Origin: an uncultured Acidobacteriia bacterium
GTDB lineage: Bacteria > Acidobacteriota > Terriglobia > Bryobacterales > Bryobacteraceae
Length of the DNA stretch: 64,000 bases
Direction: 5' to 3'
Assembly: GCA_903907865.1 (NCBI GenBank)
Contig: CAIVPR010000085.1
Coordinates: forward strand, 1-64,000
Part shown: piece by piece, positions 1-64,000 of the stretch
How positions within the stretch are numbered: the first letter of the stretch is position 1
How the letters are laid out: every line of letters starts with the position of its first letter
The notes under the pieces: model-generated
The model's database searches: none
The model's input: the letters and a program-made list of their open reading frames with translations, nothing else
Told to the model about the DNA's origin: nothing
Position numbers and translations under genes: made by a program

Positions 1-1
1 G

Positions 2-493
2 CGTCCAGCCAAGGCCGGAGTGGATGGCGGTCTCATGCCGCCTTCCCCCATTGATGTTCAACAGCCGCCACCATTAAGGATAGGCCAAAAACTGTCCATA
101 CGATGGGGTCCACCTCACGGCTCGCAACTGTCATCATCAGGGTCGGATCGAATCCCAATTCAACAGGTTCGATCATCGCAGGTGTCAGGAGTGAAGATAA
201 CCCTCATTCGCATGCAATCACCGTACCCAAGAGTGATTGCATCAATGCGCTCCCCCCACAGCGGAGAAGGCGCTGAATCCATGTCCTTGGCTGCCACATG
301 GGACGGGATCCTGACGGAGACGGGAACCAAGGGCCATTTCGAAGCCCAACCAGCCCTAACGCTCGGAGACATAGCTCCGATAATCGCCAAGCGTGACCGC
401 TGGTTGTTGGGTATAACGGTACCGGGAGCGTCGGGAGATATTCTGCTTTCGGTGGACGAGATGCTTTTGAAGTTCCCGGAAATTGGAAAATAA
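2..493 (+). CDS. Hypothetical protein, 5' end cut by window edge (first gene of motor-like operon)
   Basis: I do not recognise this protein. The frame is open to the left edge, so the N-terminus is probably missing; a GTG at 20 is the first internal start codon. The visible part is about 160 residues, Pro/Ser-rich at first, then alternating hydrophobic stretches ending in a segment with LLSVDEMLLKF, which suggests a small beta-rich domain. No membrane helix is visible. Its TAA stop shares one base with the ATG of the next gene (TAATG at 491-495), so the two are translationally coupled. It belongs to the operon carrying the MotA/MotB-like pair. Function unknown. Confidence 0.55.
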   Translation, partial: RPAKAGVDGGLMPPSPIDVQQPPPLRIGQKLSIRWGPPHGSQLSSSGSDRIPIQQVRSSQVSGVKITLIRMQSPYPRVIASMRSPHSGEGAESMSLAATWDGILTETGTKGHFEAQPALTLGDIAPIIAKRDRWLLGITVPGASGDILLSVDEMLLKFPEIGK

Positions 494-1827
494 TGAGAGG
501 CCTCAATCCAAGCATAGTTGTGTTCGTGGACGGGGCAGCTGAGACCATACGTCCGGGCATTGAATTTGGCAACTACCGAGGACTGTTCTCACTCTTGAAC
601 TACAGCAGCCAAGCCCCGGATTCGGCGCATATTTCGATGCTGGAGCAGCTGATCGCTAGCGTTGGCGGGAAACTCGACCCCCGTGTTGGACTCGGTGTCG
701 ACGTGTATTGTGCGGCCCTAGGCGAGGAACCTGACGCGATGGCCGAGTGTCTCAGGCAAATCGATGTGGCTGCTCACGGACACGGCTTTGACGTTCGAAC
801 ACATTGCTTCGCCTTCCCGTCCGCGCAGGGGGAGGCGGCTTGGTCTTCTGTCTATCGGAGACTTTCCACGTCCACGAACGTCCGCGGTGGCAGGGTATGC
901 CTCGTAACGACGAGGTTTCGCGACCGCGAAATTGATCGACTACGTTCTCATGCCGTCCTTCGTCGTTTGATTGCCGTGTATGCCCTGACCGAAACGAGTC
1001 GCCACAAGATTGGGGAGACTTTTACAGGTTGGCGGGCGGAGCATTCGTACGGTTTTTACCATACTGCCATTGAGGGGTATCGGTGGCCCGAGCCAATGGA
1101 GTGCGCGGAATACTTGTATGATGTTGCGTTGTGGAGCCATTTACAGCCGCGCTTTTCCAATATTGTACGTGCAGCTCTTCAGGCTTACCCCGCACCGACC
1201 GAACGGATAAGCATTGAGGATTGGCTGCTAACGGAGGGAAGGATGGCGAGCAGCTATGCTGAGCTATTGAACCGACTAACGAATGTTGGACGCAGTGCCC
1301 CTCCTTGCCGCTTGGCGGACAAGCTTGCCGTAAACGGGGGTCGCGCATGGGCCGGGCAATCAATTAGGCCGAAGCCGTCCGCTAGGCCGAGTCACTCATT
1401 CGAGGATGGCTTCGCGGCAATTGACGACGCGGCGCTGCTAAGCCTCGCCTACGAGGAAGCGTTGGATGCAATAAGCCGATTTCCTCTCCCAATTCACCCG
1501 TTCCTGCCGGAAGCCCTTCCGTCTTCCGGGCGTGCGGAACTCGTCCAGCACCGAAAAGAATCCATCGCGAGGATTGCAGAACTTGGCCAGGAAAGATTCT
1601 ACCAGTGGGCACTGCAGCAGCACTGGGAGTGGTTGCCCCCAAACAGAGCAAGCGTCGCTTATGCTAAGGACGTTCAGCACGCCTTGGGCGTTGCGTCAGC
1701 GGAGCCGCGGATGCCGAGGGTGACGGTACACGTGGATCATTGCGTTACGAAAGATGAGCGAGAGGAAATCCGGCAAGGGCCTGACCGAATTGAGATGTTA
1801 TATTTTGTACCGGTTGGAGTGAACTGA
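493..1827 (+). CDS. Hypothetical protein, 444 aa, second gene of motor-like operon
   Basis: Soluble-looking protein of 444 residues with no signal peptide or clear membrane helix. The N-terminus (MRGLNPSIVVFVDGAAE) has a hydrophobic strand followed by an Asp-Gly turn, as in many alpha/beta folds, but I see no P-loop, nuclease or protease motif. The middle has several Trp- and Tyr-containing helical stretches (around WSHLQPRF and FYQWALQQHWEWL). The start overlaps the previous stop by one base and the stop is directly followed by the ATG of the MotA-like gene, so all three are co-translated. It could be a cytoplasmic sensor or effector acting with the membrane pair; that is inference from position only. 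Confidence 0.6.
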   Translation: MRGLNPSIVVFVDGAAETIRPGIEFGNYRGLFSLLNYSSQAPDSAHISMLEQLIASVGGKLDPRVGLGVDVYCAALGEEPDAMAECLRQIDVAAHGHGFDVRTHCFAFPSAQGEAAWSSVYRRLSTSTNVRGGRVCLVTTRFRDREIDRLRSHAVLRRLIAVYALTETSRHKIGETFTGWRAEHSYGFYHTAIEGYRWPEPMECAEYLYDVALWSHLQPRFSNIVRAALQAYPAPTERISIEDWLLTEGRMASSYAELLNRLTNVGRSAPPCRLADKLAVNGGRAWAGQSIRPKPSARPSHSFEDGFAAIDDAALLSLAYEEALDAISRFPLPIHPFLPEALPSSGRAELVQHRKESIARIAELGQERFYQWALQQHWEWLPPNRASVAYAKDVQHALGVASAEPRMPRVTVHVDHCVTKDEREEIRQGPDRIEMLYFVPVGVN

Positions 1828-3231
1828 ATGGCTACCGTCAACCAAGGTCTCATTGGGGCTTGCATCCTCCTGTTTCTTGTCGCGACAGCCTCTCTCTTCC
1901 GGGCTTTCGGACAGCTCCGTTCATTCGACCTGCGGCTTCGAGGACTCCCGAGGGACGTGCCGGGCCCAGACCCGTTTGACGGCAAGACACCGTTGGGACG
2001 AGCGGCGAATGAGTACTCGGCCATGTTCTCCACTGCTGCCAGCAAGAATATCCTCGGAGCGTTCCGGCCTGAGCACTCCGCAGCTCCAGTTCAGGCCGCC
2101 CTTCGTTCGTTGGTATCCACACCAAGGAGTATCGTTGGCGTTTTGATCTTGGGTGGCCTGCTAGTCACATTGTCTAATCTACAAGGCTCGGTGAAAAAGC
2201 TTGGTGATGCCTTCAGGAGCATTGGAGTCGGACAGGTGGCTATATCACAGGGCACCGCTGATGATACGGTTAGAAAAATTCAGGAGGCAATGGGGGACAT
2301 TGCCGAAAAGGCCCAATCCGCATTTACGATGAGCGGCTATGTCATTTTCGGCGCCGCTATCATATTGTTCTCTTCCATCATAATGAATGTACGCGGCCAG
2401 CGGAGTTCGCGGGAGTTCGCCGTCTGGGCGGAGACCTCCTACCTTGTGGCACTAGCGGACCGCCCCGTGGACCAGCATGCGCAACTGGCAAAGTTTGCGG
2501 AACTAATTGACAAGATGGCGACAGTGGTAGGCTCGTTCGACATGATCGGAACGTCGATGGCTTCGGTCGGTGAGCTGGGCTCGAAACTCGATTTGTCGTC
2601 ACAAGTCGTAGCGGACGCCGTAAGCCAGCTACCCGCAACCATCAACGCGTCTGTACTTAAGCTGAGCGCCGATGTTGCGAATGATTTCAGCTCCAAATTG
2701 GCCAGCCAAATGGAGTATATGAAGAAGATCTACGCTGTTTTCGGGGCGCAGGAAGATCGGGTCAGGAAGCTCCAAGAATACTTGGATGCGGTCTCCAAAT
2801 CGACCGAAGCGAATGCTCGGGTCGTCGCCGGGCTCGGCCTCCTGCCTGCGAGCTTGGAAGCTTTATCCCGTACACTACAGGCGACCACAGACGGCATGGG
2901 CCACCTCGTCTCGGCATGCACGGCACTGGCAGCAAAGGTAGATGATCTTCCGAACGCAGACATCCGCGATGTCATCAACGGCCTCGAGCTAGTGCGCAGG
3001 GAACTCCCGACATCTATGCGGCAGGCCATTACGCCAAAGCTCGATGAACTGGCGAAGACTCTGGACAGCCTTTCGCCCAAACAAGTTCTCTTGGAATTGA
3101 GGGGTCTGAGGGACTCGGTCCAACGATTGCCTGTGACGGATATTGCCGGACTCCAAGCCGCAATACAACACTTGGAGCGGACGATTCAAGGCGGCGGTCA
3201 AAGGCCGACAAGCTGGTGGAATAGGAGGTAA
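1828..3231 (+). CDS. MotA/TolQ/ExbB-type membrane protein with long cytoplasmic tail (ZorA-like)
   Basis: The 467-residue protein has three hydrophobic helices at about residues 7-26, 101-119 and 169-187. The last two carry sequence typical of proton-channel subunits (LGGLLVTLSNLQGSVKKL, then KAQSAFTMSGYVIFGAA). After the third helix about 280 residues are predicted helical and coiled-coil-like, ending in a basic tail. In MotA/TolQ/ExbB families this subunit forms a pentamer around two MotB/TolR/ExbD-type helices and uses ion flow to drive motion; Zorya ZorA has the same plan with a long intracellular tail. The next gene supplies the MotB-like partner. The start directly abuts the previous stop. 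The motor-subunit assignment is fairly firm; the Zorya-type role is inferred. Confidence 0.7.
   Translation: MATVNQGLIGACILLFLVATASLFRAFGQLRSFDLRLRGLPRDVPGPDPFDGKTPLGRAANEYSAMFSTAASKNILGAFRPEHSAAPVQAALRSLVSTPRSIVGVLILGGLLVTLSNLQGSVKKLGDAFRSIGVGQVAISQGTADDTVRKIQEAMGDIAEKAQSAFTMSGYVIFGAAIILFSSIIMNVRGQRSSREFAVWAETSYLVALADRPVDQHAQLAKFAELIDKMATVVGSFDMIGTSMASVGELGSKLDLSSQVVADAVSQLPATINASVLKLSADVANDFSSKLASQMEYMKKIYAVFGAQEDRVRKLQEYLDAVSKSTEANARVVAGLGLLPASLEALSRTLQATTDGMGHLVSACTALAAKVDDLPNADIRDVINGLELVRRELPTSMRQAITPKLDELAKTLDSLSPKQVLLELRGLRDSVQRLPVTDIAGLQAAIQHLERTIQGGGQRPTSWWNRR
3223..3228 (+). promoter_or_regulatory. Strong Shine-Dalgarno for the MotB-like gene
   Basis: AGGAGG lies at the very end of the MotA-like gene, with 11 bases to the ATG at 3240. 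It fixes that start and suggests strong independent initiation of the MotB-like subunit within the operon. Confidence 0.7.
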
Positions 3232-3239
3232 GCCACTCT

Positions 3240-3812
3240 ATGCAAGATGGCGAGGAACAGGAGGGCACCGTGTGGCCGGCCTACGTGGATTTCTTATCCA
3301 CGTTCGTATTCGTGCTGATCGTGTTTATCGGCTCGCTGTTATTCTTGCTGTCGGGAGACATCCAAAAGGGGGTTATGGACGGACTAGTCAACCCGGTGGA
3401 AGCTGACTGCAAGAGTGCCGGCCTACCATGCAGTCGGGACGGCAGCAAGATCGTGGTTCCGCTCACGGGAAAGGTTGAATTTGGAACGAACCAAGTCCGC
3501 GTACAAAAGCCACAGGAGGATTTCCTTCGGCAGGTCGGAAAGCTCTTTGAGCGGCCTGGCATTAAGAGGATCGTAGTCAAGGGAACGGCTGACATGCAGC
3601 GATGCAAGTCAGATCCATTCTGCAATTGGGATATTTCAGCCCGGCGCGCCTTGGAGGTGATCAAGTTTTACTACGACTGCATCGACTGCGGCTATGGCGA
3701 GAAAGTAAAGAAGCTTCTGGTGCTGTCGGGTGAAGGTGACACTTCCAGCACGGGAGTCACGTCGAGTGACCGCAGGGTCGACATCATATTGGATTTCAAT
3801 GCCAATCGCTAG
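3240..3812 (+). CDS. MotB/OmpA-like membrane-anchored protein (ZorB-like)
   Basis: The 190-residue protein has a short N-terminus, one membrane helix at about 18-41 preceded by Asp17 (YVDFLSTF), and a C-terminal OmpA/MotB-type domain with the signatures IVVKGTADM, NWDISARRA and SSDRRVDIIL. The Asp sits where MotB-family proteins carry the proton-binding acid. The C-terminal domain would lie in the periplasm and may bind peptidoglycan. Six cysteines form three close pairs (CKSAGLPC, CKSDPFC, CIDC), which could be disulfides. With the upstream three-helix protein this makes a complete stator-like pair as in Zorya ZorA/ZorB. The next gene starts 14 bases before this stop. Confidence 0.75.
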   Translation: MQDGEEQEGTVWPAYVDFLSTFVFVLIVFIGSLLFLLSGDIQKGVMDGLVNPVEADCKSAGLPCSRDGSKIVVPLTGKVEFGTNQVRVQKPQEDFLRQVGKLFERPGIKRIVVKGTADMQRCKSDPFCNWDISARRALEVIKFYYDCIDCGYGEKVKKLLVLSGEGDTSSTGVTSSDRRVDIILDFNANR

Positions 3813-4845
3813 CAAAACTCCAAGTTTTTGGGCCCGCCTCGCATCGCCTGTGACTTCTGCGGTCGCCGTTAGAAGAGCGCGGAACGACTTTGAGGCTGAA
3901 TACGGCGCGATTAGGAGCATGCGCGGCTGGCGACCAACATACAAAGCTTCAAGAGATGCGCTCAAGCCATTGCGAACACGTCTTGGACGGATCCAGCAAG
4001 ACATACAACGAGACAGTGAGCGCGGGAATCGCCGCGAAATCGATGCGCTCTCCTCTGCTCGGAATAAAGTCGCAGAAATCAGTCGGTCCTTGGACCTGCT
4101 TATGGCCCAAGAGACGAAATGGAGCGCCAAGGCCGTGGCCATCGAGGCCGAGATAGACACGGCATGGCAGATGTCGGCCACTATTCCGGGCAACGAGGTG
4201 GCGGTAGCGGTGGACCGACGGAAACATGAAATCGAGTCACTCCTGCGGTGGATTATTGACTGCGATACAGCGGCCAAGATTGAGCAGGGCCTGCTAACGG
4301 CCAGCCGCTCGCTTCAGGCCTTGCAGGGGATCGTCCAACAGGCGCACGAGGTCCGGACGGGATGGCCCCGGCTGAAGGAGTTGATCGGTGGGTTCAACGA
4401 CAGTGACATTCAACGCGATGTAGCCTTTCAGGAAGCTTTTAACCGACTGCTTGGCATGTCCAGTCAGGTAGAGCTTTCACTAAAGCTTTGCAAGTACGAT
4501 ATTGGATTTCGTTCACTGGGCCAAGCATTCAGGCTGGTAGATGACCTCCGTAGCGATTTGGACAGGCGGTCGAGTCTCGCTCGGGAGGAGATTGACCTCT
4601 GGCTGGACGACCAAGAGATTGCGATGAGGTTCGATCTGCGCCGATTCCCAGCAAAATTGTCGAATGCGGAAGCACTTCAGTGGCTTGAGCTCCGGCCTGA
4701 GATTGGTCGAATCGTTGATGAGAGGGCCTCCAAGGCGTGGAAATTGTACGGTGCTTTGCGGTCGTCCGACAGGTTTCCCTCGTGGAAGGAGCTGGATCGC
4801 TGGAACATCCTGATCGCCCATTGTCGATCGACATGGCCGTCATAA
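3799..4845 (+). CDS. Hypothetical helical/coiled-coil protein, last gene of motor-like operon
   Basis: I do not recognise this 348-residue protein. It is charged and almost entirely helical by inspection, with heptad-like stretches from about residue 27 to 130 (RRARNDFEAEYGA, LRTRLGRIQQDIQRDSE) and more helices later, and several conserved-looking Trp residues near the C-terminus (LQWLELRPEIGRI, FPSWKELDRWN). No nuclease, helicase or transmembrane motif is visible. The ATG at 3799 lies inside the end of the MotB-like gene (14-base overlap), so translation is coupled. It may link the membrane complex to an intracellular partner; that is inference. It is not an obvious ZorC, ZorD or ZorE. Confidence 0.6.
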   Translation: MPIASKTPSFWARLASPVTSAVAVRRARNDFEAEYGAIRSMRGWRPTYKASRDALKPLRTRLGRIQQDIQRDSERGNRREIDALSSARNKVAEISRSLDLLMAQETKWSAKAVAIEAEIDTAWQMSATIPGNEVAVAVDRRKHEIESLLRWIIDCDTAAKIEQGLLTASRSLQALQGIVQQAHEVRTGWPRLKELIGGFNDSDIQRDVAFQEAFNRLLGMSSQVELSLKLCKYDIGFRSLGQAFRLVDDLRSDLDRRSSLAREEIDLWLDDQEIAMRFDLRRFPAKLSNAEALQWLELRPEIGRIVDERASKAWKLYGALRSSDRFPSWKELDRWNILIAHCRSTWPS

Positions 4846-5042
4846 GCCCTCGAAACTCACAGTGCGAGTCTGATCGATTGCTCGGCGAAAATCCCCCTAA
4901 AGGAATTGGACGATACAACCGATAAGTACAATTGGAAGCACGTTTCATCGCTGTCCCCGCCGTGCCATCGGTCGGGCTCATCTGGGCAAGGCGCTGTTGG
5001 GCGCTTGCACGCCTTCTTTTTGACCGGTTCGTCGAGTGCGAT

Positions 5043-5141
5043 ATGGTTGAACTCCTCCTCCTAGCCTCGTTCTTTGTGTTTGTGGTTCTGGGCGTGGCGG
5101 CTGGCGTCGTCGACTTGATTGCGCTATCCAGTCGCGAGTGA
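5043..5141 (+). CDS. Possible small single-helix membrane peptide
   Basis: ATG at 5043 opens a 32-codon frame that is almost entirely one hydrophobic helix (MVELLLLASFFVFVVLGVAA) ending in a polar tail. The frame can be extended upstream to a TTG at 4932 with a basic, Trp/Arg-rich N-terminus. There is no convincing Shine-Dalgarno sequence. It could be a small membrane protein or chance. Confidence 0.2.
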   Translation: MVELLLLASFFVFVVLGVAAGVVDLIALSSRE

Positions 5142-5169
5142 GATGGAAGATGCGGACTAAGGATTCCCC

Positions 5170-5221
5170 TTGCCCACGGTGCCGACTTTCGGGTACCATC
5201 GGACAAAGGTCCGGCTTGTCC
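5170..5221 (+). promoter_or_regulatory. Candidate promoter with an inverted repeat near the expected start site
   Basis: TTGCCC at 5170-5175 and TACCAT at 5194-5199 are 18 bases apart, each matching four of six consensus sigma-70 positions. Just downstream GGACAA-N9-TTGTCC (5201-5221) is a perfect 6-base inverted repeat, placed where an operator or a 5' leader hairpin would sit. It precedes the cytochrome/toroid gene at 5281. Weak evidence. Confidence 0.3.
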
Positions 5222-5280
5222 CCGTTTGCCATGCGTTTTTGGACCACTTGAAACCGGCGTTCCCGCCACCAGAGGACAAC

Positions 5281-6387
5281 ATGGCTAGACTCAAGACGTC
5301 GATCTTTATCGCAGCAGCAGCCCTCATCACCGTGGGCACCGCGGCGGCCCAAACACTTCCCGCCTGGAGTCCCGAGGCTGCTGCGGGGTATCTTGACGGT
5401 CGGGCCTCCTGGTGGATGGACTGGCCGAAGGCCCAACGGGATCACGGCACATTCTGTGTTTCCTGCCATACGCTGGCACCATTCGCCCTAGGGCGGCCAT
5501 CGTTGCGCGGTGCCCTGCACGAAACCAGCCAGTCGCCCAACGAAAAGCGGATGCTGGAAAACATCACGCGCCGGGTCCGGATGTGGAAGGAGGTTGAGCC
5601 CTTCTATGCCGACCAGACTTCGGGCCTGCCGAAGACTTCGGAGTCACGCGGAACCGAGGCTATTTTCAACGCCCTGATTCTGGCCTCGAACGATGCTCCA
5701 TCCGGCAAGTTGGGTGCCGATGCAAAGCTCGCATTGGACAACATGTGGGCGCTACAACTCAAAACCGGGGATATGAACGGGGCGTGGGCGTGGTTGCAGT
5801 TCCACAATGCCCCGTGGGAAGGTGATTCCCAGTTCTACGGCAATACGCTGGCGGCGCTGGCTATTAGCATCGCTCCAGGTGGATACGCGGGTGAACCCGG
5901 CATCCAAGGCGGACTGAAGAGTCTGCGGGCCTGGCTCCAGAAGAACATGGGCACGCAAACTCCGGCCGACCGGGTGGTGCTGCTCTGGGCGTCGGCCAAA
6001 CTTTCCGGCCTGCTTTCGAGGGAACAGCAGGAACAGATCGTTGCCGAGACACTGGCCAAGCAGAAGGACGACGGAGGCTTCAGCATGTCGACCCTGGGCG
6101 GCGGGTGGAAACGGCGGGACAATACGCCGATCGACCCCGCCAGCGATGGCTACGCCACGGGCATTGTGGCGTTGGCGTTGGAAAATGCCTCCGTTCCTGC
6201 CGCCGCACCGGCGCTGGCTCGCGCACTTGGCTGGTTAGCACGGAACCAGCAACAGTCCGACGGCAGATGGGCCGCCACTTCTATGAACAAGCAACGAGAA
6301 CTGTCTTCCGACGCGGGACTCTTCATGAGCGACGCCGCCACAGCATACGCCGTGATGGCCCTCGCCAACGCGGCCCCAAGGAAATAG
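5281..6387 (+). CDS. Exported c-type cytochrome/alpha-alpha toroid (prenyltransferase/squalene-cyclase-like) protein
   Basis: The 368-residue protein starts with a signal peptide (MARLKTSIFIAAAALITVGT, cleavage near AAAQ), which selects the ATG at 5281 over one at 5170. A single heme-binding motif, CVSCH, is at 59-63. The remainder has repeated helical segments with Gly-Trp and DGG/DGRW-type turns (KQKDDGGFSM, QQQSDGRWAA), as in squalene-cyclase/terpenoid toroid folds. It would sit in the periplasm and carry one heme c. It lies upstream of the amine dehydrogenase genes on the same strand, so a redox or substrate-handling role in that pathway is possible but unproven. It is probably not a real squalene cyclase: too short, and no DXDD motif was seen. 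Confidence 0.65.
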   Translation: MARLKTSIFIAAAALITVGTAAAQTLPAWSPEAAAGYLDGRASWWMDWPKAQRDHGTFCVSCHTLAPFALGRPSLRGALHETSQSPNEKRMLENITRRVRMWKEVEPFYADQTSGLPKTSESRGTEAIFNALILASNDAPSGKLGADAKLALDNMWALQLKTGDMNGAWAWLQFHNAPWEGDSQFYGNTLAALAISIAPGGYAGEPGIQGGLKSLRAWLQKNMGTQTPADRVVLLWASAKLSGLLSREQQEQIVAETLAKQKDDGGFSMSTLGGGWKRRDNTPIDPASDGYATGIVALALENASVPAAAPALARALGWLARNQQQSDGRWAATSMNKQRELSSDAGLFMSDAATAYAVMALANAAPRK

Positions 6388-6421
6388 ATTCTTTCTATCA
6401 GCCCGTTCATAAATTGTCCGA

Positions 6422-6450
6422 TTGACATCCCGCAATACCCGTGGAAGAAT
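6422..6450 (+). promoter_or_regulatory. Candidate sigma-70 promoter for the TonB receptor/amine dehydrogenase operon
   Basis: A perfect TTGACA at 6422-6427 is followed after 17 bases by AAGAAT at 6445-6450 (four of six matches to TATAAT) in an AT-rich stretch. A transcript from here would have a leader of about 160 bases before the ATG at 6617. Confidence 0.4.
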
Positions 6451-6616
6451 AAATTCACATTCCCCGTCTTGCTCACAGTAGTAATCCTGAAGCTCATAGC
6501 GTCTTGAGCCTGTCCCCTCGAACTGGACACAAACCCATCCAGCGCAGCTTGCCGCCAATGTACCCGCCATGGCAGCGCTTTGTCATCACAAATACGCTTG
6601 ATTACGAGGGTGAACA

Positions 6617-9600
6617 ATGACTGAATTTCGGCTCGGAATGAGCAGGATCGGGAGCTTTCCCAATCTCCTGCCCGTCATCACGCTTCTATGGGCCTGCGCC
6701 ATCGCGCAGGGCCAATCGACCTTCGGGTCATTCACCGGAACCGTCAAGGATCCGTCGGGCGCAGTTGTCGCCACTTGCAAAGTGACGATCCGCAATACGG
6801 GCACGGACTCCGCGCGCTCACTACTTACCGACGCCAATGGGACCTATGTGGCAGTGAACATGGAACCTGCGACGTATGAGATCACGATGGAGGCACCGGG
6901 TTTCGAGCCCAGCAAGTACACCCACATCCAACTGCAGGCGCGGCAGGCGGCCCGCATCGACGGTACTCTCTCGGTCGCCAGCCAAACACAGGCCATCATG
7001 GTGTCGGAGGCGGCGGAAGCGCCCATCAACACGGAAGTCTCAAACATCGCAGAGACCAAGCTGGGCCGGGAGTTGAACGATCTACCCGTGGCAATCGGGT
7101 CCAGGGCTACCGGTTCCACCAGCGCTTTTTCGACATTGACGACGCAACCCGGTGTGGAAGTCGACAACAGCGGCAACCTCTCTGTGGCTGGCTCGAAGCC
7201 GAGCATGTTGTCGGTCAGCATCGACGGCATCAGTTCGACGAGCCCGCGCAACAGCGCGCCGATCTCGGAACTCTTCCCGTCGTTTGACGGCATCGCGGAG
7301 ATCCGCGTGAGCGAGATTAACAACAGCGCCGAATTCGGCGGCATCAGCGACATCACAACCATCTCCAAGAGCGGGACAAACGCCTTCCACGGCGGCTTGT
7401 ACGAGAACAATCAGAACACGGTGTACGACGCACGGAACACGTTCAGCGCGACGGTGCCCAAGCTGGACATGAACGACTTCGGCTTGTTTGTCGGCGGACC
7501 GGTCTTGTTGCCGAAGATATACAACGGCAAGGACAAGACGTTCTTCTTCCTGAGCGCCGAAGCGCTACGCCTGCCAAAGCAGCAGGTGCTGGTGGAGAAC
7601 ATGCCGTCACTGGCGCTGCGCAGCGGCGACCTCTCCAGCTATTCGACGGCGATTCTAGATCCCACGTCGCACACGCCTTTTCCGGGCAACCAGATTCCGC
7701 AGAGCCTAATTACACCGCTCTCGAAGGCGGCACTCAAATATTTCTATCCGCTTCCCAACACCGGGTCCCCGAATTCGCTGGTGAGCAACTATGTTACGAA
7801 CTTCCCGACCAGCGTGAGCAGCGACCAAGGCGACATGCGCGTCGACCGCAACCTCACCGCGAAGCACTATCTCTTCGCCCGCGCTACCTGGAAGTACAAA
7901 TTGGGACACACGGCACCTTCGGGGTCCCCTTTAACTGGGTCCAACCTGCAGCCGGAACACGACTACGCAGTTACGGTGGCGCACAACTGGGTGGTAACCC
8001 CGACGATGGTGAACGAATTGCGGGGCGGGCTGAGCGGCTCGAACACGGCGAACAGCTACGGCGTCAGCGCCCTGACGGCGGCCACCGAGACGGGCCTGCT
8101 GCCCTATTTGCCACAGGCCCCCCCTGCGGGAAGCGCTGTGCCGAACTTCAAGATTTCCGGCTTCCAGAGCACCGGCAGCGGTGCATCTTCCATCTCGAAG
8201 ACTTCTACTTGGCAGATCATCGACAACTTCACCGTCACAAAGGGAAAACACACCCTGAAGGTCGGCGGCGACTTCCGGTACCTGACCGCGCTCTACACCA
8301 ATGTTTTTGCGACAAGCCGGCTGGGCCAGTACACCTTCAACAACTCGGTGACGAAGTCGCTGGTCGGAAATGCGTTTGCATCGTTCCTGCTGGGCATTCC
8401 GGACAGCGACCAAATCTCCACGGTGCTGAATCCCGATTCCAGCGGCTACGCCAAGAGCTATGCCGGCTACGTGCAGGATGACTTCAAGGTCACTTCGCGA
8501 CTGACAGTGAACTACGGCATGCGGTGGGAGTACCATCCGATGTTCAACGACCGGAACTCCAACACCGCGAACTTCCTGCCGGACTACTCCTCCATCCAGA
8601 ACGGCGTCTCGGTACACGGAGCTGTGGTGGTGGCCGACAAGGCCGTGCCTCTGATCAACCCGGCCTTCGCGCAATCCATCCTGCCGATGCAGATCCTGAC
8701 CGCCAGCCAAGTGGGCATTCCGCAGAGTCTGCGCTACTCGCAGAAGACGGATTTTGCGCCGAGAATCGGTTTCGCGTGGCGCATCACCCAGGACGGCAAG
8801 ACCGTGCTGCGCGGCGGTTATGGCAAGTTCATCGAAGCCCAGTTGGGTAATCTGCTGAATGCCGCTTGGGCCGTTGAGGCGAGCGACCTGGCTGCTTTTA
8901 CCAACAGCGTCTCGAACGGCAAGGCGGCGTATACGTTCCCCTACCCGTTCCCGTCGAATCTCGCACAGCCGGGCTCGCAGATTTTCGATCTATCCTCGAA
9001 CCTGCACTACAAGGATCCCTACGTGCAGCAATGGAATCTGACAGTGGAACGCGACCTTGGCTATCAAGTCGGGCTGCGGCTGTCCTATGACGGAAGCCAC
9101 GGCTCGAACCTTGGCCTGACCGACAATCCCGACCAGGTTCCCGCCAACACCGCCGGTTTCTCGGCCGCGACCAAGTTCGCCCCGTACCCGCTGTTCAACC
9201 AGATTGTGGAGGAGACGAACGGCGGAATGAGCAATTACAACGCGTTCACGGTCTCAGTGAACAAGAGAATGTCGAAGGGCGTCCAGTTCCAAACCAGCTA
9301 CAACTTCGCGAAGAATCTTTCCGACAATGGCGGCTACAACCCCTCGGCCTTCGCCGGATCGGGCGGTGGCCAGACGACGGACTATTTCCATCCCGCGCTC
9401 GACTACGGCAATGTGGCCTTCACGCGCCGCCAGCGATTCCTCACTACGTTCCTCTACGAAGTGCCGGCGCTCAGCAAGAACAAGGCGCTGAAACTGGCGA
9501 CGGGCGGGTGGGAACTTTCGGGTGTGCTGCTCTACCAGCCCGGACCATTCCTGACGGTGACGGCAAGCGGAGCTGATCCTTCGGGCACGAATTTCGTGAA

Positions 9601-9979
9601 TCTAAATGGCAACGGCCGCGCGGACATCGTCACCGGGGCGTCAATTTCCCCTGCGACCCGGAGCATCACGCAGTGGATCAACCCGGCCGCGTTTGCCATT
9701 CCGGCCAACAACATCGGGCGCTTCGGGAACTCCCCGGTAGGCTCGGTGGTGGGTCCGGGGACGCAGGCCGTTTCCCTCTCGCTGCTGAAGACGTTCGTAA
9801 TTACCGAGCGGGTGAAAATGCGCTTCGGAGCCGCCGCGTCGAACGCGTTCAATCACCCGAACTACGGGTCGCCCGGGACAACATTGGGCACCTCGTCATT
9901 CGGTATTATCAGTTCATTGCAGAGTGCGGAAGGGGCGGCGCCCCGCTCGCTTCAAATGAGTGGCAGGATCACGTTTTAA
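6617..9979 (+). CDS. TonB-dependent receptor with N-terminal carboxypeptidase-regulatory-like domain
   Basis: The 1,120-residue protein has a signal peptide ending near AIAQGQS, an N-terminal carboxypeptidase-regulatory-like beta domain (GTVKDPSGAVVATCKVTI, about residues 35-115), a plug region (QPGVEVDNSGNLSVAGS, VSIDGISS) and a long 22-strand-type barrel with many Tyr/Asn-rich strands, ending in Phe as outer-membrane barrels do. This architecture is very common in Acidobacteriota. It sits 18 bases upstream of qhpA on the same strand, so it may bring amines, amine-bearing glycans or peptides into the periplasm, or supply a cofactor precursor. The substrate cannot be read from sequence. A second in-frame ATG at 6653 would give a shorter signal peptide. 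Confidence 0.85.
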   Translation: MTEFRLGMSRIGSFPNLLPVITLLWACAIAQGQSTFGSFTGTVKDPSGAVVATCKVTIRNTGTDSARSLLTDANGTYVAVNMEPATYEITMEAPGFEPSKYTHIQLQARQAARIDGTLSVASQTQAIMVSEAAEAPINTEVSNIAETKLGRELNDLPVAIGSRATGSTSAFSTLTTQPGVEVDNSGNLSVAGSKPSMLSVSIDGISSTSPRNSAPISELFPSFDGIAEIRVSEINNSAEFGGISDITTISKSGTNAFHGGLYENNQNTVYDARNTFSATVPKLDMNDFGLFVGGPVLLPKIYNGKDKTFFFLSAEALRLPKQQVLVENMPSLALRSGDLSSYSTAILDPTSHTPFPGNQIPQSLITPLSKAALKYFYPLPNTGSPNSLVSNYVTNFPTSVSSDQGDMRVDRNLTAKHYLFARATWKYKLGHTAPSGSPLTGSNLQPEHDYAVTVAHNWVVTPTMVNELRGGLSGSNTANSYGVSALTAATETGLLPYLPQAPPAGSAVPNFKISGFQSTGSGASSISKTSTWQIIDNFTVTKGKHTLKVGGDFRYLTALYTNVFATSRLGQYTFNNSVTKSLVGNAFASFLLGIPDSDQISTVLNPDSSGYAKSYAGYVQDDFKVTSRLTVNYGMRWEYHPMFNDRNSNTANFLPDYSSIQNGVSVHGAVVVADKAVPLINPAFAQSILPMQILTASQVGIPQSLRYSQKTDFAPRIGFAWRITQDGKTVLRGGYGKFIEAQLGNLLNAAWAVEASDLAAFTNSVSNGKAAYTFPYPFPSNLAQPGSQIFDLSSNLHYKDPYVQQWNLTVERDLGYQVGLRLSYDGSHGSNLGLTDNPDQVPANTAGFSAATKFAPYPLFNQIVEETNGGMSNYNAFTVSVNKRMSKGVQFQTSYNFAKNLSDNGGYNPSAFAGSGGGQTTDYFHPALDYGNVAFTRRQRFLTTFLYEVPALSKNKALKLATGGWELSGVLLYQPGPFLTVTASGADPSGTNFVNLNGNGRADIVTGASISPATRSITQWINPAAFAIPANNIGRFGNSPVGSVVGPGTQAVSLSLLKTFVITERVKMRFGAAASNAFNHPNYGSPGTTLGTSSFGIISSLQSAEGAAPRSLQMSGRITF

Positions 9980-9997
9980 GACTGGACACCGACAACA

Positions 9998-11779
9998 GTG
10001 AAACTCAATCGACGCTTCACCGTACAACTCGCGGCTTCGATGGCCTTTCTGCTCCTCGGAGCCGCGCCGGAGGTTCGCGCGCAGCGGGGCGGCAGGGGTG
10101 GCGGCAGTGCAGCCGCCTCGGACGAGAAACCCGACGAGGGCATTCCCGTCACGAACCCGCTGGTTATTTCCAAGTGCGGCACCTGCCATGCCAAGGACGC
10201 GAAGGGCAATCTCTCGCGGATCTCTTGGGAGCGCACGACCCCGGAAGGCTGGGAAGAGGCCATCAAGCGCATGGTCAGGTTGAACGGACTCACCATCAGC
10301 CCCGCCGACGCCCGCACCGTGGTGAAATACCTCTCCACCCACCACGGTCTGGCACCCTCCGAGGCGAAACCGGTGATGTACATGCCGGAACACCGGCTGA
10401 TCGACGAGACCCTGATCCCGAACGACGCGGTGCGCGGCGCGTGCACAACCTGCCACGCCATCGGCAGGGCGCTTTCGTGGCGCCGTTCGAAGGATGACTG
10501 GAAGCTGCTGCAGAATATGCACGTGGCGCTCTACGCGCAGGCTGAAACCCACTTCCGCAGTGCGGGTCGGGGCGGCGGCGCACCTCCCGGCCAGCCTCCT
10601 ACCGTAACCGTTGCTCCGGGCACGCCGCCCGGACCCGAGCCTGGAGAGGCGGCGCTGGATTTCCTCAGCAAGTCGGCACCGCTCCACACGCCCGAATGGG
10701 CCGAGTGGCGTGCACGGCTTCGGGTACCCCGCATGGCTGGAAAATGGCTGGTCTCCGCCACTGTTCCGGGCTACGGAAAGTACGTGGGAGAAATGATGAT
10801 TGAGCCTGGACCGGCCGAGGACGAGTTCAAGACATCCGCCACACTGAAGTCGGTACTCACGGGAACCGTGCTCAAGCGCACCGGGACGGGTCTGGTCTAT
10901 GCCGGCTACTCGTGGCGCGGGCGCTCGAAGGGAACGGCGGCCAAGAATCCGAAACCGGACGACGCGAACAGCGATGCTCGAGAGACGTTATGGATCTCGC
11001 CGGATCAACAGTGGGCCGAGGGCCGCTGGTTTTGGGGTTCCTATCAGGAATTCGGCTTCGACGTCAAGTTGGTCCGCGCTGCGACGGAGCCCACCTTGGT
11101 CAGTGTGGCGAATTATGCCCTCAAGGCCGGCGAAGTCGCCCAACTCAAAGTATATGCGGATGCCCTGCCAGCGACGCTCGATCCAGCTGATCTGGACGTG
11201 GGAGCCGGGGTCAAAATCAAGCGCCTCGTCAGCCACACCAAGACAGAGTTCGTGGCCGAGGTGGAAGTTGCCAAGGATGCGGTGCCGGGAAAGCGCGATA
11301 TAGCTTTCGGGCGCTCTACCCTGCAAGGCGCATTTGCGGTTTACGACAAGGTTGACTACTTGAAAGTTACTCCTGAAACTTCTTTGGCGCGACTCGGCAG
11401 CGACGTGCATCCGAAGGGCTATCAACAGTTCGAGGCGATCGGATTCAACAACGGTGCCGACGGGAAACCGCACACGGCGGACGACGTCGAACTCGGGCCG
11501 ATCGATGTCAACTGGGCAGTAGAGGAGTTTATGGCAGTCTACGGCGACGACGACAAGGCATTCGTGGGGAATCTGAGTGAGACGGCGTTTTTCACGCCAG
11601 CCTCCGATGGCCCAAATCCAGAGCGCAAGTTCAGCCGGAACAACTATGGCGACGTGTGGGTGGTCGCCACGGCAAAGAAAGAAAAGGACAAGGATGGGAA
11701 ACCTCTGACCAACCGATCCTATCTCGTTGTCACGGTACCAACCTATATCAAGTGGGATCAACCCGAGGTTTCTCAATGA
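9998..11779 (+). CDS. qhpA: Quinohemoprotein amine dehydrogenase alpha subunit (diheme)
   Basis: The 593-residue periplasmic subunit carries the two c-type hemes of quinohemoprotein amine dehydrogenase, which oxidises primary amines to aldehydes and passes electrons from the CTQ cofactor of the gamma subunit to a carrier. A GTG start gives a signal peptide ending near EVRAQ. Heme motifs CGTCH (60-64) and CTTCH (149-153) lie in the N-terminal cytochrome domain; the remainder has Ig-like beta domains typical of this subunit. Gly/Pro-rich stretches after the signal peptide (QRGGRGGGSAAASDE) and around AGRGGGAPPGQPP look like linkers. The stop overlaps the start of qhpD (ATGA). Confidence 0.9.
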   Translation: MKLNRRFTVQLAASMAFLLLGAAPEVRAQRGGRGGGSAAASDEKPDEGIPVTNPLVISKCGTCHAKDAKGNLSRISWERTTPEGWEEAIKRMVRLNGLTISPADARTVVKYLSTHHGLAPSEAKPVMYMPEHRLIDETLIPNDAVRGACTTCHAIGRALSWRRSKDDWKLLQNMHVALYAQAETHFRSAGRGGGAPPGQPPTVTVAPGTPPGPEPGEAALDFLSKSAPLHTPEWAEWRARLRVPRMAGKWLVSATVPGYGKYVGEMMIEPGPAEDEFKTSATLKSVLTGTVLKRTGTGLVYAGYSWRGRSKGTAAKNPKPDDANSDARETLWISPDQQWAEGRWFWGSYQEFGFDVKLVRAATEPTLVSVANYALKAGEVAQLKVYADALPATLDPADLDVGAGVKIKRLVSHTKTEFVAEVEVAKDAVPGKRDIAFGRSTLQGAFAVYDKVDYLKVTPETSLARLGSDVHPKGYQQFEAIGFNNGADGKPHTADDVELGPIDVNWAVEEFMAVYGDDDKAFVGNLSETAFFTPASDGPNPERKFSRNNYGDVWVVATAKKEKDKDGKPLTNRSYLVVTVPTYIKWDQPEVSQ

Positions 11780-13221
11780 CGGCTACCGCGACCCGCACGT
11801 ACCGTCCGGGGGAATTCCACGACTTCGAGGCTTCCGGTCGCAGATTCGTCTATCTGGTGCCCGCCGGAGCCGTCTTCGAACTGGACGGAGCCGCCGAACA
11901 GATTGTGGAACGCCTGCGGACAAAAGAGGCCGACCATGACGAACTGATGGCAGAACTGGTGTCGGAAGGCTATAGCTACACCGACGCCGACGAACTGCTC
12001 GGGGAGTTGTATCACTCGCACCTGATCGTCTCAGGGGAGACAGTACGGGAGCCATTGGCCAATCCGCCGGCGGATTTCCCGCTGCAGTCGCTCGTGATGA
12101 ATCTCACGAACCAGTGCAACCTGTCCTGTACTTATTGCTATGAATTCGGGGAGGACAAGGTCGCCACGCCGGAGGGCAAGCCCAAGTTCATGGATCTGGA
12201 GACGGCCAAGGCATCGGTCGACTTCCTGCTTTCACAATCGGGCGACCGGAGGGCCGTCCACATCACGTTCTTCGGCGGCGAGACGCTGATGAACTTCCCG
12301 CTGTTGAAGAACGTTGTGGCTTACGCCAGCGAGAAGGCTGCGGAGGCTGGACGTGAAATCGACTTCAGCCTCACCACCAACGCGACCCTGCTGACTCCCG
12401 CGATCATCGAGTTCCTTTCGGAGAACCGGATCGGCGTAACCGTGAGCATGGACGGTCCACCGGACCTGCACAACAAGCTGCGCGTGTTCGCGAACGGACG
12501 CGGAAGCTATGACATCATCGAGCCCAGGGTGAGGGCGCTCATTGCGAATCACCGTACCCGCCCGATCACCGCGCGCGTGACGCTGACCAGCGGCGTCACG
12601 GACGTTGTCCGGATCTACCGACATCTCAAGCAGGATCTCGGCTTCCACGAGGTTGGATTCGCGCCGGTGACAACCTCGCCGGACCGCCTGTACTCCATCA
12701 ACGAGCCGGGCATGAGGGGCGTGTTCGAGCACTTCCGCAGCCTCGCAGACGAATGGCTGGAGTTCGCGCTGCGCGGGGAGATGCATGGCTTCTCGAATGT
12801 AAGTGACACGATTGCCGAACTTATCCAGGGAGTCAACAAGTCGCACCCATGCGGTGCCGGCTTGGGACTTATGGGGGTCGGCCCGTCTGGGGACATCGCT
12901 CCGTGCCACCGGTTTGTGGATTCCGATGTCCATGCCCTCGGAAACATCGCCACCGGCATCGACCGTGAGAAACAGAGCGAGTTTCTTACCCGGGGCCACG
13001 TCAATTCGAAGTACGATTGCCACACCTGCTGGGCGCGTCCGCTGTGCGCGGGCGGGTGCCATCATGAAGCCTTCGTGCGCTATGGGGACACAGGACACGC
13101 GAATCTGCATTACTGCGACTGGATTCGTGAGTGGACCGACACCTGTCTCCGCATCTACGGCGCAGTCAGTGCGCAGAACCCCCAGTTTCTCGAACAGTTT
13201 GCCGAAAGGAAAGCACTATGA
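11776..13221 (+). CDS. qhpD: Radical SAM/SPASM maturase of quinohemoprotein amine dehydrogenase
   Basis: The 481-residue cytoplasmic enzyme makes the Cys-to-Asp/Glu thioether crosslinks in the gamma-subunit precursor. The radical-SAM cluster motif CNLSCTYC is at 114-121, followed by FFGGET near 165-170 and a Cys-rich SPASM C-terminus (HPCGAG, APCHRF, CHTCWARPLCAGGCHHE) for auxiliary iron-sulfur clusters. The N-terminal about 95 residues form a PqqD/RRE-like helical region that could bind the precursor leader. The ATG at 11776 is chosen because it overlaps the qhpA stop by four bases. The stop in turn overlaps the start of qhpC, its substrate, so enzyme and substrate are co-translated. Confidence 0.92.
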   Translation: MTATATRTYRPGEFHDFEASGRRFVYLVPAGAVFELDGAAEQIVERLRTKEADHDELMAELVSEGYSYTDADELLGELYHSHLIVSGETVREPLANPPADFPLQSLVMNLTNQCNLSCTYCYEFGEDKVATPEGKPKFMDLETAKASVDFLLSQSGDRRAVHITFFGGETLMNFPLLKNVVAYASEKAAEAGREIDFSLTTNATLLTPAIIEFLSENRIGVTVSMDGPPDLHNKLRVFANGRGSYDIIEPRVRALIANHRTRPITARVTLTSGVTDVVRIYRHLKQDLGFHEVGFAPVTTSPDRLYSINEPGMRGVFEHFRSLADEWLEFALRGEMHGFSNVSDTIAELIQGVNKSHPCGAGLGLMGVGPSGDIAPCHRFVDSDVHALGNIATGIDREKQSEFLTRGHVNSKYDCHTCWARPLCAGGCHHEAFVRYGDTGHANLHYCDWIREWTDTCLRIYGAVSAQNPQFLEQFAERKAL

Positions 13222-13544
13222 AGCACATCCGGGCAGTGAATAAGAAGGCGCGTCGCATCGACGAAATGGTTTCGTCCCGCAACGCAGACGTGGTAGCACT
13301 CCAACAGCAGCGCCCGCATGTGCCGATGGGTTGCGCCCTCTCGTTCTCCCCTGGCTGGGAGGTTGATTCTGCTGGCGGTACGGCCGGCCTGTGCCAGCCT
13401 GTCGAACGCGACATTTACGACTGCTACGTGACCTGTTTCTGGCCCGCGCAGGTTCCCGACCATCTCAACAACTACCCCGACTGGGCGAACGCCTGCGCCG
13501 CAGCCACCAAGGACTGGCGCAAGTTGGATCTGGTTTTCCCATAG
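13218..13544 (+). CDS. qhpC: Quinohemoprotein amine dehydrogenase gamma subunit precursor (CTQ-bearing)
   Basis: The 108-residue precursor is a leader of about 32 residues without a Sec-type signal, followed by the crosslinked core. Using Paracoccus mature numbering plus 32, every cofactor residue is present: Cys39-Glu48 (7-16), Cys59-Asp65 (27-33) and Cys73-Asp81 (41-49) for the thioether bridges, and Cys69 and Trp75 (37 and 43) for cysteine tryptophylquinone. The core reads GLCQPVERD and DCYVTCFWPAQVPD. The catalytic Asp (33 in Paracoccus) is one of these. The basic leader (HIRAVNKKARRIDEM) is probably recognised by QhpD and removed later. The ATG at 13218 overlaps the qhpD stop by four bases. 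Confidence 0.93.
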   Translation: MKHIRAVNKKARRIDEMVSSRNADVVALQQQRPHVPMGCALSFSPGWEVDSAGGTAGLCQPVERDIYDCYVTCFWPAQVPDHLNNYPDWANACAAATKDWRKLDLVFP

Positions 13545-13580
13545 ACAGACACGGTTCCAGACACCCAGGAAGGATCCAGC

Positions 13581-14681
13581 ATGATGAAAAATACAGCTCT
13601 CGGAATCTGTGTCTTCGCGCTATCCGGCGTATCCCTGTTCGGCGGCTCCCTCTTCATGGGAGCCTATCCGAGCTCGCTGCTCGTCTTTGACGAGGCGAAG
13701 GGACAGGTTGCCGACCGCATTCCACTCGCGACGGGCTTGCCGACAAGCATCAAGCTGTCGATGGACCGCAAGACGCTTTACGTGACGACGAACGACCACA
13801 GCGGTATCGAAGTCGTGGATGTGGCCACGCATAAGGTCACGAACCACTTTGTGCTGAACACGGCGACGAAGCGCTACCGTTTCAACGGCGGCACGCCCGA
13901 CCCCGACGGGAAGTTGTTCTACACCGTTGCCACCGAGATCAACAAGCTGGTGGACCAATTCGAAATCGGCAAGCCAAAGTATACGGTGATCGACCTCGCG
14001 CAACAGAAGATCGTGAAAACGTATGATCTGGCGAAGGAGGAGGAAACTGCCGCTGGCGGAGGGGGAGGCGGCGGTCGCGGCGGCTTCGAGATTTCGAAGG
14101 ACGGAAAGTATCTCTACCAGTTCGGCTCCAAGGTCGTGATCATCGACACCGCCGACTTCAAGGTTGTGGATCGGATTGATCTTGCCAAGCCCGACCTTCC
14201 TGGTCTCGAGAGCGCGGGCTTCGGCGGCATGCTGGACTCGATCTCGGAACCCGGCCAGCACATATCCCTGTTCAACGCCTCGGACCCCTACGTTCACAAC
14301 CGAATCTTCGGTATCGGTCGATTCGATCTTGGAACGCGCCGCGTGGATTTCGCGCCGATGGGTCCCGCGCCCGCGGGCATGACTGGACTGCAGGTAACTC
14401 CGGACAAGAAAGATGCCTACACCGTCGTGTCCACGGGACTGCAGGGCAACAAGCGCTGCGAGTTCTGGCACTTCGACCTTGCCACGAACAAGGTGACGGA
14501 ACGCAGCGAGTTCTCCTGCAAGTCGAGGTTCAGCTTCGGCATGTCGAAGGACGGCAAGAAGCTCTATATCTACGGTGCGAGTTTCGAGATCGAAGTGTTT
14601 GATGCCGCCACGATGAAGTACGAAAGGACTTGGGACCTGAACAACGACATTACGATGGCGGGTCTGATTGAAGTCGAATAG
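13581..14681 (+). CDS. qhpB: Quinohemoprotein amine dehydrogenase beta subunit (beta-propeller)
   Basis: The 366-residue exported protein has a signal peptide (MMKNTALGICVFALSGVSLF) and repeated propeller-blade sequence such as SSLLVFDEAKGQ, KTLYVTTNDHSGIEVVD and KKLYIYGASFEIEVFD. The beta subunit of this enzyme is a seven-bladed propeller that cradles the gamma subunit near the active site. A poly-Gly insertion (GGGGGGGRGG, about residues 160-169) is unusual and probably a flexible loop. A Shine-Dalgarno-like AGGAAGG precedes the ATG. The alpha/beta hydrolase gene begins 14 bases before its stop. Confidence 0.88.
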   Translation: MMKNTALGICVFALSGVSLFGGSLFMGAYPSSLLVFDEAKGQVADRIPLATGLPTSIKLSMDRKTLYVTTNDHSGIEVVDVATHKVTNHFVLNTATKRYRFNGGTPDPDGKLFYTVATEINKLVDQFEIGKPKYTVIDLAQQKIVKTYDLAKEEETAAGGGGGGGRGGFEISKDGKYLYQFGSKVVIIDTADFKVVDRIDLAKPDLPGLESAGFGGMLDSISEPGQHISLFNASDPYVHNRIFGIGRFDLGTRRVDFAPMGPAPAGMTGLQVTPDKKDAYTVVSTGLQGNKRCEFWHFDLATNKVTERSEFSCKSRFSFGMSKDGKKLYIYGASFEIEVFDAATMKYERTWDLNNDITMAGLIEVE

Positions 14682-15684
14682 GTTCCTGCTGGCTGTCTTG
14701 ATCGCTGTGCTGCATTTGGCCTTGCCAGCAGCGGGACAGAACACCGCGTGGAACCGGCCGTTGTACAGTAAACTCGGATTGTTTTTCGAACGGCCCGTGG
14801 TAGTAGGTTCCGATCCATGGAAGCTGGCCGGACTCCTGTCCGTTCCGACCACAGCCGGTCGACATCCGGGCGTTGTACTGGTTCATGGAGCCGGACCCAA
14901 CGACCGCGACGAGAAGATCTACAGTACCCGCATGTTTGCCGATCTCGCGGAAGGTCTGGCGTCACGCGGGATTGTGACGTTGCGGTACGACAAGCGCACA
15001 AGAGCTTACGGGCCGCAGATGTCGGCAATTGCGTACACGCTGCAGGAAGAGACCGTGGAGGACGCGGTGCGAGCCTTGGCGTTGCTACGGCAACAGCCGG
15101 AAGTGGACCCGAACAAGCTATTTGTCATCGGGCACAGTCTGGGCGGCTATGCGGTTCCCCGCATTGTGAAGCAGGCGGGCAGCGTGGCGGGCGCGGTTCT
15201 GCTGGCGGCCAATGCCCGGCGGATTGAAGACATCAGTATCGCCCAAACCGAATACATGCTGGCTGCAAAGGGCGGTGCGTCGCCTGAGGAAGCGCGCAAA
15301 ATGGAACTCATGAAGGCGGAGGCGGTGCGCGTGCGCGAGTTGGCACCGGGGAAGGAACATCCCCAGATCCTCTTGGGCCTTCCCGTCGAGTACTTCCTAG
15401 ACTTGAAAAGCTACGATCCTGCAGCGGAGGCAAAGCGACTCGGCATTCCCCTGCTGGTCTTGCAGGGCGACCGCGACTTCCAAGTGACAAAAGTAGATTT
15501 CGAGTTGTGGCAGAAGGGACTTGCCGGAGCCAAGAATGTGAAATTCCACGACTATGGCGTTTTGAACCACCTGTTCATGTCGGGCGATGGCCCCTCGTCG
15601 CAACTCGAATACCGCAAGGGCGGCAACGTCGCAGCTGCGGTGATTGACGATATCGCCACGTGGATTGCGGGTTCCAAGCAATGA
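14668..15684 (+). CDS. Exported alpha/beta hydrolase (dienelactone hydrolase/S9-like)
   Basis: The 338-residue protein has a signal peptide (LLAVLIAVLHLALPAAGQ), an HGAG oxyanion-type motif (residues 73-76), the nucleophile elbow GHSLGG with Ser157, and a C-terminal DRD-to-His segment (LLVLQGDRDFQV, VLNHLF) that supplies the other triad residues. It is a periplasmic esterase or peptidase of unknown substrate. The TTG start at 14668 overlaps the end of qhpB, and the stop overlaps the multicopper oxidase start, so it is part of the operon. It might release amines or act on the aldehyde product; that is speculation. Not a standard Qhp protein. Confidence 0.8.
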   Translation: MKSNRFLLAVLIAVLHLALPAAGQNTAWNRPLYSKLGLFFERPVVVGSDPWKLAGLLSVPTTAGRHPGVVLVHGAGPNDRDEKIYSTRMFADLAEGLASRGIVTLRYDKRTRAYGPQMSAIAYTLQEETVEDAVRALALLRQQPEVDPNKLFVIGHSLGGYAVPRIVKQAGSVAGAVLLAANARRIEDISIAQTEYMLAAKGGASPEEARKMELMKAEAVRVRELAPGKEHPQILLGLPVEYFLDLKSYDPAAEAKRLGIPLLVLQGDRDFQVTKVDFELWQKGLAGAKNVKFHDYGVLNHLFMSGDGPSSQLEYRKGGNVAAAVIDDIATWIAGSKQ

Positions 15685-17000
15685 CCCGGCGGGAGCTTCT
15701 GCGCCTGGGCGGGAGTGTACTCGCGGCCAACGCACTCCAAGGTGCAACCCCGGCTGACGTTACGTTGACGCTGAGCCGTTTCGCTGTGGAGCTAGGTCCG
15801 GGGAAGACGATCCGGACGGTTGGCTACAACGGCCAAGTCCCGGGACCGCTGATCCGCTTCACGGAAGGCAAGACAGTTTCGGTCGACGTCATCAACCAGA
15901 CTTCGGAGCCCGAGATGGTGCACTGGCACGGTTTCCACATCCCGCCGGACGTTGATGGAGCGCACGAGGAGGGTACGCCGATGGTCCAAGGCAGGGACCG
16001 ACGCCGCTACACCTTCACGCCCAACCCGACTGGAACGCGCTGGTACCACGCCCATGCGATGGCGGGACACGACCTGACGAAGGGAACGTATTCCGGGCAA
16101 TTCGGGATGGCGATCATCGAACCATCTGGAACCGGCGGCCAAGGGAATCCGGCCCGCTTTGACCAAGACGTGCCCATCATCCTGCACGATTGGGATCCGT
16201 TCTTCTCGTCCGACCACGAAATGGACGTGGACTACCGGCTGAGTTCCATCAACGGGAAAATGCTTGGCGCCGGGGACCCAGTTCGTGTGAAGCGCGGGCA
16301 GCGCGTGCTCTTCCGGGTCCTGAACGCGAGCGCCACGTTGCAACACAGATTGGCGTTGCCGGGGCATTCCTTCGATGTGATTGCGCTGGACGGCAATGCG
16401 GTCGCCAGACCTGGCAGAGTTCCGGTGCTGGACCTCGCTCCCGGAGAGCGGGTGGACGCCATTGTGGAAATGAACGCTCCAGGCGTGTGGGTTTTCGGCG
16501 AGGAAGACGCCAAGTTGCGCGGGGCAGGCTGCGGAATCGTGGTGGAATACGGTGGCGCAGTGGGTAAGCCGCAATGGGCTCATCCCGCCCCCTTCACTTG
16601 GGACTATATGCTCTGGGGCCAAGCCGCAGAGCAGCCTTCCGCCAATCCGGTGCCGCTGGTGATCGAGCCCCGCTCCGACGGCAACCTGTGGGCGATCAAC
16701 GGGAAATCATATCCGAAGACGGATCCGTTTTTCGTAAAACCCGGGATCCGCAACCGGCTCATCTTTGACAACCGCAGCGACATGGCGCACCCGGTGCATC
16801 TGCACCGGCACACGTTCGAGATCACCCGGTATGCAGGGAAACCAACTTCGGGCGTCTTCAAGGATGTGGTGGTCGTGCCAGCCAAGAGCGTTGTCGAAGC
16901 GGATCTTATGGCGATGAATCCGGGGCCCTCGCTATTCCACTGCCATCAGCAGTTCCACATGGATTTCGGGTTCATGGCCCTGATGCAGTACGAGCGGTAA
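15681..17000 (+). CDS. Tat-exported multicopper oxidase (laccase-like)
   Basis: The 439-residue protein has all copper motifs: HWHG (81-84), WYHAH (121-125), HPVHLHRHTF and HCHQQFHMDFGFM near the C-terminus, giving type 1 and trinuclear type 2/3 sites, with Met as likely type 1 axial ligand. The N-terminus MTRRELLRLGG is a twin-arginine signal, suiting export of a folded copper protein. Such enzymes couple oxidation of an electron donor to reduction of oxygen to water. Being last in the amine dehydrogenase operon (ATGA overlap with the hydrolase stop), it could accept electrons from the hemes or oxidise a product. The copper oxidase call is firm; its partner is inferred. Confidence 0.88.
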   Translation: MTRRELLRLGGSVLAANALQGATPADVTLTLSRFAVELGPGKTIRTVGYNGQVPGPLIRFTEGKTVSVDVINQTSEPEMVHWHGFHIPPDVDGAHEEGTPMVQGRDRRRYTFTPNPTGTRWYHAHAMAGHDLTKGTYSGQFGMAIIEPSGTGGQGNPARFDQDVPIILHDWDPFFSSDHEMDVDYRLSSINGKMLGAGDPVRVKRGQRVLFRVLNASATLQHRLALPGHSFDVIALDGNAVARPGRVPVLDLAPGERVDAIVEMNAPGVWVFGEEDAKLRGAGCGIVVEYGGAVGKPQWAHPAPFTWDYMLWGQAAEQPSANPVPLVIEPRSDGNLWAINGKSYPKTDPFFVKPGIRNRLIFDNRSDMAHPVHLHRHTFEITRYAGKPTSGVFKDVVVVPAKSVVEADLMAMNPGPSLFHCHQQFHMDFGFMALMQYER

Positions 17001-17017
17001 GGGCCGCCAAGGAACGA

Positions 17018-17051
17018 AAAAGGGGCTGACCCCGAAGGATCAGCCCCTTTT
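17018..17051. terminator. Bidirectional intrinsic terminator between the oxidase operon and pnp
   Basis: AAAAGGGGCTGA (17018-17029) pairs perfectly with TCAGCCCCTTTT (17040-17051) around a 10-base loop. The A and T tracts allow it to stop transcription from both convergent sides. Confidence 0.85.
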
Positions 17052-17072
17052 CCATTTGCATCCGGCGCGGAG

Positions 17073-19184
<2,112 letters not shown>

Positions 19185-19343
19185 GTGTTGAGTGCCAGGT
19201 TACGTTCCCTGGACTTCCTTGTCTGCCGGTTTCCCGGCGCGGATGTGAATTGCCGTCGGTTGCCCGGCGGGATGAAAAGGGGATTTCAAGAAGGAGGGAG
19301 CCATCCATGCCCGGGCAGGAAGAGCCGAGGCATGGTGGCGAAC

Positions 19344-19365
19344 CTTCCGTGCGGGCGCACGGAAG
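19344..19365 (-). ncRNA. Hairpin in the rpsO-pnp leader region
   Basis: CTTCCGTGCG (19344-19353) and CGCACGGAAG (19356-19365) are a perfect inverted repeat, giving a stable stem in the transcript between rpsO and pnp. There is no T-run on the minus side, so it does not look like a terminator. In enterobacteria the pnp leader hairpin is an RNase III site used in autoregulation; the same role here is only an analogy. Downstream in the same leader a second short stem (CCTGTCGG/CCGACAG type) lies near 19387-19408. Confidence 0.4.
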
Positions 19366-19458
19366 TTCGGTATGCTATGAACGAAGGGCCTGTCGGCGAC
19401 AACCGACAGACCCCGTGCAACGCTTACGTTTTCCACAGCTTTGAGTGCTGACCCAGAA

Positions 19459-19728
19459 CTAGTGGCGGATGGAGAGCTTGACCAGAATGGCCTTGTAGCG
19501 CTCGGGGCTGTTCGTCTTAAGGTACGTCAGCAGCCGACGGCGCTTCGCCACGAGGATCAACAGACCCCTGCGCGACGAGTGATCTTTCTTGTGAGTCTTG
19601 AAATGCTCCGTGAGCTCGAGGATACGAGCGCTCAACAGTGCGATTTGGACTTCCGGCGAACCCGTATCAGTCTTGTGGGTCTGATTCCGGGCAACGACTT
19701 GCAGCTTTGCTTCTCCCGCCAATGCCAT
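19459..19728 (-). CDS. rpsO: 30S ribosomal protein S15
   Basis: The 89-residue protein binds 16S rRNA and nucleates the 30S platform. It shows the S15 signatures [21 protein letters not shown], split as [11 protein letters not shown] and [21 protein letters not shown], and the C-terminal RRRLLTYLK. Length equals the family norm. It precedes pnp on the same strand. A candidate extended -10 promoter lies 51 bases upstream. Confidence 0.97.
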
Positions 19729-19778
19729 CGAAGGGTAACTACTCCTGTTCTTCTCTTTGTCTCGTTTGTATCAATGTC

Positions 19779-19784
19779 AGTGTA
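19779..19784 (-). promoter_or_regulatory. Candidate extended -10 element for rpsO
   Basis: On the minus strand TGCTACACT gives an extended -10 (TGnTACACT). The expected start site lies about 44 bases before the rpsO ATG. No good -35 is visible, as is common for extended -10 promoters. Confidence 0.4.
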
Positions 19785-19953
19785 GCACAACCTGAAAGCA
19801 CCGTGGCGGTTCCGGGTTGCGAAATTGTTTCGGACGGGCGACGGACGCTGTTCCGGGTGGCCCGCCAGGCGATTCCGGGCAGCGACCGGACGGTTCTTCG
19901 AAGGCCGGGGCTCCGTTTTGAAGCCCCGGCAGTCAACAGAGCGTTTGGACTTC

Positions 19954-21159
19954 CTACGCCGCTTTCGCACGGATCTTCTCGTCCGTGCGGAAGCCGACCA
20001 AAATCAACACCAGGATCACAGCGGCCATGGCCGACGAGCTCAGCCAGAACGGCTTCCACTGGTGGACACCGCCGACGGTGAAGTAGTCGACTGCCCCGCC
20101 CGAGAGGAACGAGCCCAGCAGCATCCCGACGCCGTAGGTCAGGAACAGGATGAATCCCTGCGCGGCATTGCGGAGATGGGCTGGCGCTTCCTGGTCGGCG
20201 TAGAGCTGGCCGGTCATGAAGAAGAAGTCGAAGCAGGCCCCGTGCAGCAGGATGGCCCCGTAGAACATCCACAGCCCGCCGCTGGGGTCGCCCAGCGCCA
20301 GCAGGATGTAGCGCAGAACCCAGCAGACCAGCCCCATGATGACGATCTTGCGAACGCTGAGGTAGCGGAAGATCCAAGGCATCAGCAGCATCATGACGAC
20401 CTCGGATACCTGGCCGAGAGACATCTTGCCGGCTGCGTTCTCAACGTGAACCTCGTTCAGATAGTCGTTGGTGAACGAGAAGTAGAACGTCAAGGGGATG
20501 CAGGCGAGTACCGAGGCGATGGCAAAGAAGAGGAACGCCTTGTTCTTCAGCATCACGAGCGCGTCGAGGCCCAAGGCGGTCCCGGCGCTGAACTTGGTGC
20601 CCTTGCCCGGCGGCGGCGTGTGGGGCAGCATGGTCAGGCTGAACACGACCATCACCACGGCGGCTGCGAGGGTCACCCAGAATTGGCCGGTGGTGCTCTC
20701 CCACTTCATGTAGCCGATCACGTTGGTGATGAAGATCCAGCCAAAGGTGCCCATCAGACGGATGATGGGGAAGTCGCGGCCCGGGTCCTCAATGTTCTTG
20801 AAGCCGATCGTGTTGGTCAATGCGACGTTGGGGAAGTAGCAGAGGCAGAACAACAGCATCAATGGATAGACCTCCGCGAAGGTGGTGGCCTTCGTCACGA
20901 GGTACATGATCACCGCGCAGAGGCTGTAGAGGACAGCCATGACTTTCTCAGCGGGAAAATACCGGTCGGCAACCAAGCCCACGAAGAAGGGGGAAATCAT
21001 GGATGCGATGGCGGAGGTGCCAAAGACGGCACCTGCCTGCGTGCCTGTGAAGTGGAGAGTTGCGGTGAGGTAGGTCGTGATGGTGACGTACCAGGCACCC
21101 CAGACAATGTAGTTGAAGAACATCATCGCGCCGAGGCGGATTTTGAGCGAGGAGGGCAT
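19954..21159 (-). CDS. MFS nucleoside:H+ symporter-like permease
   Basis: The 401-residue inner-membrane protein has about 12 hydrophobic helices. The N-terminus (SLKIRLGAMMFFNYIVWGAW) and first helices resemble the NupG/XapB nucleoside symporter family, and a central loop (PGKGTKFSAGTALG) splits two six-helix halves. The ATG at 21159 is chosen because it precedes the first helix directly. It would import nucleosides or a similar solute using the proton gradient. It is a single gene between rpsO and an unrelated divergent gene; specificity cannot be read from the sequence. Confidence 0.75.
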   Translation of the reverse strand: MPSSLKIRLGAMMFFNYIVWGAWYVTITTYLTATLHFTGTQAGAVFGTSAIASMISPFFVGLVADRYFPAEKVMAVLYSLCAVIMYLVTKATTFAEVYPLMLLFCLCYFPNVALTNTIGFKNIEDPGRDFPIIRLMGTFGWIFITNVIGYMKWESTTGQFWVTLAAAVVMVVFSLTMLPHTPPPGKGTKFSAGTALGLDALVMLKNKAFLFFAIASVLACIPLTFYFSFTNDYLNEVHVENAAGKMSLGQVSEVVMMLLMPWIFRYLSVRKIVIMGLVCWVLRYILLALGDPSGGLWMFYGAILLHGACFDFFFMTGQLYADQEAPAHLRNAAQGFILFLTYGVGMLLGSFLSGGAVDYFTVGGVHQWKPFWLSSSAMAAVILVLILVGFRTDEKIRAKAA

Positions 21160-21256
21160 CGAACGGAGTATACCGATTCCAGCACGTCCAATGCAAACCG
21201 GGTCGCCAAACACCGGCCGCACGCGAAAACGAACGTCACGGTAGAAAATAGAAGGA

Positions 21257-21715
21257 ATGAGTTTCCTCGACAACCTCGAAAACAACCTGAAGGCCCTGGA
21301 GTCACGGGATCAGGGCGGCATCGACGACCAGAAGTCGAGGGATGCGGGCAAGAAAAACGCCCTCGCCGCTGCGCCGTGGGCCACACGGTTGAAACAATCC
21401 ACGTGGACCCAGACCCTGTTCCGCGACGTGACGCGGGCGGGATACCTGCGGCGGACCAAGGTGGCCTTGATTTGGATTGGCACCACATTGCGCCTGGAAG
21501 CGCGGGGCCACCGTGTGGAACTGCGGCCGGGCCCCCTGGGAATCACGGCTACATTCCTGCACGGGACCGTGGAAAAAAAGACGATCCCGGTGGACATGGA
21601 CGCGTCGCCGGACGTGCTGATCAACCTCTGGATGCCCATCCTTGATGAGCAGAAGAAGATCGACGACGAGCACGCGGCGGAAATACTCGCGCAGGTTGAC
21701 GCGGAGGCGGTTTAG
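21257..21715 (+). CDS. Hypothetical protein, 152 aa
   Basis: I do not recognise this family. The protein starts with an acidic helix (MSFLDNLENNLKALESRD), then a basic middle with a beta-rich section (VALIWIGTTLRLEARGHRVELRPGP, in two strands) and a C-terminal acidic helix (DEQKKIDDEHAAEILAQVD). No signal peptide or membrane helix is visible, so it is probably cytoplasmic. It is transcribed divergently from the permease with a 97-base gap and converges on the acyl-CoA ligase gene. Codon usage matches neighbours, which supports a real gene. Confidence 0.65.
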   Translation: MSFLDNLENNLKALESRDQGGIDDQKSRDAGKKNALAAAPWATRLKQSTWTQTLFRDVTRAGYLRRTKVALIWIGTTLRLEARGHRVELRPGPLGITATFLHGTVEKKTIPVDMDASPDVLINLWMPILDEQKKIDDEHAAEILAQVDAEAV

Positions 21716-21722
21716 CGTTGGA

Positions 21723-21743
21723 GTGCAGGGTCTACCCCTGCAC
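21723..21743. terminator. Short palindrome between convergent genes
   Basis: GTGCAGGG (21723-21730) and CCCTGCAC (21736-21743) form an 8-base stem with a 5-base loop that contains the stop codon of the acyl-CoA ligase. There is no T-run, so it is at best a weak or Rho-assisted end signal. Confidence 0.3.
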
Positions 21744-23297
21744 CCGCTTTTCCTTGCCCGCCCAGTATTTTTCGCGCAGTTCCCGCTTGAGAATCTTGCC
21801 CGTCCCGCCCTTCGGGAGCGGATCCGTGACGAATTCGTAGAGGCGTGGCGACTTGAACTTCGCCAGCCGCGTGGCCAGGAACTCACGGATGCCGTCCTCC
21901 GTCAGGCCGGACCCGGGCTTCGCGACCACAAACGCGACTGGAATTTCGCCCCAGCGCGGATCGGGTGCGCCGACAACCGCGGTCTCAAGTACATCCGGAT
22001 GCGCCGAGATTGCCTTCTCGACTTCGATGGAGGAAATATTCTCTCCGCCCGAGATGATGATGTCCTTCTTGCGGTCCACGATATGGACGTAGCCCTCGTT
22101 GTCCCACACCGCCATGTCGCCGGAGTGGAACCACTCGCCGCTCATGACGGCCGCTGTGGCCTCGGGCTCCCTGTAGTAGCCGTCCATCACGTTGTCGCCC
22201 GCGATGACGATTTCGCCCACGCACGTCATGTCCCGTGGCACGTCCACCATGTTGGCGTCGACAACCCGCACCATCGTGCCCGGCAACGGCCATCCCGCCA
22301 TCGTCTGCCTGCGCAGACGGTCCGCGTCGTCCGCGTAGGTGACGGTGCCCTTCTTGCGGGCGCTTGTCGCGACCGGGCAGGTTTCTGTGAGCCCGTAACC
22401 AACCAGCGCCTCGCAATGGAACGTCTGCTCCAGCTTCGAGACCAACTCGACGGAGGACGCCGCGCCGCCGAGGAAGATTTGCTTCAGCGACGACAGATTG
22501 TAGTTGGATAGACCGGGAAAGTTCAACATGGCGGCAGCCATGGTCGGAACGAGTGACATGGCGGTGGCCCCTTCGTCCTGAATCATGCGGCAGACGAACT
22601 CGGGGTCGAAGCGGCGCACCATCACCTGCTTGAGTCCCATCATTGGCGCGGTCTGCGGGCGCCCCCAGCCATTGGCGTGGAACAGGGGAATGGTGTGGAG
22701 CTCGACCGCCGTATCGTCGTGGTTGAAGTTTCCCGCAACGGCCAAGGCGTGCATGTAGACCGTGCGGTGGGAAAGCATCACTCCCTTGGGGGTTCCGGTG
22801 CTGCCGCTGGTGTAGAAAAGCTCGGCGATGGAATCTTCGTTGAACGCGAAGATATCGGCGCGTCCCGGGTCGCCAGTCGCCAGGAAATCCTCGTATTCGG
22901 TGTCGAGGCAGATGGTGAGCATGCCGCGCCAGACTTGGGACAACGCCCGCACCAAGGGCCCGAAATCGCTTTCGTAGAACAGAATCCGCGGTTCGGCGTG
23001 CAACAGGATGGACCCCAGTTCAGCAGGCGTCAGCCGGACGTTGAGAGGCATCACGATGGCATGTGCCTGAATGACCCCGTAGTAGCCCTCGAGCAGCCTG
23101 TGCGTGTTGAAGCTCAGGTAGGCGACCCGGTCGTCCTTCAGGACGCCCGCCCGCTGGAGCGCCGAGCCCAACCGCTCGCAGCGTTCGCCGAACTGCGAGT
23201 AGGTGAACCGGTTGGAACCGCAGACTAGCCCTTCCTTGTGCCCGTACAGGTCGATGGCTCGGTGCAAGCACCGCAATGGCGTCAACGGAATCTTCAT
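21732..23297 (-). CDS. AMP-dependent acyl-CoA synthetase (fatty-acid-CoA ligase type)
   Basis: The 521-residue enzyme activates a carboxylic acid as acyl-AMP and transfers it to CoA. It has the AMP-binding signature YTSGSTGTPKGVMLSHR, the GYGLTET motif, the adenylate-binding GEWFHSGDMAVWD, the hinge region VDRKKDIIISGGENIS and the C-terminal catalytic lysine segment PLPKGGTGKILKRELR. Overall it resembles medium/long-chain ligases of the 3-methylmercaptopropionyl-CoA/fatty acid class; the exact substrate is not readable. AGGAG 8 bases upstream supports the start; this ribosome-binding region is tandemly duplicated. It is a stand-alone gene. Confidence 0.9.
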   Translation of the reverse strand: MKIPLTPLRCLHRAIDLYGHKEGLVCGSNRFTYSQFGERCERLGSALQRAGVLKDDRVAYLSFNTHRLLEGYYGVIQAHAIVMPLNVRLTPAELGSILLHAEPRILFYESDFGPLVRALSQVWRGMLTICLDTEYEDFLATGDPGRADIFAFNEDSIAELFYTSGSTGTPKGVMLSHRTVYMHALAVAGNFNHDDTAVELHTIPLFHANGWGRPQTAPMMGLKQVMVRRFDPEFVCRMIQDEGATAMSLVPTMAAAMLNFPGLSNYNLSSLKQIFLGGAASSVELVSKLEQTFHCEALVGYGLTETCPVATSARKKGTVTYADDADRLRRQTMAGWPLPGTMVRVVDANMVDVPRDMTCVGEIVIAGDNVMDGYYREPEATAAVMSGEWFHSGDMAVWDNEGYVHIVDRKKDIIISGGENISSIEVEKAISAHPDVLETAVVGAPDPRWGEIPVAFVVAKPGSGLTEDGIREFLATRLAKFKSPRLYEFVTDPLPKGGTGKILKRELREKYWAGKEKRVQG

Positions 23298-23305
23298 CTA
23301 TCGCT

Positions 23306-23337
23306 CTCCTACTGTCTCTGGCTCCTACTGCCTCTGG
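23306..23337. repeat. Two tandem 16-base units duplicating the ribosome-binding region of the acyl-CoA ligase gene
   Basis: CTCCTACTGTCTCTGG and CTCCTACTGCCTCTGG are adjacent 16-base units differing at one base. Read on the minus strand each contains GTAGGAG, so the ligase leader carries two Shine-Dalgarno-like sites, 8 and 24 bases before the ATG. Confidence 0.75.
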
Positions 23338-23436
23338 CAATTCTACATTGGGCGTCGAGACTAAGCGCGCACCGGCTGGCAATGACGGGCACCGATTGCA
23401 ATCGGCAGGCCGTTGTGATACAAGTGCAACGCGGAC

Positions 23437-24252
23437 ATGTTGAATCCAAAACTGATCAATAGGCGGGGCTTTCTGGAAGCCGGGGTGGCCGGAGTGGCAG
23501 GGGTGGCGAGCGCGGGCCTACTGGCCGCCGCGGGTCGCGTTCCGACCCACAAGGCCAAGCCGACCAAACTCTTTGCCACGCCCGAGGGCCATCCGAACGC
23601 CCTGGAGGCGACGCCGGAGGGCCTCTGGGTAGGGGAACAGGTCTCCGACACCGCCTGCCTCCTCGACTGGAAGACGGGTGCGGTGAAGAAGAAGATTCCG
23701 ACCGAGTCGTCCAATACCAGCGGCATCGCCTACGGAGGCGGCTACCTCTGGATGGCTGCCAACGGCGGACCCGTGATGCGCGCGGCCAAGCCCGACGAGC
23801 GCAAGGACGGGCGGATCGTCAAGGTGGACCCCGAATTCGGTCGCACCGTGGGAGTTTTCGAGGTGCCGGACGGCGGCGGCTGCCACGGCCTTGTCTACGC
23901 CGACGGCCATCTCTGGATGACCTGCTTCAAGTGGAAGGTGATCGCGCAGGTAGATCCCGAGACCTTCCAGGTCAAGCACACCTTCCCGCTGCACATGACC
24001 CGCCCCCACGGACTGGCCTGGGACCCTCCCGGCATGTGGGTCGGCTATTCGAATGACTACATCTTCCTGAAGCAGAACGTGGCCGACGGCCGGGTGCTGG
24101 AGGTGGTCACGCTGGAAAAGGGCGAATCGCCCGATCCGCACGGTATGGACATGTACCAGGGCAAGATGTACGTCTGCGATGCCGGGATCTCGCCCGGCGC
24201 GAAGCCGAGCGGGAGCACAGGCGCGGGCTACGTCTACCGGCTGGACTGGTAG
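23437..24252 (+). CDS. Tat-exported beta-propeller (NHL/SMP-30-like) protein
   Basis: The 271-residue protein begins with a twin-arginine signal (INRRGFLEAGVAGVAG) and continues with propeller-like repeats: GLWVGEQVSDTACLLDW, GGYLWMAANGG, GHLWMTCFKWKVIAQVD, GMWVGYSNDY. The recurring L-W-[MV] strand is typical of six-bladed SMP-30/NHL-type propellers. It would be exported folded to the periplasm. The ligand or reaction is unknown; no clear calcium-site or lactonase motif was seen. It is the first gene on the + strand after the divergent ligase. Confidence 0.65.
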   Translation: MLNPKLINRRGFLEAGVAGVAGVASAGLLAAAGRVPTHKAKPTKLFATPEGHPNALEATPEGLWVGEQVSDTACLLDWKTGAVKKKIPTESSNTSGIAYGGGYLWMAANGGPVMRAAKPDERKDGRIVKVDPEFGRTVGVFEVPDGGGCHGLVYADGHLWMTCFKWKVIAQVDPETFQVKHTFPLHMTRPHGLAWDPPGMWVGYSNDYIFLKQNVADGRVLEVVTLEKGESPDPHGMDMYQGKMYVCDAGISPGAKPSGSTGAGYVYRLDW

Positions 24253-24316
24253 TATCTCCAGTTTTTCGCGGCGGGGTACAGACATGGTGCGCCGATTCCG
24301 TTAATGTGGGGACAGC

Positions 24317-24832
24317 GTGACAAAGCTCTTTTCTGTCCTGCTCCTGGTCGCCGCGTTGGCGGGACCGGCGCGGACTGCATCGGTGCCCAGTTCGGGGACC
24401 GGCGCTGCAAAGCAAAGTTCGACCGCTGGTCGGCTCTCCGACTCGCAACTCGAACGCGCCATCAAGGCGAAACTGGCGAAATCGAAGATGACGGTCACGG
24501 GGCGGGAGCACTTCACCGTGACGGTCAAGGACGGTGTGGCGACGCTGGAGGGCAAGACCAGCGTGATCCAGCACAAGGGCATCGCGACCCGCATGGCAAA
24601 GGCGTCCGGCGCGGTTGCGGTAAACAACTTGATCGAAGTTTCCGAGGCGGCCAAGGCGAAGGCCGCCGCAAGACTCCGCGGCGAAGCTCCACCGGGGCCA
24701 AGGCCGGGACAGGCGATGCCGGGGAAACCCCTGCCAACAACCGCGTCAAAGTCTACGCGTCCACCCGCTAGCGAGAATGCGCCGGATCCGGAACCAGCCC
24801 TTCCGCGTGCCAAGGTGCTTCCGGGCAAGTGA
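24317..24832 (+). CDS. Exported BON-domain protein
   Basis: The 171-residue protein has a GTG start and a signal peptide (LFSVLLLVAALAGPART). One BON domain lies at about residues 40-115, with DSQLERAIKAKLAKS, FTVTVKDGVATLEGKTS and a helix ending AVAVNNLIEVS. The C-terminus is Pro/Lys-rich and disordered. BON domains bind membranes or other envelope proteins; OsmY and DolP are examples. The next gene's usual start is 45 bases after its stop. Role in envelope stress is possible. Confidence 0.8.
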   Translation: MTKLFSVLLLVAALAGPARTASVPSSGTGAAKQSSTAGRLSDSQLERAIKAKLAKSKMTVTGREHFTVTVKDGVATLEGKTSVIQHKGIATRMAKASGAVAVNNLIEVSEAAKAKAAARLRGEAPPGPRPGQAMPGKPLPTTASKSTRPPASENAPDPEPALPRAKVLPGK

Positions 24833-24876
24833 CGCGGCCGCCATCGGCGAACCAGGGATCTCGATACAATCGGGGC

Positions 24877-25386
24877 GTGACATTGGCACGGCGTGTGTTG
24901 CCCTTTTTCCTGCTCCAGGCGCTCGCTTTCGGCCAGACGACCGGTCGTCCGGCACCCGACTTCGCAATCCATATGGCGGACGGCTCGACCGTGCAACTCG
25001 GCTCGCTGAAGGGAAAACCTGTTGTCCTTGCATTCCTGAACACTGGCTGTTCGCACTGCCAGCACTTCGCGGGACAACTTTCTGCATACCAAGGGGAGTT
25101 CGCAGCCAAGGGCCTGAAGGTCCTGGCCGTGGTTTTCGACACCGGCGCCAAACAGGGCCTGGTGAAGTTTCGCGATAGCTACGTGAAGGGCTACCCGGTA
25201 GGCTATTCCGACGAGACGTCGGTGATGGCATGGCTGAAGCAGCCGATCGAACAAGGCTATTTCGTTCCGATCGTCGCGTTCATCGATAGGGGCGGCCGCA
25301 TTGTCAGCCAACACCTCGGCGACGACATCCTGTTCCAGGACCCAGACGCCAACATGCGCAAGAAGATCAACCAGATCCTGAAGTAG
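24877..25386 (+). CDS. Exported thioredoxin-like/redoxin (TlpA/AhpC-TSA type) protein
   Basis: The 169-residue protein has a signal peptide (RRVLPFFLLQALAFGQ), a GRPAPDF entry motif and the thioredoxin-fold active site GCSHC in FLNTGCSHCQHF. It would act in the periplasm as a disulfide reductase or thiol-peroxidase-like protein. The GTG at 24877 is chosen because it places the signal peptide at the N-terminus; a GTG at 24829 would prepend 16 unlikely residues. It is followed closely by a YjbR-family gene. Confidence 0.8.
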   Translation: MTLARRVLPFFLLQALAFGQTTGRPAPDFAIHMADGSTVQLGSLKGKPVVLAFLNTGCSHCQHFAGQLSAYQGEFAAKGLKVLAVVFDTGAKQGLVKFRDSYVKGYPVGYSDETSVMAWLKQPIEQGYFVPIVAFIDRGGRIVSQHLGDDILFQDPDANMRKKINQILK

Positions 25387-25404
25387 GAGTCCTAGGTGGA
25401 AGGC

Positions 25405-25740
25405 ATGGAAGACCAACACCCCGAACGCGTCCGACGAATCTGCCTAGCCATGGCCGGGGCAACGGAAAAGCTCTCCCATGGCGAGCCGACGTTCTTCGTC
25501 CGCAAGCGGGTCTTCGCCATGATCTCCAACAACCACCACGGCGACGGACACGTGGCGGTGTGCATCCCGGCAGCGCCCGGCGAACAGGCCGCCTTGATCG
25601 CGTCGCGACCGGAAACCTACTACTACCCCAAATATGTCGGGGTCAGCGGCTGGGTGGGGATCGAACTCTCCCAGATCGACGACGAGGATCTGGCTGTCCA
25701 CCTCCACGAGGCGTTCCGGATGATCAACAATAAACGATAA
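25405..25740 (+). CDS. MmcQ/YjbR-family (DUF419) protein
   Basis: The 111-residue cytoplasmic protein shows the family features: an N-terminal helix (RVRRICLAMAGATEKLSHGEPTF split around HGEP), FFVRKRVFAMI, and WVGIELSQID near the end, matching the DNA-binding-like YjbR fold. Biochemical function is not established for the family. The ATG at 25405 is preferred over a GTG at 25396 because AGGTGG precedes it. It sits 18 bases after the redoxin gene. Confidence 0.75.
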   Translation: MEDQHPERVRRICLAMAGATEKLSHGEPTFFVRKRVFAMISNNHHGDGHVAVCIPAAPGEQAALIASRPETYYYPKYVGVSGWVGIELSQIDDEDLAVHLHEAFRMINNKR

Positions 25741-25780
25741 CCGACGCGAACTGCCACCCCGCGCTAAAATCGGGAATCCA

Positions 25781-27859
25781 ATGCCGAAGACGTACCTCTG
25801 CTTCCTGTGGCACATGCACCAGCCTTTTTATAAGGATCTGGTCTCCGGCGAATACCGGTTGCCTTGGACGCGCATGCACGCCCTCAAGGACTACTACGGG
25901 ATGGTCAAAATCCTGGAGGAGTTCCCCGAGATCCGGCAAACCTTCAACTTGGTTCCGTCGATGATGCTCCAAGTCGAGGAGTACGCCTCCGGGGAGGCCA
26001 ACGACCCCTACCTCGCCCTCGCCCTCAAACCCGCCGAAAAACTGACGCACGAGGAGCACGCCTTCATCCTGCGCAATTTCTTCATGGCAAACCCGTCGCG
26101 GATGATCTACCGGTACCCTCGCTACGGCGAGCTCTACTCCGCCTACCAGGCACAGAAGCCGCTGAACGACGCCCGTGGCATCTTCGGGGCCCAGGAATTC
26201 CGCGATCTGCAGGTGTTGTCGCAGCTCGCGTGGTTCGACGAGGACTTCCTCGACAACGATGCCGAGGTGCGCGCCTTGGTCGACAAGGGCCGCAACTACT
26301 CGCTCGAAGACCAAGCCCGCATGGGCCGCAAGCAGCGCGAAATCTGCGCCGCCGTGATACCCGAATACCGCAAACTGGCGGCCACGGGACAGATCGAGAT
26401 CTCGACGACCCCCTTCTACCACCCGATCCTGCCCTTGATCTGCGATAGCGACATCGCCTCCGTCGCGCACCCCGGCGTCGCGCTGCCGCCGCGTTTCCGC
26501 TATTCCGGCGACGCCAAGATGCAATTGGAGCGGGCCCGCGACTACGTACAGCACACCTTCGGCGTGGCCCCGGCCGGCCTTTGGCCTTCCGAAGGTTCCG
26601 TGTCCGACGAAGCGCTCCGCATTGCCGCGAGTGTCGGCTTCGAGTGGGCTGCCACCGACAACGGCGTGCTGGACAGGACGCTGAACCGGACGGCAAGCCC
26701 CGAAGTGACATACAGGCCCTACCGCTGGCAGCAGGAAGACGCGTCGATGAACATGATCTTCCGCGACCACCTGCTCAGCGACCTGATCGGCTTTGTCTAT
26801 TCGGGCATGGGCGCGGCAGACGCGGCGGAGGATTTCCTGCGCCGGATCCGCGCCAACTGCAAGGGAATCCTGGCGTCGGGCCGGGACGCGCTGGTTCCGA
26901 TCATTCTCGACGGTGAAAACGCGTGGGAGTATTACGACCGCAGCGGCCGCCCGTTCTTCCGCGAACTCTACCGCCGCATCCAGGACGATTCCGGCATTGA
27001 GGCGATCACCGTCGGCGAGGCCTTCCGGCGAATCAAGCCCGAACCCCTGCAGCGGATCTTCCCCGCCTCGTGGATCAACGCCAACTTCGACATCTGGATT
27101 GGTGCCGAGGAGGACAACCGGGCCTGGAAGTTGCTGCTGGCAGCGCGCCAAGCCTACGACAACGTGCTGGCGGACCCGACGATCCAGCTCCCCGAGGATA
27201 GGCGGAAGCTCGCGCTCGAGGAACTACTCATCTCCGAGGGCAGCGATTGGAACTGGTGGTACGGTCCCGAACACGAGTCCGCCAACCGCATCGAGTTCGA
27301 CCAGATCTACCGCGACCACCTCGCGAACGTCTACCGCGCACTTGGCGTTCCACCTCCAGCGGAGCTGTCGCACTCCATCCTGAAGATCCATGTCGACGAG
27401 ACGCAGATGCCTCCAACGGGCCAAGTCTCGCCCACCATCAACGGCACCATCGACTCCTATTTCGAATGGCTTGGCGCGGGGGTCTACCGCACGGATGGCA
27501 AACAAGGGGCGATGCACGGCCAACGCGAATTGGTCCGCGACGTCCGTTTCGGAGCTGACGATGACAATGCGTACCTGAGGGTTGATTTCGCAGAAGCGGG
27601 CGTGTCGCTCGAAAAGCTGGAGGTTCAAGTCGTTTCCGGGCCAACCGGCGATCATGTGGTCGCCACCGTCCGCATCGAGGGCGGCAAGGCTGCCGTCCGG
27701 TCCGGAACTGCCGCGGCAGCATTCAGCGAGGTCCTGGAAATCGCGGTTCCGGCGCATTTTGCGGAGACCGGGATTGGATTGGCGTTTTGGCAGGACGGGC
27801 TTCCGGTAGCCGCGATACCCCGCGACGGTTGCTTCCGCGTGGTAGAGTCGCTGGGGTGA
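25781..27859 (+). CDS. Glycoside hydrolase family 57 enzyme (alpha-amylase/glucanotransferase class)
   Basis: The 692-residue protein opens with the GH57 first motif (FLWHMHQPFY, HxHQP), continues with RLPWTRMHALKDYY, and has the nucleophile region GLWPSEGSVSD with Glu in the expected place, followed by a later GWEYYDRSG-like segment (ENAWEYYDRSGRPFF) of the barrel and a C-terminal beta domain. GH57 enzymes act on alpha-glucans by a retaining mechanism. No signal peptide, so it is probably cytoplasmic and involved in glycogen/maltodextrin metabolism. The next gene's GTG overlaps its stop. Confidence 0.88.
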   Translation: MPKTYLCFLWHMHQPFYKDLVSGEYRLPWTRMHALKDYYGMVKILEEFPEIRQTFNLVPSMMLQVEEYASGEANDPYLALALKPAEKLTHEEHAFILRNFFMANPSRMIYRYPRYGELYSAYQAQKPLNDARGIFGAQEFRDLQVLSQLAWFDEDFLDNDAEVRALVDKGRNYSLEDQARMGRKQREICAAVIPEYRKLAATGQIEISTTPFYHPILPLICDSDIASVAHPGVALPPRFRYSGDAKMQLERARDYVQHTFGVAPAGLWPSEGSVSDEALRIAASVGFEWAATDNGVLDRTLNRTASPEVTYRPYRWQQEDASMNMIFRDHLLSDLIGFVYSGMGAADAAEDFLRRIRANCKGILASGRDALVPIILDGENAWEYYDRSGRPFFRELYRRIQDDSGIEAITVGEAFRRIKPEPLQRIFPASWINANFDIWIGAEEDNRAWKLLLAARQAYDNVLADPTIQLPEDRRKLALEELLISEGSDWNWWYGPEHESANRIEFDQIYRDHLANVYRALGVPPPAELSHSILKIHVDETQMPPTGQVSPTINGTIDSYFEWLGAGVYRTDGKQGAMHGQRELVRDVRFGADDDNAYLRVDFAEAGVSLEKLEVQVVSGPTGDHVVATVRIEGGKAAVRSGTAAAAFSEVLEIAVPAHFAETGIGLAFWQDGLPVAAIPRDGCFRVVESLG

Positions 27860-29025
27860 GTCCCGGCGGCAACCAAGTGGTCCAAGCCCAACTCGGCGGC
27901 TTCGCCGGGGAGCGGCTGCGCCGGAATGTCCGGCAATGGATCAACACGTTCGACATCCACCGCTATGTAGGGTTGGTTGAAAACCGCAAACCCGGCGGAG
28001 CAACTTTGGCGGGCCTATGGCTGGAGGCCGCGACTTACGCGTGCGAATGGGCGGGCGACGCGCTGTTGCGTCAACGGGCGATGGGGATGTTGGAACGCTT
28101 GCTCGCGGCGGTGGATCCGGCAGACCCGTTGTTCGAGCCACTCGGGGGCGCCTTCCAAGCAGCGGCCGACGTCTGGGACAACGGTCCGGCAATGGCGGTC
28201 GCGAATCGACTGCCAGCCCCGCCGACGGTCTTGCCCGAGGACCCCAACGGCGTGGAAGCCTTGGTATGGAACCGGCTCTTCCCGCTGCAGACGGTGGACG
28301 GGGACGGGTTCCGCGCCGACCTGCCGCCTTCCGGATGGCGGCCGCAGGGCTACTACGCGGGACCGCTCGAGTCCGATGCGCGCACGGCGCTGGCGCTGAC
28401 GAAGATTCCCGGCCTGTTCTACGTCGCCGAATCCGACGGCATTCGAATCAACCACTACGGGCCGTCGTCGGCGCAGATCGGGGACATCCGGGTCCGTCAA
28501 ACCACTCAGTACCCTTCGGACGGCACCGTCCGCATCGAAATCGAGCCCGGGAAGACGCGCGCCTTCACCATCCGCCTTCGCGTGCCGCCGTGGTGCGGGG
28601 CACCGCGAATCGCGCTCAACGGCAGGTCAATCTCGACCTTCTCAATTGGTCGGAAGTGGAATGCCGGCGACCGGATCGACCTGAACTTCCCCATGGAACC
28701 ACGCTGGCGCAAGGGGACCGGGGCGCAGGCCGGATTGCTGTCATTGGAACGCGGCCCACTGGCGTACTTTGCGGAAGCGGAACCGGGTGTCGGCGCGGGC
28801 CGAGTTATCGGGATCCCGGCAAACCAGGAATCGCTGGGCCCCGCGTACAAGATCACCGGTTCGGGCGTTGCGATGATGCCGTTGGCCAACCTTGGCGAGT
28901 GGTACAAATCAGACGCGGAAAAGTCGCGATGGCTGGAGGCAATCGCATCCCATCCGGCTTGGGCCGGGGACGCAGCGCGTGGGCGCGACATCCCGTATTC
29001 GATCTGGCTCCGCTTCGCACCTTAG
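27856..29025 (+). CDS. Short GH127/DUF1680-like (beta-L-arabinofuranosidase-like) protein
   Basis: The 389-residue protein has helical segments at the N-terminus (RRNVRQWINTFDIHRYV, LLRQRAMGMLERLLAAVD) and, from about residue 170, a beta-rich half with LFYVAESDGIRINHYGPS and FTIRLRVPPWCG, resembling the C-terminal half of DUF1680/GH127 proteins. Family members are usually 600 or more residues, so this is a shortened or divergent version. No signal peptide. A GTG at 27856 overlaps the GH57 stop by four bases, so the two are co-translated. Assignment is tentative. Confidence 0.5.
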   Translation: MSPGGNQVVQAQLGGFAGERLRRNVRQWINTFDIHRYVGLVENRKPGGATLAGLWLEAATYACEWAGDALLRQRAMGMLERLLAAVDPADPLFEPLGGAFQAAADVWDNGPAMAVANRLPAPPTVLPEDPNGVEALVWNRLFPLQTVDGDGFRADLPPSGWRPQGYYAGPLESDARTALALTKIPGLFYVAESDGIRINHYGPSSAQIGDIRVRQTTQYPSDGTVRIEIEPGKTRAFTIRLRVPPWCGAPRIALNGRSISTFSIGRKWNAGDRIDLNFPMEPRWRKGTGAQAGLLSLERGPLAYFAEAEPGVGAGRVIGIPANQESLGPAYKITGSGVAMMPLANLGEWYKSDAEKSRWLEAIASHPAWAGDAARGRDIPYSIWLRFAP

Positions 29026-29038
29026 AATAGGACCTAAT

Positions 29039-29560
29039 ATGGCAGAACTGGAAATCCACCACGAAGTTGACCACCACGATCCCGGCGGACGCTTCATTGG
29101 AGTCGTAGCGTCCATCCTGGCGGTGCTGTTGGCAATCGTCACGATCATTTCGCACCGCGCCCACACAGAGGCGGTGCTACTGAAGGCCAATGCCAACGAC
29201 CAATGGGCCTACTACCAGTCCAAGCGGATCAAGTTCCACAGCATTGAGCTGGGGCAGGACATCATCGGCACCCTCGCGAGCGGCGAAAAGGCTGAAAAGC
29301 TGCTGAAGAAGTACGAGTCCGAGAAGGAACGCTACACCAAGGACTCGGAAAAGGCCAAGGCGCAGGCCGAGGAGACGACGGCGGAAGCCTCGCACATCGA
29401 GGACAAGGCTCTCTTTTACGATTTCGGCGAGGGGTTGCTGGAGATCGGGCTGGTGCTGACGTCGCTGTACTTCATTGCACGGTCGAAGATCTTCCCGGTG
29501 GTGGGGATCACGGCGGGGGTGGTGGGCGTGGTGGTCGCGGTCTTGGGGTATTTGAAGTAG
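29039..29560 (+). CDS. DUF4337-family membrane protein
   Basis: The 173-residue protein has an N-terminal His/Asp-rich tail (IHHEVDHHDPGGRF), a first membrane helix (FIGVVASILAVLLAIVTII), a long charged coiled-coil-like segment (KLLKKYESEKERYTKDSEKAK) and two helices at the C-terminus. It matches the DUF4337 family of unknown function. The ATG at 29039 is chosen because it lies just before the first helix; the gap to the previous gene is 13 bases. Confidence 0.75.
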   Translation: MAELEIHHEVDHHDPGGRFIGVVASILAVLLAIVTIISHRAHTEAVLLKANANDQWAYYQSKRIKFHSIELGQDIIGTLASGEKAEKLLKKYESEKERYTKDSEKAKAQAEETTAEASHIEDKALFYDFGEGLLEIGLVLTSLYFIARSKIFPVVGITAGVVGVVVAVLGYLK

Positions 29561-29662
29561 ACCCTGCGGGTCCACCCCGCGCACCGGTAGAACCGCCCCA
29601 AGACGCATCAGGTTGGCCCCATCCATCTTTCGTTTCGTGTAAGAACGGGACGGAAGTTCGCC

Positions 29663-29690
29663 CGGGAATTCCAAAAATGGGATTCCCGGC
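29663..29690 (+). promoter_or_regulatory. Stable hairpin upstream of the second TonB-dependent receptor
   Basis: CCGGGAATTCC (29663-29673) and GGGATTCCCGG (29680-29690) pair as an 11-base stem (one G-T pair) with a 6-base AAAAAT loop, about 80 bases before the receptor ATG. It could be a 5' leader structure, or a weak terminator for the upstream gene, though no T-run follows. Confidence 0.4.
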
Positions 29691-29771
29691 TTGGTGCGAC
29701 CTGCTGCGTTGTTTCTTTTCAATGACATAGCCAAGGCGCTGTTTGGCAGAACACTTGCAGCTACTGTCGCC

Positions 29772-32700
29772 ATGACCAAACGCAATCTGCGCACCGCCTA
29801 TGCTTCGGCAGTGGTTGCGCTTCTTACGCTGTCACCGGGTTACCTCCTGGGACAGGCAATCAGCGGCGACGTGACTGGCAGCGTCCTGGACGCCAGCGGA
29901 TCGGCGATCCCCGCTGCCACAGTCGAGGCGCAGAACGAGGCGACGGGCATTAAGAGCGGCGCGACTGCTGGCAAGGATGGCGTGTACCGCCTGAGCAACC
30001 TACCCGTTGGCGCCTACACTTTGACGGCATCCGCGAAGGGCTTCAGCAACGGTAGCGTCAAGGGCGTCCGAGTGGCGCTCAGCAACGTTGTCACCCAAAA
30101 TATCAGCCTTCAAGTTGGCACGACGAGCACCACCGTGGAAGTGAGCGAGGCACCCCCGCCAATCGACACGACGACGGCGCAGCTGCAGACTAGTTTCGAC
30201 GCACGGCAAGCGCAGGATCTGCCGACCGCCGGTTTCTCAAAGACGATTAATGGCGCGGGAATCTGGAACCTCAGCCTGCTCGGCGCGGGCGTTTCGTCGC
30301 AGGGTGGCGTCGGCCAGGGCACAGGCCCGGCCATCGCGGGCCAGCGCCCCGAGGACAATACCTTCTTCCTCGACGGCGTCAGCAACAACAACCACTACTC
30401 CACCGGCCCGCTCGTCTACGTTTCGAACGACGCCGTCGGCGAAGTTTCCCTGCTGCAGAACCAGTTCAGCGCCGAATTCGGCGGAGCCTCGGGAGGCGTC
30501 TTCAACGCGGTCGTGAAGTCCGGCACCAACGCGATCCACGGCTCGGTCTACGAATACAATCAGAACCGCAAGTTGAACGCGGTGGATTCGACAGTCTGGA
30601 CCCAGGGTTTGACATCCAACCCGCGTTTCGACAGCAACCGCCTCGGTGCCACCATCGGCGGCCCGATCATCAAGAACAAGCTCTTCTATTTCGGCAACAT
30701 GGAGTACAACCCGCTCGGACAGTCGGCCGTCCCCGGGGCTCCGATCTACGCTCCCACCGCAGCGGGCTACACCACCTTGGCGGGCATCTCGAGCCTGAGC
30801 CAAACCAACCTCGGCGTGCTCAAGCAGTATCTGCCGGCAGCCGCGGTCGCGAACGAGGACCCCTTGGTTGTCGCGAACAAGAAGATCGCGATCGGGGACA
30901 TATCGTTTGTGAACCCGACCTACACCAACAGCTACAACGCCCTCACCTCGATCGACTACAATTTGAGCGACAAGGACCAGATCCGCGGCCGGTGGATCTA
31001 CAACAAGAGCGAAGGCTTGGAATCGCCCGGCCCGAACCTCCCGATCTTCGCTGTACAGGCCCCGAATAACAACTACTTGTACTCGGTGTCCGAGTTCCAC
31101 AACTTCACCCCGAGCCTGCAGAACGAATTCCGTGGATCGTTTAGCCGCAATGTGAACTCGCTGAGCCTGCCCGACACCAAGTTCCCGGGCCTCAACGTGT
31201 TCCCGCAAATCACGTTGGACGAACTGAATGGTCTCACCCTCGGTCCCGATGGTCCCTCCGGTTCGATCCAGAACCTCTTCCAGCTGCAGGACAACATCAG
31301 CAAGAATTGGGGCAAGCACAACATCAAGGCTGGCTACCACTTCACCGACGTCATCCTGACCAACTACTTCATCCAGCGCGTAACCGGCAACTACGAGTAC
31401 GGCAGCTTGGAGCAGTATCTGCTGGACCTCACCCCGGACGTCCTGGGCGAACGCAGCGCCGGTGCCACGAGCTATCCTGCCGGTTTCCTGCAGCATGAAG
31501 CTTTCATCAACGACGACTACCGCATCCTGCCAAACCTGACCCTGAACCTCGGGCTCCGGTACGAGTACGTAACGATCCCGGTGGCCTCGCGCTACCAGTC
31601 CTACAGTTCGCCCGGCAATGTCGCTGGCGGCATCACCTTCGGCGAGCCCAAGCCGAACGGGAACGAGTGGTCCCCGCGCCTCGGTTTTGCGTATTCGCCG
31701 GGCAAGGATGGCATTTGGTCGATCCGTGGCGGATTCTCCCGCGCGTTCGACCTCACCTATGCCAACCTCACGTCCAACGCTGCACCGCCGTACTTCCAAC
31801 AAACCAACGACGTGGACTTGAACTCCAACGCTCCGAACTTCCTGAAGAACGGCGCGCTCTCTGGTGCTCTAGTCCCGCTGCCCACCAACCCGAAGGCCGC
31901 ACTCGCCGTGATTGGCTCCTACACTTTCGGCGGCAAGCGCCCCTACGGCTTGACTTGGAACCTCGGCGTGCAACGGATCATCGCCAAGAACTATACCTTG
32001 GAAGTCCGGTATGTCGGAACGAAGGGCGTCCACCTGTGGAACCAGTCGCGGCTGAACATCTATCCACGCGTCACGGCCAGCCGCAACATCCCGACGTTCT
32101 TCTCGGTGCCGTCGGCCGCAACGCTGGCGTCGCTGCCTCTGACGCTCGGGGCCCTGAAGGCCACCGTTCTGCCGGGCGCAACCGCTGCACTGCCGTTCAA
32201 CGTGCTGGCGGCCGCAGGTTCCCAAGCAAATATCGTCGGATACGCTCCGCAGGCCTACTCGTCGTATGAAGGTCTCGCAGTCCAGCTGAACCGTCGCATG
32301 ACCAACGACCTGATGTTTATCGCGGCCTACACTTGGAGCCACAACATCGACGACGCCACGGCGACCAACTTCTCCACCTACCTGACGCCGCGACGCGCAC
32401 AGGACTACCAGAATCTGGCTGCGGAGCGCTCCTCGTCGGCATTGGACCGCCGCCAGCGCTTCACCTACACCACGATTTACGATTTCAACCCGTTCAAGGG
32501 CGGGAATTGGATGAAGAAGAATGTGGTGGGCAACTGGAGCGTCTCCGGCACCTATACCTATGAGACCCCGGAGTACGCTACCGTCCAGAGCGGTGTCGAC
32601 TCGAACCTCAATAACGACAGCGCGGGCGACCGCACGGTCATCAACCCCAACGGGAATGCCAAGCTTGGTTCCGGTGTTACAGCCTACAACGCCGCCGGCC

Positions 32701-33080
32701 AGATTGTACCCACCGGCAATGCTGCGACCGTGGCCTATGTCGCCAACAACCCGAACGCCCGTTACGTGGTCGCCCAGTCCGGTGCCTATGCCAACGGCGG
32801 TCGCAACACGTTCCCGCTGCACCCGATCAACAACATCGACATGTCGCTGACCAAGCGCTTCGCCATCACCGAGCGCATCAAGATGGAGCTTGCGGGTCAG
32901 TTCTTCAATGTGTTCAACCATGCGCAGTACACTGGCGGCTATGTCAGCGACGTCTCCAGCAACGTCAATCTCTCCAGCCGCAACGAACTGATTCCGAACA
33001 ACGCCCTCTTCGGGCGCTTCGACCAGTTCTACAGCAGCAACTCGCGCAACGTCCAACTCCTCGCCCGTTTCCGGTTCTAA
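29772..33080 (+). CDS. TonB-dependent receptor with N-terminal carboxypeptidase-regulatory-like domain (second copy)
   Basis: The 1,102-residue outer-membrane protein has a signal peptide (LRTAYASAVVALLTLSPGYL), a carboxypeptidase-regulatory-like domain (GDVTGSVLDASGSAIPAATV), a plug (DNTFFLDGVSNNNHYS) and a long barrel ending in the aromatic LLARFRF. The ATG at 29772 is chosen over one at 29691 because it positions the signal peptide correctly. It is monocistronic, with a strong terminator just downstream. Like the other receptor here, it probably imports a large organic substrate; specificity is unknown. Only distantly similar to the 6617-9979 copy. Confidence 0.88.
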   Translation: MTKRNLRTAYASAVVALLTLSPGYLLGQAISGDVTGSVLDASGSAIPAATVEAQNEATGIKSGATAGKDGVYRLSNLPVGAYTLTASAKGFSNGSVKGVRVALSNVVTQNISLQVGTTSTTVEVSEAPPPIDTTTAQLQTSFDARQAQDLPTAGFSKTINGAGIWNLSLLGAGVSSQGGVGQGTGPAIAGQRPEDNTFFLDGVSNNNHYSTGPLVYVSNDAVGEVSLLQNQFSAEFGGASGGVFNAVVKSGTNAIHGSVYEYNQNRKLNAVDSTVWTQGLTSNPRFDSNRLGATIGGPIIKNKLFYFGNMEYNPLGQSAVPGAPIYAPTAAGYTTLAGISSLSQTNLGVLKQYLPAAAVANEDPLVVANKKIAIGDISFVNPTYTNSYNALTSIDYNLSDKDQIRGRWIYNKSEGLESPGPNLPIFAVQAPNNNYLYSVSEFHNFTPSLQNEFRGSFSRNVNSLSLPDTKFPGLNVFPQITLDELNGLTLGPDGPSGSIQNLFQLQDNISKNWGKHNIKAGYHFTDVILTNYFIQRVTGNYEYGSLEQYLLDLTPDVLGERSAGATSYPAGFLQHEAFINDDYRILPNLTLNLGLRYEYVTIPVASRYQSYSSPGNVAGGITFGEPKPNGNEWSPRLGFAYSPGKDGIWSIRGGFSRAFDLTYANLTSNAAPPYFQQTNDVDLNSNAPNFLKNGALSGALVPLPTNPKAALAVIGSYTFGGKRPYGLTWNLGVQRIIAKNYTLEVRYVGTKGVHLWNQSRLNIYPRVTASRNIPTFFSVPSAATLASLPLTLGALKATVLPGATAALPFNVLAAAGSQANIVGYAPQAYSSYEGLAVQLNRRMTNDLMFIAAYTWSHNIDDATATNFSTYLTPRRAQDYQNLAAERSSSALDRRQRFTYTTIYDFNPFKGGNWMKKNVVGNWSVSGTYTYETPEYATVQSGVDSNLNNDSAGDRTVINPNGNAKLGSGVTAYNAAGQIVPTGNAATVAYVANNPNARYVVAQSGAYANGGRNTFPLHPINNIDMSLTKRFAITERIKMELAGQFFNVFNHAQYTGGYVSDVSSNVNLSSRNELIPNNALFGRFDQFYSSNSRNVQLLARFRF

Positions 33081-33102
33081 CCGACCGCTACAGGCTGCAC
33101 TC

Positions 33103-33139
33103 GAAGGCGGGTTCCAACCGGAACCCGCCTTCTTTTTTT
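33103..33139 (+). terminator. Intrinsic terminator after the TonB-dependent receptor
   Basis: GAAGGCGGGTTC (33103-33114) pairs perfectly with GAACCCGCCTTC (33121-33132), then a run of seven T. A classical Rho-independent terminator. Confidence 0.9.
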
Positions 33140-33168
33140 GCCCGCTATACTGAAATCGCAGCTCCCGT

Positions 33169-35274
33169 ATGCCCAAGCGTTTCCTCAACATCGCCGCTAC
33201 CGTCCTGCTGATCATCTCCGCGACATTGGTCGTCTGGCAGGGATCGTTCGACTTCGGCGGCTTTCGCCCCGGCGATTCCGAGCAAACGTTCCTCTTCTTC
33301 GCCGTCTCCCTCGTCATCTTCCTGCTGACGGTCACCCTCGGCTTCATGCTGGTGCGGATCGTCCTGCGCATGTGGTTCGACCGGCAGAGCAACCGACCCG
33401 GCTCCCGAATCCGCACCAAGCTGATCTCCGGCGCGCTGGCACTCAGCCTGATGCCCGTGCTTTTCATGGTGCTGTTCAACTACGAGGTCATGAACCGCAC
33501 GCTACAGCGCTGGTTCACAGGCCCACAGGAACACATCGTCGCCGACTTCCAGAAGATTCTCGCCGCCATCGAACAGCAGACACGGGGCAAAGCTCTGGCA
33601 GAGGCGCAACTGATCGCGGCACTGACGGACACCCAGGACCAAATCGAGAATCCCGGTCGGGAAGCGCCTTGGCTGGCCGCGTTCTGCAGTTCGCGGGGCA
33701 TCACCGCCGTCCGGATCCTACCCGCCGAATCGATGCAATCGGCCGCCACTTTCGGGCGCTTCCCTGCCTCCACCGAGACCCCGAACGTGTCTGCAATGGC
33801 CCCGATCACGAAGTATGGCGTGACCATCGGCTCCGTGGTCGTCAACGAAACGTTGCCGGTGAACGCCACCAAGCTGGTTCAGGACATCGGCTCGGACGTC
33901 AAGAACTTCCAGGAACTGTTCGAACAGCGTCGCCGAGTCCGCCGAAACTACGTCCAGGTCATCTTTCTGATCGCCCTGTTCATCTTCTTCGTAGCAGGTT
34001 GGCTGGCCCAGTTCCTGGCCCGGCAGATCAGCGGTCCGATTTCAGCCCTCGTCCGCGCCGCCGAGGAGGTCAGCCGGGGGAACCTGGCCTACCGGGTGAA
34101 CGTGCCCGCCATGGACGAACTCAACCAACTCGTCCACGGCTTCAATCGCATGACCGAGGATTTGGAGGCCAACCGCTCCGAACTGGAATCGCGCCGCCGC
34201 TTGACCGAGGCCATTCTGCAAAGCATTCCGACCGGCATCATCGCCCTCGACGCCTCCGGTGCCGTACAAAGCGTAAACAAGGCCCTGACGCAAATGTTCG
34301 CGCACGTCAACATGGCCGCAGCCAAGCGGCTCGAAGACATGTTTTCCCGCGAGGACTCGGCCGAAATCCGCTACCTGATGAACCGGGCGCGCCGCACGGG
34401 CCTCTCGTCGCTCCAGCTCGAGGTCTCGACTCCATCCAAGACCCTGCACCTGGCCATCACGGTGGCAGCCGTGGAACGCGGACGCAACTCGAGCTTCGTG
34501 GTCGTCCTGGAGGACACGAGTGACCTCCTGCGCGCCCAGAAAACCGCCGCATGGAGCGAGGTTGCCCGCCGCGTGGCGCACGAAATCAAGAATCCCCTCA
34601 CGCCGATCACCCTGTCCGCCGAGCGAATCCTCCGTCAAGTGCACCGCGTGAAACTGCCCACGGCCGTCGACCACCTCCTCACGGAATGCGCGGGCACCAT
34701 CCTGGAGGAAACGGCTTCGGTCAAACGCCTGGTGGACGAATTCTCCCAATTCTCGCGCCTGCCGTCGGCCCAGCCCATAGTTTGCGACATCAACGAGGTG
34801 GTTTCCACGGGCCTCGGCGTCTTTGAAGGACGGCTGGACGGCATCGACTTGGTCGTCAACCTCTCCCCCGGCCTTCCGCCGGTGTCGGTCGACCCGGAAC
34901 AGTTCAAGCGGGTGGTGGTGAACTTGGTGGACAACGCGGGCGAGGCCATGCAGGACTCGCCCGTCCGCGTTCTCCACGTGGAAACAAGGCCGGGGCCAGC
35001 CGATTCCGTGGAGATCGTATTCGCCGACTCGGGCTGCGGCATCACGTCCGAACAGCGCGACAAGCTCTTCCTACCCTACTTCTCCACCAAGAGCCGCGGC
35101 ACGGGCCTGGGCCTCGCCATCGTCAGCCACATCCTGTCGGAGCACGACGCAAGCATCCGCGTCGAGGACAATAGACCTTGTGGGGCCCGTTTTACCATTG
35201 AGATACCGGCTGCCACCCCGGAAGAGACACGGACAGAGGCCAAACCGATGTTGGTTTCGGCGTTGACAGCATGA
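33169..35274 (+). CDS. NtrY-like membrane sensor histidine kinase
   Basis: The 701-residue kinase has two N-terminal helices, a periplasmic or extracytoplasmic region, a third helix (VIFLIALFIFFVAGWLAQFL), a HAMP domain, a PAS-like domain (LQSIPTGIIALDASGAVQSV) and the catalytic core: H-box RRVAHEIKNPLTPI, N-box VVNLVDNAGEAM, G1 DSGCGI and G2 GTGLGLAIV. The order matches NtrY, which senses nitrogen or redox state in proteobacteria. It overlaps the response regulator gene by four bases. The NtrY label reflects architecture; the signal is not known. Confidence 0.85.
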   Translation: MPKRFLNIAATVLLIISATLVVWQGSFDFGGFRPGDSEQTFLFFAVSLVIFLLTVTLGFMLVRIVLRMWFDRQSNRPGSRIRTKLISGALALSLMPVLFMVLFNYEVMNRTLQRWFTGPQEHIVADFQKILAAIEQQTRGKALAEAQLIAALTDTQDQIENPGREAPWLAAFCSSRGITAVRILPAESMQSAATFGRFPASTETPNVSAMAPITKYGVTIGSVVVNETLPVNATKLVQDIGSDVKNFQELFEQRRRVRRNYVQVIFLIALFIFFVAGWLAQFLARQISGPISALVRAAEEVSRGNLAYRVNVPAMDELNQLVHGFNRMTEDLEANRSELESRRRLTEAILQSIPTGIIALDASGAVQSVNKALTQMFAHVNMAAAKRLEDMFSREDSAEIRYLMNRARRTGLSSLQLEVSTPSKTLHLAITVAAVERGRNSSFVVVLEDTSDLLRAQKTAAWSEVARRVAHEIKNPLTPITLSAERILRQVHRVKLPTAVDHLLTECAGTILEETASVKRLVDEFSQFSRLPSAQPIVCDINEVVSTGLGVFEGRLDGIDLVVNLSPGLPPVSVDPEQFKRVVVNLVDNAGEAMQDSPVRVLHVETRPGPADSVEIVFADSGCGITSEQRDKLFLPYFSTKSRGTGLGLAIVSHILSEHDASIRVEDNRPCGARFTIEIPAATPEETRTEAKPMLVSALTA

Positions 35275-36656
35275 GCCAATCCCGAATCAATCCGCCCCGC
35301 ATCCTGATTGCAGACGACGAACCGGGCATCCGCCAATCCCTCGGCGGAGTCCTGCGCGACGAGGGCTTCGAGGCAGTCGCCGTCTCGTCGGGCGAGGAGT
35401 GTCTCGATGCGTTGGCGCATTCGGTGTTCGCCATCGTGCTGCTGGACATCTGGTTGCCGGGCATCGACGGCCTGGAGACGCTGGACCGCATCCAGTCGAT
35501 TCCCGCCGCCGACCGGCCTGTGGTGGTGATGATTTCGGGCCACGGCACCATCGAAACCGCAGTCCGGGCCACCAAGCTGGGCGCGTACGACTTTCTCGAA
35601 AAGCCGCTGTCGATAGACCGCGTCCTGCTGGTGATCAAGCATGGACTGGAGCATCGGCGGTTGCGGCTGGACAACGAGCGCCTTCGTGAATCGTCGGGTT
35701 CTGGTTCGCGGATCGTCGGTGAAAGTGTCCCGATGAAGGCACTTCGGCAGCAGTTGGGCCTGATGGCGGGCACCAACGGCCGCGTCCTCATCTACGGCGA
35801 AAGCGGTACGGGCAAGGAGCTGATTGCGCACGCGTTGCATGCCATGAGCCCTCGCTCGGCCAACCCGTTCGTGGAAGTGAACTGCGCCGCGATCCCCGAG
35901 GACCTGATCGAGAGCGAGCTTTTCGGCCACATGAAGGGCAGCTTCACCGCCGCCCACGAGCGCAAGATTGGCAAATTCCAAAAAGCGGATACGGGCACGC
36001 TGTTCCTGGACGAGGTGGGCGACATGAGCCTGCGCACCCAGGCCAAGGTGCTCCGGGCGCTGGAGGAACAGCGCTTCGAGCCCGTCGGTGCCCATGAATC
36101 CATCCGCGTGGACGTGCGCGTGGTGGCCGCCACGAACAAGAACTTGGAGGACGAGATCTCCAAGGGCAACTTCCGCGAGGACCTGTTTTACCGGCTGAAC
36201 GTGATCCCGTTCCACGTACCGCCGCTGCGCGAGCGCAAGGAAGACATCCCGGCGCTTGTGACCCATTTCCTGGACGAGTTCGCCCGCAGCTACGGCCGCA
36301 AGCCGAAGGAGTTGACCCCGCAGGCGCTGCAAGTGCTGCAGGACTACCACTGGCCGGGCAACATCCGGGAATTGCGGAACTTGGTGGAGAGAATCGTGAT
36401 CCTGCACCCGCAAGGGCGGATCGACGCGCGGCACGTGCCGCTGCAGCCCGCACGGAAGCCGTCGTCGTCGTCCGAGTCGTCGTCGGAACGGTACGGGAGC
36501 CTGCAGGAGGTCCGCGAAACCGCCGAGCGCGACTATATCCAGAAGAAGCTCGACGAGGCGAACGGGAACGTGACCAAGGCTGCGGAAATGCTGGGTCTGG
36601 AGCGGAGCAACCTCTACCGGAAGATGCGGGCACTGGGGATTGCGCCTCGGGAATAG
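35271..36656 (+). CDS. NtrX-like sigma-54-type response regulator
   Basis: The 461-residue protein has a receiver domain (RILIADDEPGIRQSL, phospho-acceptor in VLLDIWLPGIDG), an AAA+ domain with Walker A GESGTGKE and Walker B LFLDEVGDM, and a C-terminal Fis-type helix-turn-helix (GNVTKAAEMLGLERSNLYRKM). The sigma-54 contact loop, normally GAFTGA, reads GSFTAA, keeping the Phe-Thr pair. It probably activates or represses genes under control of the kinase encoded just upstream (ATGA overlap). Confidence 0.88.
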   Translation: MSQSRINPPRILIADDEPGIRQSLGGVLRDEGFEAVAVSSGEECLDALAHSVFAIVLLDIWLPGIDGLETLDRIQSIPAADRPVVVMISGHGTIETAVRATKLGAYDFLEKPLSIDRVLLVIKHGLEHRRLRLDNERLRESSGSGSRIVGESVPMKALRQQLGLMAGTNGRVLIYGESGTGKELIAHALHAMSPRSANPFVEVNCAAIPEDLIESELFGHMKGSFTAAHERKIGKFQKADTGTLFLDEVGDMSLRTQAKVLRALEEQRFEPVGAHESIRVDVRVVAATNKNLEDEISKGNFREDLFYRLNVIPFHVPPLRERKEDIPALVTHFLDEFARSYGRKPKELTPQALQVLQDYHWPGNIRELRNLVERIVILHPQGRIDARHVPLQPARKPSSSSESSSERYGSLQEVRETAERDYIQKKLDEANGNVTKAAEMLGLERSNLYRKMRALGIAPRE

Positions 36657-36691
36657 AAGCATTCACGCTAGAATCGTGTCAGGTCCGACTC

Positions 36692-37321
36692 ATGCCCGTA
36701 GCCGTTGCACCCCAGACCGAAATCCCCCTGCCGCCGTGGTCGACGGCGGTTTACCCGCCTAGAAAGCGCTGGACACGAGCCGAGTGCCAAGGCTTGGAAT
36801 CGACCGGCCTCTGGGATCGTGACCGGTTCGAGCTCATCGACGGGGAGCTAATCAGCAAGGTGCCCAAGAAACGCCCGCACTCCATTGTGTTTGTTGCTGT
36901 CTTGAAGTGGCTTTCGGGTTTTGTGGACCAACTGTTCCTAAACCTCGAATCGCCGCTGGACGTCGCCCCCGGGGACAATCCGTCGAGCGAGCCCGAGCCC
37001 GACATTGCGGTGCTGGCCCGTGAGGCGACCGAATTTCAATCGGTATACCCGTCGGCGTCGGATGTCCGGTTGTTGATCGAGATTTCCGATTCGACGCTGG
37101 CGTTTGACCTAGGTCCGAAGGCGAGGCTGTATGCGCGCGCCGGGGTGGCGGACTTTTGGGTCTTCGATGTCCGGGCACGCAGGATCATCGTTCACCGGGA
37201 ACCAAAGTTAGGCGGCTATGCAAACGTAACGGCATATGCCGAGGGTGAAAGTGTTGCTCCTTTGGCGAAACCCGAGGTGGTGCTTCAGGTGACCGCAGCG
37301 TTTCCGCTCTTGCGGGCGTGA
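36692..37321 (+). CDS. Uma2-family (DUF820) putative endonuclease-fold protein
   Basis: The 209-residue protein shows the PD-(D/E)XK-like Uma2 features: DRFELIDGELISKVPKKRPHS near residue 48 (split here as DRFELIDGEL and SKVPKKRPHS), EPEPDIAVL, then LLIEISDSTLAFD and KARLYARAGVADFWVFDV. These match the family's acidic and Lys/Glu catalytic core. Such genes are numerous in cyanobacteria and Acidobacteriota; the biological role is not clear. It stands alone, 35 bases after the NtrX-like gene. Confidence 0.85.
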   Translation: MPVAVAPQTEIPLPPWSTAVYPPRKRWTRAECQGLESTGLWDRDRFELIDGELISKVPKKRPHSIVFVAVLKWLSGFVDQLFLNLESPLDVAPGDNPSSEPEPDIAVLAREATEFQSVYPSASDVRLLIEISDSTLAFDLGPKARLYARAGVADFWVFDVRARRIIVHREPKLGGYANVTAYAEGESVAPLAKPEVVLQVTAAFPLLRA

Positions 37322-37450
37322 TGCCCGCTGGCTTGTATTCTGCTGGTGAGCTGAAGTTGCACCTCGAAGGTCCGCTGGCGACACGTCCCCCAGCCGTTTT
37401 CAATATTTCCGGTTTTGTACCGGCGCGATAAATCAGTCGACACAAACGCC

Positions 37451-37489
37451 AAAAGGCCGACCGCCGGGTTCACCGGCGGTCGGCCTTTC
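37451..37489 (-). terminator. Terminator of the large secreted protein gene
   Basis: AAAGGCCGACCGCCGG (37452-37467) pairs perfectly over 16 bases with CCGGCGGTCGGCCTTT (37473-37488) around a 5-base loop, and the A-tract at 37451-37454 becomes a U-tract on the minus strand. It lies about 30 bases past the stop at 37517 and may also serve the + strand. Confidence 0.85.
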
Positions 37490-37516
37490 AACTTACAGCA
37501 GTGCAATCGGGCCGTT

Positions 37517-40500
37517 TTAGAACGCGACCCGCAACAGCCCCGCCGCGTCGGTCGTCGTGCCCGAACCCGCCGGGCTGACAACCACCGTGTTCGCCGCGCC
37601 GTTCGCCTGAACCGACACGCTGTAGGCCGCATTCGGCGTCAAGCCGGCCACGAACACCGTGTGCACTCCAGCCGGGGCCGGGAGCGAGGTGCCGGTGAAC
37701 GATCCGGCGTTGACCGGGAAGTACACCGCGTTGGCACCGAACACCGCGCCGTCGAATAACGTGCCGGAGTTGCTGGACACATGCGTCGCCGGAATCATCG
37801 AGGCACCCGCGTTCGCGCCTTGCAGGACATGCAGGAAGCGGATGTCGGCGGGGTTCGACTTCTCCTCGACCGTCATCACGTACTTGGAAGGTTCCAGTTC
37901 CGCGATGGTGGTCAGGTCGGCCACAACATTGCGGGCGGCAACCGTGGCGTTGGCCGGGAGCAGGGTCTGGACGAACAGTTGCTGGCCGCTCGCCAAGGTC
38001 TCGGTGGCAACCTTGCCGTTGATGACGGGGTTGGTCACCAGTGTCAGGTTGTAGCGCTTGAAGAGGCCGGGGTTCAGCGTCGTGGCGCGGTCGTAGGTCA
38101 CGATGTAGTCGCTGTTGAGCCAGAGGATCGACCGGGTGGCCTTGGTGACCTGCACAAAGGCGTTGCCGGGGGTCCACTGGTTGGGCTTGTTGTAGAGGTT
38201 CGTCATGTCGGTGTCGGCGAAGACGTAGCCCGGACCGTTGCTGCTGGCCGTGGTCGGATCACCGGCATTCTCACCGAGCTGCCACTGGCTACCATTGGCG
38301 AACTCGCCCTGCTCGAAGCTGCCGATCAGGGAAGCCGGATTCGTGCAAGAGGTGCAGGTGTTCTGGATACCCAGCGAGTTGTGGTAGTAGGTGGTCATGC
38401 CGAGGCCGTTGTTGTCATAGTTGCTCAACTCCTTGGTCAGCCATTCGCCGTTGCGGAAGAGTTCGAACTGGCCCGCGTTGCCCTCCTGGTGGTTGATCGA
38501 TTCCCAGCTGGCGCGGTAGTCGAACATGGTGCCGCCGGGGGTCCAGTCGGTGTGGGCCACGATGCGTCCACCCAGCGGGTCGTTGAACAGGGTCGGGTAG
38601 CCGGGACGCGGGTCGGGCACGGAGGCCAGATTCACGGTAGGATCGAACAACATGTAGTAAAAGATGGACTGGATCCAGCCGTAGGCGTTGTTCGTGATGC
38701 GGTAGTTGAGGCTCGCCGCACCGCCCTGCGGGGCGTTGTAGGCGAACCAGCGCGCTTCCGCCTGGTGGGTGGTCTGGCCGTTTTGGTTCTCCAGTGCGTT
38801 CAGGAGGGCGAAGGGCCCGGCGTAGTCGGGAGTTATGAACAGGCGCAGCATGTCACCGTAACCCGCGAACTGGTAGACCGACCCGAGGTAGCTTTCACCC
38901 GGCTGTGTGGGCACTTGGGACGTAGGGGTCAACGAACTGATGACGCCCTTCACGTAGCGGTCCCACATCGGGGTGTTGATGAGCGCGATCTGTGGTCCAG
39001 AGTAGGACGGGTTGTTGAAGCCGGCCGTCTGCAGGGAGAGCAGTTCCTCCAGCAGGTTGGCGTAGGAGACGCCGTAGAGGAAGCCCTCGGGGGGCAGGCC
39101 GCCGCTGGCGAGGCCGAAACCGGTGCCGCTGCCGAGACCATAGGCGCTGGCGATGGCCGAAGGTTCACCGTACATGGCGTACTGCTGGTAAAGCCAGGCG
39201 CCGGTCGCGTCGAGGATGTAGCTGCGCAGCGTGTTGCCGAGGTTGCTGGCAGGCAGGGCGCCGTTCAGCGGGGCGTCGTCGGACGGGTCGATCACCAGCG
39301 ACATCATCGTCATCAGGCGGGCGTGGGCCGTGTAGTAGTTGTTGGCGGCCATGCGGTAGGGTTGGCCGTTGGGCAGCAACTGGGCCGCGTTGTTCGTGGC
39401 ACCGATGACTTGGCTGTTCGGACTGTCGCCACCCGTGGTGGAGGCGGTCAGGCAGATGTTGGCCCAGTTCAGGAAGACCTTGCGGATGGTCACCTTGTCG
39501 GCGGCAGTCAAGATGGGCTGGTTCTGGGCGTCAACCGCGTTGTAGATCCAGTCGACCACGAGCGGCCATTCCATGCCTGTGGCGCTGGCACGGTTGTAGA
39601 TCGGGAAGCTGCCGTCACGGAACGGCGCGCCCGAAAGGGTACCCTGCGACGCCTGGTTCATGGCGTACATGATCAGGTTGCGGGCCATCTGGGCATACTG
39701 GATGCGATTCGACGGGTTGGGATCGATCAGCGAATTGAAGGCCAGGATGACGGCGTTCTCTTCGGACAGCAGGCCTGTGTACCCTTGGGAATCGCCCGGA
39801 TCTGGGTAATTGGAAGCGGGCTGCGGATTGGTGCCGTAGAAGGGTGCGAACTGCGCGTAGTTGGACACGGCCTGCGCGAGGACCGCGGTCATGCCGCCCT
39901 GGTAGACCGGATTCGCCGAGGTGGCCCAGCTGCGGAGGCGCGGCAGGTCGTTTTGGGTAATCCAGAGGCGCGGGTGGGTCTGCACCGGGTAGGGGATGCT
40001 AACGGCAGGTGCCGAGTAATTGGCAGTCAGAGTGACGCCGCTCGCGGGCATGGTGATGGTGGTCGTCATGGCGCTGGCGTTGGCAACAGTACCGCCCGTC
40101 CAACCTGCGAAGGTATTGCCCGCTGCGGGCGGATTCGCCGTCACCGCGACGACGGTTCCGGCCGCGTAGCTGCCGCTGCCGGAACCGTTTACAACGTTCA
40201 GGGTGAACTGGGGAACGTTCGAGACCACGTAGTTGGCCGTGACTGCGGTCGCAGCGGCGGGCATCACGAGGGTGGTGGACGCCGCGTTCGGGTTGGCGAC
40301 CGTCGCGCCGGTCCAATTCTTGAATACCTGGCCTGACGGGGCGGCGTTGGCGGTGATGGCGACCGATGCGCCCGCCGCATAGCTGCCGCTACCCGAGCCG
40401 TTGGTGACGCTGAGCGTGTACTGGGACGGTTGGGCGTTTGACACCGGAACCATGATCGCGTTGCTGGCGACCGTGCCCGGGTTGATGACAGTGAAAGTCA

Positions 40501-41059
40501 CCGAAGTGGCATTGGCAGGGAGATAGCCCGACGCCTGGATGCTGTTCGCGGTAACGGTGCTGGTCGAGAGCTGCACGGACGTGCCGTTGTAGTTCTCCAC
40601 CACGTTCGCGTACTGCTGGAAGGTACCGCCCTTGATGGTGACGTTGATCGTGCCCGTCTGGATGGGGTTCGGGGTAACCGAGGTGATGGTCGGTCCCGCA
40701 GCAAGCAGGTTCACATAGACGCTGCCCGAAACCGACGGCGTGGACTTGCTGGTCGCCGTGATCAGGACCGGGTTCTGGGCGGGCATGGTGGTTGGCGCGG
40801 TGTAGAGACCCGTCGCCGAGATGGTTCCGGCCTTGGCGTTGCCGCCGACGGTGCCGCCAGCGGACCAAGTCACGGCGGTGTTGCTCAGGCCCGTCACTTG
40901 GGCTGCGAACTGTTTGGTGGCTTTGAGGCCGATCGACGGATAGTTCGGGGTTACGGTGATGGTCTGGGCGGACAGCGCCGCGCAGAACGGTACCGACAAC
41001 GACATTGCAGCGACAAGTCCGACAAGGGACGGTCGTGCGGACACACGTATGGCGTGCAT
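37517..41059 (-). CDS. Large secreted multidomain protein with heparinase II/III-like region and Ig/InlB repeats
   Basis: The 1,180-residue protein has a signal peptide (SLVGLVAAMSLSVPFCAALSAQ), an Ig-like BIG2 domain (ITVTPNYPSIGLKATKQF), an IPT/TIG-like domain (PTITSVTPNPIQTG), then two tandem divergent InlB-type repeats that share NGSGSGSYAAG and end in ANY. The large C-terminal part starts HPRLWITQNDLPRLRSW and ends with strands such as HTDWTPGGTMFDYRASWES, resembling alginate-lyase/heparinase II/III enzymes that act on acidic polysaccharides. GGAGG precedes the ATG at 41059. It is probably surface-bound or secreted. The lyase call is inferred from these segments. Confidence 0.65.
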   Translation of the reverse strand: MHAIRVSARPSLVGLVAAMSLSVPFCAALSAQTITVTPNYPSIGLKATKQFAAQVTGLSNTAVTWSAGGTVGGNAKAGTISATGLYTAPTTMPAQNPVLITATSKSTPSVSGSVYVNLLAAGPTITSVTPNPIQTGTINVTIKGGTFQQYANVVENYNGTSVQLSTSTVTANSIQASGYLPANATSVTFTVINPGTVASNAIMVPVSNAQPSQYTLSVTNGSGSGSYAAGASVAITANAAPSGQVFKNWTGATVANPNAASTTLVMPAAATAVTANYVVSNVPQFTLNVVNGSGSGSYAAGTVVAVTANPPAAGNTFAGWTGGTVANASAMTTTITMPASGVTLTANYSAPAVSIPYPVQTHPRLWITQNDLPRLRSWATSANPVYQGGMTAVLAQAVSNYAQFAPFYGTNPQPASNYPDPGDSQGYTGLLSEENAVILAFNSLIDPNPSNRIQYAQMARNLIMYAMNQASQGTLSGAPFRDGSFPIYNRASATGMEWPLVVDWIYNAVDAQNQPILTAADKVTIRKVFLNWANICLTASTTGGDSPNSQVIGATNNAAQLLPNGQPYRMAANNYYTAHARLMTMMSLVIDPSDDAPLNGALPASNLGNTLRSYILDATGAWLYQQYAMYGEPSAIASAYGLGSGTGFGLASGGLPPEGFLYGVSYANLLEELLSLQTAGFNNPSYSGPQIALINTPMWDRYVKGVISSLTPTSQVPTQPGESYLGSVYQFAGYGDMLRLFITPDYAGPFALLNALENQNGQTTHQAEARWFAYNAPQGGAASLNYRITNNAYGWIQSIFYYMLFDPTVNLASVPDPRPGYPTLFNDPLGGRIVAHTDWTPGGTMFDYRASWESINHQEGNAGQFELFRNGEWLTKELSNYDNNGLGMTTYYHNSLGIQNTCTSCTNPASLIGSFEQGEFANGSQWQLGENAGDPTTASSNGPGYVFADTDMTNLYNKPNQWTPGNAFVQVTKATRSILWLNSDYIVTYDRATTLNPGLFKRYNLTLVTNPVINGKVATETLASGQQLFVQTLLPANATVAARNVVADLTTIAELEPSKYVMTVEEKSNPADIRFLHVLQGANAGASMIPATHVSSNSGTLFDGAVFGANAVYFPVNAGSFTGTSLPAPAGVHTVFVAGLTPNAAYSVSVQANGAANTVVVSPAGSGTTTDAAGLLRVAF

Positions 41060-41275
41060 ACTTTTCCTCCTGGTGTTACGACTGTTTTTTCTTGGGAGTG
41101 GCGGTTGACCCGTCCAGGCTTGCTGCCCGTATGTTGTTGCGTCAACCTCCTCCACTTTTCAGAACGGACGTATCGAGGGAAAGCGGTCAAGAAAACTGCA
41201 TGCCACATGCAGGTTTATTTTTTGCGTCAGGTGAAACGACCGGCCACCTGTGCCGCATGCACGCCGCGAGGTTGG

Positions 41276-41884
41276 CTACTTCTTCACTTCCGTCGGCAGC
41301 ACCCGACGCACCAACACACTCTTGATCACCACCGGCACCACGGGCTTTTCGCCTTTCACCTTCACCCGGTTGATCCGGGTGACGACGGCCTGCCCTTCCA
41401 CCACCTGCCCGAACACCGTATAGTGCTGGTTCCACGACGGCATCGCCTGGTCGGTGATGAAAAATTGACACGCCCCGGAGTTGTCTCGCCCGGTATTCGC
41501 GATTCCCAGCCGACCGGGCCGGTCGAACATCAGCCCGGGCAGGAACTCGTCCCTGATCGTAAACCCGCAGTTATGCGTTCCGAGGCCGGTCGGGTCTCCA
41601 GCCTGGATCATCTGCTCCCGCACCACGCGGTGGAAAATGGTCCCGTTGTACATCGGGCGGTTCACCATTTTCTTCAGAGACGGGTCGTACCAAGCCTTCC
41701 GCCCGGTCGCCAGGCCGACGAACGTCCCCACCGAGACAGGCGTGTACTTCTCGTACAACTCCGCCGTGATCGTCCCCTCGGACGTCTCGATCACGGCGTA
41801 CAATCCCGGCTTCTCCGTGGGAGAAACCGGGGCCGCCGCCACTAGAGCACCCAGAAACGACAGGAAAACCGCAGCAAGCCGCAT
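41276..41884 (-). CDS. Exported peptidyl-prolyl isomerase (cyclophilin type)
   Basis: The 202-residue protein has a signal peptide (RLAAVFLSFLGALVAAAP) and a cyclophilin domain with YNGTIFHRVVREQMIQAGDP (as FHRVV plus QAGDP), DNSGACQFFITD and HYTVFGQVVEG. These are the canonical active-site segments (Arg in FHRV, Gln-Phe-Phe-I). It would catalyse proline isomerisation in the periplasm. The gene lies four bases after the stop of the DUF1080 gene and likely shares its transcript. Confidence 0.9.
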   Translation of the reverse strand: MRLAAVFLSFLGALVAAAPVSPTEKPGLYAVIETSEGTITAELYEKYTPVSVGTFVGLATGRKAWYDPSLKKMVNRPMYNGTIFHRVVREQMIQAGDPTGLGTHNCGFTIRDEFLPGLMFDRPGRLGIANTGRDNSGACQFFITDQAMPSWNQHYTVFGQVVEGQAVVTRINRVKVKGEKPVVPVVIKSVLVRRVLPTEVKK

Positions 41885-41888
41885 CCGC

Positions 41889-42563
41889 CTACTTGCCCGA
41901 CGCGTCGCGGACCGACAAGTCGCGGACGTAGACGTCCTTGAACATCATGTCGCCCGCACCGCCCGCATGCAGTTGCAGCGCGATCGTGCCGTCGAACGAT
42001 TTCGGCGACGGATCGGTGAAATCGAGGATCACAACGCCGTTCAGCCGGGCCACGAAATGGTTGCCTTCCACCTTCAGCAGGTAGTCGTTCCAATCCGACT
42101 GGTGTTGCACGTATTCAAACTCCGGCGACGGCCATGCGATCCAGCCGCGCCCGTCGCCATAGAGGCCGCCGGTGTGGTGGTTGAGCGTGGGGTCGATCTC
42201 GAACTGCATGCCCTGCGACACGTCCGCCGTCCCCGCCTTGAACCGCGTATGCACGAACACGCCGCTGTTGCCGTCGCCCACGCACTTGTAGCGCAGGGAG
42301 AGGTGCAGATCCTTGTAGTCCTTCACGGTCTCCAAGTATCCGTATTCCTTGGTGATCGCCTTGCCGTGGATCTGGCCGTCCTCGACCGTCCACTTTTCTT
42401 TGCCGACCTCGTGCCAGTTGGTGAGATCCTTGCCGTTGAACAGCTGGACCCACTGTTCGTTCGGCAGTGGAGCCCGGTTCCTCGGGTTCTGGCCCAATGC
42501 CACGGCACCGGCGATCAACAGACCGGTCAGGCCGGTCGAGATGAAAATCTGTGAGATACGCAT
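41889..42563 (-). CDS. Exported DUF1080 (3-keto-disaccharide hydrolase-like) protein
   Basis: The 224-residue protein has a signal peptide (FISTGLTGLLIAGAVALGQ) and a single jelly-roll domain with the family hallmarks WVQLFNGKDLTNWHEVG, DLHLSLRYKC and NSGVFVHTRF. Family members with solved roles act on 3-keto-glycosides or bind glycans in the periplasm. The ATG at 42563 is chosen for the signal peptide. It follows glmM by 10 bases on the same strand and precedes the cyclophilin gene. Confidence 0.85.
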   Translation of the reverse strand: MRISQIFISTGLTGLLIAGAVALGQNPRNRAPLPNEQWVQLFNGKDLTNWHEVGKEKWTVEDGQIHGKAITKEYGYLETVKDYKDLHLSLRYKCVGDGNSGVFVHTRFKAGTADVSQGMQFEIDPTLNHHTGGLYGDGRGWIAWPSPEFEYVQHQSDWNDYLLKVEGNHFVARLNGVVILDFTDPSPKSFDGTIALQLHAGGAGDMMFKDVYVRDLSVRDASGK

Positions 42564-42573
42564 AGACTCTGTT

Positions 42574-43923
42574 TTACCCCAATTCCGCTTTGATCGCAGC
42601 CACAATTCTTGCTGCCGTTGATTCCACCTGCGCATGGTCCAATCCTTCGACCATCACACGCAACAAAAGCTCGGTTCCAGAGAACCGCACCAACACCCTG
42701 CCCGACCCGGCCAGCTCCGCCTCGCAAGCTGCAATCTCGGCCTGCACACCTGGCAATTCCTTCAACGGACGCCGCGCCTGCACCCTCACATTGACCAGCA
42801 ACTGGGGGAACACGGTCAGGTCCGACGCCAACTCCTCGAGCCCCGCGGATTCCAACTCGCAGGTTTCGAGCACCTTCAACGCCGTGAGCATGCCGTCGCC
42901 CGTCGTCGCATAACGCTGGAAGATGACGTGCCCGGACTGCTCGCCACCAATCGCCGCCCCGCGCTCCACCATCTCCTCGAGCACATACTTGTCGCCGACC
43001 TGCGTCCGCACCATCACGATGCCCAAACGCTCCAGCGCCTTCTCCAAGCCCAGGTTCGACATCACTGTCGTAACCAGAACATTCCCTGGCAGCTTGCCTT
43101 CCTTGTGCAACCGCGCGCCGGCCACCAGCAGGATCGCATCGCCATCGACGATCTTTCCCGACTTCGCCACCATCAGGCACCGGTCCGCATCCCCGTCAAA
43201 CGCCACGCCGATATCGGCACCTTCTTCCACAACCTTCGCCTGCAGACCCTGGAGATGGGTCGCCCCGCAATGCAGATTGATGTTGCGGCCGTTCGGCTGG
43301 TCGAAGATCGGAACAACTTGCGCACCGGCCCGCCGCAGCAATGCCGGGGCCAAAGCGGAGGCGGCGCCGTTGCCGCAATCCACCACGATTTTGCGCCCGC
43401 CCAAATCGCACGACACGGTGCCCAGCAGGAAATCCAGATACCGGTCGACCGGATAGCTCTGTTCCAGGTCCGGCAAAGTCTCCGGGAGGGAGTCCAACTC
43501 GCCGCTTTCGAGAATCTGGAAAATCTCCTCCTCGATCTCGTGCTCCTCAACATCCGGCAGCTTGAATCCCGACTGTCCGAACACCTTGATCCCGTTGTCC
43601 TGGAACGGGTTGTGGGACGCCGAAATCATCACGCCCGCGGAGAATGCGCCGGTCCGCGCGAGATATGCCACGCCGGGAGTCGTCAACACCCCGACAAACT
43701 CCGATGCCACCCCCCCGCGCGCCAGCCCGTCCGCCAACCGCGCCGCCAGCGCGGGTCCGGACTCGCGCGTATCCATCCCGATCAGCACGGGAAACAGGTG
43801 CAGCCCGCGCCGCGTCAAGTCGTCCGCAAGCGCGACACCCAACGCCGTCACCGTTTTCGGATCCAAGGGATACTCCCCGGCCACGCCCCGAATCCCGTCC
43901 GTACCAAACAATTGTTTTGCCAT
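42574..43923 (-). CDS. glmM: Phosphoglucosamine mutase
   Basis: The 449-residue cytoplasmic enzyme converts glucosamine-6-phosphate to glucosamine-1-phosphate for peptidoglycan and LPS synthesis. It has the N-terminal GTDGIRG, the phosphoserine loop SASHNPFQDNG, the metal-binding DGDADR and a C-terminal phosphate-binding RFSGTE. Length is normal. It is the third gene of a cdaA-cdaR-glmM operon, where c-di-AMP synthesis and GlmM are functionally linked; GlmM inhibits CdaA in Firmicutes. Its ATG overlaps the stop of the CdaR-like gene. Confidence 0.95.
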   Translation of the reverse strand: MAKQLFGTDGIRGVAGEYPLDPKTVTALGVALADDLTRRGLHLFPVLIGMDTRESGPALAARLADGLARGGVASEFVGVLTTPGVAYLARTGAFSAGVMISASHNPFQDNGIKVFGQSGFKLPDVEEHEIEEEIFQILESGELDSLPETLPDLEQSYPVDRYLDFLLGTVSCDLGGRKIVVDCGNGAASALAPALLRRAGAQVVPIFDQPNGRNINLHCGATHLQGLQAKVVEEGADIGVAFDGDADRCLMVAKSGKIVDGDAILLVAGARLHKEGKLPGNVLVTTVMSNLGLEKALERLGIVMVRTQVGDKYVLEEMVERGAAIGGEQSGHVIFQRYATTGDGMLTALKVLETCELESAGLEELASDLTVFPQLLVNVRVQARRPLKELPGVQAEIAACEAELAGSGRVLVRFSGTELLLRVMVEGLDHAQVESTAARIVAAIKAELG

Positions 43924-44588
43924 CAGTGTGTTTTTTGAACCCGAACTTTCACCGTAACTTGCGGAGCCGTCACGAAGCGCACCTCCGGCTCCTCGTTGAA
44001 CACCGCCAAATGTTGCTGCCCCTCGCCGCCGTTGCCATCCACTTGGATCTGCCCGAGGTCGAACGGATCTGAAACGGCATCCTTCGCGGCCATCACGCTG
44101 CTTTCCGGTCCAGCTATCTCCAACGCGGGTGGGTAGATTTCGACCTTGGCCACCGTGTAACCCGGAGGAAGGGCACCCGAGAGCGTCACGTCGACCTTCA
44201 AGGGCCTCTTCGCCGTGCGCTCGAACGTAAACCTCAACTGCGCTGGAATCGTCCTGACCAACTGCACCCCGCGCGGCAGCTTGACTTCCCGTGAGGTCAA
44301 AGTGAACGTGCGTTCGCCGGGAGCTTTTACGCTGGCAAAATCAATCGCGGCGGAGAGCCTCGCTTCGCGCAGGTCGCGCAGCAGGTTGGCGGGCCCGCGC
44401 GCCTCGATGTTGATCGATTCCACGATGGTCGAACTGATTTCCAATTGCTTCGGGTAATTGCGGAACTGCACCGGGGCGGAAAGGATAGTCGCCGAGTCCG
44501 GCTGGTTGGCCAAGGAATACCAGACGATGCACGCCGCAACCAGTGACGCCACCTTCCACCAGAAGTTCTCCGTGAGCAGCTTGATCAT
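43923..44588 (-). CDS. cdaR: YbbR/CdaR-domain membrane-anchored protein
   Basis: The 221-residue protein has one N-terminal membrane helix (VASLVAACIVWYSLANQ) followed by YbbR-type beta domains in the envelope (SAPVQFRNYPKQLEI, GYTVAKVEIYPPALEIAG). CdaR is the regulatory partner of the diadenylate cyclase CdaA. The gene sits between cdaA and glmM with 4- and 1-base overlaps, the standard order for this operon. The CdaR name follows from context as much as sequence. Confidence 0.85.
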   Translation of the reverse strand: MIKLLTENFWWKVASLVAACIVWYSLANQPDSATILSAPVQFRNYPKQLEISSTIVESINIEARGPANLLRDLREARLSAAIDFASVKAPGERTFTLTSREVKLPRGVQLVRTIPAQLRFTFERTAKRPLKVDVTLSGALPPGYTVAKVEIYPPALEIAGPESSVMAAKDAVSDPFDLGQIQVDGNGGEGQQHLAVFNEEPEVRFVTAPQVTVKVRVQKTH

Positions 44589-45424
44589 TCAGCGGGCTCC
44601 GTGATCGGCTCGGGTGTCGGCTGGAGCACGTCTGTTTGCGCCTCCGCCACCTCGTTGAAGGACCCTTTCCAGACACCGAAATGCTCGTTGATCTTCCTAT
44701 CCAACTGGGCCTTGGTCACGTTGCGCTCCAGCACCCCGCGCAGTGCCATGGAAATTGCGCCGGTCTCCTCGCTGACGACCAGCGCGAGACAATCCGTCTC
44801 CTCGGTGATACCGATCGCCGCCCGGTGCCGCGTTCCCATCTTGCTGGAAATATTGGGGTTGACCGACAACGGCAGGAAGCAGGCCGCCGCCGCGATCCTG
44901 TCCTTGCGGATGATTACCGCCCCGTCGTGCATCGGCCCGGGAGGCAGGAATATGGCGAGCAGCAGGTCGCGCGCCACGCGGGAATCCAGAGGCACGCCGC
45001 TTTCAATAAAGGTTCTGAGCCCCGTATCGCGCTCCAGCACGATCAAGGCGCCCATCTTGTCCCGCGACATCGATTCCAGCGCCAGCAGGATCTCGTCTGT
45101 GGATTCCGGCCTCTGGTAGCCCCCGAACAGCTGTCGTCGGCCCATCCTCCCCAGCGTTCGCCGCACTTCGGACTGGAACAATACGATCAGCGCGATCGGG
45201 ACCAAGGGGATCAGCGACGCCAGCAGGGACCGCAGCACTTCCAAGTTCGCCAGCACCGCCACCTGGTACACTGCCGCGACAGCCACAATGCCGGTCAGGA
45301 TCTGCGCCGCGCGGGTTCCCCGTACAATCAGGACCAACTGGTAGATCAGGAACGCAACCGCCAGAATATCCACCAAGCCCGTGATGCCGGGTTCGGGCAT
45401 GGCGAATTGGAGGTCCGGCAACAT
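44585..45424 (-). CDS. cdaA: Membrane diadenylate cyclase (c-di-AMP synthase)
   Basis: The 279-residue enzyme makes cyclic di-AMP from two ATP. Three N-terminal membrane helices are followed by the DAC domain with DGAVII (DGA motif) and GTRHRAAIG (RHR motif), plus LGRMGRRQLFGG before it. The ATG at 45424 is chosen because it starts MLPDLQFAMP directly before the first helix. It heads the cdaA-cdaR-glmM operon. The C-terminus carries an acidic/Pro tail (PTPEPITEPAE). Confidence 0.93.
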   Translation of the reverse strand: MLPDLQFAMPEPGITGLVDILAVAFLIYQLVLIVRGTRAAQILTGIVAVAAVYQVAVLANLEVLRSLLASLIPLVPIALIVLFQSEVRRTLGRMGRRQLFGGYQRPESTDEILLALESMSRDKMGALIVLERDTGLRTFIESGVPLDSRVARDLLLAIFLPPGPMHDGAVIIRKDRIAAAACFLPLSVNPNISSKMGTRHRAAIGITEETDCLALVVSEETGAISMALRGVLERNVTKAQLDRKINEHFGVWKGSFNEVAEAQTDVLQPTPEPITEPAE

Positions 45425-45567
45425 AGCGGTATCCCTCCAATTGTATCGGGTACCCGCCATTTCCCACTCGCTCGGAATTTGCGTCATGCAAAGCGATTTT
45501 CAAGATCCTTGAGGCAGGCGGAACGGGCTGCCGATAGAGATGGTTGCGCGTCCGATTCCAGTCCGAC

Positions 45568-46917
45568 TCACGGGGCAACGGTCTTGACGCGGGCCCTGGC
45601 AGTGGCAACAAGGGCGAGTCCAAGTCCAAATAGCAACAGGGAGGCGGGCTCGGGGGCGGCACTGACCGGATCAACAGCCGCGGCAGTCAGGGTCACTTTT
45701 CCGGTGGAGTAGCTCAGGACCCACTGCTCGGTGCCGTTGTTGAAGTATGGGTTTCGGACTCCCGCGAACGTGCTCCCGTCGGAATCGGGTCCGAAATACT
45801 CGATGATGTCGAAGGACTGCCCGACGGTGGGGACGAAACCATTGGCCAGCGTCACGTTGAGGAGCCCCCCGAATTGGATGACTTGGGAGCTGTCGTTGAT
45901 GTAGCCGAAAGATGTGTCGGAAATGATCTCGGTCAAAGTCCCGTCGGTCAGCGGATTGCAGCCAGCGGAGCCGTCCAGAGGTGCCTCATTGGCGAAGAAC
46001 ATCGAGCCGCTGTTGCTCAGGCTGCCCAGGCACGCGGTGCCGTGCAGTTCGGTACTGGCGTGGTTGACCAAATTGGCCACTTCCAGACGATCACCAAGGG
46101 TTCCCCCGAACAGCGCTCTCTCGAACGTGCCGGGTTCCACGTCCAAGGTTCCGGCAACGCTGAGTGTGGTGCCATTGATAAATAGGTTTTGAACTGTCAG
46201 CGAATCGGCGACGGAAAACTGTCCGGCGTAAAGGTAGACTTGCCCCGGGGCATATAGGGAATTGACCGACAAGTTGATACCACTGAGGCTCAATGTGCCT
46301 TCGACCGTTGTAAGGTTGGCCAGCCCATTGGTCGTCACGCCTCCGTTGATCACGTTCACCACACCGGATACGCTAAGGTTCGTGTTGACCGGAATATCGG
46401 TAAAGCCCAGGCCTCCGCCCGTGATATTCATCGCGCCGTCCACCCCAATGCCTTTGCGGTTGTCCGGGACGTAGGCCGTGTTCAAGGTCCCCGTCGAGTA
46501 CACGTTCAGAGAGTTCGAATTCGTGAACGTGCCGTCGACAGTCAATGTCCCGCCAACGTTGAAGCTGCCGTAATTGGTGACATTGCCCAGCACCTCGCCG
46601 GTGCCGCCGACGGTTAGCGAGTTCCGATGGTTCTGCGAATTTCCCAAAACGATGGAATCAACCACAAAACTGCCATTGGAGACAACCGCGTCCAGAACAC
46701 CATTGTCCGGATAGGGCCCAATGAGGACCTTGAAGGTGTTGGAACTGGTGTTGTTCGGGACGTTGTATGTCGCGTCGGGAGTCCAGTTGGTGGCCGTGTC
46801 CCAATCTCCGAACTGGTTGCCAGCCCCGATCCAAACTGTTGTCACTTGGCCCGCCCAGCATCCACAGGCGAGACCGATCAAGATGCACGATGTGCGAACG
46901 ATGGCGCGTAGGTTCAC
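45568..46917 (-). CDS. PEP-CTERM exosortase-sorted surface protein
   Basis: The 449-residue exported protein has a signal peptide (RTSCILIGLACGCWAGQ), a long beta-rich region with repeated Gly/Thr/Asn strands (as in autotransporter-like or secreted beta-helix proteins: VGGTLTVDGTFTNS, NVINGGVTTNGLANL) and a C-terminal PEP-CTERM tail (APEPASLLLFGLGLALVATA, then Arg-rich). The tail is the sorting signal recognised by an exosortase, linked to extracellular polysaccharide production. Function otherwise unknown. No exosortase gene is in the window. Confidence 0.85.
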   Translation of the reverse strand: MNLRAIVRTSCILIGLACGCWAGQVTTVWIGAGNQFGDWDTATNWTPDATYNVPNNTSSNTFKVLIGPYPDNGVLDAVVSNGSFVVDSIVLGNSQNHRNSLTVGGTGEVLGNVTNYGSFNVGGTLTVDGTFTNSNSLNVYSTGTLNTAYVPDNRKGIGVDGAMNITGGGLGFTDIPVNTNLSVSGVVNVINGGVTTNGLANLTTVEGTLSLSGINLSVNSLYAPGQVYLYAGQFSVADSLTVQNLFINGTTLSVAGTLDVEPGTFERALFGGTLGDRLEVANLVNHASTELHGTACLGSLSNSGSMFFANEAPLDGSAGCNPLTDGTLTEIISDTSFGYINDSSQVIQFGGLLNVTLANGFVPTVGQSFDIIEYFGPDSDGSTFAGVRNPYFNNGTEQWVLSYSTGKVTLTAAAVDPVSAAPEPASLLLFGLGLALVATARARVKTVAP

Positions 46918-46981
46918 GAAAGACTCTCCTCCGAAATGGACAATTCGTCCTCAATGGGAGAAGCGAGATCCGCCGGAAATT

Positions 46982-49456
46982 TTAGCGGACTTTTTTTGCG
47001 GCTTCCGCCCGCACCTTTTCCGCGTCGGCAACCAGCTCGCCCACCGACGCGTCGGCCGGAGCGGATTTGGCGGTCTCGGCCAACAACTCACGTGCTTGGT
47101 CCAAGCGTTGCAACGCAGCCGCCGACCGGCCCAAATCGGACTCGGCGCCGGCGGCACGGATGAGCGAAATCGCGCGCGCCTTGCGCGAGATCCCGTCGGA
47201 GGGACTGTCCTTAAGGATCAGGTCGGTGATCTTCAGTGCCTCAAGATGCTCCCGGAGGGCTGCCTCGGCATGATGCATGGTCCGGAGGGCAAGGCCCAAG
47301 TCGTTGTGGACATCGGTCAGGCTCTTCCGAACGTTGAAGTCGGCGGGGTGCGCCTCAGTATACGCCACCATCTCGGATCGGACCGGTTCGAGGAAGGTGA
47401 TCGCTTCGGCGGGGCGGGCTACCGCCAACACTCCACCCAGTTGGGACTGCGCGAGCATCACGTCCTGGGCGGCCAGGAAATTGGCACGATCCTTCTCGCG
47501 AGTCTCGTTTGCGACGGCAAGGCCCCGCCGGATCGCGGTGATAGCCTCGTCCGATTCGGCCGGAATCCCCGGACCGGAACCGGATAGGGCCAGTCCCAGC
47601 ACCGACCACGCGGCGAAGTTAAGGCGGCGCGACTCCGGGGTCGGAGGCCATTGCCTTTCAATCCGCTCCATGCGCGCCGCCATGTTTCGGCCCAACACTC
47701 GCGCCTCGCGGTACCTTCCGTAAATCGCATCCGCCTGTGCGGCGAAGTGTTCGGCAATCGCGGTATCCAATTCAATGCGACGGTCGCCGGGGTGTTTCAG
47801 CCCCCAGTCCAGGACCGGGTTGAGGGACATGTCCGCGTTCTCCAGCGTACAGGCCGCATCTCCCAATTCCATGCACAGCAAGGCACGGGTATGGTGGGCG
47901 AGGAAGGCGGCCCGGGCCGCGTCGCGGGAACCGGGCATTTCCCGCGCGAATGCGTCGGCGACATCCGCCTCCTCCTTCGATGCGGGCTTGGCCTCGACCG
48001 AACGCTGTGCTTGGGTCAACGTGGCAACGAGATTTCCCAAGGTCAGGATGAACGCACGCCGCAGTTCCGGGTTCTTCGATTCGTTGTCTCCCAGTTCGCG
48101 CCTCAGCGCAAGGGACTTGCGGAAGCTGACAATGCTCTCCTCCAAGTGGCCCGTCGAGGCGCTTCCCTGGCCCCCTTGGATTTGCGCCAGTTTCCGGTAC
48201 GCGTCAGCCAATTCCCGTTTCAGGGCCGGGTCGCCCGCATCCTCGGCGGAGAGTGTATCCAGGTATTTGCGCGCCGTCTGGACCACCAATTCCCGAGCTT
48301 TGAGAGTGCCAGGGACGTTGTGGATAGAGGTTTCGAAGTCGAACAGGAAGACGTTGGCAAGCGACCGGACGTCCCGGAAGCGGCGCTCGGCGGCGCGGGC
48401 CTGTTGCACGGCCACGATGGCGGAACTCGCCGTGGCCAGGAAGGCAAGGGCGGCAATCGCGACAGGCCAGCGGTGCCGGGAGACGAAACGCCCGGTGCGG
48501 TAGAGAAATGAGTCCGGGGTGGCGGAGACTGGGAGGCCACCCAGCCAAGCAGTCAGATCGGCGGCAAATTCCGCAACCGTTGAGTAGCGGCGCGCGGGGT
48601 CTTCCCGCATCGCCTTGGCGAGGATGTTGCCAAGATCGCCCTTGGACGGCCCATCTTCAAGCAGCTTGGAGAGCACTGCGGCCAGTAGGTAGACGTCGGT
48701 CGATGTGGTGGCAGGCTCGCCGCGCAACTGTTCCGGACTGGCATACTCCGGCGTCATCGCCCGCGTCACTTTGGCGCTGGATTCCCCCAGCACCTGCGCG
48801 ATGCCGAAATCCAGCAGCACCGGGACGCCGTCGCCGGTGACCAGGATGTTGTCCGGCTTGATGTCGCGGTGGACCACCAAGTGCCGGTGGGCATGTTGGA
48901 CGGCGGCGCAGACCGCCAGCATCAGGCGCACCCTGGCGCTGGCTGCCAGCTTGCGGGATTCGCAGTAACGGTCCAGCGGGATGCCGTCGACGTATTCCAT
49001 GGCAAACCAGGGCAGGCCTTCCGCGGTTGCCCCGGCGTCCAGAAAGCGGGCGATGTTTGGGTGGGAGAGGCGGGCGAGGATGCTGCGCTCCCGCTGGAAC
49101 CGGTCCAGCAAGTGCACAGTTTCCAATCCACGGTAGAGCAGCTTGATGGCGGCGGTCTGCGCCACAACGCCGTCGCACCGTTCCGCCTTGTAGACAACGC
49201 CCATGCCACCTTGGCCGAGAAGGGATTGCGTCTGCCAGACGCCGAGCCGCATCTGGGCCGACAAACCCGCCAAGTCGCCCGCCATTCGGCGGATGGGGCC
49301 TTCGATCATGCCGTCGGTGAGGGCATCGGCGGCAAGCAGTTGCTCGACCTCCAGCCGGACCTCGGCGCCAGGAGCGCGCCGGTCCAGTTCCGTCAGCCGC
49401 TGGTCGGGGGGCAGGCCGACGAGGTCGTCAAACAGTTGGCGGACTTCCGGGTTCAT
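46982..49456 (-). CDS. Membrane Ser/Thr protein kinase with tetratricopeptide-like C-terminus
   Basis: The 824-residue protein has a Hanks-type kinase domain (LLGQGGMGVVYKAE glycine loop, VVHRDIKPDNILV catalytic loop, DFGIAQV, SPEQLRGE), one membrane helix (VAIAALAFLATASSAIVAV) and a large extracytoplasmic helical region with TPR-like repeats (ALKRELADAYRKLAQIQG). The start at 49456 overlaps the stop of the ECF gene by four bases (ATGA). Kinase-ECF pairs of this type are frequent in Acidobacteriota and suggest the kinase controls the sigma factor by phosphorylation. Confidence 0.88.
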   Translation of the reverse strand: MNPEVRQLFDDLVGLPPDQRLTELDRRAPGAEVRLEVEQLLAADALTDGMIEGPIRRMAGDLAGLSAQMRLGVWQTQSLLGQGGMGVVYKAERCDGVVAQTAAIKLLYRGLETVHLLDRFQRERSILARLSHPNIARFLDAGATAEGLPWFAMEYVDGIPLDRYCESRKLAASARVRLMLAVCAAVQHAHRHLVVHRDIKPDNILVTGDGVPVLLDFGIAQVLGESSAKVTRAMTPEYASPEQLRGEPATTSTDVYLLAAVLSKLLEDGPSKGDLGNILAKAMREDPARRYSTVAEFAADLTAWLGGLPVSATPDSFLYRTGRFVSRHRWPVAIAALAFLATASSAIVAVQQARAAERRFRDVRSLANVFLFDFETSIHNVPGTLKARELVVQTARKYLDTLSAEDAGDPALKRELADAYRKLAQIQGGQGSASTGHLEESIVSFRKSLALRRELGDNESKNPELRRAFILTLGNLVATLTQAQRSVEAKPASKEEADVADAFAREMPGSRDAARAAFLAHHTRALLCMELGDAACTLENADMSLNPVLDWGLKHPGDRRIELDTAIAEHFAAQADAIYGRYREARVLGRNMAARMERIERQWPPTPESRRLNFAAWSVLGLALSGSGPGIPAESDEAITAIRRGLAVANETREKDRANFLAAQDVMLAQSQLGGVLAVARPAEAITFLEPVRSEMVAYTEAHPADFNVRKSLTDVHNDLGLALRTMHHAEAALREHLEALKITDLILKDSPSDGISRKARAISLIRAAGAESDLGRSAAALQRLDQARELLAETAKSAPADASVGELVADAEKVRAEAAKKVR

Positions 49457-50037
49457 AGCGTCAGCTCCTTCTTCAGCCATGCATGGCCAAGCCGCAGGTC
49501 GTGGCGGACGGTGTGGACGGAGAGGTCGAGGGCGGAGGCAGCTTCCTCTGCGGTCATGCCAGCGAAGAACCGCATTTCGAGAAGCCGGGCCACGTGGGGA
49601 TCACGCGCCGCGATCCGGTCCAAGGCACGGTGGATGTCGAGAACCGACTCGAGATCGAGGTCCCGGGACGGCTCCTGAATGGTGCCTGGCTTGGTGAGCG
49701 GCAACGCCCGCCCGCCTCCACGCTTTTCGGATGCGCGGGCGCGGGCGTGGTCCACCAGGATGCTGCGCATCGCGCGGGCGGCGAGGGCGTAGAACTGGGC
49801 GCGGGAGCGAACATCGGGCGGCAGGTTGGGGCCGAGGCGGAGAAATACCTCGTTCACGAGGGCGGTGGGTTGGAGTGTGTGGGCGGGGCGCTCACCCCGC
49901 ATTTGGCCGGATGCCAGCCTGTGCAGGTGCTCGTAGACCAAGGGCACGAGGCGCGAAAGCGCTTCCGGGCATCCCCGTCGCAGTTCCGCCAAGTGTTCCG
50001 TGATCGCGCCCGGGCCGGGGTCACCCATGGAACTCAT
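49453..50037 (-). CDS. ECF sigma factor (RpoE-like, kinase-associated)
   Basis: The 194-residue protein has sigma region 2 (VNEVFLRLG, FYALAARAMRSILVDHARAR) and region 4 (GMTAEEAASALDLSVHTVRHDL) spaced as in ECF factors of the type common in Acidobacteriota and Planctomycetes. A second start at 50028 would remove three residues. It has no anti-sigma gene next to it; the overlapping Ser/Thr kinase gene is the likely regulator. Its targets are not known. Confidence 0.87.
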   Translation of the reverse strand: MSSMGDPGPGAITEHLAELRRGCPEALSRLVPLVYEHLHRLASGQMRGERPAHTLQPTALVNEVFLRLGPNLPPDVRSRAQFYALAARAMRSILVDHARARASEKRGGGRALPLTKPGTIQEPSRDLDLESVLDIHRALDRIAARDPHVARLLEMRFFAGMTAEEAASALDLSVHTVRHDLRLGHAWLKKELTL

Positions 50038-50172
50038 TATCCATCTGGGCCGGTTCGCCCTCGGGCCCGCCCCGGGATGATGCTTCCGAACAGGCGAAAC
50101 CGTCGGATTGCACTGGTCGAACTTTGTGGTAACAGCCGGATGAAAGTGGTCTCCGCAGGCGTTACAGTTAGC

Positions 50173-50706
50173 ATGAGAATTCTTCCCAACAACACGTTCC
50201 GCGCGGCCGCCCTCTCCCTGGCAGTCTGCGCCTCCCTCGCGCTTTCAGCAGAGGTCCCGACCGAGGGCTCCAAGGCCCCCGGCTTCACCCTCCAGTCCCA
50301 GGAAGGCAAGACCGTCAACCTCAACGACTTCAAGGGACAGTGGGTCGTCCTCTACTTCTATCCGAAGGACATGACGCAAGGCTGCACCATTGAGGCCCAC
50401 AACTTCCAGCGCGACCAGGACCAGTACAACGCCAAGCATGCCGCCATCGTCGGCGTCAGTGCCGACAGCGTGGACTCCCACGTCCAGTTCTGCACCAAAG
50501 AGAACCTGACCTTCAAGCTCCTCGCCGATCCCGGCAAGGAAATGATCGGCAGCTACGGCTCGCTCGCCGCCAACGGCGCGGTTGCCGCTCGCAACACCTT
50601 CCTGATCGATCCGCAGGGCGTCATCCGCAAGGTCTACACCGCCGTGAAGCCGAATCCGCACAGCGAGGAAGTGCTCGCGGCGCTGGCGGAACTGCAGAAG
50701 AAGTAG
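50173..50706 (+). CDS. Exported peroxiredoxin (BCP/thiol peroxidase type)
   Basis: The 177-residue protein has a signal peptide (FRAAALSLAVCASLALSAE) and the peroxiredoxin motif DMTQGCTIEAHNF, where the peroxidatic Cys sits in the family's (T/P)xGCT(xEA) context; FCTKENL holds a possible second Cys. It would reduce peroxides in the periplasm. The ATG at 50173 is preferred over one at 50140 because it places the signal peptide at the N-terminus. An ECF sigma factor gene follows 10 bases after its stop, so the two may be co-regulated. Confidence 0.88.
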   Translation: MRILPNNTFRAAALSLAVCASLALSAEVPTEGSKAPGFTLQSQEGKTVNLNDFKGQWVVLYFYPKDMTQGCTIEAHNFQRDQDQYNAKHAAIVGVSADSVDSHVQFCTKENLTFKLLADPGKEMIGSYGSLAANGAVAARNTFLIDPQGVIRKVYTAVKPNPHSEEVLAALAELQKK

Positions 50707-50716
50707 TCTGTCAATA

Positions 50717-51214
50717 GTGGCTGGCGGCGTGCGACAGGTCGAGTTCGAAAACTTGGCGATTCCGCACGCCGCCGCGCTTCTACGTTTCGCGCAACGTCTC
50801 TGCGGCGATCGGTCGACGGCCGAAGATCTCGTCCAAGATACCCTGTTGCGGGGCTGGCGCTCGTTCGGACAGCTCCAGGCCGACTCCAATCCGCGGGCCT
50901 GGCTGTTCCGAATTCTGTTGAACGCTTGGCGCAGCGAGGGACGCCGCCGCTCCGCCAGACCTGTTGAAGCGCCACTCGACCGCGCCGCCCACGCTGTCCA
51001 AACAGATCTTTCAGAGTCGGTCGTGGTCAGTGCGGCCCTGTCGCGCCTCTCGGAGGACCAACGCGCGGTGTTATTGTTGGCCGTCGTGGAGGGTTTCACT
51101 TGCAAGGAGATAGCATCGATGCTGGATATCCCGATAGGCACCGTGATGTCGCGCTTGGGCCGGGCGCGCGCCGCCATGAAGGAGTCCGTCGGGCGGAAGG
51201 TAGGGACGAAATGA
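50717..51214 (+). CDS. ECF-family RNA polymerase sigma factor
   Basis: The 165-residue protein starts at a GTG and has region 2 (AEDLVQDTLLRGWRSF, PRAWLFRILLNAWRS) and region 4 (LLLAVVEGFTCKEIASMLDIPIG as two parts, TVMSRLGRARAAMK) of ECF sigma-70 factors. The stop overlaps the anti-sigma gene by four bases, the usual partner-switch arrangement. The peroxiredoxin just upstream could be a target, but no promoter motif was verified. Confidence 0.88.
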   Translation: MAGGVRQVEFENLAIPHAAALLRFAQRLCGDRSTAEDLVQDTLLRGWRSFGQLQADSNPRAWLFRILLNAWRSEGRRRSARPVEAPLDRAAHAVQTDLSESVVVSAALSRLSEDQRAVLLLAVVEGFTCKEIASMLDIPIGTVMSRLGRARAAMKESVGRKVGTK

Positions 51215-51918
51215 ACTGCTCTCAATTTGAAGACGCCGTCGGGCCGTATCTGGCCAGCCGGCTGGAGGCCGATACCCTCGCCGAGTTTACGGCCCACTCC
51301 GCCAGTTGCCCCGCATGTGCAGCCGTGCTCGAACAGAGCGAGGAGCTGCGTCTGGCTGTTCTCGCCGACCCGGTCGATCCCGCCCACGTGATTTCGGCGG
51401 TGCGGACCGCAATCGATCCACCTTCATCCGCCCGTTGGTGGCTGGGCGTGGCCGCGTCGATCACTTTTGCCGTCGCCGGTGCCGCCTACTGGACTCAAAC
51501 GCGCCCGTCGCCGGATCTTCGACTGCTTGCTGCGGCGGCCCGCGATCACCGCATCGAGGTTCGGGAACAACAGCCGCGGCATTGGCAGCTGGACACGGTA
51601 GGCGTAGGCCCGCTCCTTGCCGCCTACGGAGTGGAGTCTTCGGACCTCGAACGCCTGAGACCCGCTGGTTTTCACTTGGACAAGGCAAAACAATGCGGTC
51701 TGTCGGGTGAACGGGTACTACACATGGTCTTCACCGACGGCCAGCGGTCGGTCTCGGTCTACATCCGCTCCTACGGCGCACGGCAAGGAGTCACAGCCAC
51801 CGAGGAATTCGAGAATAGCGGTGTATCCGAATTCCACCGTGGCAGGCTTTCAGGGGTCGTGGTCGGTGACAACCGGGGCGTGTGTGCCGATGTAGTCCGA
51901 CGTTTGTCCGCGATATGA
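51211..51918 (+). CDS. Membrane anti-sigma factor (zinc-finger type N-terminus)
   Basis: The 235-residue protein begins with an anti-sigma zinc-finger-like region (MNCSQFEDAVGPYLAS, HSASCPACAAVLEQ: H-x3-C-x2-C), then one membrane helix (WWLGVAASITFAVAGAAYW) and an extracytoplasmic domain. It would sequester the ECF factor encoded just upstream and release it on a signal. The ATG at 51211 overlaps the ECF stop by four bases. The outside domain (VSVYIRSYGARQGVTATEE) resembles other anti-sigma sensor domains only loosely. Confidence 0.83.
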   Translation: MNCSQFEDAVGPYLASRLEADTLAEFTAHSASCPACAAVLEQSEELRLAVLADPVDPAHVISAVRTAIDPPSSARWWLGVAASITFAVAGAAYWTQTRPSPDLRLLAAAARDHRIEVREQQPRHWQLDTVGVGPLLAAYGVESSDLERLRPAGFHLDKAKQCGLSGERVLHMVFTDGQRSVSVYIRSYGARQGVTATEEFENSGVSEFHRGRLSGVVVGDNRGVCADVVRRLSAI

Positions 51919-52101
51919 GCCGATCCTGTCCTGAGGTCCGCACTAAACCTGGATTTTCCGCGAGCTTCGAGCGGCAAATTGGAGCCACGAAGCCGAGGAT
52001 CGTCTGCGCAAGCTCATGAAATAGCTCGGCTTGCAAAAGTTGGTAAAAGGCGGGCCAACTGTCAACTGGTTGTCTCGATTGCGCGTCATACTGGACGATA
52101 G
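51919..52101. other. Intergenic region without a recognised gene
   Basis: No start codon with a good ribosome-binding site was found. It may be the remnant of a repeat or mobile element, but no inverted repeat or transposase motif could be supported. Confidence 0.25.
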
Positions 52102-52950
52102 ATGACACGCACGATCTTCATTCCCATCGCGACAGCCTGCTTGTTCGCAACCGCTGCTTGTGCCCAGGAACCCGGTGGGCCGGGAGGATTCGGTGGTCGC
52201 GGCGGCCCGGGAGGCCGGGGAGGAATGATTCGGTTCAGCCCCATCCTTTCCGCCTTGGATGCGGACCATGACGGCGTCATCTCCGCCGCGGAGCTCAAGA
52301 ACGCTCCGGCAGCCCTGCTGACCCTCGACAAGAACGGCGACGGCCAATTGACCCCTGACGAGCTGCGCCCGCAGTTTGGCGGCCGCGGCCGAGGTGGTGA
52401 AGGACGAGGGGAAGGTCGGGGTCCCGGCGGCGAAGGCCGTGGCGGCGGACGAGGCGAAGGCGAGGGCGAGGCGCAGGGTCCGAACGCCAACGAATTGGTC
52501 AACACGCTGATGGCGTTCGACAAGAACGGCGACGGGAAGCTGACCAAGGACGAGGTTCCCGAGCGCATGCAGGGCATCTTCGACCGCGCCGACACCAACA
52601 AGGACGGCGTCCTGACCCGCGACGAACTCTTGAAGTCGGCCACGGTACGGGTGCAACCACAGGGTGGCGGCGAGCGTGGGGAGCGCGGCGAAGGTGAAGG
52701 CCGCGGTCGCGGTGAAGGCCGTGGCGAGGGACGAGGTCCGGGCTTCCGCATGGTGGACGTGGCAATGCAAGCGCTCGACACCGACAGCGACGGCACCCTC
52801 TCGAAAAAAGAGATCGCCAACGCGACGAAGGCCCTAAAGAAACTCGACAAGAATGCCGATGGACAACTGACGGAAGATGAACTTCGGCCCAACTTCGGTG
52901 AAGGACGCGGCGGCGATGAAGCCCGACCGCGCCAGCAGCCGTTCGAATAG
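52102..52950 (+). CDS. Exported EF-hand protein with six calcium-binding loops
   Basis: The 282-residue protein has a signal peptide (IFIPIATACLFATAACAQE) and six EF-hand-type loops: DADHDGVISAAE (53-64), DKNGDGQLTPDE (76-87), DKNGDGKLTKDE, DTNKDGVLTRDE, DTDSDGTLSKKE and DKNADGQLTEDE. They fall in three pairs separated by long Gly/Arg/Glu-rich linkers. It is likely a periplasmic calcium-binding protein. It lies 32 bases upstream of the ApbE/DUF2271 gene and may form a transcriptional unit with it and the PepSY-TM gene. Confidence 0.9.
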   Translation: MTRTIFIPIATACLFATAACAQEPGGPGGFGGRGGPGGRGGMIRFSPILSALDADHDGVISAAELKNAPAALLTLDKNGDGQLTPDELRPQFGGRGRGGEGRGEGRGPGGEGRGGGRGEGEGEAQGPNANELVNTLMAFDKNGDGKLTKDEVPERMQGIFDRADTNKDGVLTRDELLKSATVRVQPQGGGERGERGEGEGRGRGEGRGEGRGPGFRMVDVAMQALDTDSDGTLSKKEIANATKALKKLDKNADGQLTEDELRPNFGEGRGGDEARPRQQPFE

Positions 52951-52982
52951 ACAAACAACGTAAAGACCACAAACGGGGCCAT

Positions 52983-54494
52983 ATGAAAAAGATCACCGCT
53001 CTAGCTGCGCTCGTAGTCCTCTGTTTTGGGACCGCGTCCTCAAAGTCCATCACCCGGCAGGAACCGCGTTACACGTTCCACCGGGAACACATTCTAGGCA
53101 CATCCTTGGAAATCAAGGTTCTGGCGTCCTCGGATGAAGCCGCCGAACGTGCCGAGGGCTTGGCCGTCTCCGAAATCGAAAGGCTGAACAAGATCCTCAG
53201 CGGGTACGACAAGGACAGCGAATTCAGCCGCTGGTTCCGCACGTCGCACGTCGAAGTGCCCGTGTCCCCCGAATTGATTCAAGTGCTCGGAATGTTTGAC
53301 TCGTGGCGCGAGAAGACAGGCGGGGCACTCGACGCCTCCGCCGAGGCCGTGGGCCGAGTCTGGAAGAAGGCAGCCAGCGAAAGCCGTTTGCCGACACAAA
53401 CGGAGCTTGACGCCGCAGTGCAGTCCGTGCGCCAACAGCATTGGAAATTGGATGCCGCGAAAGGCACGGCGGAGCACCTCAGCAACACCCCGCTGATGCT
53501 CAATTCCTTCACCAAGAGCTATATCATCGACAAGGCCGCAATCGCGGCGATGGGCGGAGAAGGCGTCCACGGCGTGATGGTCAACATCGGCGGCGATTTG
53601 GCCGTGCGCGGCGCGATGAGCGAGACGATCGGGATCGACGACCCGAAATCAGGTGCGGAAAATTCAGACCCGATTGCGAAGATCGTGATCCGCGACCGCG
53701 CGGTGGCGACCAGCGGCGACTACCGCAGGGGCGTTGAAATCGGCGGCGTGCATTATTCGCACATTGTGGACCCGCGCAGCGGGCGGACAGCCGAGAATGT
53801 GATCAGTTCTACGGTCGTAGCGCCGGTCGCGGCAGACGCGGGCGCGCTAGCCACGGCGTTTTCCGTGCTGGCACCGGAGGAAAGTGCCAAACTCGCGGCG
53901 AAGATTCCGGGCGTGGACTTCCTCATCGTCAAGAAGGACGGCACCCGGATGGTCAGCCAGAATTGGAACCGCCTCGCGGGCGGAATCGCGGCCCAAGCCG
54001 CCAAGTCCGCGCCAGGCAAGCCGGAAGCCGGCGCGTGGGACCCCTCCATGGAGCTGACGGTCGGCTTTGAGATTGCCCGCATCAACGACTTCCGTTCGCG
54101 GCGTCCTTACTTGGCAGTGTGGATCGAGGACAAGGACAAATTCCCGGTCAAGACGCTCGCGCTCTGGTACGAGAAGCCCAAGTGGCTGCCGGAACTGAAG
54201 CTCTGGTACAAGGAAGACCGCGTACGCGCCATGGCTGATTCATCGACCATCAGCAAGACCGGGGCAACCCGTTCGCCGGGCAAGTACACCGTCAAATGGG
54301 ACGGGAAGGACGACTCCGGCAAGCCGGTCAAGGCTGGCCGGTACAACGTACTCATCGAAGTGGCACGCGAGCATGGCACCTACCAACTGCTGCACCAGGA
54401 AGTAGATTTCGCTGGTACGCCGAAACAAGAGACACTGGCGGGCGGAGTCGAGATTACGGGAGCCACCATTGAATACCACAAAGTCGGTCGCTGA
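52983..54494 (+). CDS. Exported FAD:protein FMN transferase (ApbE) fused to a DUF2271 domain
   Basis: The 503-residue protein has a signal peptide (ITALAALVVLCFGTAS), an ApbE domain to about residue 330 (MVNIGGDLAVRG, HIVDPRSGRTAENV, the family's metal and FAD-binding segments) and a C-terminal DUF2271 domain (KLWYKEDRVRAMAD, GKYTVKWDGKDDSGKPVKAG). ApbE attaches FMN covalently to Thr residues of envelope proteins such as FMN-binding domains. The fusion suggests one protein couples flavinylation and a partner domain. The PepSY-TM gene overlaps its 3' end by 26 bases. Confidence 0.88.
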   Translation: MKKITALAALVVLCFGTASSKSITRQEPRYTFHREHILGTSLEIKVLASSDEAAERAEGLAVSEIERLNKILSGYDKDSEFSRWFRTSHVEVPVSPELIQVLGMFDSWREKTGGALDASAEAVGRVWKKAASESRLPTQTELDAAVQSVRQQHWKLDAAKGTAEHLSNTPLMLNSFTKSYIIDKAAIAAMGGEGVHGVMVNIGGDLAVRGAMSETIGIDDPKSGAENSDPIAKIVIRDRAVATSGDYRRGVEIGGVHYSHIVDPRSGRTAENVISSTVVAPVAADAGALATAFSVLAPEESAKLAAKIPGVDFLIVKKDGTRMVSQNWNRLAGGIAAQAAKSAPGKPEAGAWDPSMELTVGFEIARINDFRSRRPYLAVWIEDKDKFPVKTLALWYEKPKWLPELKLWYKEDRVRAMADSSTISKTGATRSPGKYTVKWDGKDDSGKPVKAGRYNVLIEVAREHGTYQLLHQEVDFAGTPKQETLAGGVEITGATIEYHKVGR

Positions 54495-55119
54495 GCCGCC
54501 CGTGGTCCAAGAGAAGAAGGCCGCGCCGCGGACCAGCGAGTGGAATCGCCGGCTCGCGGTGTGGGGCCGTTGGCTGCACATCTACCTGTCGATGGTCAGT
54601 TTCGGGATCCTGCTGTTTTTCGCGGTGACCGGGCTCACCCTGAACCACCCCGATCTATTCGGCGAGCACCAGCAGGTGACGCAGTACAAGGGGACGGTCC
54701 AGAAAGCATGGATTTCCGGCGCGGAAGTTGGCAAGCTTGAGATCGCGGAGTACCTGCGGAAGACCCACGGCATCAAGGGCTCCGTGGCCGACTTCCGCGT
54801 CGACGACAGCCAACTCAGCGTCAGTTTCAAGGGTCCGGGCTATAGCGCCGACGCGTTCATCGACCGCCAAGCCGGGACCTACGAAATGACCGAGACCAAG
54901 CTGGGTTTCGTCGCGGTCATCAACGATCTGCACAAAGGTCGCGACACGGGCAAGACATGGTCCTGGGTGATCGACTTTTCGGCAGTCCTAATGACACTGC
55001 TGTCGTTAACCGGCTTGCTGCTGATGTGGTTCCTGAAGAAGAAACGGCTTTCGGGCTTCACGACCGCCTTGGTCGGGGCCGCGATTTGCTACGTGATGTA
55101 TCGCGTCTGGGTCCCGTAA
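54469..55119 (+). CDS. PepSY-associated membrane protein
   Basis: The 216-residue protein starts at a TTG inside the ApbE gene. It has a first membrane helix (WLHIYLSMVSFGILLFFAVTG), then a soluble PepSY-like region, and two C-terminal helices (VIDFSAVLMTLLSLTGLLLM and ALVGAAICYVMYRVWV). PepSY-TM proteins such as PiuB-like reductases pass electrons across the membrane, often together with flavinylated proteins. It lies next to ApbE-DUF2271, which supports a shared redox role. No clear heme-ligand set was checked. Confidence 0.75.
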   Translation: MNTTKSVAEPPVVQEKKAAPRTSEWNRRLAVWGRWLHIYLSMVSFGILLFFAVTGLTLNHPDLFGEHQQVTQYKGTVQKAWISGAEVGKLEIAEYLRKTHGIKGSVADFRVDDSQLSVSFKGPGYSADAFIDRQAGTYEMTETKLGFVAVINDLHKGRDTGKTWSWVIDFSAVLMTLLSLTGLLLMWFLKKKRLSGFTTALVGAAICYVMYRVWVP

Positions 55120-55126
55120 AGCCGAT

Positions 55127-56593
55127 CTAGCGGGTGGGCGGCGGCAGTGGTTTGGCCGGTTCGCCCATTACCTTCTCAAACGCGGCCACCGTCACGAACG
55201 ACGGCTTGTAGTTGCCAAACCGATAACCCTGGGCGATCACCAGAGGGGTCCAACCTTCCTTGTTCTTCCGGTCCCACACGCTACGCGTGGCCCCCTTTTC
55301 CGCAAGGAAGAGGACGGCGCTCGGAAAGTTTTTGTACGCGGCCCCGTGCATTGCGGTCTCGCCGTTGTTGTCCACCGCGTCGATGTCATTGCCAAGATCC
55401 AGCGCAACCTGCATCGCCTCAATCACTTCCGGTTCCGTGCCCGCGTCCTCGCCCGGCGACCGGGTGCCAAGTCCGGCGACTGCCATCAGCGGAGTACTGT
55501 TGTCGACGTTCGGAATCTTCGGGTCCGCGCCCAACGACGCCAGGTAGCGCATCAGTTCGGCGTCCGCGGTGCGGGACGCGAGGAAGAACGGGGTCGCGCC
55601 GTTGGTGTTGAGGGCAGTCAGGCCGAAGTTAACCTTCCTCGTCATCCGCGCGTTGATGTTGGCCCCCTTGTCGACCAGCTTCTTGACCAACTCCAAGCTG
55701 GTGACGTTGCCGGAGCCCTCCGGAGCGGGGTCGTTGTCGCCGCCCCCCGATTTGCGGATCGACGGAATCACGTGGAGTGCCGTGTAGCCCGGGCCGGCCG
55801 CATTTGGATCGGCTCCGGCATCCAAGAGCTTGGAGGCCAACTCAAAATGGGCGTTGGCGACGGCCAGAATCAGCGCACTGATGCCGACACGCGGCGACCC
55901 CGCGCCCGAAGCGGGCCGTTTCCCGCCGTCGGTGTTCGTCTGGACCGTCTGGTTCACGTCATCGCCCAGTTTTAGCAACGACTGGACGACGTTGATCCGG
56001 CCTTCGCGCACGGCAAACAGGAACGCCGTGTAGCCGGAGTTCAACCTGTAGTGGAAATTGGCCCCGGCTTGGACGAGTACCTCCACCACCTCGGCATTCC
56101 CTTCGGCCGCTGCCCACATCAATGCGGTCTGGCCCCGTCGGGGTTCCTGGGCATCGACTTTCGCCCCGCGGGCAATCAACGCCTTCACAGCGGAAACCTT
56201 GCCCGCCCGCGCGGCCGTCATCAGGGCCGTCTCGCCGCCGGAGAGTTCCGCGTTGGCGTCCGCTCCAGCTTGGAGCAACAGTTCGACCATCGAGCCATCG
56301 CCGTTTGTGCAAGCCAGCGACAGCGGCGTCACCCCGTATCGATTCGCGGCCTTCGGGTTGGCTCCGGCCTTCAACAACAATCCGGCCAGCTTCAAGTCGG
56401 CGTGCTGGGCCGCCCAGTGGAGGGCGGTGGTCCCGTCCACCTGCGCAGCATTGGCGTCGGCGTGCTGGCCCAGAAGCGACTGGATGACGCCCAAGTCCCG
56501 TGCCTTGGCGGCATCGGGCAGACGCGTATCCCCGACCCCCGCCCACAGCGGCGCAAGGGCTAAGAGAAAATACAGAGCCATTCGCATCCTCAT
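55127..56593 (-). CDS. Exported ankyrin-repeat protein
   Basis: The 488-residue protein has a signal peptide (RMALYFLLALAPLWAG) and about ten ankyrin repeats with typical cores (GTTALHWAAQHADLKLAGLLL, GANPKAANRYGVTPLSLACTN, GQTALMWAAAEGNAEVVEVL). Ankyrin repeats mediate protein-protein contacts. It starts two bases after the DUF1552 stop and ends the DUF1592-DUF1552-ankyrin operon. The start at 56593 or 56587 cannot be separated by sequence alone. In Planctomycetes and Acidobacteriota ankyrin proteins often accompany this operon. Confidence 0.87.
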   Translation of the reverse strand: MRMRMALYFLLALAPLWAGVGDTRLPDAAKARDLGVIQSLLGQHADANAAQVDGTTALHWAAQHADLKLAGLLLKAGANPKAANRYGVTPLSLACTNGDGSMVELLLQAGADANAELSGGETALMTAARAGKVSAVKALIARGAKVDAQEPRRGQTALMWAAAEGNAEVVEVLVQAGANFHYRLNSGYTAFLFAVREGRINVVQSLLKLGDDVNQTVQTNTDGGKRPASGAGSPRVGISALILAVANAHFELASKLLDAGADPNAAGPGYTALHVIPSIRKSGGGDNDPAPEGSGNVTSLELVKKLVDKGANINARMTRKVNFGLTALNTNGATPFFLASRTADAELMRYLASLGADPKIPNVDNSTPLMAVAGLGTRSPGEDAGTEPEVIEAMQVALDLGNDIDAVDNNGETAMHGAAYKNFPSAVLFLAEKGATRSVWDRKNKEGWTPLVIAQGYRFGNYKPSFVTVAAFEKVMGEPAKPLPPPTR

Positions 56594-56595
56594 CG

Positions 56596-57933
56596 CTACA
56601 GGGCCAAAAGTTCCGTGACCTTGCCGTTGCTGTCGGCGAAGTGGTCCTCGCGGACGCCCACCTTTTCGAGCAGCGTCAAGTGCAGGTTCGCCAGCGGCGT
56701 CGGATTGTTGTAGCGGACATGGCGCCCGCCCTTCATCCGGCCCGCGCCGCCGCCCGCCACAATGATCGGAAGGTCGACGTGGTCGTGCTTGTCGCCATTG
56801 CTCATCCCGCTGCCATACAGGTACATGGTGTGGTCCAGCAGCGAGCCGTCCCCGTCGCGCGTAGCCTTCAGCTTCTCGACGAAACCGGCGAACAACGACA
56901 CGTGGAAGGCATTGATCTTGGCCACCTGCTCCAGCTTCTCCACGCTGCCGCTGTTGTGCGTCAACGGGTGGTGCGGGTCGGGGACGCCGATTTCGGGGTA
57001 CGTCCGGGTGCTGGTTTCGCGCGCCAGCTGGAACGTGATCACGCGCGTCACATCGCCCTGCAGCGCCAGAAGCTGGAGGTCGAACATCAACTTCGCGTGG
57101 TCGGCATAGGCGGCGGGCACCCCGACGGGACGGTCGAGGTCCGGCAGGTGTGAATCTGCGGTTTCGGCCTCGGCCTTTTGGATGCGGCGCTCCACTTCCC
57201 GTACCGTGTCGAGATACTGCGAAACCTTGCTGCGATCGTCGGGCCCCAGTTGGGTCTTCAACCGCGCGATGTCCTCGTTCACGAAGTCCAGGAGGCTGGC
57301 CTTCTTTCGCAATTCGGCTTGGCGCTGGGCGGCGGTACCGCCTTCGCCGAACAACCGCTCGAAGGCGAGGCGCGGATGGGCCTCGGCGGGAAGCGGCGTG
57401 GTCGGCGTGGACCACGACAGGTTGTTCTGGTAGACGCAGGCGTAGCCGTTGTCGCACTGGCCCACGGCGGTCAACAGGTCCATCGCCAGTTCCAGCGACG
57501 GCAGGCGCGTGTCTTTTCCGATATGCTGCGCGGCCACCTGGTCAACCGTGGTTCCCAGCTCGTAGTCCGTACTTTCGGTCCACTTCGACGTCGCGGCGCT
57601 CAGGAACGCGGAGTTCGACGTGGCGTGCGTCCCGGGGTAGGCATTGCGCAATTCCATGTTGCCCACAACCGTAAGGTGATCTTTTACCGGATTCAGCGAC
57701 GCGAGGATCGGCGGCAACTCGCCCAGCGGGCCGCTGCCGACCGACGGCGTCCACTGCTTCATATACGCTCCCATCGGGATGTAGATGAAACCGAGGCGGC
57801 GGACCGGCGCGGCGGGCGACGCCGCCAGCGCGGTCATTGCAGGAACCATCGCGTCCAGCAGCGGCAACGCGACGGTAGCTCCGATTCCCCGCAGAAATGT
57901 GCGGCGCGGCAGGGCTCTCTTGGTGATGATCAT
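56596..57933 (-). CDS. DUF1552-family exported protein
   Basis: The 445-residue protein has a twin-arginine-like signal (KRALPRRTFLRGIGATVALP) and the DUF1552 domain, seen in the segments MYLYGSGMSNGDKHDHVDLP and AGGGAGRMKGGRHVRYNNP. The family is typical of Planctomycetes and Acidobacteriota and always lies next to a DUF1592-type cytochrome protein; it is assumed to handle polysaccharide degradation or electron transfer, but the activity is not established. The start overlaps the stop of the DUF1592 gene by four bases, and its stop is followed two bases later by the ankyrin ATG. Confidence 0.88.
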   Translation of the reverse strand: MIITKRALPRRTFLRGIGATVALPLLDAMVPAMTALAASPAAPVRRLGFIYIPMGAYMKQWTPSVGSGPLGELPPILASLNPVKDHLTVVGNMELRNAYPGTHATSNSAFLSAATSKWTESTDYELGTTVDQVAAQHIGKDTRLPSLELAMDLLTAVGQCDNGYACVYQNNLSWSTPTTPLPAEAHPRLAFERLFGEGGTAAQRQAELRKKASLLDFVNEDIARLKTQLGPDDRSKVSQYLDTVREVERRIQKAEAETADSHLPDLDRPVGVPAAYADHAKLMFDLQLLALQGDVTRVITFQLARETSTRTYPEIGVPDPHHPLTHNSGSVEKLEQVAKINAFHVSLFAGFVEKLKATRDGDGSLLDHTMYLYGSGMSNGDKHDHVDLPIIVAGGGAGRMKGGRHVRYNNPTPLANLHLTLLEKVGVREDHFADSNGKVTELLAL

Positions 57934-60248
57934 TGCGTCTTCCTCATTCCGAAGGGTGTGCTCGTCACGATCCCCGTCACGAGCGCCGAAAAGCGGTAAT
58001 CCTGTTTGGCGGCGTCGCGCAGGATTTTGCGCACCGCCGGTTCATCGTAATAGTCTACGCCTCTTCCGAGCGCAAATGTGAGCAGCTTGGAAGTGAACGT
58101 GCCGACAAAGATCTCCGGGCGTTCCAGCAGTGCCTTGCGGAGCCCTTCGACCCCGTCGAACTTGCTGCCGTCGGGCAGTCCTCCCGCCACATCGACTGGT
58201 TTTCCGGCGTCTACTGTCCGCCAGCGCCCGATGGCGTCGTAGTTTTCGAGTGAAAATCCGACTGGATCCATCAGTTGGTGACAACCCGAACAGGCCGGAT
58301 TGACCCGATGCTCGGCCAAACGCTCGCGCATCGGCAGGTTCTTCGCCACGCCCCCAGCTTCTTTCAAGGCCGGAACCGCCGGGGGCGGCGGGGGTGGCGG
58401 CGAGCCTAGAAGGTTGTCCAGAATCCACTTGCCCCGGATCACCGGCGACGTTCGTGTTGCGTACGAGGTCACCGTCAGGATGCTACCCTGCCGCAGCAGC
58501 CCGCCGCGGAATTCGGGCAAGGGGGTGGTAGCGGAAAATTCGATCCGGCGGAAGTGGCTGCCGTAGACATTCGGAATGCCGTAGTGCTTGGCCAGCCGCT
58601 CATTCATGAAGGTATAGTTGGCGCTGAGCAGGTCGACCACGTTGCGGTCCGCTCGGAGCACGCTGTCGACAAACATCTCGGTTTCGGTGCGGAACGCCTG
58701 GCGGAGGTTGTCGTCGAAATCCGGGAACAGGCGCATGTCCGGGTTGGTGGACGCGAGGTTGCGCAGGTAGAGCCACTGGCCTGCGAAGTTCGTCACCAAA
58801 GTGCGCGAACGCGGGTCGGCCAGCATCCGGCGGGTCTGGCGCTCCAGTTCGGCGGGATCCATGAGCTTGCCCGCGATGGCGGCGTCAAGAAGAGTGTCGT
58901 CCGGGATGCTGCTCCAAAGGAAAAACGACAGGCGCGAGGCGAGTTCGAGGTCCGGGATGCGGTACGGCTGCCCTGCGGCTGCCCCCGCCGGCGCCTGTTC
59001 CAGCCGGAAGATGAATTCGGGACTTACAAGGACCGCACTCAGCGCCATCTCGATGCCGTTGTCGAAGTCGCCCGCCTTGTTTGCGTCTTTGAAGAATCCC
59101 ATGGGGCGGGCGAGGTCGGCAGCCGTGGTCGGACGGCGGTAGGCCCGTCGCATCACGGTTTGCAGAATCCGGCGCGCGCAAGGTTCCTGGTCCGTGGCGC
59201 TGTTGGGGCGGCAGACGAAGAGCCGTTGCCGCGCCGGGGTATTGCCGGGACCTTCCTGCTGGAACGGGCCGGTGACCGAAAGCGTGCGGACGGCGGGCGT
59301 GATGCGCGGGTGCCTATCCATATTGAAGTGCGCCTGATAGGGTTGGCGCTCCGACTCGAGCAGGATCGACGGCATTTTCGGGAAGGCGGCGGCAACCACG
59401 TGCGGACCGGCTTTTACAGTGACCCGTACTCCCAGCTCGTGGTCCACCAGATGGTGGTCCTCCCCGGCTGGTGGCGGCTGCACCGTGAAAAGCTTCACCC
59501 GCTCCCCATCAAGCAGGATTTCGACGTCGTGCTTGCCCCTGAGGCCTTCCACATGCTCGTTGCGGTCGCGCTGCAGCTTGATTCGGAGTTCGTACTCGCC
59601 GTCGCGCGGGAATTCGTATCGGAACGAGGTGCCGCCGCGGGTTCCGATGGGCAGGTCGTCGAAGTGTTCCTCCTGGGTCAGATCCGGCGGCAAGGTGACG
59701 GTTTGGCCGTCGGGCGACGCGACCGGGGTGCCGACGGCGAGGCGCGCGATCCGGCGGGCGGCGGAAAGGTAGCGGTCGAGGAGGGTGGGCGAGAGGTCTC
59801 CGACGGTAATGTTGTCGAAACCGTGGCTGGATTCGTCGTTTGGCAGGAGGCCCGAGACGTCCACGTCGAGCGCGAGAAGGTCGCGGATGGAATTCCGGTA
59901 TTCGGTCCGGGTGAGGCGACGGAAGGTATCGGTCCGACCGGGGTTGGGGTGCGCGGCGGCGGCGCGGTCGAGTGTAGTTTCGAGGCCCGCCAGAAGGGAT
60001 ATGTAGGTCGCTTCGTCGGGGCGCGGCAGACCGGCGGGCGGCATCGAGCGGGACCGGAGCTTGCGGACCACCTTTTCCCAGACTTCGGGGTGTTGCGCGG
60101 GGTCGGTTTCGCGGACTTGGTCCAGCGCGAGGTTGCCGGACTTGGTCTTGGCGCTGTGGCAGCCCACGCAGTAGCGGTTGATGGTGGGGACCAGTTGCTG
60201 GGCATTGGCGGCAACGGCGCAGGCCGCGAGTATGGCGAGGCGGGTCAT
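57930..60248 (-). CDS. Cytochrome c-containing DUF1592/DUF1588/DUF1587/DUF1585/DUF1595 protein
   Basis: The 772-residue exported protein has an N-terminal heme motif CVGCH in NRYCVGCHSAKTKSGNL (residues near 30), the DUF1587 to DUF1595 region (DTFRRLTRTEYRNSIRDLL, YRRPTTAADL) and a second CxxCH (NPACSGCHQLMDPVGFSL) in the DUF1588/DUF1585 part at the C-terminus. These proteins are Planctomycete/Acidobacteriota specific and are paired with DUF1552 proteins. The two heme sites and exported location suggest periplasmic electron transfer linked to carbohydrate breakdown. The Pro-rich run (GSPPPPPPPAVPALK) is a linker. It heads the operon. Confidence 0.9.
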   Translation of the reverse strand: MTRLAILAACAVAANAQQLVPTINRYCVGCHSAKTKSGNLALDQVRETDPAQHPEVWEKVVRKLRSRSMPPAGLPRPDEATYISLLAGLETTLDRAAAAHPNPGRTDTFRRLTRTEYRNSIRDLLALDVDVSGLLPNDESSHGFDNITVGDLSPTLLDRYLSAARRIARLAVGTPVASPDGQTVTLPPDLTQEEHFDDLPIGTRGGTSFRYEFPRDGEYELRIKLQRDRNEHVEGLRGKHDVEILLDGERVKLFTVQPPPAGEDHHLVDHELGVRVTVKAGPHVVAAAFPKMPSILLESERQPYQAHFNMDRHPRITPAVRTLSVTGPFQQEGPGNTPARQRLFVCRPNSATDQEPCARRILQTVMRRAYRRPTTAADLARPMGFFKDANKAGDFDNGIEMALSAVLVSPEFIFRLEQAPAGAAAGQPYRIPDLELASRLSFFLWSSIPDDTLLDAAIAGKLMDPAELERQTRRMLADPRSRTLVTNFAGQWLYLRNLASTNPDMRLFPDFDDNLRQAFRTETEMFVDSVLRADRNVVDLLSANYTFMNERLAKHYGIPNVYGSHFRRIEFSATTPLPEFRGGLLRQGSILTVTSYATRTSPVIRGKWILDNLLGSPPPPPPPAVPALKEAGGVAKNLPMRERLAEHRVNPACSGCHQLMDPVGFSLENYDAIGRWRTVDAGKPVDVAGGLPDGSKFDGVEGLRKALLERPEIFVGTFTSKLLTFALGRGVDYYDEPAVRKILRDAAKQDYRFSALVTGIVTSTPFGMRKTQ

Positions 60249-60406
60249 GTGGGGATGGCGACATCCCGATTATATAAGGATTCGGGCGGGACCGGGGTGG
60301 CGGGCTCTGGAAACAAGCAATTCGGAGTTGCGGGACTGCGGAGGACGCCGGGTAGTCTGTGCAACGGAACATGAGGATATCCCCGGTACATCCGAGTTCT
60401 GGTGCC

Positions 60407-62476
60407 CTAGCGCGGGGGCAGCGCGAACGCGATGTACATGCCGCCCTGGGGGCCGAACTTGCCGCTCTTGCCTCCATTGGCGTGGACGACCACGTACTGG
60501 CGGCCTCTGACTTCGTAGACCGCGGGCGTCGCGTTGCCAGCGAACGGCAGGGTGGTCTCCCAGAGGAGTTTCCCGGTCGACTTGTCGAAGGCGCGGAATT
60601 TGCGGTCGAAGTTGGTCGCCGCAATGAAGACCAAGCCGCCCGCAGTTACAACCGGGCCGCCGTAGTTCTCACTGCCGGTGTCCTTCATGCCCTTGGCCGC
60701 GAGGTCGGGGTATTCGCCCAGCGGGATCTTCCACGCGTACTCGCCAGTGTTCAAGTTGATGGCGTTGAGGGTTCCCCATGGCGGTGCCACGGCGGGGTAA
60801 CCGTCCGGGTCTAGGAATTTGTGGTAGCCGGTAAAGCGGTATTTGGGTCGGAGGGCCGACTCCGCGCCCGGCTGCAACTCCTTGTCCTCGCCGCTCAGCA
60901 CGTACTTGGAGAGGGCTGCGAGATCTTCGGGTTTCAGGTTAGGGAAAGACGGCATGCGGCCTGCGCCGGACTTCGCAACTGCGGTGATCTGCGCCTCGGT
61001 GCGTTGGCCGCGCAGGGCCACGAGTGACGGTATCGACGGGGGTGCGCCCACGAGCGCATCGCCGTGGCAGACCGCGCAGTTCGCCAGATAGACCTGACGA
61101 CCGGAGTTACCAGCCGCAGTCGGGGCGAGGCTGGAGGTCCAAACGACATCGTTGGCGTTGACGTACAAGAGGTTGGTCTCGGGGTCGTAGGCCGAGCCGC
61201 CCCACTCTGCCCCACCGTCGAAGCCGGGGAAGATCACTGTCTCCTTCTCGAGGCCGAAGGGGATGAACTGGCCCGCGCTGGTGAAGGTGCGGAATTTGTC
61301 CAGCGCCCATGCGTGGATTTCCGGCGTACGGTTCGAGACCATGTCCTCGGTGAAACGCTGGCGGGCGAACGGGGCGGGCTTGGTGGGGAGGGGCTGGGTC
61401 TTTGCCGTGACCTCCCCGGGGACGGGACTCGCGGGGTAGGCCTTCTCCTCTATCGGGAAGAGCGGCTTGCCAGTTGCACGCTCGAACAGGTAGAGCCAGC
61501 CCTGCTTGGTAGTCTGGGCGACGGCATCCACCATGGTGCCGTTGTGGCGGACGCGGACCAAGGTCGGGGGCGAGGGAAAATCACGGTCCCAGATGTCGTG
61601 GTGGACAGCTTGGAAGTGCCAGATGCGCTTGCCTGTTGAGGCGTCGAGGGCGAGAAGGGTGTTGGAGAACAGGTTGTCCCCGACACGGTCAGCGCCGTAA
61701 AAGTCGGTCGCTGCGGAGCCAGTCGGCGCGAAAACTATGCCGCGTTCGACGTCGACAGCCATGCCGGGCCAATTATTGGCGGAGCCGGTGTAGTTCCAAG
61801 CGTCCTTGGGCCAGGTGTCGAAGCCGAATTCGCCGGGATGGGGGATGGTGTGGAACTGCCAGCGGAGCTTGCCGGTGCGGACGTCGAAGGCGCGGATGTC
61901 GCCAGGCGGCGAAGGCAGGGCCTCAGGGAGGCGGCCGCCGACGATGAGGAGATCCTTGTAGATGATGCCGGGAGTAGTGAGGACGTAGGACTGCTTGGAG
62001 GGGTCGCGGCCGAGGCCTTCGCGGAGGTCGATGGCACCGTCGGCACCAAACGAGGGGATTACTTTGCCGGTGCGGGCGTCGAGGGCGTAGATGTGGTCCT
62101 TCACACCGGCGAGGATACGGTGGTCGTCGCCGGCTTCCCAATAGACGAGGCCGCGGTTGGCACCGCGCTGGGGCGTGCCGGAGTCGAAGCGCCAGAGCTC
62201 CTTGCCGGTGGCGGCGTCGAGGGCGAAGATCTTGTGGCGAGGAGTGATGCCGTAGAGGACGCCGTGGACGACGATGGGCTGGGTTTGGGGGTCGCCTGTG
62301 CCGTCGGCGGTGTCGTACTGCCATGCAACTTGCAGCTTGGCGACGTTGGCGCGGGTGATTTGTTTGAGAGTGGAGTAGCGGGTCTGGTGGGCGTCGCCAC
62401 CATAGGCGGGCCAGTCCGTCTGGGCCGGGAGGGTGGTGGCGGCGAGGAGGGTTAGGGCGATAACGAGCGGTCGCAT
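60407..62476 (-). CDS. PQQ-dependent dehydrogenase with inserted cytochrome c domain
   Basis: The 689-residue exported protein has a signal peptide (RPLVIALTLLAATTLPAQ) and tryptophan-docking propeller blades (IFALDAATGKELWRFDSG, IYALDARTGKVIPSF, LLALDASTGKRIWHFQ) as in quinoprotein glucose/alcohol dehydrogenases. A cytochrome c motif CAVCH (467-471) lies between blades, in an insertion from about residue 455 to 545, and propeller sequence resumes afterwards to the C-terminus. It oxidises a sugar or alcohol in the periplasm and passes electrons to its own heme. Substrate unknown. It is separated from the DUF1592 gene by 158 bases. Confidence 0.9.
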   Translation of the reverse strand: MRPLVIALTLLAATTLPAQTDWPAYGGDAHQTRYSTLKQITRANVAKLQVAWQYDTADGTGDPQTQPIVVHGVLYGITPRHKIFALDAATGKELWRFDSGTPQRGANRGLVYWEAGDDHRILAGVKDHIYALDARTGKVIPSFGADGAIDLREGLGRDPSKQSYVLTTPGIIYKDLLIVGGRLPEALPSPPGDIRAFDVRTGKLRWQFHTIPHPGEFGFDTWPKDAWNYTGSANNWPGMAVDVERGIVFAPTGSAATDFYGADRVGDNLFSNTLLALDASTGKRIWHFQAVHHDIWDRDFPSPPTLVRVRHNGTMVDAVAQTTKQGWLYLFERATGKPLFPIEEKAYPASPVPGEVTAKTQPLPTKPAPFARQRFTEDMVSNRTPEIHAWALDKFRTFTSAGQFIPFGLEKETVIFPGFDGGAEWGGSAYDPETNLLYVNANDVVWTSSLAPTAAGNSGRQVYLANCAVCHGDALVGAPPSIPSLVALRGQRTEAQITAVAKSGAGRMPSFPNLKPEDLAALSKYVLSGEDKELQPGAESALRPKYRFTGYHKFLDPDGYPAVAPPWGTLNAINLNTGEYAWKIPLGEYPDLAAKGMKDTGSENYGGPVVTAGGLVFIAATNFDRKFRAFDKSTGKLLWETTLPFAGNATPAVYEVRGRQYVVVHANGGKSGKFGPQGGMYIAFALPPR

Positions 62477-62572
62477 TTGGCGACTATTCTATCGGTGCCG
62501 GCGGCGCGGGAGCCAGTAGTGGCGTCAGCCCGCAGCGACGCGGCTATGATACGGATAGAGCGAGGTGAATCG

Positions 62573-62800
62573 ATGTCGGCACTGAACTGGTCGGAATGCA
62601 GCGCGGTCGAGAGCGTGCCTGGAAAAATGAGCGGAGCGTGGGTATTTCGCGGAACGCGGACACCGGTCTCCACCGTGTTCGAGAACCTTCAGGATATGGG
62701 GGTGGACGAGTTGGTGGAGGAGTTTGGCGTTACCCGAACCCAGGTCGAGGCGGTGCTCCAGTTTGCGGCACGGAGCACGCAACCTTTGGAGCTTCAGTAG
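62573..62800 (+). CDS. DUF433 antitoxin
   Basis: The 75-residue protein shows the DUF433 pattern: ECSAVESVPGKMSGAWVFRG, split here as SAVESVPGKM and GAWVFRGTRTPVSTVFEN, followed by a helix-turn-helix (VDELVEEFGVTRTQVEAVL). DUF433 proteins are antitoxins that bind DNA and neutralise a PIN-like DUF5615 toxin. The ATG at 62573 has AGGTG 7 bases upstream; earlier in-frame ATGs (62546) would only prepend residues. The toxin gene begins 6 bases after its stop. Confidence 0.9.
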   Translation: MSALNWSECSAVESVPGKMSGAWVFRGTRTPVSTVFENLQDMGVDELVEEFGVTRTQVEAVLQFAARSTQPLELQ

Positions 62801-62806
62801 GCCTGG

Positions 62807-63148
62807 ATGCTAGTTCTGTTCGACAACGGAACACCTCGGACTTTGGCGCGATACCTGGTTGGGCGCCACACAGTCACAGAGGCCCGTGCCCGCAAGTGGG
62901 ACGAGTTGGTAAATGGCGATCTGTTGGAGGCAGCGGAATCTGCCGGTTTTGAGGTACTGGTTACGGTTGACAAGAATCTGAGGTACCAGCAGAACCTCGC
63001 AAAGCGAAAGATTGCGCTGGTGGTGCTTGGTCAAGGACGCTGGAGCCTGATCCAGCCCCATATCCCTAGGGTGGTTGCCGCAGTGGATGTCGCTATTCCC
63101 GGAAGCTACGCTGAAATCGAGATGCCTTATAAGCGCCGGTCCGCTTGA
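62807..63148 (+). CDS. DUF5615 PIN-like toxin
   Basis: The 113-residue protein has the N-terminal acid motif LVLFDNGTPRTLARYLVG and VLVTVDKNLRYQQNL, the DUF5615 (Mut7-C/PIN-like) hallmark segments with acidic residues expected to bind metal. It would be an RNase-type toxin held in check by the DUF433 protein encoded just before it. The pair is typical of Acidobacteriota and cyanobacteria. It has a short spacer of 6 bases and no promoter of its own. Confidence 0.88.
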   Translation: MLVLFDNGTPRTLARYLVGRHTVTEARARKWDELVNGDLLEAAESAGFEVLVTVDKNLRYQQNLAKRKIALVVLGQGRWSLIQPHIPRVVAAVDVAIPGSYAEIEMPYKRRSA

Positions 63149-63342
63149 TGTGCTGCGATCTACTCTGCGAGCTTGGACCAGCTTGGGCGGTTAGCCAAGA
63201 GGACCTAGGCCTATCCATTGTGGTTCTCAGGTAGCGCTGCGAGACGAAGAGCGAGATCAATATCGACGCTGCGACCTACCCGCCCCGAAGCGACGTGTTC
63301 GACTGATTGCATATCTGTGAGACATTATTTGAGGAGCCCCGA

Positions 63343-64000
63343 ATGCCAGAAGCGGTCATCGTCGATTGCCTGCGCACCGCAGTGGGAAAGTCCGGACGCG
63401 GCGCGTTGCGCAACACCCGCCCGGACGACCTTGCGGCCGCCACCATAAAAGCACTGTTGGAAAAATACCCGCAAGTCCCTGTTGCCGAGATCGAGGACGT
63501 GATCCTCGGCTGCGCGATGCCGGAAGGCGAATCGGGCAGCAACATGGCCCGGATCGCAGCCTTGCGCGCCGGATTGCCGTTCACCACCACCGGCGTCACC
63601 ATCAACCGGTTCTGCAGCTCGGGCTTGCAGTCGATCGCCATGGCTGCGGAGCGGATCCGGTCGGGCGGGGCGGAGATCCTGCTCGCGGGCGGCGCGGAAT
63701 CCATGAGCATGATCCCGATGGCCGGCAACAAGCCCGCGCCCAATCCGTGGCTGGTCAATAATTACCCCGAGGTCTACATCAACATGGGCCTCACCGCGGA
63801 AAACGTCCAGCGCCAATACGGCATTTCGCGCGAGGCCGCCGACGCCTTCTCCTACCGCAGCCACCAGAACGCGCTGCGGGCGCAGGCCGAGGGGCTGTTC
63901 GACGACGAGATCGTACCGGTCACCGTCGAATCCACCGTGCTCGACGCCAAAGGCAAGGCGTCGCAGGTGCAAACAGTTTTTGCGAAGGACGAGGGGCCTC
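63343..64000 (+). CDS. Acetyl-CoA acetyltransferase/thiolase, 3' end cut by window edge
   Basis: The visible 219 residues start MPEAVIVDCLRTAVGKSGRG and contain the thiolase active-site cysteine in TINRFCSSGLQSIAMAAERI (Cys in FCSSGLQ), and LAGGAESMS. The C-terminal His and Cys motifs are beyond the edge. The start has GAGGAG 7 bases upstream. Thiolases cleave or form acetoacetyl/3-ketoacyl-CoA; the FadA-like form in beta-oxidation is the most likely. The acyl-CoA ligase earlier in the window would feed the same pathway but is 40 kb away. Confidence 0.92.
   Translation, partial: MPEAVIVDCLRTAVGKSGRGALRNTRPDDLAAATIKALLEKYPQVPVAEIEDVILGCAMPEGESGSNMARIAALRAGLPFTTTGVTINRFCSSGLQSIAMAAERIRSGGAEILLAGGAESMSMIPMAGNKPAPNPWLVNNYPEVYINMGLTAENVQRQYGISREAADAFSYRSHQNALRAQAEGLFDDEIVPVTVESTVLDAKGKASQVQTVFAKDEGP

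Follow-up and report, generated by a model that had tools for sequence, protein, structure and literature searches.

Quinohemoprotein amine dehydrogenase (QHNDH) has been described from the qhp/pea operons of Paracoccus and Pseudomonas (1jju, 1jmx; PMC7876137), which have the gene order qhpA-D-C-B, a diheme alpha subunit, the CTQ residues, three Cys-to-Asp/Glu positions, the radical SAM enzyme QhpD, QhpE, QhpF and a QhpG-like protein. We observed the same set in the genome of an uncultured soil acidobacterium, whose QHNDH locus lies in the window analysed here (64,000 nucleotides; positions refer to it). Unlike the Paracoccus and Pseudomonas systems, this one has a fifth Cys and Asp104 in QhpC, a divergent QhpB, a short QhpG (351 aa, against 423 positions in the NCBIfam model), and a receptor and accessory genes packed with qhpADCB. 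Judged from sequence, the locus is likely (probability about 0.7) to be the structural half of an acidobacterial QHNDH system working as proposed below. Among the papers listed by literature searches, no title or abstract opening dealt with acidobacterial qhp neighbours or a five-cysteine QhpC.

All open reading frames were confirmed at their positions against the ORF list and translations; features are on the forward strand unless stated. The alpha subunit encoded by qhpA (9998-11779) contains domains I-IV and two CxxCH motifs for c-type heme (TIGR03908, 543.6 bits, cut-off 274.35; 1jmx_A, E 6.7e-60). qhpD (11776-13221) encodes the radical SAM/SPASM maturase of QhpC (TIGR03906, 650.6 bits, cut-off 453); its score on the PapB model was 286.7 bits, below the cut-off of 340. 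PapB is described as a QhpD homologue and makes six Cys-Asp thioethers (excerpts of PMC8172795), and the freyrasin/PapB ranthipeptides differ in that the product is a peptide, not an enzyme subunit. qhpC (13218-13544; 108 aa with leader) encodes the gamma subunit and CTQ precursor (NF037958, 145.8 bits, cut-off 50). The putative beta-propeller-type product of qhpB (13581-14681) had TIGR03907 as its best match, far under the cut-off (65.3 vs 223.2 bits), and is therefore probably a divergent beta subunit; its match to 1jmx_B was weak (E 1.3e-05).

Seven genes run head to tail from 6617 to 17000: a TonB-type receptor, qhpA, qhpD, qhpC, qhpB, a hydrolase and a multicopper oxidase (MCO). The receptor gene follows the gene for a heme-c toroid protein after 229 nucleotides and precedes qhpA by 18. 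ATGA overlaps of 4 nucleotides join qhpA/qhpD, qhpD/qhpC and hydrolase/MCO; qhpC and qhpB are 36 nucleotides apart, and qhpB overlaps the hydrolase gene by 14. The next gene after the MCO encodes PNPase (by translation; 17073-19184, opposite strand). Promoter and terminator scans gave no more sites than shuffled sequence (3 vs 2.7 and 9 vs 11.9, respectively). The best promoter-like match (6422-6450) lies upstream of the receptor gene, and we give it no evidential weight. The QHNDH core proposed in the earlier note is borne out by the families over their cut-offs for QhpA, QhpD and QhpC. The packing is operon-like. The note's statement that the neighbours are absent from described systems agrees with three proteobacterial plasmid operons, whose incomplete gene tables list no TonB-dependent receptor, toroid protein or MCO up to 9 kb from qhpC.

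The same note had called the pathway self-contained. We found qhpG-qhpF-qhpE consecutive on another contig of this genome (C147), so the locus is not self-contained, and none of its eight genes encodes an aldehyde dehydrogenase or a regulator. Loss of the maturation genes is likewise rejected by their presence on C147. QhpE scored 169.6 bits on NF049966 (cut-off 165). QhpF, between qhpG and qhpE, is 70% identical to QhpF of locus L041, and its 25 best NCBIfam matches included no QhpF-specific model. QhpG had NF049967 as its best NCBIfam match (60.4 bits, below the cut-off of 240), and 7ctq ranked first both by profile (E 7.9e-11) and by fold (E 4.1e-17). The short QhpG query had no match in 25 of 29 phylum-sample loci (one genome, G377, counted twice and this genome's locus left out). 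QhpG is not missing from all of these: scanning the upstream flavoprotein of three of them (L175, L178, L184) revealed a long QhpG-like protein in each (191-251 bits, cut-off 240). The maturation genes were probably separated from the locus through a foreign island and a repeat. Foreign-looking genes, outside the system, adjoin the locus at 20-4845 (MotA-like by eye; OmpA/ZorB-like): the ORF at 3240-3812 matches ZorB1 (E 2.3e-09), and the gene at 1828-3231 was found in 1/396 genomes of the phylum sample (E 1e-15). The contig (C85) begins in a repeat, and its beginning showed no direct overlap with the end of C147.

Aligned to 1jju and 1jmx, QhpC retains the residues at all CTQ and thioether positions: Cys37-Trp43 (CTQ), Cys7-Glu16, Cys27-Asp33 and Cys41-Asp49 (numbering as in the excerpts of PMC8172795). 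We also observed a Cys/Asp pair that the earlier note had not mentioned. Cys93 (codon 13494-13496), the fifth cysteine, is C in 110/110 acidobacterial/sphingomonad-type rows and A in 11/11 canonical rows (Paracoccus, Leisingera, Cupriavidus and Pseudomonas operons). Asp104 (codon 13527-13529) is D in the same 110/110 rows, and Q (8/11) or G (3/11) in the canonical ones. Cys93 is common to the relatives compared and absent from both QHNDHs of known structure. A possible lineage difference at the QhpC C-terminus was set aside, since each acidobacterial row is a tblastn segment that reaches only as far as the query does.

The extra cysteine may form one further internal cross-link. We tentatively propose, at somewhat under even odds, that acidobacterial and sphingomonad-type QHNDHs form a separate class. 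In this class QhpD would add a Cys93-Asp104 (or Cys93-Asp99) thioether, bringing the Cys-acid bonds of the gamma subunit to four in addition to CTQ; Terriglobia would have a dedicated outer-membrane receptor, and many members a heme-c toroid redox partner of which we found no description. There is an even chance that Cys93 is instead a free, structural or intersubunit-disulfide cysteine without a thioether. The C93/D104 split tracks a single deep divide, which leaves room for a structural residue particular to the lineage, and further C-terminal positions of QhpC (W89, D99, W100) are also invariant. However, D104 is confined to the rows that carry C93. As to a disulfide with another subunit, in QhpA (97 rows) only the four heme-cysteine columns have Cys in at least 15% of rows, and the two such columns of QhpB carry it in 72/105 and 62/104 rows. 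Neither subunit therefore has an invariant partner cysteine for Cys93.

The receptor gene (6617-9979) encodes a TonB-dependent-receptor-like outer-membrane protein (PF25183, 1.3e-206) with an OMP_b-brl_4 barrel and an N-terminal CarboxypepD_reg domain. In a tree built from loci picked for qhp and nine receptors of this genome, it fell in a 19-row clade whose members are 41-87% identical to it; its nearest paralogue in this genome falls outside the clade, at 36% identity among 185 matched stretches, and six receptors from qhp loci or the window lie outside the clade. By its sequence, the receptor is thus assigned to a subfamily found beside qhp. A role as PQQ importer was rejected: CTQ is made in place, and within Acidobacteria the excerpts of PMC12124388 report PqqU solely for Vicinamibacteria. 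Sphingomonadales qhp loci (e.g. L062, L067), which in the QhpD tree are nested with the loci of Bryobacterales type, share the five-Cys QhpC, the short QhpG and a nearby TonB receptor. They differ in that this receptor is of another family (plug and barrel, PF07715/PF00593), TPR-sulfotransferase, MADH-heavy-chain-like and Mo-dehydrogenase genes lie nearby, and a hydrolase-MCO match is absent.

The gene at 5281-6387 (ATG at 5281, open frame from 5170) encodes an exported heme-c alpha/alpha-toroid protein with an N-terminal signal, by eye, and one CxxCH, present in 26/26 aligned homologues. Its AF2 model (pLDDT 88.1) had squalene-hopene cyclases as top fold matches (Z 22.0; profile E 5.8e-15), closely followed by cellobiose 2-epimerases (Z 20.6) and GH105 (20.1). 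The squalene-hopene cyclase C-terminal match was below the cut-off (23.1 vs 26.1). DxDD is the catalytic motif of squalene-hopene cyclases. Although the toroid is shared with these enzymes, DxDD was found in 0/26 aligned homologues, and the CxxCH and signal set the protein apart. No cytochrome Pfam matched at E 0.01, and toroids occupied the fold-search results.

Across the phylum, genomes with the toroid protein tend to have qhp too, in most cases without linkage between the two. In the phylum sample (n = 396), qhp was present in 11 of the 16 genomes with a toroid protein at at least 38% identity (1.2 expected) and in 29/396 overall (P = 1.5e-10, Fisher, uncorrected for family kinship). Uncorrected for kinship as well, the association was seen within family f2 (3/6 toroid genomes vs 3/43; P = 0.0016) and outside families f1-f3 (7/9 vs 22/349; P = 4.8e-08). 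We consider it unlikely that the gene is functionally unrelated to qhp and merely matches it in distribution or synteny. Such a bystander would fit the 5/16 toroid genomes without qhp and the 18/29 qhp genomes, including both others of the source family, without a toroid homologue at E 1e-20; the toroid is therefore not required for QHNDH. However, the two genes co-occur though unlinked: they are ~2 and 3 Mb apart in G225 and G241 and on separate contigs in G301, G333, G167, G077 and G107, and in the 10/80 named loci where the toroid gene is near qhp its position and strand vary. The G107 toroid copy carries an in-frame stop.

Neighbour conservation, the check set by the earlier note, held for the receptor and the toroid protein, and for the hydrolase-MCO pair only in part of the Bryobacterales-type loci. 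The exported alpha/beta hydrolase (14668-15684; PF12697; NF041096 below cut-off) lacks an N-terminal region present in its 8 aligned qhp-linked relatives. The MCO (15681-17000; PF07731/07732/00394; HCHQQFHMDFGF) has an RR start (Tat-like, by eye), a T1 axial Phe and, like bacterial laccases and CueO (6vow, 2xu9), three cupredoxin domains with copper motifs; it differs from them in the axial Phe (the aligned residue in 6vow is Leu) and in gene context. A hydrolase or MCO adjoins qhp in 9/80 named loci and in 0/28 other qhp genomes of the phylum sample.

We consider it very unlikely that QHNDH uses the MCO as its terminal oxidase, with uptake, amine oxidation and oxygen reduction in one self-contained unit. 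The genes are adjacent and overlapping, the copper motifs and axial Phe are kept in 8/8 full-length qhp-linked rows (window included), an axial Phe or Leu accompanies a higher T1 potential (excerpts of PMC6487685), and outside f1-f3 qhp is present in 5/6 MCO genomes vs 22/349 (P = 3.6e-06, uncorrected for kinship). However, 26 of the 37/396 genomes with MCO homologues (E 1e-60) are without qhp, and the MCO adjoins qhp only in this genome of the sample, so the direct oxygen reduction of the earlier note is unsupported. Family f2 showed no association (3/28 vs 3/43; P = 0.27), and the axial Phe is family-wide, also in 9/9 unlinked homologues read. No MCO was found at the locus in 72/80 named loci (four with <3.2 kb of downstream sequence) or in 28/28 other qhp genomes (L173 and L187 with <3.2 kb). 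Direct oxygen reduction by the MCO was rejected as the leading reading on this phylum search and on the neighbourhoods of nine unlinked MCOs, where the only tblastn match to the hydrolase, the toroid protein or qhp products was a short one of 30% to the QhpF ATPase part in L203. One such neighbourhood (L210) has a 31% receptor match. It is somewhat improbable that the hydrolase and the MCO are passengers that entered the operon in an ancestor within Bryobacterales as a general-purpose envelope cassette, with no tie to amine oxidation. A patchy distribution (on the QhpD tree, 5 changes when only rows with >3.2 kb downstream are counted and 6 with all rows), the frequency of the MCO family without qhp, and a slot that holds qhpF-qhpE in other relatives point that way. 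Against it, L039, L044 and L052 have the pair flanked by qhpB and convergent qhpE-qhpF (L034 has the hydrolase alone there), and in L041 the pair remains with qhp despite rearranged maturation genes. Linked MCOs are also 63-71% identical to that of the window (cut L038 copy, 53%), and the nine unlinked ones 44-55% (tblastn).

From gene identities, order and conservation, we infer the following substrate, electron path and partner roles for the QHNDH system. The receptor would take an amine or amine-bearing compound across the outer membrane. QhpD would cross-link QhpC in the cytoplasm, QhpG would hydroxylate its tryptophan, QhpE would trim its leader and QhpF would export it. The alpha-beta-gamma enzyme would deaminate primary amines in the periplasm, with electrons passing via the two hemes of the enzyme. 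As a dedicated partner in redox transfer or assembly, the heme-toroid protein is the strongest candidate. The hydrolase and the oxidase would be an accessory cassette of some Bryobacterales-type loci, with a role in substrate release or product more likely than one as sole electron sink.

Protein-derived cofactors, and radical SAM enzymes whose substrates are whole proteins, have a model system in QHNDH. Its two solved structures come from Paracoccus and Pseudomonas, and the invariant extra Cys/Asp pair of a second lineage offers a test of how QhpD chooses and counts cross-links. In the heme-toroid family, a terpene-cyclase-like fold is combined with a candidate redox function. The receptor link suggests that the substrate in soil acidobacteria is too bulky or too scarce to rely on porins, a point that matters for which amines these organisms use.

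Eight genes occupy 5281-17000 on the forward strand: an exported heme-c alpha/alpha-toroid protein gene (5281-6387), a TonB-dependent-receptor-like gene (6617-9979), qhpA, qhpD, qhpC and qhpB for a quinohemoprotein amine dehydrogenase (QHNDH), a hydrolase gene and a multicopper oxidase (MCO) gene. The toroid gene is separated from the receptor by 229 bases, and the distances from the receptor through to the MCO are, in order, 18, -4, -4, 36, -14 and -4 bases. This tight spacing makes a single predicted transcription unit from receptor to MCO likely. Judged from the sequence, the locus behaves as a core QHNDH locus in the tests that could be run; QhpB and QhpG score below curated cut-offs. Elsewhere in the window, a frame at 60407-62476 resembles a PQQ-dehydrogenase-like quinoprotein with CxxCH (translation judged by eye only).

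Neighbours were compared in two overlapping samples. One comprised the best 80 of the 193 named loci with a QhpC match; the other was 396 genomes sampled phylum-wide, of which 29 carry qhpC. From its length and matches, locus L171 was taken as the same contig as L035 and omitted from the QhpD and receptor trees, the motif counts, the QhpC residue counts and the QhpA/QhpB cysteine counts. The L035 record, titled as a Bordetella parapertussis MAG, gave the same matches as G187:C25 from the window's family, and its title looks wrong. Going by QhpC, the nearest named relatives are MAGs whose records are titled Acidobacteriia and Bryobacteraceae; we term their loci Bryobacterales-type. The earlier note had proposed that all four flanking genes are partners of qhp. 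We observed that the receptor subfamily and the toroid are associated with qhp in Acidobacteriota, whereas the hydrolase and/or MCO was found at 9 of the best 80 of 193 named loci and in none of the 28 other phylum-sample qhp genomes (two of which, L173 and L187, have <3.2 kb downstream).

Counting receptors at >=500 bits, we found one anywhere in the available flanks of 14 of those 80 named loci. Of the 60 loci with at least 7 kb upstream, 10 have it on that side at a distance of 6-8 kb from qhpC; in L057 the toroid gene sits between receptor and qhpC. The receptor was linked in 6/29 phylum-sample qhp genomes including our own, all six from the class to which our genome belongs. Our genome holds 185 stretches resembling this receptor; after the gene itself, the top-scoring one is 36% identical to it. 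When 33 receptors were placed on a 'quick' tree, 19, all from qhp loci, shared a single branch (SH-aLRT 100) that excludes our genome's closest paralogue. The other 14 rows were eight fetched own paralogues, a further receptor of the window, at 29691, and five receptors of qhp loci (L032, L079, L080, L153, L166) that do not belong to this subfamily. At L074, L078, L153, L168 and L170 a subfamily receptor lies 3.7-8.6 kb from qhpC on the opposite strand, so the receptor-qhp link survives rearrangement.

Toroid homologues of >=38% identity were present in 16/396 genomes, 11 of which carry qhp (1.2 expected by chance). Seven further genomes, none with qhp, had matches of 32-37% identity that look like a second subfamily, a copy of which our genome also has. 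The co-occurrence was significant without and with these seven (Fisher, P = 1.5e-10 and 3.4e-08), as well as within family f2 and outside families f1-f3. The toroid lies within about 8 kb of qhpC only in our genome, G116 and G352 (the two contigs of G188 are too short to tell); linkage therefore does not explain the co-occurrence. Structure prediction gave an alpha/alpha toroid (pLDDT 88.1). Its best fold matches are squalene-hopene cyclases, followed closely by other toroids. CxxCH was kept in 26/26 aligned homologues, and the cyclase DxDD motif in 0/26.

Both hydrolase and MCO were found at L032, L038 (MCO cut by the contig end), L039, L041, L043, L044 and L052, the hydrolase without MCO at L034 and the MCO without hydrolase at L050. 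On a 'quick' QhpD tree, their presence needs five changes (rows with >3.2 kb downstream). MCO homologues occurred in 37/396 genomes, 11 with qhp, and were linked to it solely in our own. MCO and qhp occurred together more often than expected across all genomes (P = 1.1e-05), and also with f1-f3 set aside (P = 3.6e-06); within f2 there was no significant excess (P = 0.27). All eight full-length linked MCOs, including the window's, keep the copper motifs and a Phe at the axial T1 position; nine unlinked MCOs that were read also have this Phe. The window hydrolase is without an N-terminal region found in its eight aligned linked relatives. We therefore regard hydrolase and MCO as an accessory cassette.

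The genes qhpE, qhpF and qhpG belong to known qhp operons, and according to PMC7876137 all three are required. Our own QhpG, QhpF and QhpE gave no tblastn match within the window's first 24 kb; own-genome searches placed qhpG-qhpF-qhpE on another contig, C147, at 11752-15185 of 16580. In L032, the nearest relative examined, qhpF-qhpE-toroid-receptor-qhpADCB-hydrolase-MCO are contiguous (its flank starts within qhpF). C147 ends 1.4 kb past qhpE, within sequence matching 13 places in the 7.5-Mb genome, at least 10 of them at contig ends. The window is the initial 64 kb of a 179-kb contig, C85, whose start falls in a different repeated sequence (nine matches). The stretch from there to the toroid gene contains foreign-looking genes (20-4845), one of which, at 1828-3231, is present in 1/396 phylum genomes. 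No overlap joining C147 and C85 was found. We put at about 0.75 the probability that a single qhp locus was split, and the assembly broken, by an island together with a repeated element. The 20-4845 stretch includes MotA-like (by eye) and OmpA/ZorB-like genes, the ZorB match being weak, and a foreign-looking gene after qhpE on C147 (15234-16346) looks von Willebrand A-like by eye. QhpG is short in the window's lineage and in sphingomonads (351 aa here, C147 11752-12807); its open frames in L175, L178 and L184 are 465-524 aa. On the L041 contig, another set of homologues (QhpE, B, C, D and part of A) lies in opposite orientation downstream of the first, at 15866-19718.

QhpC, the gamma subunit (numbered from M1 at 13218), keeps all cross-link positions known from solved enzymes. 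Cys93, a fifth cysteine, and Asp104 were present in 110/110 rows (the window, the best 80 of 193 named loci, 28 phylum-sample loci and one sphingomonad plasmid); these comprise 104 distinct sequences and are not independent. Both residues are absent from 1jju and 1jmx. From the 25 matched non-sphingomonad plasmid records, 11 operons were retrieved (seven from Paracoccus, two from Leisingera and one each from Cupriavidus and Pseudomonas); all 11 have Ala at position 93, and position 104 holds Gln in eight and Gly in three. Judged from these alignments, the pattern is one deep split, not independent covariation. Known Cys-to-acid spacings are 9, 6 and 8; C93-D104 is 11 and C93-D99 is 6, D99 being common to both groups. 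Columns with Cys in >=15% of rows were the heme cysteines only in QhpA (97 rows) and two, neither invariant, in QhpB (106 rows). The long-QhpG loci L175, L178 and L184 also have the fifth cysteine, which is thus independent of short QhpG. We hypothesize that Cys93 may form an extra thioether. One genome, G377, has two distant qhp copies (L166, L167); the QhpC of L166 resembles that of Paracoccus at some places but still has Cys93 and Asp104.

The 9-kb flanks of three proteobacterial operons jointly hold an exporter, a protease, flavoprotein monooxygenases and regulators, with an aldehyde dehydrogenase in the Cupriavidus flank. No receptor, toroid or MCO was annotated in these flanks in the PLSDB tables, which are incomplete. 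A phenylethylamine cluster is also known from P. putida U. Further literature was used for comparison (PMC8172795, PMC6487685, PMC5023235, PMC12124388, PMC6662431). Flanks of the sphingomonad loci L062 and L067 contain a plug-type TonB receptor, a TPR-sulfotransferase, a methylamine-dehydrogenase heavy-chain-like gene and Mo-dehydrogenase/2Fe-2S genes. In the QhpD tree, rooted by midpoint only, Sphingomonadales qhp loci are nested among Bryobacterales-type loci, which suggests transfer of qhp between phyla.
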